Source of the DNA: Streptomyces sp. SM1
Lineage (GTDB): Bacteria > Actinomycetota > Actinomycetes > Streptomycetales > Streptomycetaceae
Length of the DNA stretch: 35,388 nt
Direction of reading: 5' to 3'
Assembly: GCF_002910825.1 (NCBI RefSeq)
Contig: NZ_NEUB01000580.1
Coordinates: 1 to 35,388 of the forward strand
The notes beneath the pieces are model-generated. The model made no database searches. It saw only the letters and a list, made by a program, of their open reading frames with translations, and was not told where the DNA came from. Shown piece by piece: positions 1 to 35,388 of the stretch. The stretch's first letter is position 1, and each line of letters opens with the position of its first letter. The position numbers and the translations under genes are program-made.

Positions 1-1044
1 CCGCTCCGCGGCGGTCGCCGCGTCGACGGGAACGGTGACCGGCTGCGGCGCACCCGCGACCGCCCAGTCCGGGTCCTTCAGACCGTTTCCGGTGACCGTG
101 CACACGATCGTCTGCCCCGGGTCGACCTTGCCCTGTTCGGCAGCCTTCAGCAGACCGGCCACCGAAGCGGCGGACGCGGGCTCGACGAAGACGCCCTCCT
201 GCGAGGCCAACAGCCGGTAGGCGCGCAGGATCTCACGGTCCGTCACCTCGTCGATGGCGCCGCCGGACTCGTCCCGCGCGGCGAGCGCGAGGTCCCAGGA
301 GGCGGGGTTGCCGATCCGGATGGCGGTGGCGATGGTCGACGGGTCCTTGACGACCTCGCCACGGACGATCGGCGCGCTGCCCGAGGCCTGGAAGCCCCAC
401 ATGCGCGGCGTCCTCGTGCTGACACCGTCGGCGGCGTACTCCTTGTATCCCTTCCAGTACGCGGTGATGTTGCCCGCGTTACCCACCGGCAGCACATGGA
501 TGTCGGGGGCGTCGCCGAGCATGTCCACGATCTCGAAGGCGGCGGTCTTCTGCCCCTCGATACGCGCCGGGTTGACCGAATTGACCAGCGCCACGGGGTA
601 GTTGTCACTGAGCGCGCGGGCCAGTGTCAGGCAGTCGTCGAAGTTGCCGTCGACCTGGAGGATCTTCGCGCCGTGGACCAGCGCCTGGCCCATCTTGCCG
701 AGCGCGATCTTGCCCTGCGGCACCAGCACGGCGGAGACCATGCCGGCCCGCACGCCGTACGCGGCGGCGGAGGCGGAGGTGTTGCCGGTGGAGGCGCAGA
801 TGACCGCCTTCGCACCCTCCTCCTTGGCCCTGGAGATGGCCATGGTCATGCCCCGGTCCTTGAAGGACCCGGTGGGGTTCGCGCCCTCGACCTTGAGGTG
901 CACCTCGCAGCCCGTGCGCTCGGAGAGTACCTGCGCGGGCACGAGCGGCGTACCGCCCTCACGGAGCGTCACGACGGGCGTGCTGTCGGACACCGGCAGC
1001 CGGTCCCGGTACTCCTCGATGATTCCGCGCCATTGGTGGGTCAT
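1..1044 (-). CDS. thrC: threonine synthase (partial, runs off left edge)
   Basis: Threonine synthase converts O-phosphohomoserine to threonine with pyridoxal phosphate, the last step of threonine synthesis in the cytoplasm. The 348 visible codons start [17 protein letters not shown] and contain the PLP-lysine motif GSFKDRG (Lys about 62) followed by the phosphate-loop-like [14 protein letters not shown] stretch. Actinobacterial ThrC is about 350 residues, so only a few codons should be missing at the left edge. The ATG at 1044 has an AGGAGAG ribosome site just upstream. Only 6 bp separate it from the hom stop codon, so the two are probably co-transcribed, with thrB expected next outside the window. 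The sequence is a close match to Streptomyces ThrC as I know it. Confidence 0.96.
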
Positions 1045-1050
1045 TGCTGG

Positions 1051-2343
1051 TTACTCTCCTTCAACCCGCATGATGCTGGCGACACCACGCACGGTGTCGA
1101 GCTTGCGCAACGCGTCGACGGTCCCCCCGAGGGCCGCGTCGGACGCACGGTGGGTGACGACGACGAGGGAGGCCTCCCCGTCCTTGCCCGACTGGCGAAC
1201 CGTATCGATCGAGACACCGTGCTCCGCGAACACGGTGGCGACCTGGGCGAGAACACCCGGTTTGTCGGCCACGTCGAGGCTGATGTGGTACCGCGTGACG
1301 ACCTCGCCCATCGACGAGACGGGCAGCGCGGCGTACGCGGACTCACCGGGCCCGGTGGTCCCGCTGACCCGGTGGCGCCCCACGGCGACCAGGTCCCCGA
1401 GCACGGCGGAGGCGGTCGGCGCACCGCCCGCACCCGGCCCGTAGAACATCAGCTGACCAGCGGCGTCCGACTCGACGAACACGGCGTTGTACGCCCCCCG
1501 CACGGAGGCCAGCGGGTGGCTGAGCGGAATCATCGCCGGATGCACCCGCGCGGTGACCGACGCCCCGTCTCCGGCCCGCTCGCAGATGGCGAGCAGCTTG
1601 ATGGTGCAGCCCATCTCCTTGGCGGAGGCGAAGTCGGCGGCGGTGACCTCGGTCATGCCCTCGCGGTAGACGTCGTCGAGGCGCACCCGCGTGTGGAAGG
1701 CGATCCCGGCGAGGATGGCGGCCTTGGCGGCGGCGTCGAAGCCCTCGACGTCGGCGGTCGGGTCGGCCTCCGCGTACCCCAGGGCGGTGGCCTCGTCGAG
1801 GGCCTCCTGATACCCGGCGCCCGTGCTGTCCATCTTGTCGAGGATGAAGTTGGTGGTGCCGTTCACGATGCCGAGCACCCGGTTGACCTTGTCCCCGGCG
1901 AGCGACTCGCGCAGCGGGCGGATCAGCGGGATGGCACCGGCGACGGCGGCCTCGTAGTAGAGGTCCCTGCCGTGCTCCTCGGCGGCGGCGTGCAGCGCGG
2001 CGCCGTCCTGGGCGAGCAGCGCCTTGTTCGCGGAGACGACGGAGGCGCCGTGCTCGAATGCGGTGGTGATGAGCGCGCGGGCGGGCTCGATCCCGCCGAT
2101 GACCTCCACGACGATGTCGAGGTCGCCGCGTTCGACGAGCGCGGTGGCGTCGGTCGTCACCAGGGCGGGGTCGATGCCCTCACGCACCTTGTCGGGCCGC
2201 CGTACGGCCACGCCCGCGAGCTCCACCGGGGCCCCGATCCGGGCGGCGAGGTCGTCGGCGTGCGTCGTCATGATGCGCGCCACCTCTGAGCCGACCACTC
2301 CACAGCCCAGCAGCGCCACCTTCAGCGGACGCGTACGCATCAT
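1051..2343 (-). CDS. hom: homoserine dehydrogenase with C-terminal ACT domain
   Basis: Reduces aspartate semialdehyde to homoserine with NAD(P)H, the branch point towards threonine and methionine. The protein is 430 residues. It has an N-terminal Rossmann motif GCGVVGSEVA (residues 13–22), the catalytic-domain signature NGTTNFILDKM near residue 190, and a C-terminal ACT domain beginning around YHISLDVADKPGVLAQV that normally gives threonine feedback inhibition. The reading frame is open upstream to 2391, but the ATG at 2343 (ATGATGCGTACG) is preceded by AGGAGACGAGG and gives the N-terminus MMRTRPLKVALL usual in Streptomyces, so I chose it. It lies between lysA (156 bp upstream, with its own likely promoter) and thrC (6 bp downstream). 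Confidence 0.97.
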   Translation of the reverse strand: MMRTRPLKVALLGCGVVGSEVARIMTTHADDLAARIGAPVELAGVAVRRPDKVREGIDPALVTTDATALVERGDLDIVVEVIGGIEPARALITTAFEHGASVVSANKALLAQDGAALHAAAEEHGRDLYYEAAVAGAIPLIRPLRESLAGDKVNRVLGIVNGTTNFILDKMDSTGAGYQEALDEATALGYAEADPTADVEGFDAAAKAAILAGIAFHTRVRLDDVYREGMTEVTAADFASAKEMGCTIKLLAICERAGDGASVTARVHPAMIPLSHPLASVRGAYNAVFVESDAAGQLMFYGPGAGGAPTASAVLGDLVAVGRHRVSGTTGPGESAYAALPVSSMGEVVTRYHISLDVADKPGVLAQVATVFAEHGVSIDTVRQSGKDGEASLVVVTHRASDAALGGTVDALRKLDTVRGVASIMRVEGE

Positions 2344-2411
2344 CCGACCTCGTCTCCTGATTACCGTCTCGGTTGCACCAGTCTCACTCACCGGACGGAA
2401 CTTTCTGCGTT

Positions 2412-2431
2412 ATGTCCGGATCGTGAGACAT
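2412..2431. promoter_or_regulatory. inverted repeat upstream of hom, candidate operator
   Basis: ATGTC and GACAT half-sites separated by 10 bp lie in the 156-bp gap between lysA and hom, about 70 bp upstream of the hom start. The gap is the longest one inside the lysine/threonine block, so a separate hom promoter is plausible here. Assigning a regulator would be guesswork; short repeats like this also occur by chance. Confidence 0.3.
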
Positions 2432-2499
2432 CTATTTCATTTCCTTGACCGGAAAGACCGAAGATCTTCCGCCACCCGTCGCCGGCTGCCCGCCCCTCG

Positions 2500-3891
2500 T
2501 CACCCGACGTCGAGCCGGAGCAGATCCTCCTCGGTCTCCCGCCGGACGATCACCCGCGCCTCGCCGTCCCGTACGGCGACGACGGGCGGCCGCAGCACAT
2601 GGTTGTAGTTGCTGGCCATGGACCGGCAGTACGCCCCGGTCGCCGGTACGGCGAGGAGGTCGCCCGGTGCCAGGTCCCCCGGCAGGAAGGCGTCCTTCAC
2701 CACGATGTCACCGCTCTCGCAGTGCTTGCCGACGACCCGGCACAGCACCGGCTCGGCGTCGGAGCTGCGGGAGACGAGGGAGACGCTGTACTCGGCGTCG
2801 TAGAGGGCGGTACGGATGTTGTCCGACATCCCGCCGTCGACGGAGACGTACGTCCGCAGCCCGTCGAGCGGCTTGACCGTGCCGACCTCGTAGAGCGTGA
2901 ACGCGGTCGGCCCCACGATGGCGCGCCCGGGCTCGACGGAGATCCGCGGCGTGCGGAGCCGGGCGGCCTCGCACTCCCGGGTGACGATCTCGGTCAGCGA
3001 CTTGGCGATCTCGTACGGCTCACGCGGGTCGTCGTCACTCGTGTACGCGATTCCGAGACCGCCCCCGAGGTCGATCTCGGGCAGTTCGACCCCGTGCTCG
3101 TCCCGTACCTCCTTGAGCAGCCCCACCACCCGGTGCGCGGCGACCTCGAACCCCGACATGTCGAAGATCTGCGACCCGATGTGCGAGTGGATGCCGATGA
3201 GCTCGAGCCCGTCGAGCTTCAGCGCCCGCCGCACCGCTTCCGCCGCCTGCCCCCCGGCCAGCGGAATCCCGAACTTCTGGTCCTCGTGGGCGGTGGCGAT
3301 GAACTCGTGCGTGTGCGCCTCGACACCCACGGTGATACGGATCTGCACCCGCTGCCGAATGCCGAGCTCCTGCGCGATGTGCGCGACCCGCACGATCTCC
3401 TGGAACGAGTCGAGCACGATCCGCCCGACCCCGGCCTCGACGGCCCGCCGGATCTCGCCGGGGGACTTGTTGTTGCCGTGGAAGGCGATCCGCTCGGCCG
3501 GCATCCCGGCGGACAGGGCGGTGGCCAGTTCCCCGCCCGAGCAGACGTCCAGATTCAGCCCCTCCTCGTGCAGCCACCGCACGACGGCCCGGGACAGGAA
3601 CGCCTTGCCGGCGTAGAACACGTCGGCGTCGTCACCGAACGCGGTGCGCCAGGCCCGCGCCCGGGCCCGGAAGTCGTCCTCGTCGAGGACGTAGGCGGGG
3701 GTGCCGAACTCCTCGGCCAGCCGCTTGACGTCGATCCCGCCGACGGCGAGCACACCGTGCTCGTCACGCTCGACGGTCTGGGCCCACACCTTGGGGTCGA
3801 GGGCGTTGAGATCGGCGGGCGGCGCGGAGTAGTGCCCCTCGGTGAGGACGTCGGCGTGACGGGGCCCGGCGGGGTGTGCGGAACGGCTCAT
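2500..3891 (-). CDS. lysA: diaminopimelate decarboxylase
   Basis: Decarboxylates meso-diaminopimelate to lysine, a PLP fold-type III enzyme. The 463-residue protein has the PLP-binding motif FYAGKAFL (Lys 96), the family motif HSHIGSQI, the phosphate-binding EPGRAIVG segment, and CESGD, which contributes to the active site of the partner subunit. The frame is open far upstream through nrtL, but the ATG at 3891 (MSRSAHPAGPRHADVL) has a purine-rich AGAGAGAAC upstream and matches the Streptomyces LysA N-terminus. It starts 20 bp after the nrtL stop, pointing to co-transcription, and ends 156 bp before hom. Confidence 0.97.
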   Translation of the reverse strand: MSRSAHPAGPRHADVLTEGHYSAPPADLNALDPKVWAQTVERDEHGVLAVGGIDVKRLAEEFGTPAYVLDEDDFRARARAWRTAFGDDADVFYAGKAFLSRAVVRWLHEEGLNLDVCSGGELATALSAGMPAERIAFHGNNKSPGEIRRAVEAGVGRIVLDSFQEIVRVAHIAQELGIRQRVQIRITVGVEAHTHEFIATAHEDQKFGIPLAGGQAAEAVRRALKLDGLELIGIHSHIGSQIFDMSGFEVAAHRVVGLLKEVRDEHGVELPEIDLGGGLGIAYTSDDDPREPYEIAKSLTEIVTRECEAARLRTPRISVEPGRAIVGPTAFTLYEVGTVKPLDGLRTYVSVDGGMSDNIRTALYDAEYSVSLVSRSSDAEPVLCRVVGKHCESGDIVVKDAFLPGDLAPGDLLAVPATGAYCRSMASNYNHVLRPPVVAVRDGEARVIVRRETEEDLLRLDVG

Positions 3892-3911
3892 GATGTTCTC
3901 TCTGGGCTCTC

Positions 3912-4949
3912 TCAGAGGTGGTCGGGTGCGTCGATGCCGAGCAGGGACAGGCCACCGGCCAGCACCGTCCCGGCGGCTTCGGCGAGGGCCAGCCGGGCAC
4001 GGTGGGCGGCCGAGGGTTTCTCGTCGCCGAGCGGCAGCACGGCGGGGAGCAGCGGCGGCAGGGCGTCGGCGACGCTCACGAGATGCCGGGCGAGCCGGTC
4101 GGGCGCACGGTGGGAGGCGGCGCCGGAAAGGACCCGGGGATGGTCGGCGAGGGCCTGGACCAACGCCGCCTGAGCCTCCACGGCCCCCGGCTCCGCCCCG
4201 AACCCCAGATCGGCGGCGTTGCGCACCACCGCCCGGCTCCGGGCGTGGGCGTACCGCACCCGGAACAGCGGATTGCTCTCCCGCTGCACCAGATGCCCGT
4301 CGTCGATCCGCGGCCGGTCGTGCGGCGCGGGATACAGCAGCGCCCAGCGCGCGGCGTCCCGCCCGAGAGGCAGTGGATCGGAGGGTGCCGGAACAGGACG
4401 GATACCGGCGTCGGGGGAACCGTCGGGGACGCCGTCGACGCGGACACCGAGCACACTCCCCCACTCGGCAACGAGCGGATCCGCGCAGCCGGCGTGCACG
4501 AGCGCCCCCTGCGACCGGAGAAGGCGCGCCACGGCATCGAGATGAACGACGGCCCGGACCTCGTTCGCCGCACGCAGCCGTACGACGCCCTGTCCGGCGA
4601 GGGAGTCGCCGTGCCCGTACCGGGACCCGTGCCGCAGAATCTCGCGCACGAGGTCGGCGGGGGCGCCGCTCCGCAGCCGGAAGTTGATGAACCCGGGCCC
4701 GGTGACGACTACGTCGCTGATCCCACCCGCACCCAGCAGACGCGCTCGGATCACCTCGGCGACCTTCGGCGCCGGCTGCCCGGCCCTCCGGGCGAGCTGC
4801 AGGGCGACGTTGGTGGCGTAGTCCCCGCACCCCCCGGGCCCCGGCGGAGCCACCACGACCCGCTCGGGCACGGCCACCGCCAGCTCCCCGTCCTCGACGG
4901 CACGGCGCACCGCGTACAGCACGGTGCGGGAGAGTTCGGCGGGGGTCAC
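3912..4949 (-). CDS. nrtL: ArgRS-related anticodon-binding protein (NrtL-like)
   Basis: A 345-residue paralogue of arginyl-tRNA synthetase. The N-terminal part resembles the ArgRS additional domain (YATNVALQLARRAGQPAPKV, then VVTGPGFINFRL), and the C-terminal half resembles the DALR anticodon-binding domain (NPLFRVRYAHARSRAV). I see neither HIGH nor KMSKS motif, and at 345 residues it is far shorter than a true ArgRS, so it should not charge tRNA. This architecture is known in actinobacteria as NrtL; its function is not established to my knowledge. The GTG start at 4949 follows a purine-rich stretch. It is the first gene of the run leading to lysA and lies about 700 bp from the tRNA-Arg gene. 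Confidence 0.85.
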   Translation of the reverse strand: MTPAELSRTVLYAVRRAVEDGELAVAVPERVVVAPPGPGGCGDYATNVALQLARRAGQPAPKVAEVIRARLLGAGGISDVVVTGPGFINFRLRSGAPADLVREILRHGSRYGHGDSLAGQGVVRLRAANEVRAVVHLDAVARLLRSQGALVHAGCADPLVAEWGSVLGVRVDGVPDGSPDAGIRPVPAPSDPLPLGRDAARWALLYPAPHDRPRIDDGHLVQRESNPLFRVRYAHARSRAVVRNAADLGFGAEPGAVEAQAALVQALADHPRVLSGAASHRAPDRLARHLVSVADALPPLLPAVLPLGDEKPSAAHRARLALAEAAGTVLAGGLSLLGIDAPDHL

Positions 4950-5037
4950 GGGACAAGCGTAGGGGAGAAGGGGGGTGGGTATGCGAACGGGTTAAACCAC
5001 GATCCCGGCATGTGGACGCCCGTGGACACCCCCCGCC

Positions 5038-5472
5038 TCACCCACCCGCATGCCCGGCGGCCGGCTCGGCATCCCCGGTCCCCCGGACCCGCCCGAGAGA
5101 ATCCACGATCAACTCGCGAACGAGCCGGACAAGTTCCTGAGGATCGAAGGGCTTGGCAAGAAAGGCGTCGACCCCGACATCGAGCCCGCGATCGACCTCG
5201 TACTGGCTGCAGGCGCTGACGATGACGAGCGGAAGGTCACGCGTACGCGGATCGGAACGCAGCCGGCCGGCGGTCCGCAACCCGTCGAGCCTCGGCATCA
5301 CGACATCAAGGGTGACAAGGTCGGGCCGCACCTGATGAACGACTTCCAGACACTCTGCACCATCGGCCGCGGTCACGACCTCGATGCCCTCCAGCTCGAG
5401 GTTGACCCTGATCAACTGCCGGATGACCTTGTTGTCGTCCACAACAAGAACCCGGCCCGCAGCGCCTGGCAC
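5038..5472 (-). CDS. orphan CheY-like response regulator
   Basis: A single receiver domain of about 144 residues with no output domain. Visible receiver residues are the acidic pair D12–D13 (VLVVDDNKVIRQ), the phospho-acceptor D56 (LVTLDVVMP) and the conserved K107 (AFLAKPF). The frame is open to an ATG at 5526, but the GTG at 5472 places the start directly before the first receiver strand (PGAAGRVLVVDD), as in Streptomyces homologues I recall; no strong ribosome site is seen for either. No histidine kinase lies next to it, so it is an orphan. It ends 88 bp before nrtL on the same strand and is divergent from the tRNA gene. Output, if any, must be through protein contact. Confidence 0.88.
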   Translation of the reverse strand: MPGAAGRVLVVDDNKVIRQLIRVNLELEGIEVVTAADGAECLEVVHQVRPDLVTLDVVMPRLDGLRTAGRLRSDPRTRDLPLVIVSACSQYEVDRGLDVGVDAFLAKPFDPQELVRLVRELIVDSLGRVRGTGDAEPAAGHAGG

Positions 5473-5571
5473 AACTCGAGAGTAGGTCGAGCCCGGCCAC
5501 CACGTCCGGCGTTTGACCACTTCCACCCCGCACGGGCGACACCCCGCCCTCCCCCACCACCAAAACGGTTC

Positions 5572-5599
5572 CTGACCACCCCGTCGGAACTGGTAGTGT
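5572..5599 (+). promoter_or_regulatory. candidate promoter of tRNA-Arg
   Basis: A -10-like TAGTGT (5594–5599) is preceded at 16 bp by CTGACC (5572–5577), a partial match to TTGACA. The pair lies about 34 bp upstream of the mature tRNA start, a sensible distance for a short tRNA leader. The call rests on pattern only. Confidence 0.35.
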
Positions 5600-5632
5600 T
5601 CTACCCGTCGCCGCGATCACCGCGACCGACAC

Positions 5633-5704
5633 GCCCCCGTAGCTCAGGGGATAGAGCAACGGCCTCCGGAGCCGTGTGCGCAGGTTCGAATCCTGCCGGG
5701 GGCA
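5633..5704 (+). tRNA. tRNA-Arg (anticodon CCG)
   Basis: A complete 72-nt cloverleaf. The acceptor stem is GCCCCCG (5633–5639) paired with CGGGGGC (5697–5703), with discriminator A at 5704. The D arm is GCTC…GAGC, the anticodon stem ACGGC/GCCGT encloses the loop CTCCGGA (anticodon CCG, reads CGG), and the T arm GCAGG/CCTGC encloses TTCGAAT. CCA is not encoded. The 3' part from 5660 is also the attachment site of the integrated element, and integration keeps the gene intact because the element supplies an identical 3' half. Confidence 0.96.
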
Positions 5705-5705
5705 C
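5660..5705 (+). repeat. attL (46-bp att core inside tRNA-Arg)
   Basis: Runs from the anticodon stem through the tRNA 3' end plus one base, and is identical to 20174–20219. The flanking bases differ on both sides of both copies, which defines the 46-bp limit. Integrases of this group use the anticodon-to-3'-end part of tRNA genes as attB. Confidence 0.93.
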
Positions 5706-5722
5706 CTTGCACGAGGTGCCCA

Positions 5723-5762
5723 AAGACCCCGCCATCAGCGCTTTCGCTGAGGACGGGGTCTT
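5723..5762 (+). terminator. hairpin downstream of tRNA-Arg, likely terminator
   Basis: AAGACCCCG (5723–5731) pairs with CGGGGTCTT (5754–5762), and the interior TCAGCG pairs with CGCTGA. It lies 18 bp after the tRNA and is supplied by the element, replacing the native terminator now beyond attR. A smaller hairpin GGCACC/GGTGCC overlaps the tRNA 3' end. Confidence 0.6.
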
Positions 5763-5778
5763 CGCGTATGTGCAGGCG
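5760..5778 (+). repeat. 19-bp attL-proximal sequence, repeated at 23358
   Basis: The 19 bp starting CTTCGCGTATG are identical at 5760–5778 and 23358–23376, and looser similarity continues for about 40 bp. The left copy is just inside the element, in the att–int interval; the right copy is near a second integrase relic. It may be an integrase arm site or an ancestral element end. Confidence 0.6.
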
Positions 5779-5816
5779 GATGCCGCCGGAAGCAGGCGTT
5801 TGTCAGTGATCACGTT

Positions 5817-5841
5817 GTAATAGCGTGTTGATCTTGAGTGG
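5817..5841 (+). promoter_or_regulatory. candidate integrase arm-type site (left arm)
   Basis: GTAATAG (5817–5823) followed by TGATCTTGAGTGG (5829–5841). The same two blocks in the same order lie just inside attR (20086–20113). In the excised circle they would flank the att core on both sides, as arm-type integrase or Xis sites do. Confidence 0.45.
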
Positions 5842-5906
5842 CTCCGCAGCAGGCCAGCGCGGGTTCTGAAGGCCCTCAACATAGCTCTGTGGACTATGCG
5901 TGGACG

Positions 5907-5942
5907 GGCCGGGAGCCCCGGATCTCTCCGGGGCTCCCGGCC
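5907..5942 (-). terminator. int terminator
   Basis: A perfect 15-bp stem (5907–5921 with 5928–5942) with a 6-nt loop, 20 bp downstream of the int stop on the minus strand. It would end the int–xis–rep transcript before it reaches the tRNA. There is no T-run, as is usual in Streptomyces. Confidence 0.75.
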
Positions 5943-5962
5943 CGTCGGTCGTGGGGCTGGCT

Positions 5963-7348
5963 TCAGTTCTCGGTGTCGTCCTCCCCCAGCCCTTGCATGA
6001 TCCGGTCGTTCATCTCCTGTTCCTGGCCGTCGATGCACTTGGCGTAGATCTTCAGGAGCACGTCCACGGAGTGGCCGGCCCGCGCGGCAACCTCCGGGGC
6101 GGGCACACCCGAGTTGAGCCACTGGGAGACACCCGCGTGCCGGAGGTCGTACGGGCGGAAGGCCAGGACCGAGGACACCTGGTCAGGGATGAGCGCCAGT
6201 TCCCGAGCCTGCTTCCAGGCGCGGGAGTACGACGATGCGGCGATCACGTTGCCCCGCTCGCTGGAGAACAGCCGACCGTCGCCCGCCGTGCCGAACTCGT
6301 CCAGGTGCTCGCGGAGCAGCCTCACAAGCGGCGGAGGGATCGGCACGATGCGTACCTCACCGTGGGCCCGTTGCTTCAGGCCGCGCCGGTCGTGCGCCTC
6401 ACCGGAGTCGGTCCACGTCTTCCCTGCCGTGGGGCGGGTCTCCGCCAACTCGATGCGCCCCCAGCCCTGTGCCGGAAGCGCGCAGTCGGAGCGACGAAGG
6501 CCCAGCGCCTCCCCCGGCCTCATGGCCGCGTAGTAGAGACACCCGAAGAACGCCCGCAGGCGCCGGCCACTCGCCCGTTCGTAGCCGCCCACGTAGGTGA
6601 GTGCGGTCAGCAGCTCCCGGGCCTGCCGGGGGTTAACCACCACCCGGCGGTCAACCTCCTGCACCGCCCGCTTGCCCCGCTTGCGCCGGACGCGGCTCAG
6701 CGGGTTGGAGGTGAGGTGTTCCAGCTCCACCGCGAACTCCAGGGCGTTGAAGACGACGGCTCGCCGACGCCGGTAGGTCTGCGTCGCCGCGGGCTTGCCG
6801 TCCAGCCTCCGACTCAATCCGTCGATCAGCTCGTGTGCACGGCTGATCTCTTGCAGCTCGCCGACCGGAAGCGACGCCCTCTCGATCCACCGCACGGCCG
6901 AGGCGATCTCCTCCGGCCGCTGCCTCTCCCTGCGCGGAACGGGCAGGATGTACGAACGCAGCGCCCTCCGCAGCACCTCCGGAGCGGGCCGCCCCCGTCC
7001 CGGTTTGACCAGGACGGGAACGACTGTCGCCAAGGCGTCCGTCATGCTGTCCCGCTGTTTGGCGGACGCCTCCGCCCACCGGGCATCGACGTACTTGACC
7101 GCCAGGTCGAGGAAGGACAGCGCCGCTTTGCCACCCCGCAGGAAGTCGGGCAGTCCGGTCACGGTGTCGAACGGCTCGCCCTTGTCGAGCGCCCGGACGA
7201 GCTTCGCGCGGAAGCGGTCCGCCAGCGCCTTGGTCTTGTGCGACTCGCTGAAGGGCTGACCGTCGACCACCCAGCGCACCAGGTAGGTCGGTTTCTTGGT
7301 GGTCTTGTTGACCGAGAGCTTCCACACGGAAGCCTTGTAGGACTTCAC
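5963..7348 (-). CDS. int: AICE tyrosine site-specific integrase
   Basis: Tyrosine recombinase of 461 residues that integrates and excises the element at the tRNA-Arg att site. The N-terminal 60–230 region is the DNA-binding/SAM-like part; the catalytic domain shows R277 (AAMRPGEALGL), R403 in RPYDLRHAG, H426 (RAGHSVDVLL) and the nucleophile Y435 (KIYAKCIDGQ). The first His of the usual HxxR box is Tyr 400, which is common in actinobacterial integrases. The GTG at 7348 overlaps the xis stop (GTGA), so the two are translationally coupled; an in-frame upstream ATG at 7381 would only add a glycine-rich leader. Position next to attL with a 15-bp terminator hairpin downstream is typical of AICEs. 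Confidence 0.95.
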   Translation of the reverse strand: MKSYKASVWKLSVNKTTKKPTYLVRWVVDGQPFSESHKTKALADRFRAKLVRALDKGEPFDTVTGLPDFLRGGKAALSFLDLAVKYVDARWAEASAKQRDSMTDALATVVPVLVKPGRGRPAPEVLRRALRSYILPVPRRERQRPEEIASAVRWIERASLPVGELQEISRAHELIDGLSRRLDGKPAATQTYRRRRAVVFNALEFAVELEHLTSNPLSRVRRKRGKRAVQEVDRRVVVNPRQARELLTALTYVGGYERASGRRLRAFFGCLYYAAMRPGEALGLRRSDCALPAQGWGRIELAETRPTAGKTWTDSGEAHDRRGLKQRAHGEVRIVPIPPPLVRLLREHLDEFGTAGDGRLFSSERGNVIAASSYSRAWKQARELALIPDQVSSVLAFRPYDLRHAGVSQWLNSGVPAPEVAARAGHSVDVLLKIYAKCIDGQEQEMNDRIMQGLGEDDTEN

Positions 7349-7557
7349 GACGCCACCCCCTCCGCCCGTTCCTCCAACCACTCGTCCAGCACGTCACGCC
7401 GAACCCGCAGCTCACCGTTCGGCAGACGGATACAGGCAGGGGCGATCCGCAGTTCCCTCCAGCGGTAGAAGGTGCGCCGGGAGATGCCGCCCAGTTCGTC
7501 GAGCACCTGCCGCACGGTGAGCAGTTCGGCCGCCCTCGTACGGGTGTCACGCGTCAT
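7345..7557 (-). CDS. xis: excisionase / MerR-like winged-helix DNA-binding protein
   Basis: A basic 70-residue protein with an excisionase-type winged helix: LLTVRQVLDELGGISRRTFYRWRE followed by RLPNGELRVRRDVLDEWLEE. Such proteins bend att DNA and direct the integrase towards excision. The ATG at 7557 (MTRDTRTRAAELL) overlaps the end of repSA by 11 bp; the reading frame is open to 7707 but that part is antisense-like coding of the rep gene's frame. Its end overlaps the int start by 4 bp, so rep–xis–int form one compact operon, as in pSAM2. Confidence 0.92.
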   Translation of the reverse strand: MTRDTRTRAAELLTVRQVLDELGGISRRTFYRWRELRIAPACIRLPNGELRVRRDVLDEWLEERAEGVAS

Positions 7558-8917
7558 GGCGACCACCGCCCTCCCGCACGGAGGCCGCCAGGAGCGCCGC
7601 TTCCGGTGAGTAGCCGCGCCCCGCGTAACGCCAGTAGCCGACCGTGACCGTCGAGTGTTCCGGCAGGCCGAGGGCGTCCCGCTGCTGCTCCGCGCGATGG
7701 TCGGCACGGGCCTGCCGGAGCGCGGTCAGCGTGGTCGAGTAGCGGCGCGACTTGGTGGAGAAGTGGCCGCCGTATCCGAGCATGTGGGCCCAGCGCCGCA
7801 GCCCGAGCGGCACGAACTCCGGCAGGCCTCCGAGCCACCAACACGTACTGATCATGCGCAGCACGTGAGCGCGGACCGGCAACATGACCATGTGCCGTGC
7901 GTGGTGGATACGACCGTCCACGGCGCCGGCGGTCTCCGCACCCTTGGTGGCGTACTTGGCGATATAGCCCGCCACGGCCGCCGCTGAGGCAGGCCGCTCC
8001 CCCGCTGTTCGTCCGGACGAGGTGACCGGCCGTACGTCGACCTGGGTACCGAAGCGCAGCACCCGCGGCCCGATGACGGCCGAGCCGGGGGCGGTCAGCC
8101 GCACCTTTCCGACCACGGCCCGCACGGAGTCCACGAGGAGCGGCACCGTGGCCCAGCCGGGCGGGTGCGAGTCGGGCCCGTCCGGGCCGTCGAGGCGGAT
8201 CACGGCGTGGAAGTGGACCAGGCCCCGGCGCTGGTACTCGGCGACCTTCGCGTACGAGAGCCGGGCGACCTCTCCGAACTCCGTACGTGACAGGCCGACC
8301 CTCCGGGCGACCTCCCGTCGCAGCTCCAGCCCGAACCGGTGCCAAAGCCGACCGGCGGACGCGTGCCAGAGGACCGCCCCCGCGTAGTCGTAGCAGCGCG
8401 GGCAGAGGGGTTCGCCGAGACGGGGGTCGTCCGCCGGGTGGCGCTCCCGGCAACCGGCCAGAGCCCCGTGCGCGCAGTGGTCACCTGCCCGACGAGGCCG
8501 GCAGGGTCGCACGCGCCCGTCACGCTCGCGGCGCGTGTGGACCGGGCCGAACCCGGGGGCGGTGAGCGTGGCGAACACCCGTGGGTGATCCCTCACCGCC
8601 TCGCGGACACTTTTCCCTCCGACGAGCCCGGCCCGGACGAGTTGGTACGTGTCCGCCCGGTACAGGGCCGAGCAGGTCGGGCAGACCGTCGCTCGCCGGT
8701 TGCCGCACGCGGTGAGCAGGCGACCGCCGTAGGCATCCGATCCGTAGGAGAGCAGAGCGGCACCGGTCGTCGTGTCGTAGACGGTGGCCGCGCCGACCAG
8801 GTGAATCGGGTTGGTGCAGCCGCCGAGGCGGACGATGTTCCGGCGCCAAGCCGCGAAATCCGGATCCGAGGCTCTGGCGACGAGCGCCGAGACGCTCCGC
8901 GGAAGAGCTGTGGTCAT
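7547..8917 (-). CDS. repSA: RepSA-like replication initiator
   Basis: A 456-residue initiator related to RepSA of pSAM2, which starts rolling-circle replication of the excised element. Visible features are the cysteine-bearing CGNRRATVCPTCSALYRADTY stretch near the N-terminus, HPRVFATLTAPGFGPVHTRR, the HUH-like metal motif in RRGLVHFHAVIRLDG, and YIAKYATKGAE typical of the family. The ATG at 8917 (MTTALPRSVSALVAR) has GGAGG upstream at good spacing. It starts within the end of the preceding small gene and runs into xis, in agreement with one long transfer/replication operon. A putative nicking tyrosine cannot be fixed by eye. Confidence 0.92.
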   Translation of the reverse strand: MTTALPRSVSALVARASDPDFAAWRRNIVRLGGCTNPIHLVGAATVYDTTTGAALLSYGSDAYGGRLLTACGNRRATVCPTCSALYRADTYQLVRAGLVGGKSVREAVRDHPRVFATLTAPGFGPVHTRRERDGRVRPCRPRRAGDHCAHGALAGCRERHPADDPRLGEPLCPRCYDYAGAVLWHASAGRLWHRFGLELRREVARRVGLSRTEFGEVARLSYAKVAEYQRRGLVHFHAVIRLDGPDGPDSHPPGWATVPLLVDSVRAVVGKVRLTAPGSAVIGPRVLRFGTQVDVRPVTSSGRTAGERPASAAAVAGYIAKYATKGAETAGAVDGRIHHARHMVMLPVRAHVLRMISTCWWLGGLPEFVPLGLRRWAHMLGYGGHFSTKSRRYSTTLTALRQARADHRAEQQRDALGLPEHSTVTVGYWRYAGRGYSPEAALLAASVREGGGRHDA

Positions 8918-9282
8918 CGCTGACCACCTCCGCCGCCGAACGCCTGCCCCATCACGGCCGAGATCCCCTCCGGCCGTGTCTTGGCGCTGAAGCGCAGCGT
9001 CGGGTTGGTGAGCCATACGGCGGCGGCGTGCCGGGGGCACAACCACTGCTCGGTTCCGTCGAGTTCGACGAGGACGATCTGTTCCCGTCCGGCGCAGGTC
9101 GGGACCTGCGCGTCACGCTGCCTGAGGTCACAGACGAGCGGCGGGGATTTGCGCGGACGATGCGCGGTGGACAAAGTGTGAGTACTCCTTTCACTGCTCA
9201 CGTGGCGGATGGAGTGGGTTCCTGACGGGGTCGGGTTTGGCGACTTCGCGCCCCGTCGGGAGCCCGTCGTACGGGCGGTCAT
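8914..9282 (-). CDS. small AICE protein with cysteine/histidine motif
   Basis: Unknown function. The protein holds a possible zinc-binding layout, VCDLRQ…PTCAGREQIVLVELDGTEQWLCPRHAAAVW, and ends just before repSA with a 4-bp overlap. There are two credible starts in the same frame. The ATG at 9282 overlaps the upstream stop (ATGA) and follows GAGGAG, giving 122 residues. A TTG at 9177 behind a strong AAAGGAG gives about 87 residues, LSTAHRPRKSPPLVCDL. I give the longer form; the conserved-looking part begins only after the internal start. Small proteins at this place in AICEs are common and mostly uncharacterised. Confidence 0.7.
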   Translation of the reverse strand: MTARTTGSRRGAKSPNPTPSGTHSIRHVSSERSTHTLSTAHRPRKSPPLVCDLRQRDAQVPTCAGREQIVLVELDGTEQWLCPRHAAAVWLTNPTLRFSAKTRPEGISAVMGQAFGGGGGQR

Positions 9283-9569
9283 TGCCGCTCCTCGGGAGGA
9301 ATGCCGACGACGCCGTACGAGATCGGGCCGAAGTCACGGCGGGCGCCGAAGTAGCCCCGGCCGATGTCCTCCGTCGGCACACCGAGCGGAGCGGCGACGG
9401 ACTGCACGCCGTCGAGGCGCGTTGCGGAGTCGGTGGCGTCGACCAGGACGACGAGGGACGCGTGACGCGGTACGACCACGTCCGGATGGGCGGTCAGGAA
9501 GTCGATCAGCTCCCGCAGGCCGGCCAGGAAGGCGGCTCGGTCACCGGAGCGGATGACGTGGTTGGACAC
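9279..9569 (-). CDS. conserved AICE protein of unknown function
   Basis: A 96-residue soluble protein, MSNHVIRSGDRAAFLAG…, ending GPISYGVVGIPPEERQ. I see no known motif, signal peptide or membrane segment. The GTG start at 9569 has a GGGGA-type ribosome site upstream. Its stop overlaps the next start by 4 bp (ATGA), so it belongs to the transfer operon between the membrane protein and repSA. Proteins of this size and position recur in AICEs without a known function. Confidence 0.72.
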   Translation of the reverse strand: MSNHVIRSGDRAAFLAGLRELIDFLTAHPDVVVPRHASLVVLVDATDSATRLDGVQSVAAPLGVPTEDIGRGYFGARRDFGPISYGVVGIPPEERQ

Positions 9570-9602
9570 AGGGAGTCCCCTTGTCGGTCGGTGGTGGGGT
9601 GG

Positions 9603-9797
9603 TCAGAAGCGGAGTTGGCCGAGGAAGCCGTTCACTCCGTCGAGGAGGGCCTGAACCACGGGTGCGGCCACGGTCCGGGCGAGCAGGAAGCCGAAGGTTC
9701 CGCAGAGCAGCGCGTCGGCCCACCTGAGGTACCGGATGCGCAGGAGGAACCAGATCAGCAGGCCGAGCAGCAGAACGGCCGACATGGACACCAGCAC
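9603..9797 (-). CDS. small membrane protein, Spd-like
   Basis: A 64-residue protein with two hydrophobic segments (about residues 5–20, VSMSAVLLLGLLIWFLL, and 28–48 around ALLCGTFGFLLARTVAAP). Small hydrophobic proteins encoded beside tra genes in pSAM2, pIJ101 and relatives are spread (Spd) proteins that carry incoming plasmids from the first recipient compartment along the mycelium. This fits by position and topology, not by recognised sequence. The GTG at 9797 lies 12 bp after the tra stop with GAGAGGGG upstream; an ATG at 9785 is an alternative. Confidence 0.7.
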   Translation of the reverse strand: MLVSMSAVLLLGLLIWFLLRIRYLRWADALLCGTFGFLLARTVAAPVVQALLDGVNGFLGQLRF

Positions 9798-9809
9798 GGC
9801 AAGCCCCTC

Positions 9810-11129
9810 TCACGGTTCGACGTGCAGTTCGGACAGGGCGGGAGTCAGGTGCGCGTACTCGGCGGCCACGGCTTCCGCGTCCGCTTCCGTGATCAGGTGG
9901 GACCGGGCGCGCTCCCAGCCGTCGCCGGAGGCAAGGACGGCGGTACCGGCCTGCTCCGGGGCGATGGCCTGGGCCGCCTTCAGCGCGTCGGGATTGAGAT
10001 CGCCGAGCGCCATCTCTGCCGTACCGGGGTCGGCCACGCGGTGGCACACCCGGCCGCCCAGTTGCGCCCGCAGAGCCGTGACACCGGGCCCGAGGTCGGA
10101 GCCGACACGCTGGCCGGCCACCACGAGGAACACCCCGAGCGCCGCCCCGAGTTGGGCCAGCCGGATCAGCGCCGTACCGGCCGCGTGCGCTTCGTCCTTC
10201 TCGTTCCGGCTGGCCACGAGGAAGAGTTCCGCGATCTCGTCGACGATCACGACGACGGGGACCGGGCGTTCCTTGTCGGGCAGACCCCAGATGTTCCGGA
10301 CGCGGGCCGCCCGGCAGAGGGACATCCGGTCGAGGGTCAGGTCAACGAGGGCGGTCAGCAGCCGCACTGCTTGCTCTCGGTTCGTCGCGAGGGCGGACAG
10401 CCGAGGCTCGTAGAGGGACAGTTCCATGCCGCCCTTGCAGTCGATGCCGACCAGGGCGACGGGCTGCGGCGCGAGGCCCGCCACGAGGGCGTTGATCAGC
10501 GTCGACTTTCCCGAGCGCGTGGCCCCGACGATCAGCCAGTGAGGGACGCGCCGCAGGTCGACCACCCACGCGGCCCCGGTCTCCAGGGCGCCCACGGTCA
10601 CCCGGAGCAGATGGCCGGGCCCTCGCTGCTTCGGCACCTGCGGGTCTGCCAGCGGGTCGACCGCCGACGCGACGATCCGTACGCCCCCCGGTTTCCAGGA
10701 GGTCACCCGCACCGCGTGCACCTGCCAGCTTTCCGCCATGGCGGGGGCCGCTTTGACGAAGTGCTCCGGCACTTGACCCGGCAGCAGCCTCACGAGCAGG
10801 ACGAAGCCGCCGGAGGTCGGGCGTATGAGCCCCCGGCGAGGCACCCGCGGCTGAGGCGGAGGCGCCCCCTTGCCGACGAGCCCGGACACGACGGTCAACG
10901 CCGGCCGACGGCTCACGGCAAGCCCGCAGCCCGCCATCAGGGGCCGCCAGGTCTGCACGACCCGGAAGGCCACGGCCGGGAAGCCGCATAACAACCACCA
11001 AGCGCCGGGATAGCGGCTGCGCAGGGCCGGGCCCGCCAGAAACAGACCCGGCACCAGCACGGCGGCCACCACCAGAACCCAGCTCGGCCACGTCGCGTCG
11101 GCCGAAGTAGCGGAGGCCAGTTCCATCAC
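9810..11129 (-). CDS. traSA: FtsK/SpoIIIE-type conjugative DNA translocase (TraSA-like)
   Basis: The transfer ATPase of the element. Streptomyces Tra proteins form hexameric pumps that move double-stranded DNA between hyphae, unlike relaxase/T4SS systems. The 439-residue protein has N-terminal membrane segments (about 15–35 and 42–60), a Walker A GATRSGKST at 202–210 and a Walker B VVVIVDE at 292–298, followed by the QRVGSDLGPGVTALRAQLG segment typical of FtsK-like motors. The GTG at 11129 overlaps the upstream stop by 4 bp (an ATG lies one codon later). It is the only large transfer protein in the element. Confidence 0.93.
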   Translation of the reverse strand: MMELASATSADATWPSWVLVVAAVLVPGLFLAGPALRSRYPGAWWLLCGFPAVAFRVVQTWRPLMAGCGLAVSRRPALTVVSGLVGKGAPPPQPRVPRRGLIRPTSGGFVLLVRLLPGQVPEHFVKAAPAMAESWQVHAVRVTSWKPGGVRIVASAVDPLADPQVPKQRGPGHLLRVTVGALETGAAWVVDLRRVPHWLIVGATRSGKSTLINALVAGLAPQPVALVGIDCKGGMELSLYEPRLSALATNREQAVRLLTALVDLTLDRMSLCRAARVRNIWGLPDKERPVPVVVIVDEIAELFLVASRNEKDEAHAAGTALIRLAQLGAALGVFLVVAGQRVGSDLGPGVTALRAQLGGRVCHRVADPGTAEMALGDLNPDALKAAQAIAPEQAGTAVLASGDGWERARSHLITEADAEAVAAEYAHLTPALSELHVEP

Positions 11130-11476
11130 TGCCCGGCCCCCTTACCCGCCGAGGTGGCGGGAGCGCTCAGGGGCCGGATCTCCGCCGCGCGGAACGCGAT
11201 CCCGTGCCGCCCGTCGTTCTCCCACGGCGTGGCGACCAGGTCCCGCACGGCCACGGGCATGCCGAGCTGCACACCGGCCGGCTCACCGGCCACGCTCACG
11301 TTCACGACGTCGGCCGACGTCCCCGCCATCAGGCAGAGACCGACCTGGTACACCGTCTTGCCGGTCTCGCGGTCGACGCGAAGCTGACCGGTCTCACGGT
11401 TGGCGACCCGCGGCGCCGGGGGGACTGCGCAGATGATCCCCGTGTACTTCGCGGTGTCGATCGGAAGGCTTGCCAC
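11126..11476 (-). CDS. conserved AICE protein, first gene of transfer operon
   Basis: A 116-residue protein, MASLPIDTAKYTGIICAVPP…, of a type found immediately upstream of tra in many Streptomyces AICEs; its function is not known to me. It has no membrane segment; the mix of short strands (VYQVGLCLMAG, VVNVSVAGEP, VRDLVATPWE) would suit a small beta-barrel, which is inference. The GTG at 11476 follows GAGGAGAA. As the first gene after the operator region it should be directly controlled by the divergent GntR repressor. Confidence 0.75.
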   Translation of the reverse strand: MASLPIDTAKYTGIICAVPPAPRVANRETGQLRVDRETGKTVYQVGLCLMAGTSADVVNVSVAGEPAGVQLGMPVAVRDLVATPWENDGRHGIAFRAAEIRPLSAPATSAGKGAGQ

Positions 11477-11532
11477 AGTTCGGTTCTCCTCATCACTTGG
11501 GCACCCGAAGGGGAATCCTTCGGGTTGCTAGA

Positions 11533-11581
11533 CCACCCGTAGTACGGATGGCTCAGGCAAGGTTGCCCACCCGTAGTACGG
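11533..11581. promoter_or_regulatory. two 15-bp direct repeats, operator candidate for transfer operon
   Basis: CCACCCGTAGTACGG occurs at 11533–11547 and 11567–11581, 34 bp apart start to start. Each contains the odd palindrome CCGTA-G-TACGG. They lie in the 207-bp gap between the transfer operon and the divergent GntR gene, nearer the transfer side, so repression of tra by the GntR protein is a reasonable inference. Confidence 0.6.
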
Positions 11582-11608
11582 GTTGTCAACTGCCCTGAGG
11601 TGAGGGAA

Positions 11609-11656
11609 GCTTCTTTCTGTCGTGACAGACAGCCATCTGTCACGACAGAAAGAAGC
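11609..11656. promoter_or_regulatory. perfect 21-bp inverted repeat before gntR
   Basis: The left arm 11609–11629 and right arm 11636–11656 are exact reverse complements with a 6-bp spacer. The arms contain CTGTCGTGACAG-type sub-palindromes on each side. The right arm ends 28 bp before the gntR start, so it covers the likely gntR promoter; autoregulation or a transcript hairpin are both possible. Confidence 0.7.
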
Positions 11657-11683
11657 AGTTGTCCACGGCCATGGAGGGCCCGC

Positions 11684-12424
11684 ATGCCGCCGAAGAACAC
11701 GCAGCCGAAGTACCGGCAGATTGCCGACTACCTGCGCGGAGGCATCCTGGACGGCACCTTCCCCTCCGGCCAACCCCTGCCCTCCGAAGAGGCGTTGGCG
11801 AAGCAGTTCGGTGTGACGCGCCCTACGGTGCGCCAGGGCTTGAGCGAGCTACGGGCTTCCGGTCTCGTCGAGGCCATCATGGGCCGCGGAACCTTCGCCC
11901 GCTCCCCACACAGCCGACCTAGTCACACGCGCCCGCGGGGCGTACGCAGAGCATCTGACGGCCGGTACATCGAGGCTGACGGCATCCGCTGGACCGACGC
12001 CGAACCACCGGTAGCCACCCGCACCGACGCCCCGCTTGCCCTCGCGGACCTACTCCGCATCCCGCCGGGCGAGCCCATGTTCACGTACGACGCGTTGCAG
12101 ACGGCAGACCACGGCCACCTCCGCCAGCTCCACCGGACGTACATCCCGTTCTCGATACTCATCGACACCAAGTACGAGGACGAGGCCCCGCCGCCGGCCC
12201 CGGACCTCTACGCAGCGCTTGCCGGCCTGGGCCACGAACTCCACTTCACGGAGTACGTCCGCACCCGCATGCCCCTGCCGGACCAGGCCCAGACCCTCCG
12301 GCTCGCAGACGGGGTCCCGCTGCTGTACGTCATCCGCGTGACCCTCACAGAGGCTGACAGGCCCCTCGCCCTGGAGGAGTTCCACCTTCCGGGCGACGAG
12401 CTGGAGCTGTCGTTCCGGCTGTAG
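11684..12424 (+). CDS. GntR/HutC-family repressor (KorSA-like)
   Basis: A 246-residue regulator with an N-terminal GntR winged helix (about 8–70: YRQIADYLRGGILDG, then RPTVRQGLSELRASGLVEAIMGRGTF) and a C-terminal UTRA effector domain (about 85–240). In pSAM2 the homologue KorSA represses the genes that trigger replication and transfer; this gene sits in the same place, divergent from the transfer operon. The ATG at 11684 follows GGAGGG. The long inverted repeat and paired direct repeats between the two transcription units are its probable operators. The effector ligand is unknown. Confidence 0.92.
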   Translation: MPPKNTQPKYRQIADYLRGGILDGTFPSGQPLPSEEALAKQFGVTRPTVRQGLSELRASGLVEAIMGRGTFARSPHSRPSHTRPRGVRRASDGRYIEADGIRWTDAEPPVATRTDAPLALADLLRIPPGEPMFTYDALQTADHGHLRQLHRTYIPFSILIDTKYEDEAPPPAPDLYAALAGLGHELHFTEYVRTRMPLPDQAQTLRLADGVPLLYVIRVTLTEADRPLALEEFHLPGDELELSFRL

Positions 12425-12791
12425 CACAGCCGTGTCGGGTCCCAGTTGGTTCAGATTTTCTCTACGTCATCAAGGCGGCTCGCTCCGCTCACCGCGCGCG
12501 GCCCGGCCCCCGGCCGGGCCTGCGCTCCTGCCTCCGTCCCGCTCCAGCCCGGCCGGTGCCCGTGCCGCGCCTGGCAGGCGAGCCGAATCCCATGAGTCGA
12601 ATACCGCACACAGGCTGATCAAGGCCAAAACGATGCCTCCGATGGGGGATCGGCCAGCACCGGGATGGAGGGGGCGCCGTCGCCGACTGCGGACCCGTAA
12701 GGGGCGTGCGCGGGGAGCTCCCATCCCGTCCACCGTCGCCCCAGGCGGAGCCGAGCGGACGGGGCCCAACCAGGGCGCGAGCTGAAAAGGA
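12425..12791. other. non-coding region after gntR; candidate cis-acting transfer locus or origin
   Basis: 367 bp without a convincing gene. It holds GC-rich palindromic stretches such as CGGCCCCCGGCCG-like and GGGAGCTCCC (about 12715–12724). Open frames on both strands here are arginine/proline-rich composition artefacts. The position next to gntR, at the junction between backbone and cargo, is where a clt (transfer) site or replication origin could lie, but I found no clear short tandem repeats. Confidence 0.35.
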
Positions 12792-13748
12792 TCACTCATA
12801 GGGGCCGAGGAACCGTGAGCCGTTCAAGTGGATCAGGTGGTCGGGCGCGTCAGCCACCCAGGCTTCGGTCTCCCATGCGAGGTCGGCCAGCCACTTACGC
12901 ATCGTGGCACGGTCCGGGAAGCAGTTCACGAACACCAGCCCTGCTTTGTCCGTCGCGAAGAGTTTCTTTAGGTGCTCACGCCGTCCGAAGTCGATCGGTC
13001 CGTGAGAAGTGACGGCCTCCATCAGGAAAAGCCAACCGCGCTGCTCGTCGTAAACCACGAGGTCCGGGTTTTTGCCGTGCTCGTCAAAGGCCAACCCGAG
13101 ACGTGCGAAGACGTCGTCTTGGCGGATGTCGTAGCGGTGATCCTTGGCGTCCCCCAGGTAGAGCACCTGTCCGCCGGGGGCGAAGCGAGGGCAAAACTCC
13201 TCGACCATGTCCCGGATCAGAGGATTCTGGCCACCGGGAGAGAGGCGAAACAGAGAACCATCAGGAAGCGTGACCGGGAGCATCTGCATCTCGCGGGTTG
13301 CCTTATAAGCGGCCTGCTGGGTGGGAGCCTCGGACACCCAGGCATCGAGGGCATCTTGAAACCCCCGGGTGCCGAAGAGACGCACTACGGACAGAGCAGC
13401 CGGAGCGATCCGGTAGTTGTTCTTGGAGGAGTTGACCGCGCGCCCTTCGGGAGCATCGGAGTTGTGCTCAGCGAACCCCGCGTCGACGAACTGGTGGAGC
13501 GTCTGCTTACGGAAGGTCTCGCGCGAGTTCGGGGCATACCCTTTGTCCCATTTTTCCGCAATGACACCCATGATTTCCGTGACGCCGAGGCGCGGGTTGG
13601 TCGCCGTTCCCCACGGCTTGCCGGGCTCCAGGCCGAGCAGCGCGAGGGCCGTCAGGGCAGATCTGTTATTGCAGCGGATCTTGTCGAAGCCGAAGGCTTG
13701 CAGGAGGGCGCTGGCGTTGTCGACGGATGCTCGTAAAGTGCTGATCAC
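12792..13748 (-). CDS. BsuBI/PstI-family type II restriction endonuclease
   Basis: A 318-residue protein of the BsuBI/PstI endonuclease family, which cuts CTGCAG in the characterised members (R.BsuBI is of nearly the same length). The C-terminal half carries the family block: YLGDAKDHRYDIRQDDVFARLG (197–218), then NPDLVVYDEQRGWLFLMEAVTSHGP split over 227–251, with PD at 228–229 and E244 as likely catalytic acids. The N-terminal half contains predicted DNA-recognition helices. The GTG at 13748 overlaps the methyltransferase stop by 4 bp (GTGA), so the nuclease is made after and coupled to the protective enzyme. The specificity of this copy is inferred, not shown. Confidence 0.88.
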   Translation of the reverse strand: MISTLRASVDNASALLQAFGFDKIRCNNRSALTALALLGLEPGKPWGTATNPRLGVTEIMGVIAEKWDKGYAPNSRETFRKQTLHQFVDAGFAEHNSDAPEGRAVNSSKNNYRIAPAALSVVRLFGTRGFQDALDAWVSEAPTQQAAYKATREMQMLPVTLPDGSLFRLSPGGQNPLIRDMVEEFCPRFAPGGQVLYLGDAKDHRYDIRQDDVFARLGLAFDEHGKNPDLVVYDEQRGWLFLMEAVTSHGPIDFGRREHLKKLFATDKAGLVFVNCFPDRATMRKWLADLAWETEAWVADAPDHLIHLNGSRFLGPYE

Positions 13749-15205
13749 TCCGCTGAGCCTACGACAGCGGGGAACATGTCAGCTACGAGAGCGTCGAGCT
13801 TCGCCTGTTCCGGGAGCCATTCCGGCGCGTTCTGCGCCAAGCGCACCAAGTCGTCACGAGAGGGGAAGGGGAGCGTCTTGACGTCCCCGGCGTTGACCTG
13901 GGTGTGCCCGGAGAAGGTGCGGAAGATCGCGTCGAGCGTCGAGGAGTTCAGCCAGAGCATCAGTCCATGCGCGAGCTGAGGGTCGATAGGTCCCTTCTTC
14001 TCGTGCAGGTAGTTGGTCTTATTGTCCAAGGCGACCGGGCCGTCGTGCTTCCAGACGCCCGCGACCACGCGACGCTTCTCCTCCTTGGCGGAGAAGCGCT
14101 TGATGACGACGTAGTACCCTTCGGGCAGGAGCAATTTGCGGGCGGCCTCGGTGCTAGGGGAGAAGCCCTGCGGCTTCTTCGCGGGGCGCTGCGGCCACTC
14201 GATCTCTCCGCCGCGCACGTTGGCCTGGTAGACCATCGGCACGACACCTTCGGCGCTGAGGTCATCGGTCAAGTGCTCGCGGTTGCGGAAGTCAACCACC
14301 TTGCCCGTACTAACGCCCAATCCCAGGTCGGCCAGAGTGAACGAGGCGGCCGGCGGCACGACAGCGGCGTCATCGAAGCGCACGAACCGCTCTCGGTCCC
14401 CGGGCAGGACCACGGCGCCGAACGGGACGGTACGACGCAGCGGGACGTCGTCGTGTGCGATCGACGCCGACAGGACGACCTCTGGCTGCTGGTCGCCCCG
14501 CGTGCCAGCCACGATGACGTTTTCCTGGAGGACGCCGGTGTCAGCGAAGACTGTGCTGCGGCTCTCGAAGACGTGCAAGAGGTCGAGGCTGGTGCGGTCG
14601 AGCATCCACTGGCGGAACGCGCGATGGTAGGTGCCGTTGGCCCAGGAGCGGGGCACGATGATCGAGATCTGGCCGCCGAGGGCAAGGGCAGCTGTAGCCT
14701 TGGCCCAGAAGGCCGTGTAGACGTTGCTGGTATCGACCAGGTGGTGCGCGATGCGCGTACGGTGCAGGCTGCCTGCGGCGAGCTTTCCATAGGGTGGATT
14801 GGCGACGACGAGGTCGAACGGCCCGTCGATGAGTGCGTCATCGTCGGTGAGGTAGTCGCCCTGCACGAGGTCGAACGTGGTGCCGTAGGTTGCCCTGCAT
14901 TCCTCGAGCGTGGTGCGCAGGTAGGGCATGACCTGCGGGTCGGTCTCCACAGCAACAACGTGAACGTCGAGGTCAGGGCGCTCTTCATGCAGTCGAGTCA
15001 CCAGTGCGGCGGTCAGCGAGCCGACCCCAGCGCCGGGGTCCAGAACGCGCACGGTATTGCTCAGCGCATCTAGGCGAAACATCGAGGCGATCAGGTCGGC
15101 GGCTGGCGCAGGGGTGAAGAACTGCCCCAGGGCGGCCTGAGTCCGAGGGGCAAGGACGCTGAGCGCCTCCACCCGTCGTGCCTCGGTGTTCTCAATCAGT
15201 TTCAC
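13745..15205 (-). CDS. N6-adenine DNA methyltransferase of the BsuBI/PstI-type system
   Basis: The protective partner of the adjacent nuclease. The 486-residue protein has the gamma-class layout: LGQFFTP (26–32), SAM-binding motif I LDPGAGVGSL (55–64), catalytic motif IV NPPYG (136–140), and a C-terminal target-recognition half. M.BsuBI and M.PstI are about 500 residues, a good fit. The frame is open to a GTG at 15229, but the GTG at 15205 (VKLIENTEARR) has AGAGGAGC at ideal spacing, so I chose it. A consensus-like promoter and a 19-bp palindrome lie directly upstream. No separate C (controller) gene is seen. Confidence 0.9.
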   Translation of the reverse strand: MKLIENTEARRVEALSVLAPRTQAALGQFFTPAPAADLIASMFRLDALSNTVRVLDPGAGVGSLTAALVTRLHEERPDLDVHVVAVETDPQVMPYLRTTLEECRATYGTTFDLVQGDYLTDDDALIDGPFDLVVANPPYGKLAAGSLHRTRIAHHLVDTSNVYTAFWAKATAALALGGQISIIVPRSWANGTYHRAFRQWMLDRTSLDLLHVFESRSTVFADTGVLQENVIVAGTRGDQQPEVVLSASIAHDDVPLRRTVPFGAVVLPGDRERFVRFDDAAVVPPAASFTLADLGLGVSTGKVVDFRNREHLTDDLSAEGVVPMVYQANVRGGEIEWPQRPAKKPQGFSPSTEAARKLLLPEGYYVVIKRFSAKEEKRRVVAGVWKHDGPVALDNKTNYLHEKKGPIDPQLAHGLMLWLNSSTLDAIFRTFSGHTQVNAGDVKTLPFPSRDDLVRLAQNAPEWLPEQAKLDALVADMFPAVVGSAE

Positions 15206-15217
15206 GTCCGCGCTCCT

Positions 15218-15236
15218 CTCACGGGGCACCCGTGAG
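15218..15236. promoter_or_regulatory. palindrome between promoter and start of methyltransferase gene
   Basis: CTCACGGG-gca-CCCGTGAG, 8-bp arms with a 3-bp spacer, lies in the predicted 5' leader and abuts the ribosome site of the methyltransferase gene. It could be an operator for autoregulation or a leader hairpin that tunes translation. Confidence 0.5.
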
Positions 15237-15250
15237 GCTGTTGGTGGAGA

Positions 15251-15279
15251 TACATACTAAGTCCGCCACCCCGTGGCAA
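15251..15279 (-). promoter_or_regulatory. promoter of restriction-modification operon
   Basis: On the minus strand, -35 TTGCCA (15279–15274) and -10 TATGTA (15256–15251) are separated by 17 bp. The start of transcription would be about 40 nt before the methyltransferase GTG. This is a better sigma70-type match than most promoters in the window. Confidence 0.55.
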
Positions 15280-16244
15280 CGTCGGGAGGAAGGCGCCGAA
15301 GGACACGAGAGCCTCAGGGCGGCCCTAAACCGTTTGCCATGCGCTGATCATCCATAGCACCACCAAAAGCGCCCCCAGGCTGCCGCCGGGCACAGACGCT
15401 CAGACTGACGGTGGTCTCTCCGAGTTTCGACTTTGATGCAGCGTGCCCTGTCAGGCAGGCCGGATGAACATGTGTGTCCGCTGGACCGGCGTAAGGGCTC
15501 AGGCAGCGTGGCCTGTGCCGGCCGCCGCGGCTTGCTCTGGTCAACGGCATTGCAGCGTGGCCAAGGACGGCGGGGGTACAGCGAGGCATACGCGTGCGTC
15601 GTCGGTCGGTGTGCCCGCCGTCGTGGCTGACTGTCGTCGGCTGAGCTTCAGGCAGGACATCGAAGATCTCGACGGGTGACGATTCCCACCGGGTGCACGT
15701 AAGCGTGGAGGCTGACAGCGGTCACATCCCATAGTCAGCCTCTGCGTTCACACAACCACCACGCCACAGGCGGACGCACAGCTCCCCAGCAACTGGTACG
15801 CGCCCAGCACAGGCCCGCATCGCCCTCACGGCAGCCTGTATGGCCCCAACGACCGAGCTCTTCAAGGCTACGGATCAGCGGCACGAGGCAAATAGCCGCG
15901 TGCCACAACCGTGCCAGATGCAGGGTGCAGCCACGGTCAACACCGGTGCCCCGCGGTCGAGTAGCCGCTCGCTTCCTCGGCCGGCGAAGCCGCAGCTCAG
16001 AGCCGAGATCACCCAGCCTCTCTCCTAATGCGGTGGTCACGCATACATGCGGCCTGCCGTTCGTCCGGGCTGCGGCGCTGGGGCGCCGGTCCCGGCCGAG
16101 CGGCAGGCCGAGGAACGCATCAAAGGGCGTAAGGACAGCGATGAGCCCCTTGCAGCCGTGCCGAGGCACAATGCCGCAAGGGGCCAGATTGTCTGTTGAC
16201 GGGGCTGCGTTTGGATCGCGCCCACCAGGCACCCGAGGTGCGGC
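15280..16244. other. 965-bp stretch without a recognisable gene
   Basis: Several short open frames occur on both strands, but none has a good ribosome site with a credible protein; a 165-residue minus frame (15735–16232) is compositionally odd and resembles nothing I know. The base composition is less GC-biased by codon position than in the surrounding genes. It may be degenerated cargo. One strong hairpin is listed separately. Confidence 0.5.
16145..16184. terminator. hairpin downstream of the paralogue operon
   Basis: GCCCCTTGC (16145–16153) pairs with GCAAGGGGC (16176–16184), and the interior GTGCC/GGCAC also pairs. It lies 60 bp beyond the stop of the minus-strand gene 16245–16565 and is probably its terminator. 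Confidence 0.55.
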
Positions 16245-16565
16245 TCAGGCCGCAGGTGCTCGCCGCCGGGTGGGCATAGATGGTTCGGCCGCCGTGTCGC
16301 GTCGCTCAGCTTCCAGTCCTACCGTGATCAGCTTTGCCAGCAGTTCCGCTGCCTCAGGGCGAACGGTACCGAGTTGCACCAAGCCGTCACCGAAGACGTT
16401 CACGTCGGCGACCAGACCGGGGAAGTCGGAGTCCAGTCCGAACAACACCAGCTGATCGGCCAGAGTGCCGGCGCTTCGCCGGGCGCGGTTCCAGCCGCGA
16501 ACATACGGCACACCGGGCGAGAGATCTTCCGCGCGCCGGGCCACCACTCCTCGCCGGTCGGTCAT
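16245..16565 (-). CDS. unknown protein, paralogue of the next upstream gene
   Basis: A 106-residue protein of unknown function, starting MTDRRGVVARRAEDLSPG. Its central part, DSDFPGLVADVNVFGDGLVQ followed by LGTVRPEAAELLAKL, aligns with EKDFPYLRADLNAFGHGLVE and LGRVSPDTAERLAEL in the protein of 16570–16890, so the two arose by tandem duplication. No membrane segment or catalytic motif is visible. The ATG at 16565 lies 4 bp after the preceding stop, and GAGGAAAGGG covers the ribosome site. It is the last gene of a three-gene operon. Confidence 0.75.
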   Translation of the reverse strand: MTDRRGVVARRAEDLSPGVPYVRGWNRARRSAGTLADQLVLFGLDSDFPGLVADVNVFGDGLVQLGTVRPEAAELLAKLITVGLEAERRDTAAEPSMPTRRRAPAA

Positions 16566-16569
16566 AACG

Positions 16570-16890
16570 TCAGTCCCTTTCCTCGTGTTCGTTGGTGGCC
16601 ATCGGCGTGTGCTCGAAGTCCTCACGGTCCATCTGGAAGCCGCTTGCGAGCGCTAGGCGCAGGAGTTCTGCGAGGCGTTCGGCTGTGTCGGGGGACACCC
16701 GACCCAGTTCGACGAGACCGTGTCCGAAGGCGTTCAGGTCCGCCCGCAGGTAGGGGAAGTCCTTCTCCAAGCCAGCCCGGACGAGGGCGTCCCGTAGTGC
16801 AGTGGTCGCGTTGCGGGCCGCGTACCATCCGTCGCTGTCGAGGGGCGACCAAGTGGCAGCGTCGTGCCCGTTGGTCGGCTCACCCTGCAT
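16570..16890 (-). CDS. unknown protein, tandem paralogue
   Basis: A 106-residue protein, MQGEPTNGHDAATWSPLDSD…, with helical core ALRDALVRAGLEKDFPYLRA and DLNAFGHGLVELGRVSPDTA, matching the downstream gene. The C-terminal tail (FEHTPMATNEHEERD) is acidic. The function is unknown; a small helical binding protein is all that can be suggested. The ATG at 16890 overlaps the end of the primase/polymerase-like gene by 11 bp, indicating coupled translation. Confidence 0.75.
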   Translation of the reverse strand: MQGEPTNGHDAATWSPLDSDGWYAARNATTALRDALVRAGLEKDFPYLRADLNAFGHGLVELGRVSPDTAERLAELLRLALASGFQMDREDFEHTPMATNEHEERD

Positions 16891-17440
16891 CGGTGGTCGG
16901 CTCCTCGGGAAGCGCAGCGACTGCCGCGTACGGAGTCGGGTACTGCTCGTCGAAGCGGTCGAGTCTCGCCAGGAGTTCCGCGGAAGCCACCAGCGCAGTC
17001 GCCATGGCGACCGGTCGCAACGGGTTGGCCTCCGGTCGACGCATCGGTGCGCGGAGCCACTGGTAGCGGTCGCCGGACAACGGGATCGGGCCGGGCACGA
17101 CGACGGCGCACTCCTGGCCGAGGTACCGGTAGGCCGGCGGGGAGGAGGTCTCTCGTTCGAGGTAGTGCGTGAAGGACTCGCGGCTCTTCGAGCCGAGGAA
17201 GAAGCCGACGCGTTGTGCCTTGCGGTCGATGACCGAGGGCCCGAACGGCAAGCCGCTGCGCAAGAGCCGGTCGAACATCTCCAGCCCGAGGCGCTGTTCC
17301 ACGCTCACCACGTCGAAGAAGCGGCCGGTTGCCAGCAGGCAGGGCGTTCGCGGGTCGTCCGCCCACATCTCCCGGCACGCCGCCGGATCGTCCGCCGCCG
17401 CAGACAGCCACTCGATGCCCCGCCTGGTCATCCTCTGCAC
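16880..17440 (-). CDS. bifunctional primase/polymerase N-terminal-like protein
   Basis: A 186-residue protein resembling the Prim-Pol-like proteins found in Streptomyces accessory regions: RGIEWLSAAADDPAACREMW, CLLATGRFFDVVSVEQRLGL, VVVPGPIPLSGDRYQWLRAP, then RPEANPLRPVAMATALV. The FFDVVSV stretch corresponds to the place of the acidic catalytic pair in true Prim-Pol enzymes, but only one Asp is present, so activity is doubtful. The GTG at 17440 follows GAGGGTGAG; an ATG at 17431 lacks a site. It is the first gene of the three-gene operon and is divergent from the XRE regulator. The family call is moderate; the biological role is unknown. Confidence 0.6.
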   Translation of the reverse strand: MQRMTRRGIEWLSAAADDPAACREMWADDPRTPCLLATGRFFDVVSVEQRLGLEMFDRLLRSGLPFGPSVIDRKAQRVGFFLGSKSRESFTHYLERETSSPPAYRYLGQECAVVVPGPIPLSGDRYQWLRAPMRRPEANPLRPVAMATALVASAELLARLDRFDEQYPTPYAAVAALPEEPTTDAG

Positions 17441-17698
17441 GTCGTCTCACCCTCAGTAGGACTACGGTGCGGCCCTGGTGCCGCTGTGCGTCCAGATTCG
17501 TGGGCCAGCCCTTGACCTGGGCAGATGACGAGAGGTGACGGGGGATGACGCGGGAGGACATGACGCGTCACCCCCTGTCCTCCCGTTCCCCGCAGAGGAT
17601 CCCTGGTTACTACCTGCACGAAGCGATGACCAGCACGTACAGTCAGTGACGGAATCCCAAGTCGTCACACCGGCATCACGCGAGGAGTGAAGGCCGCT

Positions 17699-19060
17699 TT
17701 GAAGCCGACCAGTGTCCGCTTACGTGAAGCTCGCACGGGCCGGGGCTGGAGTCAGCCGCGGTTGGTCAGGGAGTTACGCCAGGTCGCCGCCCAGCGTGGT
17801 CACCAACTCCCGTCGGACGCCAGTGTGAAGCGGCGTATCGCGAGTTGGGAGAACGGCCACAGCGCCCCGGACGACTTCTACGGCCCTTTGCTGTGCGACG
17901 CGTTCACCACCAGTGCCGTCGAACTCGGCTTGAGCCACGGCCAGCCTCAGGACAGCGCCCTACTTGATGCCGCGTATCCCGCCAGCCCGGACGACGCCAT
18001 CCAGACGGTGCGCCAACTGTGGCGTGCCGACCTCAACCAGTACGACCCGTTGCTCACGGCGGAGCCGTCCGAGCCGGCGTGGAACGAGGCATCCCTACGG
18101 TGGTTGGTCGCGCCCGGGCCCGGCGTCCCCCGGCAGCGGACCGAAGGCACCCGAGTCAGTCTCGGCGACGTGGCAGCCATAAAGACCACGGCGGACATGT
18201 TCGCCCAGCTCGACGACCAGTTCGGTGGGGACCACGCGCGTCATGCGGTGATCCAGTACCTCAGCAACGACGTGGCCCCGCTCCTACGAGGTCGGTACAC
18301 CGAACAAGTGGGCAGGGCCCTGTTCTCCACCGTGGCGGAAGCGACCCTCCTTGCCGGGTGGATGTCCTACGACGCCTGTCACCACGGGCTCGCCCAGCGG
18401 TATTTCCTCCAGGCCCTCCGTCTCGCCCAGGACGCCAACGACCGCCGGCTCGCGGGAAGCATCCTCTCCGCAATGAGCCATCAGGCGACCTTCCTGGGGC
18501 GATACACCCAGGCCGCAACCCTCGCCCGTGCCGCCCTCATGGGGATCTCTCCGGTAGCCACGCCGACATTGCGTGCGCAGTTCCACGCGATGGAGGCCCG
18601 CGCACTCGCGCGTACTGGTGACGTCGCTGCCTGCGAGGCCGCCCTGAGCGCGGCGACCAAGGCCCTCGAAAGCCAGAACAACGAGGACGAGCCGGAGTGG
18701 ATCAGCTACTTTGACGACGCCGAGCTTGCCGCTGAGGCCGCCCACTGCTTCCGGGACGTCAACAGCGCCCGCCGAGCCGTCGTCCACGCAGAGAACGCCA
18801 TGACCGGCAGCCACGTACGGAGCGACTTCTTCGCAACCATGGTCTTGGCGGATGCCCATCTGCGGGCCGGAGACGTCGAGGAGGCGTGCCGGGTGGCACT
18901 CGATGCGTTGGATCTCGGAGAGCAGCTCAAGTCGGCGCGATGCGTCAGCTACCTTGCCGAGTTCCGCCGGAACCTGAGCGCATCGGGCCAGAGCAGCGCA
19001 GCGCGTGACCTTGCGGAGCAGGCCGGCGAGAACAGGTTGTGGGTTGCTGCGGGGCGGTAG
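17699..19060 (+). CDS. XRE-family regulator with TPR-like C-terminal domain
   Basis: A protein of about 453 residues. The N-terminus is an XRE helix-turn-helix (KPTSVRLREARTGRGWSQPR … RIASWENGHSAPDD). The remaining 350 residues are Ala-rich amphipathic helices of TPR type (for example GLAQRYFLQALRLAQDANDR, GRYTQAATLARAALMG, ARALARTGDVAACEAALSAA), as in Streptomyces regulators that sense small molecules or partner proteins. The frame is open from a GTG at 17687, but that codon overlaps the GAGGAG ribosome site; the TTG at 17699 (LKPTSVRL) has it at 11 bp and gives the usual N-terminus. It is divergent from the primase-like/paralogue operon, which it probably controls. Confidence 0.85.
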   Translation: MKPTSVRLREARTGRGWSQPRLVRELRQVAAQRGHQLPSDASVKRRIASWENGHSAPDDFYGPLLCDAFTTSAVELGLSHGQPQDSALLDAAYPASPDDAIQTVRQLWRADLNQYDPLLTAEPSEPAWNEASLRWLVAPGPGVPRQRTEGTRVSLGDVAAIKTTADMFAQLDDQFGGDHARHAVIQYLSNDVAPLLRGRYTEQVGRALFSTVAEATLLAGWMSYDACHHGLAQRYFLQALRLAQDANDRRLAGSILSAMSHQATFLGRYTQAATLARAALMGISPVATPTLRAQFHAMEARALARTGDVAACEAALSAATKALESQNNEDEPEWISYFDDAELAAEAAHCFRDVNSARRAVVHAENAMTGSHVRSDFFATMVLADAHLRAGDVEEACRVALDALDLGEQLKSARCVSYLAEFRRNLSASGQSSAARDLAEQAGENRLWVAAGR

Positions 19061-19109
19061 GGTCGCGCCGCACCAGAGCTACCGGTCACGCCGGGAGTGA
19101 CACCGCTCC

Positions 19110-20039
19110 TCAGAAGGGGCCCCACTCCTTGCGCCCCTCTCCCGTCCGCAGAGACCGGACCCGTCGGGCGAACTCGGCCGCAGAGCGCTCACTCTCGCCG
19201 ACTTGGTGACCGAGCCACGCCACCATCATCAGTTCCCGGAGGTCGGCCAAGGTCTCGTAGCCGGGCCAGTTCATGAGGTCGAAGCCGTACCGGTGCACGA
19301 AGTCGGCGTACTCCGCTGCCGTGTGCCAGCCGTACCGATCGTAGAAGAGCGGGGTCTGGATCAGGTCCCACTCGCGTGGAGCGAGGGCGAATCCGTCGAG
19401 GTCGATGAGGACGGCGTGACCGTCCCGGTGACGAAGGATGTTCCCGATGCTGGCATCACCGTGGATCATCCCGTAGGGGAGCACGAAGTCCAGCCGGTCG
19501 TACTCCTTGCCTAGCCTCCCTGCCCGTTCCTCCAGGAAGGAGCGGTCTTCTTCGGAGACGGCATCCAGGCCGTCCAGCGAGGCGGACAGCTTGGCCATGG
19601 GGTCGAAGTACGGCAGGCCCAGCGACTCGGGTTCCTCCAGCCAATGCAGCCGGCGGAGCAGGTCCGCCAGCTCGCCGACCGTCGCGTACTCCTCGCGCTC
19701 CTGGACGCTCTCCCAGAAGGTGACAACCAGGCCGCGGACGACGATGGGCTGAGCGACATCGGCTGGCACTCGGGTGGCGGGAAAGTCGACCGTTTCCAAC
19801 CAGCGCGCCACGGCCACGGCCCGTTCCATCTCCGGCAGGACGGCGGGGTCGCGGGCGATACGGACGATGATCGGTAAGGATGCCAGCCGGTAGACCGCGT
19901 TGGATCCCAGCCGCAGCAACTCCGCCCCAGTCGCGTCCAGCCCGGCAGCCTCGCACGCCTCGCGCAGGACGACTGCCACTCCCTCCGCCGTGAACTCCGT
20001 ACCGCCGCCGACCGGTCCCCCGCCACTGCCCGAGATCAT
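19110..20039 (-). CDS. aminoglycoside-phosphotransferase-family kinase
   Basis: A 309-residue kinase-fold protein. The catalytic loop is MIHGDASIGNIL (H193, D195, N200) and the metal-binding motif LIDLDGF (D213, D215), with WDLIQTP following as in the APH/choline-kinase superfamily. Substrates in this family range from aminoglycosides to small metabolites and cannot be read from the sequence. The ATG at 20039 has GGAGG nearly adjacent, which is tight; the frame stays open across attR to 20270, but that extension would read tRNA sequence and is not real. It is the last gene before attR and thus cargo of the element. Confidence 0.82.
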   Translation of the reverse strand: MISGSGGGPVGGGTEFTAEGVAVVLREACEAAGLDATGAELLRLGSNAVYRLASLPIIVRIARDPAVLPEMERAVAVARWLETVDFPATRVPADVAQPIVVRGLVVTFWESVQEREEYATVGELADLLRRLHWLEEPESLGLPYFDPMAKLSASLDGLDAVSEEDRSFLEERAGRLGKEYDRLDFVLPYGMIHGDASIGNILRHRDGHAVLIDLDGFALAPREWDLIQTPLFYDRYGWHTAAEYADFVHRYGFDLMNWPGYETLADLRELMMVAWLGHQVGESERSAAEFARRVRSLRTGEGRKEWGPF

Positions 20040-20085
20040 GCCTCCGACGATACGGCGCAGCCGCACCCCCGGACAGGGCACCTGC

Positions 20086-20113
20086 GTAATAGGGACGTAA
20101 TGATCTTGAGTGG
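20086..20113 (+). promoter_or_regulatory. candidate integrase arm-type site (right arm)
   Basis: GTAATAG (20086–20092) and TGATCTTGAGTGG (20101–20113) repeat the blocks at 5817–5841, with 3 bp more between them. The site is 60 bp inside attR; the left one is 111 bp inside attL. Confidence 0.45.
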
Positions 20114-20173
20114 GGCGGCGCTCCTGCACCCTTCCCTCGCAGGTCAGCGCGCCCGGTGCCACTCGCGCTCTCC

Positions 20174-20219
20174 CGGCCTCCGGAGCCGTGTGCGCAGGTT
20201 CGAATCCTGCCGGGGGCAC
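20174..20219 (+). repeat. attR (tRNA-Arg 3' fragment)
   Basis: Identical over 46 bp to 5660–5705. It lacks the acceptor 5' strand and D arm, so it is not a functional tRNA. It marks the right end of the element. Confidence 0.93.
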
Positions 20220-20271
20220 TCGCCTGGTCACCGAGCAAAATTGCTTCGAGACCTGGGCGGATGCCGACAAA

Positions 20272-20308
20272 AGAGGGCGGGAGTCAGTCTCACTGACTCC
20301 CGCCCTCT
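20272..20308. terminator. 17-bp perfect hairpin, original tRNA-Arg terminator
   Basis: Arms 20272–20288 and 20292–20308 pair without mismatch around a 3-nt loop. It lies 52 bp beyond attR, where the terminator of the uninterrupted tRNA gene would be, and also faces the end of the minus-strand fragment at 20320, so it may act in both directions. Confidence 0.7.
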
Positions 20309-20319
20309 CTCATTGCCTC

Positions 20320-20744
20320 TCAGTGTTCACGCACCATCTGCGATAGACGCGACACGCCTCCGGCACAGGGCGCGGAGACCCCTCGAGCTACCGCCCTTCG
20401 GGTGCACCCCCCCTGTGCCACCACCTTGGCAGCTACAGCATCCAGTGCGACCTCTGCCTTGTCCGGCCCCTCGCCCTCTACGACGTGCGGCGAGTTTCGA
20501 TAGGCGATGTAGGCAGTCGGATGGACGAGACGCGCCGCATGCCAGGTAAAGGTCACTAGCGGGCGCCATTTGTCGCCCTGTCCCAAAAGACCTTCAACCG
20601 TCACTCGGTACGGGCGCGGTGCGGGCACCAGGTAGCAAGGCTTGCTTGTACCGAATTCAATGAACAGTTGTGGGCAGAACCTCGGTGGGCGACTTCTCGA
20701 CTGGGCAGGGGACAGGGCTTTCAGGGCTTCCGTCAAGTGGCTAA
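20320..20744 (-). pseudogene. 5'-truncated gene of unknown function
   Basis: An open frame with plausible protein character (FIEFGTSKPCYLVPAPRPY, VTVEGLLGQGDKWRPLVTFT, AYIAYRNSPHVVEGEG) reads straight into the IS relic at 20745 and has no start codon with a ribosome site before that border. It is probably the 3' part of a chromosomal gene cut by the insertion. I do not recognise the family. Its GC content is lower than that of the neighbouring core genes. Confidence 0.45.
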
Positions 20745-20795
20745 GAGACTGTCTCACGTGGCAAGTTCCGCGAGCTTCTTCAGCAGCTCGGGGCG
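20745..20795 (-). mobile_element. relic of an IS5-family right end (inverted)
   Basis: Bases 20745–20780 match the reverse complement of the right end of the IS at 21471–22351 (22316–22351) at 32 of 36 positions, including the last codons of the transposase (KKLAELAT then stop). Only this end remains. It lies in inverted orientation to the intact copy and brackets the DinB-like gene. Confidence 0.7.
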
Positions 20796-20886
20796 GTGGC
20801 CGTGGCCGGGCTTCAGCACTGCCGGTCGTTGCGGTCCACGTACGGGATCTTGAGGCCACGAGTAGCCCATGGCAGGCTCATGCCGC

Positions 20887-21471
20887 ATGATCGATGAACT
20901 CGCGAAGGGCACCCTGCACGGGCGACTGCGGCGGGACCGCGAGGCGCTGCTCTGGAAGCTCGACGGCCTGTCCGAATACGACGCCCGCCGACCTTTGACA
21001 GTGACCGGGACCAACCTCCTCGGCCTGGTCAAACACGTGGCCAGCGTCGAGGCCAGGTACTTGGGCGAGGTCTTCGACCGGCCGTCCCCAGAACCGCTGC
21101 CCCGGTGGCAGGACCACGACGGCAGCGATCTGTGGGCGGCTGAGGACGAGGCGCGCGATCAGATCATCGAGTCCTACCAGCGCACGTGGGAACACTCAGA
21201 CGCGACGATCGACGAGCTTGCCCTCGATGCTCCGGGCCACGTGCCGTGGTGGCCGGAGCCTTATGCCAACACGAACCTGTTCGCCATCCTGGTCCACGTC
21301 CTCGGCGAGACCAACCGGCATGCCGGGCACGCCGACATCCTGCGCGAAGGCGTGGACGGCCGAACCGGGATGCGCCCCGAACACGAGATGCAGATCGATG
21401 AGGACGCCCGCACCGCCTACTGCGCGAAGATCGAGCAGGCCGCCAGATCGGCCGCATCAGTCGAGGCATAG
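20887..21471 (+). CDS. DinB-like (DUF664) four-helix-bundle protein
   Basis: A 194-residue protein of the DinB/DUF664 group, metal-binding four-helix bundles that in actinobacteria include mycothiol-dependent transferases. Key residues visible are the His in GLVKHVASVEARYLGEVFDR and the pair in HVLGETNRHAGHADILREGVDG, which form the usual three-histidine site. The ATG at 20887 has only a weak site; an upstream in-frame ATG at 20869 would add six residues. Its stop codon overlaps the first base of the downstream IS5 element. It is bracketed by inverted IS right ends, so it may have travelled with them. Confidence 0.88.
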   Translation: MIDELAKGTLHGRLRRDREALLWKLDGLSEYDARRPLTVTGTNLLGLVKHVASVEARYLGEVFDRPSPEPLPRWQDHDGSDLWAAEDEARDQIIESYQRTWEHSDATIDELALDAPGHVPWWPEPYANTNLFAILVHVLGETNRHAGHADILREGVDGRTGMRPEHEMQIDEDARTAYCAKIEQAARSAASVEA

Positions 21472-22351
21472 AAGGTCGTCCCCCGTGACTTGCTGCTTGA
21501 TGTTCGAGCGGCATGATGCCGGCCGTGAGTGCTGATCTGTCGAAGCGTCTGGTTCCTGATGAGCTCTGGAGGCTGGTCGCCCCGTTACTGCCGTCGTTCG
21601 CGGCTCGACCGCAAGGTGGCGGGACCGCTCCGCGCGACCAGCGGGCCGTGTTCACCGCAGTGGTGTATGTGCTGACCAGCGGCTGTGCCTGGCGGCATCT
21701 GCCGCCGACGTTCGGCACGTCCTCCGCCACCGCGCATCGCCGCTTCACGATATGGACCGAGGTCGGCCTGTGGCGTCGGCTGCATCGGGCGGTGCTGGAC
21801 GAACTCGGGGTCCGGGGCGAGCTGGACTGGACGTCGGCGATCGTCGACGCGGCCTCCATTCTCGCCAAAAGGGGGGATCGCCGACCGGGCCGAACCCGGT
21901 CGATCGCGGCAAGAAGGGCAGCAAGCTGCACGTGCTGTCCGATGCTCAGGGCATCCCGCTCGCCGTCGCCGTGTCAGGTGCGAACATGCACGACAGTCTC
22001 GCCCTCAAGCCGCTCATCCTCGGCATCCCCGCAGTCCGGTCCCGCCGGGGACCACGGCGGCGTCGGCCCGTCAAACTCCGCGCGGACAAGGCGTACTTCT
22101 CCGCCGAACACCTCATCTGGCTGCGCGAGCGTGGGCTCGTCGCGCGCATCGCGCGGCCAGGCATCGAGTCCGGCGAACGCCTCGGTCGGCACCGCTGGAA
22201 GATCGAGCGGTCGATCGCTTGGCTCTTCGGTTACCACCGCCTGACCATCCGATACGAACGAAAGGGCTCGCACTTCCTCGCCTTCCTCGGCCTGGCCGCT
22301 GCCCTGACCTGCTACAAGAAGCTCGCGAAACTTGCCACGTGAGACGCCCTC
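21471..22351 (+). mobile_element. IS5-family (IS427-type) insertion sequence
   Basis: About 881 bp. Imperfect terminal inverted repeats: GAAGGTCGTCCCCCGTGAC at the left and, read inward, GAGGGCGTCTCACGTGGC at the right. A TA dinucleotide flanks both ends (21469–21470 and 22352–22353), agreeing with the 2-bp target duplication of this group. It separates the DinB-like gene from a GNAT fragment. Confidence 0.8.
21513..22342 (+). CDS. IS5-family transposase with programmed -1 frameshift
   Basis: DDE transposase made from two overlapping frames. The first starts at ATG 21513 (or GTG 21525) and reads SADLSKRLVPDELWRLVAPL, then DWTSAIVDAASILAK. The second frame continues GPNPVDRGKKGSKLHVLSDA, DKAYFSAEHLIWLRERG and ends RYERKGSHFLAFLGLAAALT…KLAT at 22342, carrying the YxxxR-like DDE signature. 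The change of frame (-1) falls on the run AAAAGGGGGG at 21867–21876, the usual slippery site of this IS group, so the split is probably normal expression, not damage. Without slippage the first frame ends at 22244. Confidence 0.85.
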
Positions 22352-22353
22352 TA

Positions 22354-22542
22354 AGGCTCGATGCCTGGACAACGAACGAAGCACTGCAGCGCTACTACCT
22401 CCGCCAGGGCTTCGAGCACGTGCGCACCGTCCGTGAGGGCGTCGCGGTGAACGGTGGACCTCGGGTCTCCGGATGGCTGGCCCAGCGTGCAGCCCAACCG
22501 GCCGACCACGGCTTCATGGACGAGACACCCGCCCCGGCCTGA
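22354..22542 (+). pseudogene. C-terminal fragment of a GNAT acetyltransferase
   Basis: The frame RLDAWTTNEALQRYYLRQGF then EHVRTVREGVAVNGGPRVSG reads like the end of a GNAT N-acetyltransferase (the N-x-x-L-x-x-Y-Y…GF acetyl-CoA-binding helix and last strand). The N-terminal two thirds are missing: the fragment begins right at the IS border and no matching 5' part is seen on the other side of the IS, where the DinB-like gene lies. So the region was rearranged, not simply interrupted. Confidence 0.7.
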
Positions 22543-22629
22543 GAGACCGTGCCCGCGGTTTCGGGTGGAAGGGCAATGTGGACCGCCCTTCGGGCGCCTC
22601 AGCATCACGGACCTCCGGACCGTGGGCGG

Positions 22630-23199
22630 TCAAGCTGTAACTCGCGTGGGCCGGTATCGCAGGGCTACCGCCCCCGACCGGAACTCATGGCAGTCCACGA
22701 GCTCGAGCTGGATGCGCTCGCGCAGACCGGCGAGCAACGTCGGCCCGTGTCCGGCAAGGACCGGCTGAACAAGGAACTCGTACTCGTCGATCAGTCCCAG
22801 ATCTGCCAACGCCAGGGGGAGCGTCACGCCACCCACCCACAGGCCCTCGCCTGACTCCTGCTTGAGCCGCTGAACCGCTTGCCCCAAGTCGCCTCGCACC
22901 AGGTCGGCATTCCAATCGACCCCGCTCAGCGTGCTCGACACGACGTACTTCTTCGCCCGGTCGATGGTCTCGGCGAACGGGATCTGCCACTCACCCATCC
23001 AGTCAGGCCACGTGCCCGTGGCCGGCTTCCGCCACGCCGACTCCATCATCTCGTAGGTCACCCGGCCGAATAGCAGGGCACCGGCTCGCTCCATCTCAGC
23101 GGTCCAGTAGCGCATCGACTCCTCGTCCGGGGGGAGCCCTGCCTCGTGATGGCAGCAGCCGTCGAGCGTGACGTTGATCGAGTATCGAAGTGGTCTCAT
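22630..23199 (-). CDS. dihydrofolate reductase / RibD C-terminal-like protein
   Basis: A 189-residue protein of the RibD-C/DHFR-like family of NADPH-binding reductases. It has the N-terminal strand RPLRYSINVTLDGC, the AGALLFGRVTYEMMESAW helix, KKYVVSSTL, the nucleotide-binding EGLWVGGVTLPLALADLGLI segment and YEFLVQPVLAGHGPTLL, all diagnostic. The substrate is not known; these stand-alone proteins are common in Streptomyces. The ATG at 23199 has AAGGGAGAG upstream. It stands alone between the GNAT fragment and the NERD gene. Confidence 0.9.
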   Translation of the reverse strand: MRPLRYSINVTLDGCCHHEAGLPPDEESMRYWTAEMERAGALLFGRVTYEMMESAWRKPATGTWPDWMGEWQIPFAETIDRAKKYVVSSTLSGVDWNADLVRGDLGQAVQRLKQESGEGLWVGGVTLPLALADLGLIDEYEFLVQPVLAGHGPTLLAGLRERIQLELVDCHEFRSGAVALRYRPTRVTA

Positions 23200-23577
23200 C
23201 TCGTTGCTCTCCCTTGATGCGCGCAGCGCGTTTTCACCGGACCGTATTCAGACGACTGCCGGCGCCATTTCTCATCGGTGCCGCGTCACCTACCGTCGGC
23301 TCAGGGTCAACGACCAACGTCGCAAACGTTGCCTGACGCGGCACTAGGCCAGAGGTCCTTCGCGTATGTGCAGGCGTGTGCGGCCCGGAGCGGCCGTATG
23401 TCGGGGTCCGTGACGAGGCGTGGACGGGATCTTGGGGCATCGCCGCAGGTGAGGTCAGCGAAAAGACGGAAGTCCGCATCAGCGCCAGACGACCTCTCCC
23501 AGACGATGGCCGCGCCGTGGGGGCTGCCGCAGCACCCCATGGGAATGATCGATGCCTCGCTGAGTGAGGGGCCCGGC
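23200..23577. other. intergenic region with a copy of the AICE end sequence
   Basis: No gene is supported in these 378 bp. It contains the 19-bp repeat at 23358–23376 shared with 5760–5778, with weaker similarity continuing to about 23420. I found no tRNA-derived att core beside it. Confidence 0.5.
23358..23376 (+). repeat. second copy of the 19-bp attL-proximal sequence
   Basis: Identical to 5760–5778. Both copies are in the same orientation, and both have a minus-strand integrase (complete or relic) further right. It suggests the end of an older, related element. Confidence 0.6.
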
Positions 23578-24432
23578 TCAAGCCTTGCTCCAGGCCTGGC
23601 GATGGCGAGCGACGCTGTACACCTGCTCGACCTGCCCGGCCGTCAGCACTCCTGAGAGCGGCGCCAGAGCCGCTACCTGGCGCTCCTGGTACACCCGGAC
23701 GCTGAGTTGCGTGGCGACCACCTTGAGATCGGCGACGCCGACGAAGACGAGTACTGGATCGACCGGGACGGGAAAGCCGCAGTAGTGCTCAAGCACCCGG
23801 ACCACGCGCTTGGCCTCCGCCCGGCTCTTGCGCGCGTAGGGCGCCGGTTTTCCGTGATTGACCTTCACGGCATCGTTGCCGACCCACACGACTTTGTTGT
23901 GGTGGTACTTCGTGTTGATGCTGAACACCCCACCCGGCCCGATCAGCAAGTGATCGACGTCCACGTTGTTGGCCAGAGGGATGGAGTGCAGGACCCGCCA
24001 TCCGCAACGCGCCAAGCGGTCCAGCTCAGCTCCCACTCGCTTCTCCCCCTCGAGGCCTTTACGCCACCCGTCCCACGCGGTAGGGCGCCGCAGGAGCCGT
24101 GAGACCACTCGCTCGATCAGCCCCGGGCCGGATTTGTCGAGCAGGTCGCGGAGAGATTCACCGGGACGGTTGGTGGACAGGTCGTCGGCCGGCGTCAGAG
24201 GCGGCAGCATCGGGCGGGCTTCAGCTTCAGGTGCCCTCTGCGGCAAGACCGGCTCGGGGTTGTTCCGTAAGTGGTGCGTCAGCACGGCGATCACGTCGTC
24301 GCGATACTCGGCGACCAGGACGGTGATGTCCCCCGTCCTCACGTCCGCCCAGCCGACCGCGGTGCCATCCGGCAGATTCGCGTACCAGCGATCATGTCCG
24401 TACCGCTTCCAGCGCGTGACCTTCAGCTCCAC
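23578..24432 (-). CDS. NERD-domain protein
   Basis: A 284-residue protein with a C-terminal nuclease-related domain (about 125–240): GLEGEKRVGAELDRL, then NNVDVDHLLIGPGGVFSINT (D158/D160 and the K of INTK as the restriction-endonuclease-fold positions) and KYHHNKVVWVGND. The N-terminal 60 residues (WKRYGHDRWYANLPDGTAVGW) form a separate small beta domain seen before NERD in other actinobacterial proteins. Nucleic-acid cleavage or processing is expected from the fold but not proven. The GTG at 24432 follows GAGGGGGG and is preferred over an ATG at 24465. Between two AICE-type relics it is probably old element cargo. Confidence 0.85.
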   Translation of the reverse strand: MELKVTRWKRYGHDRWYANLPDGTAVGWADVRTGDITVLVAEYRDDVIAVLTHHLRNNPEPVLPQRAPEAEARPMLPPLTPADDLSTNRPGESLRDLLDKSGPGLIERVVSRLLRRPTAWDGWRKGLEGEKRVGAELDRLARCGWRVLHSIPLANNVDVDHLLIGPGGVFSINTKYHHNKVVWVGNDAVKVNHGKPAPYARKSRAEAKRVVRVLEHYCGFPVPVDPVLVFVGVADLKVVATQLSVRVYQERQVAALAPLSGVLTAGQVEQVYSVARHRQAWSKA

Positions 24433-24495
24433 GAGCCCCCCTCGTCCGCTCTCAGCCCGAAGCATCGCAGCGGGTAGGGCCCAAAACGAGAGAGA

Positions 24496-24515
24496 CCCCG
24501 GACAATATGCCGGGG
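24496..24515. terminator. hairpin between the NERD gene and the unknown gene
   Basis: CCCCGG (24496–24501) and CCGGGG (24510–24515) with an AT-rich loop, 22 bp after the stop of the minus-strand gene 24537–24908. It probably ends that transcript before the NERD gene. Confidence 0.6.
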
Positions 24516-24536
24516 CCTCACACGTGGACTCAGTGA

Positions 24537-24908
24537 TCAGACGTGCATCTCACGGACCAGTGTGTCGTCTCCCTGGTAGAGCTCCAGGGAGTAGCTCAAG
24601 CCGAGGCGGTGAAGTACGCCGCCGAGTTCGTCGAAGCGCTGAGGGTCGACGACTCCGTTCAGGAGGACGTCTGGACCATCGATCGGCTCGACCTCCAGCT
24701 GGCACCAGCTGGTCTCGACTTCGTAGCCGTGCCAGGAAGACGACCTCGAACTCCACCCCGTCCGCATGAAGTGCCGGGCCACCGCGGAGGCATCCCGGCA
24801 ACCGCGCAGGACACCGCATACGTTGTTGCCACCCTCCACCCACTCAGGATCGATCTTTTGGCCAGCGTCGGATACGTCCACGCCGGAAGTATGAGGCCCG
24901 GGTTTCAT
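24537..24908 (-). CDS. unknown small protein downstream of integrase relic
   Basis: A 123-residue soluble protein, MKPGPHTSGVDVSDAGQKID…, with DPEWVEGGNNVCGVLRGCRD and a C-terminal block WCQLEVEPIDGPDVLLNGVV, GLSYSLELYQGDDTLVREMH. It is not recognised. The fold looks alpha/beta with an acidic surface, which also suits immunity or anti-defence proteins, but nothing shows this. The ATG at 24908 lies 4 bp after the integrase relic's stop on the same strand, so the gene once may have been co-expressed with that integrase. Its ribosome site is weak. Confidence 0.6.
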   Translation of the reverse strand: MKPGPHTSGVDVSDAGQKIDPEWVEGGNNVCGVLRGCRDASAVARHFMRTGWSSRSSSWHGYEVETSWCQLEVEPIDGPDVLLNGVVDPQRFDELGGVLHRLGLSYSLELYQGDDTLVREMHV

Positions 24909-24912
24909 GCGA

Positions 24913-25020
24913 TCACTCGTATTCGCGCAACAGATCCTCGATACGCCGGTTGGCAACGTCCTGCCGTCCGTCGAGGCACTTCGCGTAACGGGTCAGCAGT
25001 ACCTCGACACTCCGGTATGC
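24913..25020 (-). pseudogene. C-terminal fragment of a second AICE-type integrase
   Basis: SVEVLLTRYAKCLDGRQDVA followed by NRRIEDLLREYE and a stop is the end of a tyrosine recombinase, with the nucleophile Tyr of TRYAKCLDG. It differs from the active integrase here (KIYAKCIDGQEQ), so it is not a duplicate of it. Everything upstream, including both catalytic Arg boxes, has been replaced by a transposase fragment. Confidence 0.8.
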
Positions 25021-25150
25021 AGCACGTACAAGATGCCCTGCAGGCACTGCCGATCCGGCACCGGCCGCGGACCGGGCGCCTTCATCGGGCCACGGCGGAA
25101 GCAACGGCTCGAGAAGCTCCCACAACTGATCATTCAGCAGAGCGCGTGAG
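25010..25150 (-). pseudogene. N-terminal fragment of an IS5-family transposase
   Basis: On the minus strand LLNDQLWELLEPLLPPWPDE is the usual start of an IS5-type transposase; after a frameshift the sequence continues DRQCLQGILYVLHTGVS, again typical. It is fused to the integrase relic. No DDE part is found nearby. Confidence 0.65.
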
Positions 25151-25229
25151 CAGCTCTTTAACGTTTGTCTCAGGTTCGCTCGGTAGGAAACAGGCATGCG
25201 GATAGGCGATGCAACCCGTATGCAGGAGG

Positions 25230-26107
25230 CTAGAGGTTGTCCCGTAACTGCTGGCCAGAGGTGAGATGATCTTGCCGTGGCTGGTGTGATCACGGCGTCG
25301 GAGCCCTCGTGGATAGGCCCGTTCACCGGGCTGAGCCCTCGGCAGTTCAACAAGCTGATCACCGCGCTGCGGCGTGAGGGGGCCGATCCGGTCCGCAAGG
25401 GCCGACCGTGGTCGCTGCCGTTGGAGGACCGGGTGCTGCTGGTGGCCGCGTACTGGCGCACCAACCTCACCCTGCGTCAACTCGCCCCGCTGTTCGGCGT
25501 CTCGAAGTCGGCGGCCGACCGGATCGTCGCCCACCTTGGGCCGGCTCTCGCCCTCCAGCCCCGGCGGCGGTTCCGTAAGGAGGCCGTGCTCATCGTGGAC
25601 GGCACGCTGGTCCCCACCCGCGACCGGACCGTGGCCGCCTCCAGCAAGAACTACCGCTACTCCACCAACCACCAGGTCGTCATCGACGCCGACACCCGCC
25701 TCGTGGTGGCCGTCGGCAAGCCGCTGCCCGGCAACCGCAACGACTGCCGGGCCTGGCAGGACTCCGGCGCGAAGGCCGCCGTCGGCACCACCCCCACGGT
25801 GATCGCCGACGGCGGCTACCGGGGCACCGGGCTGACCATCCCGCACTACCGTCGGCACAAGGACGAGGAACTGCCGACCTGGAAGGAGGAGCACAACGCC
25901 TCCCACCGCAAGGTGCGAGCCCGCGTCGAGCACACCTTCGCCCGCATGAAGAGCTGGAAGATCCTCCGCGACTGCCGCCTCAAGGGCGACGGCGTCCACC
26001 ACGCCATGCTCGGCATCGCCCGCCTGCACAACCTCACCCTCACCGGATGACAGGCAAACAAGCAGGTCAGCCTGCATGCCTCAAATCATTTACGGGACAA
26101 CCTCTAG
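25230..26107 (+). mobile_element. complete insertion sequence, IS5 family (DDE_Tnp_4 type)
   Basis: Perfect 18-bp terminal inverted repeats including the palindromic CTAG at both ends (25230–25247 and 26090–26107); CTAG or TAG is probably the duplicated target. The single transposase is intact. The length, about 870 bp, is normal. Confidence 0.85.
25277..26050 (+). CDS. IS5-family transposase (DDE_Tnp_4)
   Basis: A 257-residue transposase with an N-terminal helix-turn-helix (LTLRQLAPLFGVSKSAADRI) and a DDE nuclease domain of the HARBI1-like kind: first D in AVLIVDGTLVPTRDR, second D in TVIADGGYRGTGL, and E in RARVEHTFARMKSWKILRD. All three are present, so it looks active. The GTG at 25277 lies 30 bp inside the left inverted repeat. 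A long minus-strand open frame over the same DNA is its shadow. Confidence 0.9.
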   Translation: MAGVITASEPSWIGPFTGLSPRQFNKLITALRREGADPVRKGRPWSLPLEDRVLLVAAYWRTNLTLRQLAPLFGVSKSAADRIVAHLGPALALQPRRRFRKEAVLIVDGTLVPTRDRTVAASSKNYRYSTNHQVVIDADTRLVVAVGKPLPGNRNDCRAWQDSGAKAAVGTTPTVIADGGYRGTGLTIPHYRRHKDEELPTWKEEHNASHRKVRARVEHTFARMKSWKILRDCRLKGDGVHHAMLGIARLHNLTLTG

Positions 26108-26434
26108 TCACGGCAGTCGACGCAGCACCATCCGGGAAAGCGCAGCCCGGCCGGTTGCGGTTCGAGGCGGCCACCAGGGCGCTGGCGACGGCGTTCCCTG
26201 TCGTCGCATGCGGGTCACACGCGGACAACAGTGCGGGGTCCGCCGCGGCCGGCCCGCACAGCGCGCACGCGGGCGGTCGTCAGCTCCACCACAGCCGCTG
26301 CACACCGGCGAGCGGTTCCTCGACCTGAGCGCTGCCGCGGTGCGCGAGCAGGACGCGAAGACCCCCTGAAGCATCTCGCAGACGGATGCCGTACGGATAC
26401 CTCACCACACAAACGCCTGAAGAGAGGGACTGAC
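26108..26434. other. 327 bp upstream of amidohydrolase, no gene seen
   Basis: Very GC-rich DNA between the IS and the amidohydrolase gene. Short frames such as one ending ERFLDLSAAAVREQDAKTP could be remnants, but I recognise nothing. The abrupt drop in GC at the amidohydrolase start suggests different origins. Confidence 0.4.
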
Positions 26435-27571
26435 ATGAAGCCCATGGGACGCCGCGGCTTTCTCACCGCCAGCACGGCACTTGGCATTGGTGCCGGCTTG
26501 TCCACGTACGCCATTGTCTCGGAAGCGAGCGAGAACGAGACTTCGGACAAGACTTCGGACATTTCACGGCGGGACCAGGACCTGCCCTTCATCGGCACGG
26601 AGGAGACCTTTTCGACTCCCACGTTGCTGAAGCTGAACTCCATCAATCAGGATCACATAGCGTTCCTTGAGGAAATTGGTCTTTCGGATCTGGGCCAACG
26701 CCGCATCGGCGCTATGGATGCGGGGGGACTCAACGTTCAAATCCTCTCTGCTCATACACCCTCCGTACAAAATGTCCCTGGGCAAAGGGGCATCGACCTT
26801 GCCTATCGTCTCAACCGGCAACTTGTAGACGGGCCGATCGCCAAATATCCGGGCCGCTTCAAGGCTTTCGCCACCTTGCCCTTGCAGAGCCCGGAGGCGG
26901 CGGCGGACGAACTGGAACGCTCGGTTCGGGAAGATGGCTTCTTGGGCGCACTGACCAACGGACACATCGCGAAGAAGTATCTCGATCATCCCGATTTCGA
27001 GCCCGTGCTGGCACGTGCCGTTGCTCTCGATGTGCCGATATACCTGCATCCCGGCTATCCGGCTGACGAGGTCTTCAAGATCTACTACAGCACCACACGG
27101 TCCAAATACACGGAAGACTACCAAGACTACATTTTCAGTGGGTCTGGATATGGCTGGCACCAGGAGGTGCTGACCCAATGCATTCGGATGATCGCGTACG
27201 GGGTTTTCGACAGATTCCCCAAACTGAAAATCATCATCGGCCACATGGGCGAAGGTCTTCCCTTCTACTACGAGCGGATCGTCAATGACATGGGCGAGCC
27301 GACCAAAGACTCGCTCGAGAAGCCCATCGGGCAGTACTTCCAGGACAACTTCTGGGTCACGACCAGCGCATTCCCCCAGACCGAACTGCTCGATCTCCTG
27401 CTGAAGTACATAAGCGTGGATCGAGTGATGTTCGCAACCGACTACCCGTTCGCGGACATAAAGGAGCAGACCGACTGGTTCCGCGGAGTCGATTTGCCAC
27501 GAGAAGACAAGGAGAAGATTGCGTTCCGAAATGCAGAGAAACTGTTCAGAATGAAAGTGCCCGTGAAGTGA
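26435..27571 (+). CDS. Tat-exported amidohydrolase_2 family protein (decarboxylase-like)
   Basis: A 378-residue protein of the amidohydrolase/ACMSD-type group that includes gamma-resorcylate and 5-carboxyvanillate decarboxylases. The N-terminus GRRGFLTASTALGIGAGL is a twin-arginine signal, so it is probably exported folded. Likely metal residues are E56 in IGTEETFSTP, H205 (PIYLHPGYP), H270 (IIGHMGEGLPF) and D336 (FATDYPF). The second ligand of resorcylate decarboxylases (EEH) is Thr58; LigW-like enzymes also lack that His. The ATG at 26435 follows GAGAGGGAC. Codon use is clearly less GC-biased than around it (AAA, ATA, GAA frequent), pointing to transfer from elsewhere. Substrate unknown. 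Confidence 0.87.
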   Translation: MKPMGRRGFLTASTALGIGAGLSTYAIVSEASENETSDKTSDISRRDQDLPFIGTEETFSTPTLLKLNSINQDHIAFLEEIGLSDLGQRRIGAMDAGGLNVQILSAHTPSVQNVPGQRGIDLAYRLNRQLVDGPIAKYPGRFKAFATLPLQSPEAAADELERSVREDGFLGALTNGHIAKKYLDHPDFEPVLARAVALDVPIYLHPGYPADEVFKIYYSTTRSKYTEDYQDYIFSGSGYGWHQEVLTQCIRMIAYGVFDRFPKLKIIIGHMGEGLPFYYERIVNDMGEPTKDSLEKPIGQYFQDNFWVTTSAFPQTELLDLLLKYISVDRVMFATDYPFADIKEQTDWFRGVDLPREDKEKIAFRNAEKLFRMKVPVK

Positions 27572-27865
27572 TACGCCAGCATCGGCCGGAGTGAAAGAAT
27601 GCTTTGCCGTAAGGCGAGAGTGCGGCCGAAGTATGCGATGCGCGGCTGCCCCATAACGCGGTCTCCTACAGGCTCTTCTACTGATCTTTTCGTAAGTTCG
27701 GTGGATGTGGTGGCCGGTACAGCGACCTGGTTCTGCGGATCGCCCACCAGGTCCCCGAGGCGTCCGGGCTGCACACCCTCACGACTCGGCCCCTGGCCTG
27801 ACCGGCGACGGAGGCGGATGACGGCCGTGCAGTAAAGTCGTCGTGATCACAACAAGGGGGACCTC
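27572..27865. other. intergenic, possible gene remnant
   Basis: About 290 bp. The plus frame ending YSDLVLRIAHQVPEASGLHT and then LTTRPLA at about 27801 reads like a protein C-terminus without an upstream part, and may be a remnant of an unidentified gene. No other feature is seen; the lipoprotein promoter should lie in the last 60 bp. Confidence 0.35.
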
Positions 27866-28378
27866 ATGCAGATCCGGCGTGTCCGGCGGACAGCGATCGT
27901 CACCATGATGCTCTCGGCCTGTCTGCTGTCCTGTTCCACGGGCGCGGAGGACACCTCCGGGGACGCAGGACATCGGGACACCTCCCGTTCATCGTCCGCC
28001 CCGACGCCGGCGGACGCCGGGGCGGAGGAGGTCGCCGCCAGCCCGACCCCGGCGGCGTCCCCGGGGCCGGAACTGGTCCGTGACGCCTTCGCCGGCCTCC
28101 AGGCCACGCTCAACGACACCTGCACCACGGGGTCGGGAGACTGCGCGTACTTCCTGGGCAGGGTCCACGAAGAGCTGATGGGCCTCGATGCGGCGATGAA
28201 GGCGGACCCGAAGGGACCGGGCCACTTCCCCGAGCCCCTCGCATGGATCGCGGATCTCCGGACGACTCTCGGCGGCGACACCTCCACGAAGAACCTGGAG
28301 ACCCACCGCACGGAGCTGATCAGCGTCCGCGACCAGGTCAACGCCTGGATGCAGGACCACCCCGACGACTACCGCTGA
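27866..28378 (+). CDS. putative lipoprotein
   Basis: A 170-residue secreted protein. MQIRRVRRTAIVTMMLSACL is a signal peptide with a lipobox ending LLSC (Cys about 23), so it should be lipid-anchored outside the membrane. A Ser/Thr/Pro/Ala-rich linker of about 45 residues follows, then a helical domain of about 100 residues (ELVRDAFAGLQATLNDTCTT … THRTELISVRDQVNAWMQDH) with a cysteine pair in TCTTGSGDCAYF that could form a disulfide. I do not recognise the domain. The ATG follows AAGGGGGACCTC. It stands alone between the amidohydrolase and a transposase remnant. Confidence 0.8.
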   Translation: MQIRRVRRTAIVTMMLSACLLSCSTGAEDTSGDAGHRDTSRSSSAPTPADAGAEEVAASPTPAASPGPELVRDAFAGLQATLNDTCTTGSGDCAYFLGRVHEELMGLDAAMKADPKGPGHFPEPLAWIADLRTTLGGDTSTKNLETHRTELISVRDQVNAWMQDHPDDYR

Positions 28379-28532
28379 GCACAAGCCCAGCGACAGGGGC
28401 ACAATCAGCAACATGGGGCGCGGCTGCGCTCCGTGCCAGGTCGGAGTCTTCACAGGCCGACCAGGGGCTACTACGCAACTGCTGCCCCCTAACGGATTAT
28501 TGGACGCCATCCCACCGGGTCGCAGCCGGTAG
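28379..28532. other. intergenic, nothing recognised
   Basis: Spacer between the lipoprotein gene and the transposase remnant. No stem-loop or frame worth reporting. Confidence 0.4.
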
Positions 28533-28660
28533 GGCGCCCCAGCCGCAAGCCTCCCGCGTCGCTGTTCGCCGACCGCGGCTATGACCACGACGTCTTTCGC
28601 GACCAGGTTCACAACCGAGGCGTCTTCCCAGCCATCACCCGTCGCGCCACACGGGGCGGC
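28533..28660 (+). pseudogene. fragment of an IS5-family transposase DDE domain
   Basis: The frame SLFADRGYDHDVFRDQVHNR then GVFPAITRRATRG contains the conserved ADRGYDHD motif around the second catalytic Asp of IS5-type transposases. Neither end of the gene nor inverted repeats remain. It lies in the 300-bp gap after the lipoprotein gene. Confidence 0.65.
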
Positions 28661-28686
28661 AGGGTCGTGCTGCCCGGCCGGCCCGG

Positions 28687-29100
28687 TCAACCACCCCGGC
28701 GGAAGGAGAGGCCCGCGACTACGGATGTACCGCGGGTCGGGCGGGGGCGGACGGCCCACGCGGTGGCGAGGTGGTCGACGAGGAGGAGGCCCCGTCCGTT
28801 CTCGGAATCCGCGTGCGGATGGGCCAGTACGGGCTTGCCGGCGCCGGGGTCGGAGACCGCGAGCCAGTAGTGTCCGTCGGCGGGCCACAGCACGAGTTCG
28901 ATGAGGTCCTCGTCCTCCCTGCAAGCTCCGTGGCGGACGGCGTTGGTGACCAGCTCGGAGGTCAGCAGGCCCAGGTCGTCGCCCAGGTGCGGGCGGAGGG
29001 CATGCGGCAGCGACTCGGCGACGGCATGGCGGGCCCTCCGGACAGAGGCGGGGTGGGCGGGGAAGTGCCAGCGGGCGGGTACCAGGGGGATCTCGGGCAT
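28687..29100 (-). CDS. HATPase_c anti-sigma-like ATP-binding protein
   Basis: A 137-residue GHKL ATPase of the RsbW-like class abundant in Streptomyces. Visible are the N box SELVTNAVRHG (E49, N53), the G1 box in LAVSDPGAGKPV, and the G2 loop GRGLLLVDHLATAW. Such proteins are serine kinases or binders acting on anti-anti-sigma or DUF397-type partners. The ATG at 29100 follows GGAG. It is divergent from an XRE/DUF5753 regulator and DUF397 gene, a common Streptomyces three-gene arrangement of the whiJ/abaA type. Confidence 0.9.
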   Translation of the reverse strand: MPEIPLVPARWHFPAHPASVRRARHAVAESLPHALRPHLGDDLGLLTSELVTNAVRHGACREDEDLIELVLWPADGHYWLAVSDPGAGKPVLAHPHADSENGRGLLLVDHLATAWAVRPRPTRGTSVVAGLSFRRGG

Positions 29101-29225
29101 GACGGAACTCCAGTGCTGTGTGGGGAGTTGTGGTTCGCCGGTGGCCTACCGCCCTGGTCGCGGGCACACCCGTCCCAGGGCAGGCGGGCATGCTCGCGCG
29201 GTGCGCTTCCGGCATCGCGTTGTGT

Positions 29226-29311
29226 AACTTGCGCGATACTGACAGTAGAGCAGCAGGGGCCACATTTGCCATGCGGTCCGAAATAATGGCCTCGATGCGG
29301 TGAACTTGCGC
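29226..29311. promoter_or_regulatory. repeated AACTTGCGC in divergent promoter region
   Basis: AACTTGCGC occurs at 29226–29234 and 29303–29311, 77 bp apart in the same orientation, in the 254-bp gap between the HATPase gene and the XRE gene. The second copy is 44 bp before the XRE start. They may be binding sites for the XRE regulator or part of the promoter. Confidence 0.45.
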
Positions 29312-29354
29312 TTATAGGACTGATCAGGACACCGCACTGCACGGAAGGAACGTC

Positions 29355-30206
29355 ATGCCCCCGAGGACGATTCTCACTCAACGTCAGAAGCGTCTGGGTA
29401 GTGAATTGCGCAGGATGCGCACCACAGCCGGCATGTCCGCGGAGTACGCCGCCGGGCTCCTCGGCGTCGACCGGAGCCGAATTTCCAACATGGAGTCCGG
29501 ACTGCGCGCCATCAACGCCGAACGGTTGCGCACACTGGCCTGCAACTGTGACTGCACCGATGAGACGTACGTCGACGCCCTCGCCGAGATGGCGGAGCCG
29601 AGCCGGGCAGGATGGTGGGAGCGCTACCGGGGCAGCTTGCTCCAGGGGTTGCTGGACATCTCCGAAACCGAGGCCTATGCGGTGCGTCTGCGGGGTGCGA
29701 ACACCGTGCATGTGCCGGGGCTGCTCCAGACGTCGGAGCACGCCATGGCCATCTTCCGCGCCGTCGTACCGCAACTTCCCGAGCATGAGGTCGCTCTCCG
29801 TCTGGCCCACCGTTCAGAGCGCCAGAGTGTGATCACCCGCGACAATCCGGTTCCGTATGTGGCCGTGATCCACGAAGCGGCGCTTCGGATGCAGTTCGGA
29901 GGACGGGACGTTGCCCGGGGGCAGTTGAAGTACTTGCTGGAAGTCTCCGAGTGGGACAACGTCACCGTGCTTGTGCTTCCCTTCGACCGTGGCGCCTTCC
30001 CAGGAGCGGGACAGACGGTCGTCTACGCCGAGGGGCCCGTGCGGAAGCTCGACACCGTCCAGATCGACAACTCTCATGGACCGGACTTCCTCCACACCGA
30101 CGGCCAACTCGCGAAATACCGCGCCCAACTCGACTTGTTGGAAGGTCTGGCACTGCCCCCGGAGCGGTCCCGCGACTTCATCCGCGAGATCGCTCACCAA
30201 CTATGA
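29355..30206 (+). CDS. XRE-family regulator with DUF5753 domain
   Basis: A 283-residue protein. The N-terminal helix-turn-helix is at about 12–70 (LGSELRRMRTTAGMSAEYAA … VDRSRISNMESGLRAINAER), followed by the DUF5753 domain (WWERYRGSLLQGLLDISETE, VPGLLQTSEHAMAIFRA, the tract VTVLVLPFDRGAFPGAGQTV). It is the WhiJ-like regulator type that pairs with a DUF397 protein. The ATG at 29355 follows GGAAGGAACG. The DUF397 start lies 11 bp after its stop, so the two are co-expressed; the effector is unknown. Confidence 0.93.
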   Translation: MPPRTILTQRQKRLGSELRRMRTTAGMSAEYAAGLLGVDRSRISNMESGLRAINAERLRTLACNCDCTDETYVDALAEMAEPSRAGWWERYRGSLLQGLLDISETEAYAVRLRGANTVHVPGLLQTSEHAMAIFRAVVPQLPEHEVALRLAHRSERQSVITRDNPVPYVAVIHEAALRMQFGGRDVARGQLKYLLEVSEWDNVTVLVLPFDRGAFPGAGQTVVYAEGPVRKLDTVQIDNSHGPDFLHTDGQLAKYRAQLDLLEGLALPPERSRDFIREIAHQL

Positions 30207-30217
30207 GGAGTGGCCAC

Positions 30218-30409
30218 ATGGCTGTCATCAACTGGGAAGCCCCGTTCTGCGGCGAGGGGAGCTCCTGCTTCCGCCTCGGTACCGATGCCGATGGCAACGG
30301 GTACATAGCCGTTGCCGGGCAGGAGGAGAGCCCTCTCACCGACTCCCTCGAAGCCCTGCGCACCCTCATCACCGACATCAAAGCCGGTAGGGCCGACCAC
30401 CTGCTGTAG
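30218..30409 (+). CDS. DUF397 domain protein
   Basis: A 63-residue DUF397 protein, MAVINWEAPFCGEGSSCFRL, ending LRTLITDIKAGRADHLL. These small proteins act as partners or antagonists of the neighbouring XRE/DUF5753 regulator, by analogy with other Streptomyces pairs. The GAGGAG ribosome site overlaps the regulator's stop codon, so translation is coupled. It is unusually acidic/polar at the C-terminus but of typical length. Confidence 0.92.
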   Translation: MAVINWEAPFCGEGSSCFRLGTDADGNGYIAVAGQEESPLTDSLEALRTLITDIKAGRADHLL

Positions 30410-30489
30410 GGTCCGCGGCACGCCGTCACCGAGTGACACGGTTGCCCGCGCGTTCGGCAATCTCGGGCGGCTGCTCGCTCCCGGCCCTT
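30410..30489. other. spacer after DUF397
   Basis: 80 bp with no recognised feature; leads directly into the transposase remnant. The region up to 30907 otherwise contains only that remnant and a hairpin. Confidence 0.4.
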
Positions 30490-30620
30490 CAGACGACGGC
30501 AGGCTTGCGCGCAGAGATCCGCGAGGGCGCCTGGGCGCCGAACTCACCGGTTGCCTTCTGGACGGCCGGCCCAAGAGCATGCGGCTGATCGTCGGGAAGG
30601 GACGGCCGCGCACCTCGCGT
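30490..30620 (+). pseudogene. remnant of an IS1380-family transposase
   Basis: One frame reads AEIREGAW, then after a frameshift another reads AELTGCLLDGRPKSMRLIVG and KGRPRT. This matches the order REGAWV–ELT–LDL–WPKGMRLIVRKERP that I know from IS1380-type transposases. The rest of the gene is missing or unrecognisable. Confidence 0.5.
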
Positions 30621-30850
30621 GCGCGTGACGCCCGCCGACCCCTCACGCTCCTCGGCCTCGCCTGAGCACGAAGTGGACGTCGCTCGGCTACGTCGAAGGC
30701 GTGAGGGCTGCGGCAGAACAACTCCAGGACCTGATCCTGGTCAGGCGGGCTGTCTCGCGGGGTCATCGAGCGGAACGGCGCTTCGGCGTCCGGGCGTTGT
30801 TTTCCGACGGCTCCCTGCCCCGCTCCGGGGTCGACCGGGTCCGACGCATG

Positions 30851-30889
30851 CGTTCTCGGCGTTCTCTCAGGCCGAGAACGCCGAGAACG
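30851..30889. terminator. 16-bp perfect hairpin
   Basis: CGTTCTCGGCGTTCTC (30851–30866) pairs exactly with 30874–30889 around a 7-nt loop. It lies 19 bp downstream of the stop of the minus-strand gene 30908–31516 and is probably its terminator. Confidence 0.7.
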
Positions 30890-30907
30890 CCGAGAGGTAA
30901 CGCCGCC

Positions 30908-31516
30908 TCAGATGGTCGGGGTGTCGTCGACAATCGCCCTGTGAATCTCAACGACCGGCTTCCACCCCGCGGAGAACTCGATGAAGTCCGCACGGGTGGG
31001 GTAGGTGTCGATCGCGCGACGGTCACGCTTGGGACTGTCGCTCCCCTTGCGCCCCCGGGGGATCTGTTCCTCGAGGATGTCGACCTTCACATCGGGAACC
31101 TCCTTGAGGCCCTGGCGCCAGATCTGCACGATGTCGGCGCCGAACGCCTGGCGGGCCGCAGCGTAAAGGGCCGTGAGAGACCCCTTGTCCCCACCAGGGA
31201 CGAACAGTGCCAGGTCCAGCACGACACCGGCGGACTGGAGGACCTCGATGGTCTCCGAGCCGTTCTCGTCGGCCAAGTAGATTCCGGCTTCGTTCTCGTC
31301 GCCGGGAAGGCAGGAGACCTCTTCCTGGAATACGGTTCTCGCCGTGATCGAGCCGCCCTCGAAATCCTCACCGGACTTGGTCAGAAAAGCAGGGACATAG
31401 CAGTCGGGAAGCTTGAGTTCTGCCGTGTCGGCGGAAACGAAGATCCTGTCCTTCACGCTGAGCTTCGTCACCTCTTCCAGCGAGAGGCGGCGAGCGGCGA
31501 TCTTCTCCGTGTTCAC
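30908..31516 (-). CDS. unknown protein
   Basis: A 202-residue soluble protein, MNTEKIAARRLSLEEVTKLS…, with KDRIFVSADTAELKLPDCYV, DENEAGIYLADENGSETIEV and a basic stretch EEQIPRGRKGSDSPKRDRRA before the C-terminus. I do not recognise the family. The middle part looks alpha/beta with no signal peptide or membrane segment. The GTG at 31516 follows AAAGGGAAA; the frame is open to 31564. A strong hairpin terminator follows. Its GC content is slightly lower than average and it lies among mobile-element relics, so it may be acquired. A single-gene transcription unit is likely. Confidence 0.7.
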   Translation of the reverse strand: MNTEKIAARRLSLEEVTKLSVKDRIFVSADTAELKLPDCYVPAFLTKSGEDFEGGSITARTVFQEEVSCLPGDENEAGIYLADENGSETIEVLQSAGVVLDLALFVPGGDKGSLTALYAAARQAFGADIVQIWRQGLKEVPDVKVDILEEQIPRGRKGSDSPKRDRRAIDTYPTRADFIEFSAGWKPVVEIHRAIVDDTPTI

Positions 31517-32191
31517 GATTTCCCTTTCAGGTTGCACTGTCCCTCCGAGCAAGGACGCTACCACGAAACCCCGAGGTCAACTGCCCAGTAATCTATGGGT
31601 ATATGGCCTCCGACGACCTGCACGGGAGGATACCGAAGCGAGTGCCACTCGGTCGGGAACACGCATCCGCCGGGTAGTGGCCCTCGTCATGGCGTGGGGG
31701 ATCAACTGGCGGTTGCATTGCGATGCGTCGGGCAGCACGGAGGAACTAAAAAGTTGGTTTACGGTAGATATCACCCATATCGTCTTCGAGAAGGTCGAGG
31801 TGGGGTAACGCGAACCATTCGTCGTGCATCTCGAAGAGCGCAGCGGAATCCAACTGGATGGTGCGACAACGGAACAACGGAGACCCCCACCGGCGACATC
31901 TGGAGGGAGCGCGAACCGGAAGTCGCGAACTGGCGCGCCCTCTTCGGTCAGGACGTCGGTGGAGTCGGCTGACGCCCGGTTGCCGACGTCTCTCATGTCG
32001 GGCGGAGTTCGGACACGGTGATCACGTCTGCCCCTGGCGCCGTGCGATCCTCGCGTCGGCGTCACAGCCGGGTGCACTCGCTGTCGCATCGAGTGCCGGC
32101 AGACGGACGCACTGCTCTGATGGCCGCGTTGTTCCTGTGCGGTGCGGCAGGGCCGGCCTCCGCCCAGGAGCAAGCACCCGTCCGTTCGCGG
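31517..32191. other. 675-bp stretch without a supported gene
   Basis: Relatively AT-rich in places (about 31740–31800). Frames on both strands are short or lack starts; none gives a protein I recognise. It separates the unknown gene from the MmyB fragment and is probably degraded DNA. Confidence 0.45.
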
Positions 32192-32590
32192 CTACTGGTT
32201 CTCGGCCGCGAGGCCGGGTGCCGATTCGGGTGTCCGGGGTGGGTCCGGCTCGGTGGCCATGGTTCTCAGGGTCTCGAAGGCGGCTGCCGTCGGGCTGGCC
32301 GGTTCGGCTTGGTAGACGACGAGTTGCTGGTGCGGGGCGCCGTTGACCGTGAAGGCCGCGAACTTGACCCGGAGGTCTCCGACGTCGAGGTGCTTGAGGT
32401 GCTTGCCCTCCTGGGACTTGCTCTTGACCTCGTGCGTCTTCCAGAGGTTCGCGAACTCCTTGCTCTGAGCCGACAGTTCGGTCACCACCTCGGCGATGCG
32501 GGGCGATTCCGGGTCATGGCCGTAGGCGGCTCTGAGTTCGGCGACGCAGGAGTGCGCGGCTCGCTCCCAGTCCCGGTAGAACTCGCGGTC
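32192..32590 (-). pseudogene. C-terminal fragment of an MmyB-type XRE regulator
   Basis: EFYRDWERAAHSCVAELRAA followed by ESPRIAEVVTELSAQSKEFA and NLWKTHEVKSKSQEGKHLKH is the ligand-binding C-terminal part of MmyB-like XRE regulators, ending with a stop at 32192. The helix-turn-helix half is absent: the frame passes directly into antisense of the response regulator at 32591, so the gene was cut exactly there. Confidence 0.75.
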
Positions 32591-33253
32591 ATGACCACCG
32601 CGCCGATCCGGGTCCTCGTCTGCGACGACCAGATGCTGATCCGCACCGGACTGGTGACGATCATCGACGCCCAGCCCGATCTCGAGGTGGCGGGCGAATG
32701 CGGTGACGGGCAGGCCGCCGTCGACCTCGCCGCGAAGGTGCGGCCGGATGTCGTGGTGATGGATGTCCGGATGCCGGTCCTCGACGGCATCGAGGCGACC
32801 CGGCGGCTGGCCGGTGCCGGGGTCCCGGACCCGGTCAAGGTGCTCGTGGTGACCACGTTCGACCTCGACGAGTACGTCTACGAGGTGCTGCGCGCCGGGG
32901 CGAGCGGATTCCTGCTCAAGGACGCGCCGCCGGACCGGCTGCTGCACGGGATCCGCACCGTGGCCATGGGCGCGGCGCTGCTCGACCCCGATGTGACGCG
33001 CCGGCTCGTGGGCCGGTACGCGGCCCGGATCCGGCCCGTCGAGGACGGCCCGCGGGACATTCCGCTGACACCCCGCGAGCTGGAGGTCCTCCGTCTCATC
33101 GCGGAGGGACTGTCCCACGGCGAGATCGCCGCGTCCCTGGTGATCAGCCAGGAGACGGTGAAGACCTTCGTCTCCCGCATCCTCGCCGAACTCCATCTCC
33201 GGGACCGGGTCCAGGCGGTCGTGTACGCCTACCGGCAGGGTCTGGTGGCCTGA
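32591..33253 (+). CDS. NarL/FixJ-family response regulator
   Basis: A 220-residue two-component regulator. The receiver has D12–D13 (VLVCDDQMLIRTG), the phospho-acceptor D58 (VVVMDVRMP) and K110 (GFLLKDAPP); the C-terminal LuxR-type helix-turn-helix is LTPRELEVLRLIAEGLSHGE … QETVKTFVSRILAELHLRDR. The usual histidine-kinase gene that overlaps or precedes such regulators is missing: the DNA directly upstream is a truncated MmyB gene on the other strand, and I see no ribosome site before the ATG at 32591. It may therefore be a displaced, poorly expressed or kinase-less copy. Confidence 0.92.
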   Translation: MTTAPIRVLVCDDQMLIRTGLVTIIDAQPDLEVAGECGDGQAAVDLAAKVRPDVVVMDVRMPVLDGIEATRRLAGAGVPDPVKVLVVTTFDLDEYVYEVLRAGASGFLLKDAPPDRLLHGIRTVAMGAALLDPDVTRRLVGRYAARIRPVEDGPRDIPLTPRELEVLRLIAEGLSHGEIAASLVISQETVKTFVSRILAELHLRDRVQAVVYAYRQGLVA

Positions 33254-33258
33254 CACGC

Positions 33259-33987
33259 TCACCGGCGCGCGGACTCGGGGGCGCCGCCGGCGGCCGTCGT
33301 GGGGGTGCCGGGGACGGCTGCCGCGGGGGCGGCCGTCGAGGTGAGCTCGATCCGGGTACCCACCCGGACCCGGTGGTAGAACCACTCCGCGTCCTTGACG
33401 CTCATGCCGACCCAACCCGCCTTCGCGGAGAGGCTCATGAGTGCCTCGGTGTCGAAGGTGAGACCGGCGGCGTAGACGGCTTTCCGGTCGGGGGTACGCA
33501 ACTCCACCAGGTAGGGGACCTCGACCGGCTTGCGGGTGTCGTCGCGGCCTTCGGGCCGCAGCAGGTCGGACTCCGCCCTGGCCGCCACCGTCAGCCGGGT
33601 GCCGGCCGGGAACCCGCCGAAGGAGTGCGGCTCGACGCGCAGCACGCGGTCGCCGACCGTGAGGGTGTGACGGGACAGGTCCAGTACCCCCGACGAGGCG
33701 GTGCGAGGAGCCGGGGTCGCCGTGCCGGGGGCGGTCGCGCTCGGGGCAGGGAGGCCGGAGGCCGTGCCCGGGCGGTGTCTCTCGCCTGCGGGGGCCTCGG
33801 GGTGCAGCGTGAAGGAGACGGCCGTCAGCACGCAGGCCGCGGTGGCCGCGGTGCCGAGTGCGAGGGCCGTCCTGCGGCGGCGGGAGCGGCGTCCGGCGCG
33901 GCCGCGGATCTCCGCGGCGCCCACCCGTGGCGGGGTCTCGTGCTGTGCCGCCAACTCGCGCAAGGCTCCGGCGAGTTCATCCGACAC
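33259..33987 (-). CDS. membrane-anchored protein with degenerate L,D-transpeptidase-like domain
   Basis: A 242-residue protein with a basic cytoplasmic stretch (GRRSRRRR, 32–39), one membrane segment (about 40–60) and an exported part. After a Pro/Ala/Thr-rich linker, VLDLSRHTLTVGDRVLRV and GWVGMSVKDAEWFYHRVRVG (191–210) look like the first and last blocks of a YkuD domain, but the catalytic SHGC is replaced by KAGW, so no transpeptidation is expected. The GTG at 33987 follows GGAGGGAG and overlaps the sigma factor gene by 11 bp, so the two are coupled; a role as anti-sigma factor or sensor is a fair inference. Confidence 0.7.
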   Translation of the reverse strand: MSDELAGALRELAAQHETPPRVGAAEIRGRAGRRSRRRRTALALGTAATAACVLTAVSFTLHPEAPAGERHRPGTASGLPAPSATAPGTATPAPRTASSGVLDLSRHTLTVGDRVLRVEPHSFGGFPAGTRLTVAARAESDLLRPEGRDDTRKPVEVPYLVELRTPDRKAVYAAGLTFDTEALMSLSAKAGWVGMSVKDAEWFYHRVRVGTRIELTSTAAPAAAVPGTPTTAAGGAPESARR

Positions 33988-34570
33988 GGCCGCGCTCCCT
34001 CCAGGCCGGCTCCTCGGCCTCGTCCACCGCCAGGTGTCTGGCCAGTGCCGCCCGTCCGCGGGACAGCCGGGTCTTGACCGTTCCCACGGGTGCGCCGGTC
34101 TCGGAGGCTACCTGCTCGACGGTGAGGTCGCACAGATGGTGCAGCACGACCGCCATGCGCTGTGCCTCGGGAAGCAGGCGCAGCGCCGAGACCAGGGCGG
34201 TGCGGTCGGGGCCCGGGCCGGGGGTCGGTTCCGGCGGCGGGGTGTGCCGCACCAGTTCCAGCCAGCGTCTCGCGCGCCGCCAGCGGCTCACGGCCAGGCG
34301 CATGGCGACGGTGCGGAGCCACGCCTCCGGGGCCTCGTCGGCCAGCAGCTTGTGACGCCGGTCCCAGGCCCGTACGAACGCCTCCTGGACCACGTCCTGA
34401 GCCTCACCGAGGTCACCCGTGAAGGCGTAGAGCTGCCCGGTCAGACGGGGGAACGCGGCCGCGTAGAAAGCGTCGAACTCGTCCTCGGTCATGCCCTCCA
34501 CCGGAGTCTCGTCGTCCCCCGCGATCCGGTCGTCAGCACCGCGCGTACGGGTTCCGCAGGTCGCGCACAT
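33977..34570 (-). CDS. SigE-family ECF RNA polymerase sigma factor
   Basis: A sigma factor of 197 residues with the ECF layout: region 2 around DEFDAFYAAAFPRLTGQLYA, DLGEAQDVVQEAFVRAWDRR, and region 4 around ALRLLPEAQRMAVVLHHLCD, LTVEQVASETGAPVGTVKTR. The frame runs to 34870, but the ATG at 34570 (MCATCGTRTRGAD) has GGGGGGTG upstream; an ATG at 34492 (MTEDEFDAF) is an alternative, with GGAGGG rather close. The N-terminal MCATCG could bind metal but lies outside the usual core. It overlaps the downstream membrane protein, its likely regulator. Confidence 0.9.
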   Translation of the reverse strand: MCATCGTRTRGADDRIAGDDETPVEGMTEDEFDAFYAAAFPRLTGQLYAFTGDLGEAQDVVQEAFVRAWDRRHKLLADEAPEAWLRTVAMRLAVSRWRRARRWLELVRHTPPPEPTPGPGPDRTALVSALRLLPEAQRMAVVLHHLCDLTVEQVASETGAPVGTVKTRLSRGRAALARHLAVDEAEEPAWRERGRVG

Positions 34571-34878
34571 CGAAGCACACCCCCCAAGGAAGACGGCGAA
34601 CACGGGTGCCGGGATCCAGGTACCGGGATCCACCGGCCCGCCGACCCGGGATTCGCTCGTGAATGACATGGTTCGTGACGTTTTCCACAGGGGAACTGCG
34701 TCCGGGTAACTCGGGCGCGCGACGGGGTACTTGGCAGGTGTGTCGTGCGTCACCCCGTTGGCAGAGTAGGGCAAATCGGGCATATCCCGGATTCCGCCAT
34801 GGCCGGTCCGCACTTCGTACAGAACACTCGTAACCGCCCCTAGTACGACAGTTCGAACCAAAGAGAGCATGTGCGGCC
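34571..34878. other. divergent intergenic region
   Basis: 308 bp between the sigma factor and the plus-strand gene. It should hold both promoters; I see no clear -35/-10 pair or long repeat. Confidence 0.4.
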
Positions 34879-35388
34879 ATGACCCACTCCACGGAAACGC
34901 CTGAAGTACCCATACGCCCGTACAGGGTTACCGCCGCGGAGGTCGTCCCCGGCGATCTGCTCGCCCTGACGCCCGAGGACGCGGCGCGGCACCGCTGGCA
35001 TGTCGTCACGCACACGCTGCCCGAGTCGCCGGAGGTGATCCGGGTCACGCTGCGGCCGCCGCTCGGCGGGGTGGACCACGAGGAGGTGCTGCGCCGCGAG
35101 GGGCGGGTGACCGTCGCGGGGCGGCGGCTGGACGTGGCCGCGGTACCGCTGGTGAGCTCGCCCTCCCTCGACGACGTGGAGTTCCGTGACGGGGACCGGC
35201 TGCACACCCTGCGCGCCGTCGACCCGCAGGCCGAGGAGCTGACGTACGTCCGCCGCTGGGGCTCCTGGCACTCGGACGAGGACCCGGCCGGCGGCGGCGC
35301 GAGCGACGAGGACGTACGCCGCTGGGCCGCCGAGGCGGACCGGGAGGGTGACGTCGTACGGCACGCACCGCGCCCCGCGCGGGCGGCG
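34879..35388 (+). CDS. unknown protein (partial, runs off right edge)
   Basis: 170 codons without a stop reach the end of the window. The protein starts MTHSTETPEVPIRPYRVTAA, with VVPGDLLALTPEDAARHRWH, then ELTYVRRWGSWHSDEDPAGG and a highly charged end. There is no signal peptide or membrane segment. The AAAGAGAGCATG stretch before the ATG at 34879 is purine-rich. Codon bias is strongly that of a Streptomyces core gene. It is divergent from the sigma factor gene; function not recognised. Confidence 0.75.
   Translation, partial: MTHSTETPEVPIRPYRVTAAEVVPGDLLALTPEDAARHRWHVVTHTLPESPEVIRVTLRPPLGGVDHEEVLRREGRVTVAGRRLDVAAVPLVSSPSLDDVEFRDGDRLHTLRAVDPQAEELTYVRRWGSWHSDEDPAGGGASDEDVRRWAAEADREGDVVRHAPRPARAA

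What the first reader, a model, noticed from the sequence alone, without database searches (positions are those of the whole stretch)
12792..15205. BsuBI/PstI-type restriction-modification pair as AICE cargo
The nuclease and methyltransferase are recognisable by motif and size, and are coupled by a GTGA overlap with the methyltransferase first. On a conjugative element that enters as double-stranded DNA this could be a stabilising or phage-exclusion module; double-stranded entry also makes the order of expression important.
Basis: partly seen in the sequence, partly recalled or inferred. Interest (0 to 1): 0.6.

Follow-up and report, generated by a model that had tools for sequence, protein, structure and literature searches.

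The report
Restriction-modification pair in mobile-element defence slot
A Streptomyces mobile DNA element carries an intact PstI-like gene pair that should mark its host's DNA and cut unmarked foreign DNA, and it sits in a slot where sister elements carry other likely anti-virus systems.

Summary
Window 12792-13748(-) encodes a 318-aa BsuBI/PstI-type endonuclease and 13745-15205(-) a 486-aa adenine methyltransferase, methyltransferase first, overlapping by GTGA. The nearest solved relative is SdaI, 54% identical. The pair lies in a complete-looking 14.56-kb AICE between identical 46-bp tRNA-Arg repeats.

New here: (1) the pair is a discrete ~2.48-kb module. It recurs in six other Streptomyces loci at 90-93% nucleotide identity, mostly with unrelated flanks. 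All seven copies keep both frames and the overlap, omega 0.08-0.29. (2) Three other copies lie between tRNA-Arg att copies in elements without relatives of the window's Rep or Tra. (3) In AICEs with the same transfer protein, the pair's place is a variable cargo slot. None of 23 such slots, as far as held, has this pair; 16 hold a gene matching PADLOC defence models (type I-IV R-M, DRT, TIR, STAND and others).

Most likely function: exclusion of phage and foreign DNA at a CTGCAG-centred site, with self-maintenance as by-product. Six- versus eight-base (CCTGCAGG) specificity is unresolved. The enzymes are ordinary; the slot is the interesting part.

The parts
12792..13748 (-). Type II restriction endonuclease, BsuBI/PstI family, 318 aa (wHTH N-domain, PD...E C-domain)
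   Evidence: Pfam PF06616/PF17728; SdaI 2ixs 54% identity; Foldseek 2ixs prob 1.00
13745..15205 (-). DNA adenine N6-methyltransferase, 486 aa, GTG start
   Evidence: Pfam Eco57I/N6_Mtase; PADLOC PDLC03227 591 bits
13745..13748 (-). GTGA stop/start overlap of M and R
   Evidence: kept in the six other close copies
15206..15240 (-). M leader: AGGAG Shine-Dalgarno and dyad CTCACGGG-TGC-CCCGTGAG; the dyad is only partly kept in other copies
   Evidence: sequence; alignment and folds
12764..15240 (.). Discrete R-M module shared with six other loci at 90-93% nucleotide identity
12768..16050 (.). Variable cargo slot of the AICE family, between GntR and the Prim-Pol end
   Evidence: backbone homology ends at 12484-12768 in 23 sister AICEs and resumes at 16050-16658 in 19 of them
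15517..16035 (+). Conserved noncoding pieces (D 15517-15674, F 15899-16035) that recur in other slots
5633..5706 (+). tRNA-Arg(CCG), contains attL core 5660-5705
   Evidence: ARAGORN; repeat
20174..20219 (+). attR core, identical to 5660-5705
5963..7381 (-). Tyrosine integrase, 472 aa
   Evidence: Pfam Phage_integrase E 1.9e-11
7547..9046 (-). RepSA-type replication initiator
   Evidence: Pfam RepSA E 1e-156
9810..11129 (-). FtsK/SpoIIIE-like transfer protein (Tra)
   Evidence: Pfam E 5.4e-30
11126..11476 (-). SCO3933-family protein
   Evidence: NCBIfam E 1.1e-32
11660..12424 (+). GntR/UTRA regulator
16880..17440 (-). Prim-Pol-domain protein
17687..19060 (+). NsdA-family regulator
19110..20270 (-). 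APH-family phosphotransferase domain protein at the right end (ORF runs over attR)

Best explanation
It is an intact type II restriction-modification pair of the BsuBI/PstI family, carried as exchangeable cargo in the defence slot of a tRNA-Arg AICE. M is made first and methylates adenine in a CTGCAG-centred palindrome. R is translated by coupling from the overlapping GTG and cuts unmethylated copies, so incoming phage or foreign DNA is restricted while host and element are protected. Because modified DNA must stay methylated, the pair should also penalise loss of the element. Shown here: gene identity, order, overlap, purifying selection, modular recurrence, element anatomy, PADLOC matches in many sister slots. 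Inferred: enzymatic activity, adenine target, CTGCAG core, translational coupling, anti-phage effect, penalty on loss.
For: Family domains and SdaI match. GTGA in all 7 close copies; omega (own NG86 script) 0.11-0.275 for M and 0.075-0.293 for R over 21 pairs each. Complete-looking AICE. Slot analysis: 16 of 23 sister slots with a PADLOC match at E<=1e-5 against 1 weak partial match (26 bits) among 10 genes outside the slot. CTGCAG is adenine-methylated at 98.8% in an E. coli strain with a BsuBI/PstI R-M in a prophage and at 0% in a related strain without it (PMC3893438, passages).
Against: No methylation, cleavage or phage data. The nearest solved relative, SdaI, has another (8-bp) specificity as recalled. 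Seven of 23 slots gave no PADLOC match among the genes scanned; only 40 slot genes, picked mostly by size, were scanned, and 3 of the 23 gene matches (25, 38 and 38 bits, partial) are no or little better than the control's. The 10-gene control is small.
Confidence: 0.75

Rival explanations
1. The pair is chiefly a selfish addiction module: loss of the element dilutes M and lets R kill the cell, so it stabilises the AICE, and defence is secondary.
For: Three other copies sit between tRNA-Arg att copies in elements where tblastn finds no relative of the window's Rep or Tra and at most integrase fragments, yet R-M is intact. The module recurs in six other loci with mostly unrelated flanks, as a selfish module would.
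Against: The loci were found by searching for R, so keeping R-M is partly ascertainment, and those elements may carry mobility genes of other families that tblastn with the window's genes would miss. The slot it occupies in sister AICEs holds defence families not usually counted as addiction modules (DRT, TIR, STAND).
Confidence: 0.15
2. Same system, but with the octamer specificity CCTGCAGG of SdaI (a variant of the best explanation, not an alternative to it), so about 210 sites per genome need protection instead of about 1968.
For: R clade is sister to SdaI plus L022 (100/96). M is 61% identical to the methyltransferase beside an R 93% identical to SdaI, in the putative target-recognition part (61.5%) about as much as in the catalytic part (63.9%). 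Site counts.
Against: SdaI and its near-ortholog L022 carry G74, D78 and R85 in the predicted recognition helix; of the 29 other rows 28 carry N74, 25 T/S78 and 24 H85. At all 7 helix positions where the window differs from SdaI it equals L044. But it equals SdaI at all 6 where it differs from L044, and the counts (7 v 6 in the helix, 33 v 58 outside) are not significant by themselves.
Confidence: 0.3
3. The pair is a silent passenger, frames open but R not expressed or inactive.
For: No sigma-70-like promoter passed the scan of 12400-16300. AICE cargo often decays (PMC9513070, passages).
Against: Both frames intact in 7 of 7 copies with omega below 0.3. A TTGCCA-17-TATGTA element upstream is visible by eye and shared with L004; it is below the scan's threshold.
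Confidence: 0.08

Closest known systems
SdaI (PDB 2ixs) and its near-ortholog in S. torulosus (L022, 93% to SdaI)
   Same: Two-domain BsuBI/PstI-family endonuclease, 54% identity over 312 columns; Foldseek prob 1.00. In L022 M precedes R and a tRNA-Arg att core lies 340 bp beyond R.
   Different: SdaI carries G74/D78/R85 (window numbering) in the predicted recognition helix, and the SdaI-L022 branch is long; recalled to cut CCTGCAGG.
BsuBI/PstI-type R-M of an E. coli phage record (L044); a prophage system of this family is linked to CTGCAG methylation in PMC3893438 (passages)
   Same: 47% identity in R, M next to R, same residues at the 7 recognition-helix positions where the window departs from SdaI.
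   Different: M only 39% identical; carried by a phage. Whether L044 is the enzyme of the paper, or shares its specificity, was not tested.
R-M and abortive-infection cargo of AICEs (PMC9513070; section 15 and passages seen)
   Same: That paper reports R-M and AIPR among AICE cargo, TraB transfer of double-stranded DNA, and decay of AICEs.
   Different: The parts I saw name no single conserved defence slot and no BsuBI/PstI pair.
Defence hotspots of P2 and P4 (PMC9122126; abstract and outline seen)
   Same: Element backbone with a place of variable anti-phage systems.
   Different: Phage and satellite, not AICE; shown there by experiment, here only by sequence.

Membership tests
BsuBI/PstI type II endonucleases | BsuBI_PstI_RE and N-terminal HTH domains over the Pfam cut-off | tested here: met
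   178.8 and 124.5 bits against 27
BsuBI/PstI type II endonucleases | Conserved PD...E catalytic residues | tested here: met
   P228, D229, E244 invariant in the 14- and 16-row alignments; that they are catalytic is by motif only
BsuBI/PstI type II endonucleases | Adjacent adenine N6-methyltransferase | tested here: met
BsuBI/PstI type II endonucleases | Recognition and cleavage of CTGCAG (or an extension) | not testable with these tools
   Helix comparison leans to CTGCAG; 0 CTGCAG in the 14.56-kb element against 5.2 expected, but other palindromes and AICEs without R-M are also short of sites
AICE | Site-specific integration in a tRNA with direct repeats | tested here: met
AICE | Tyrosine integrase, RepSA-type Rep, FtsK-like Tra | tested here: met
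AICE | Excision and conjugal transfer as double-stranded DNA | not testable with these tools
   needs mating assays
Defence hotspot of a mobile element | Conserved flanks, variable content | tested here: met
   left flank in 23 of 23, right flank found in 19 of 23 (in L089 only 265 bp); the window module in none
Defence hotspot of a mobile element | Content enriched in defence genes | tested here: inconclusive
   16 of 23 slots and 23 of 40 scanned slot genes match PADLOC at 1e-5, against 1 of 10 control genes, weak. Points to enrichment, but the control is small and the genes were picked mostly by size
Defence hotspot of a mobile element | Systems shown to protect against phage | not testable with these tools
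   needs phage assays
Addiction module | Post-segregational killing | not testable with these tools
   needs curing experiments

The most novel reading that the evidence does not exclude
A widespread AICE family at tRNA-Arg(CCG) keeps one dedicated, fast-exchanged defence slot between its GntR gene and its Prim-Pol/NsdA end. Cargo enters it as small units, some bounded by attachment sites copied from other tRNA genes (Ser-GGA, Gly-CCC and probably Pro-GGG), a cassette-like route for moving defence systems among Streptomyces. The PstI-like pair is one such cargo.
Probability: 0.5. Interest if true: 0.65.

Novelty: new member of a known kind. Interest (0 to 1): 0.45.

Why it matters
The enzyme pair alone is ordinary. 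What it points to is a fixed place in an AICE family where defence systems seem to be swapped. If true, that gives a simple way to collect new anti-phage systems from Streptomyces (read the slot between two conserved flanks), and a test of whether these elements pay their way by protecting the host. It also shows a PstI-like pair reaching several strains as a ~2.5-kb unit.

Tried and rejected
Site avoidance as a specificity test: the element has 0 CTGCAG (Markov expectation 5.2; P 0.029 from the genome rate), but 15 sister AICE stretches without R-M also have 48 against 73.6, GAGCTC is 2 against 6.7 in the element, and of the three other R-M elements one has 0, one 1 and one 3 CTGCAG; inconclusive.

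Leader dyad of M as a regulator: perfect in the window, only partly kept in the other six copies; not claimed.

Rfam on 11000-20300: four hits, all below the gathering score, two of them on the tRNA remnant of attR.

Viral contigs: no relative of R. Phage records: three E. coli phages only. Plasmids: 152 records, all under 60% identity.

AlphaFold model of R: mean pLDDT 84.9 but pTM 0.64, and 2ixs overlays with TM 0.50 and rmsd 16.5; it supports the fold of the parts, not the domain arrangement. Used only to place helix 73-89.

Literature: searches for SdaI with CCTGCAGG, AICE with defence systems and hotspot and AICEs with phage defense listed no paper. Searches were read as listings, except for the three papers opened: PMC3893438 (passages), PMC9513070 (passages and section 15), PMC9122126 (abstract and outline). 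None of the papers listed but PMC9122126 was opened.

Full report
What is there. The endonuclease gene runs 12792-13748 and the methyltransferase gene 13745-15205, both on the minus strand. R has both Pfam domains of the BsuBI/PstI family (E 6e-53 and 3.7e-36) and M matches N6-adenine methyltransferase families. PADLOC gives a type II REase model at 443 bits and a type II MTase model at 591 bits. In the PDB R matches SdaI over 313 residues, E 1.5e-102; a direct comparison gives 54% identity over 312 columns. P228, D229 and E244 (PD...E motif) are invariant in the alignments.

Setting. A 46-bp repeat, identical at 5660-5705 inside tRNA-Arg(CCG) and at 20174-20219, bounds 14.56 kb. Between the copies lie a tyrosine integrase, a RepSA initiator, an FtsK/SpoIIIE-like Tra, an SCO3933-family protein and a GntR regulator, then R-M, then a Prim-Pol protein, an NsdA-family regulator and an APH-domain protein. 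This is an AICE by content; transfer was not tested. The genome is 8.06 Mb in 1057 contigs and holds one PF06616 gene. Its genus is Streptomyces by inference: two genomes given as same genus have hit contigs of the same lengths as named Streptomyces records (listed).

The module. In the evenly drawn Streptomyces sample 14 of 392 genomes have a PF06616 match, 13 over the cut-off. Nucleotide similarity to the window covers about 12764-15240 at 90-93% and then stops in L002, L005, L006 and L090; in L004 it runs on to 15321. L003 also shares much of the AICE. L005 and L090 share 3.9 kb with each other, and L002, L004 and L006 share a little more downstream. All seven copies keep M at 486 aa, the GTGA overlap, and R at 318 aa (325 in L004); mean dN and dS are 0.038 and 0.231 for M and 0.043 and 0.264 for R, with omega 0.075-0.293 (window frames). 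The pair is therefore kept by selection and recurs as a unit.

Other elements with it. L003, L005 and L090 carry two copies of the tRNA-Arg att core about 9.9, 7.2 and 9.2 kb apart around the module. With the window's proteins as queries tblastn finds no Rep or Tra in them; L003 keeps 46 residues of integrase, L090 two integrase pieces, L005 none. They look decayed, though mobility genes of other families would be missed. L022, whose R is 93% identical to SdaI, also has the att core 340 bp beyond R. So 5 of 8 loci with this R branch hold the tRNA-Arg core; L002, L004 and L006 do not in the 17 kb held. These loci were found through R, so survival of R-M there is suggestive only.

The slot. Tra of the window has relatives (E<=1e-150) in 26 of 392 Streptomyces genomes, own included. 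I fetched 24 of the other 25; G024 was left out because its contig begins near Tra on the slot side, and L087 ends at the slot, which leaves 23 slots. In all 23 backbone homology runs through Tra and GntR and stops between 12484 and 12768. In 19 of the 23 it resumes at 16050-16658, at the Prim-Pol/NsdA/APH end (in L089 only 265 bp); in L077, L081, L085 and L094 no such match was found in the stretch held, the first two being cut by contig ends. None of the 23 shows the window module. Forty slot genes, picked mostly by size, were run against PADLOC at E<=1e-5: 9 of 10 matched, 5 of 10, 1 of 10 and 8 of 10, that is 23 of 40, in 16 of 23 slots. Three of these 23 matches are weak and partial (25, 38 and 38 bits, in L094, L075 and L096), each beside a strong one. 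The slots with a match are L075 (type II MTase and a weak REase_II), L076 (DRT UG23, 649 bits), L078 and L079 (type I R-M), L080 (type IV, 949 bits), L081 (PDC-S32, 154 bits), L082 (PDC-S60, partial, 85 bits), L083 (TIR effector, 125 bits), L084 (STAND_TPR, 389 bits), L085 (PglX, 1691 bits, but the right edge of that slot was not found, so the gene may lie outside it), L092 (NsnA, partial, 107 bits), L093 (PD-Lambda-5, 650 bits), L094 and L096 (type III MTases), L095 (PDC-S57, partial, 85 bits) and L098 (PDC-M68A and endonuclease-effector models, partial, 93 bits). No match among the genes scanned: L074, L077, L086, L088 (a NACHT protein by Pfam), L089, L097 and L099. Control: 8 chromosomal and 2 AICE-backbone genes of the window gave 1 weak partial match of 26 bits. 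Not every slot gene was scanned. The choice of large genes and the small control limit the enrichment claim, but type I, II, III and IV R-M, DRT and TIR matches in one place of one element family are hard to get by chance.

Specificity. Family members recalled from the literature recognise CTGCAG (PstI, BsuBI) or CCTGCAGG (SdaI). PMC3893438 (passages) reports 98.8% of CTGCAG adenine-methylated in an E. coli strain with a BsuBI/PstI R-M in a prophage and 0% in a strain without it. In the tree of R the window clade is sister to SdaI plus L022 (100/96), these two on a long branch. In the predicted recognition helix (73-89) the window differs from SdaI at 7 of 19 positions (73-91) and equals the phage enzyme L044 at all 7; it differs from L044 at 6 and equals SdaI at all 6. 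The changes special to SdaI and L022 (G74, D78, R85) fall where 28, 25 and 24 of the 29 other rows carry N, T/S and H. Outside the helix the window goes with SdaI more often (58 v 33). M is closer to the SdaI-type partner (61%) than to that of L044 (39%). I lean to CTGCAG, about 2 to 1. The host has 1968 CTGCAG and 210 CCTGCAGG, so a recipient of that kind would need so many sites protected at entry; M-first order and coupling fit such a need.

How it likely works. Donor DNA arrives already methylated if transfer is double-stranded, as stated for TraB in PMC9513070 (passage). M, first in the operon, methylates the recipient's sites; R follows by coupling at GTGA. Established cells then restrict unmethylated phage and plasmid DNA. 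I recognised no controller (C) gene beside the pair, but small ORFs were not searched for one. These steps are inference.

Novelty. R-M among AICE cargo is already reported (PMC9513070, section 15). A fixed defence slot in an AICE family was not found in the library; most subscription papers are not in that library. The enzyme pair is a new member of a known family; the slot would be a new instance of a known kind (hotspots of P2 and P4, PMC9122126, abstract and outline).

Noticed in passing
L022:2491-2645 and 11029-11175; L076, L080, L084, L085, L086, L089, L096; own genome C762:7398, 11011, 14027 and C477, C696, C1041: ~140-bp noncoding repeats (B, C) in the slots end in the anticodon arm of tRNA-Ser(GGA) and tRNA-Gly(CCC); in the own genome ARAGORN finds those tRNAs at one of the three copies of each arm, the other copies carry the arm without a whole tRNA. 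They look like att sites of tRNA-targeting integrases; C762 holds three tRNA-Ser arms about 3.0 and 3.6 kb apart in one orientation.
   Followed up: partly
L022:302-438, 2119-2256, 4244-4382, 12066-12202; L075-L077, L079, L082, L085, L086, L095: Repeat A, 14 copies in 9 loci; its 3' end resembles a tRNA-Pro(GGG) anticodon arm (recalled; the exact 15-mer is absent from the own genome). Read, every copy in an AICE-family locus has the same orientation relative to the backbone.
   Followed up: partly
L080:3920-6925: The type IV (Mrr) gene at 4120-5868 lies between two same-orientation copies of repeat C (3920-4051 and 6791-6925), as a cassette would.
   Followed up: no
window 15517-15674 and 15899-16035: Noncoding pieces D and F recur in 11 other loci (D) and 4 other loci (F); all D copies have one orientation relative to the backbone or att core, read. 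In the own genome D-F pairs lie twice in C696, and one more D in C734. Function unknown: att site or origin are candidates.
   Followed up: partly
L003:9033, L074:12303, L079:12882, L085:5594, L086:3331, L087:3415: A 44-bp hairpin with 11-bp arms (10 paired in L085) lies at the left edge of the slot in five loci and about 7 kb from GntR in L085; it is missing in the window, where the R-M module begins.
   Followed up: no
   Followed up: no
L023:8001-8096: Streptomyces sp. ISL-96 matches only the last 32 codons of R plus the module's downstream edge: probably a remnant of a lost module.
   Followed up: no
L013:7950-8924: R relative in a deltaproteobacterial MAG is split into two open stretches, perhaps a pseudogene or assembly error.
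   Followed up: no
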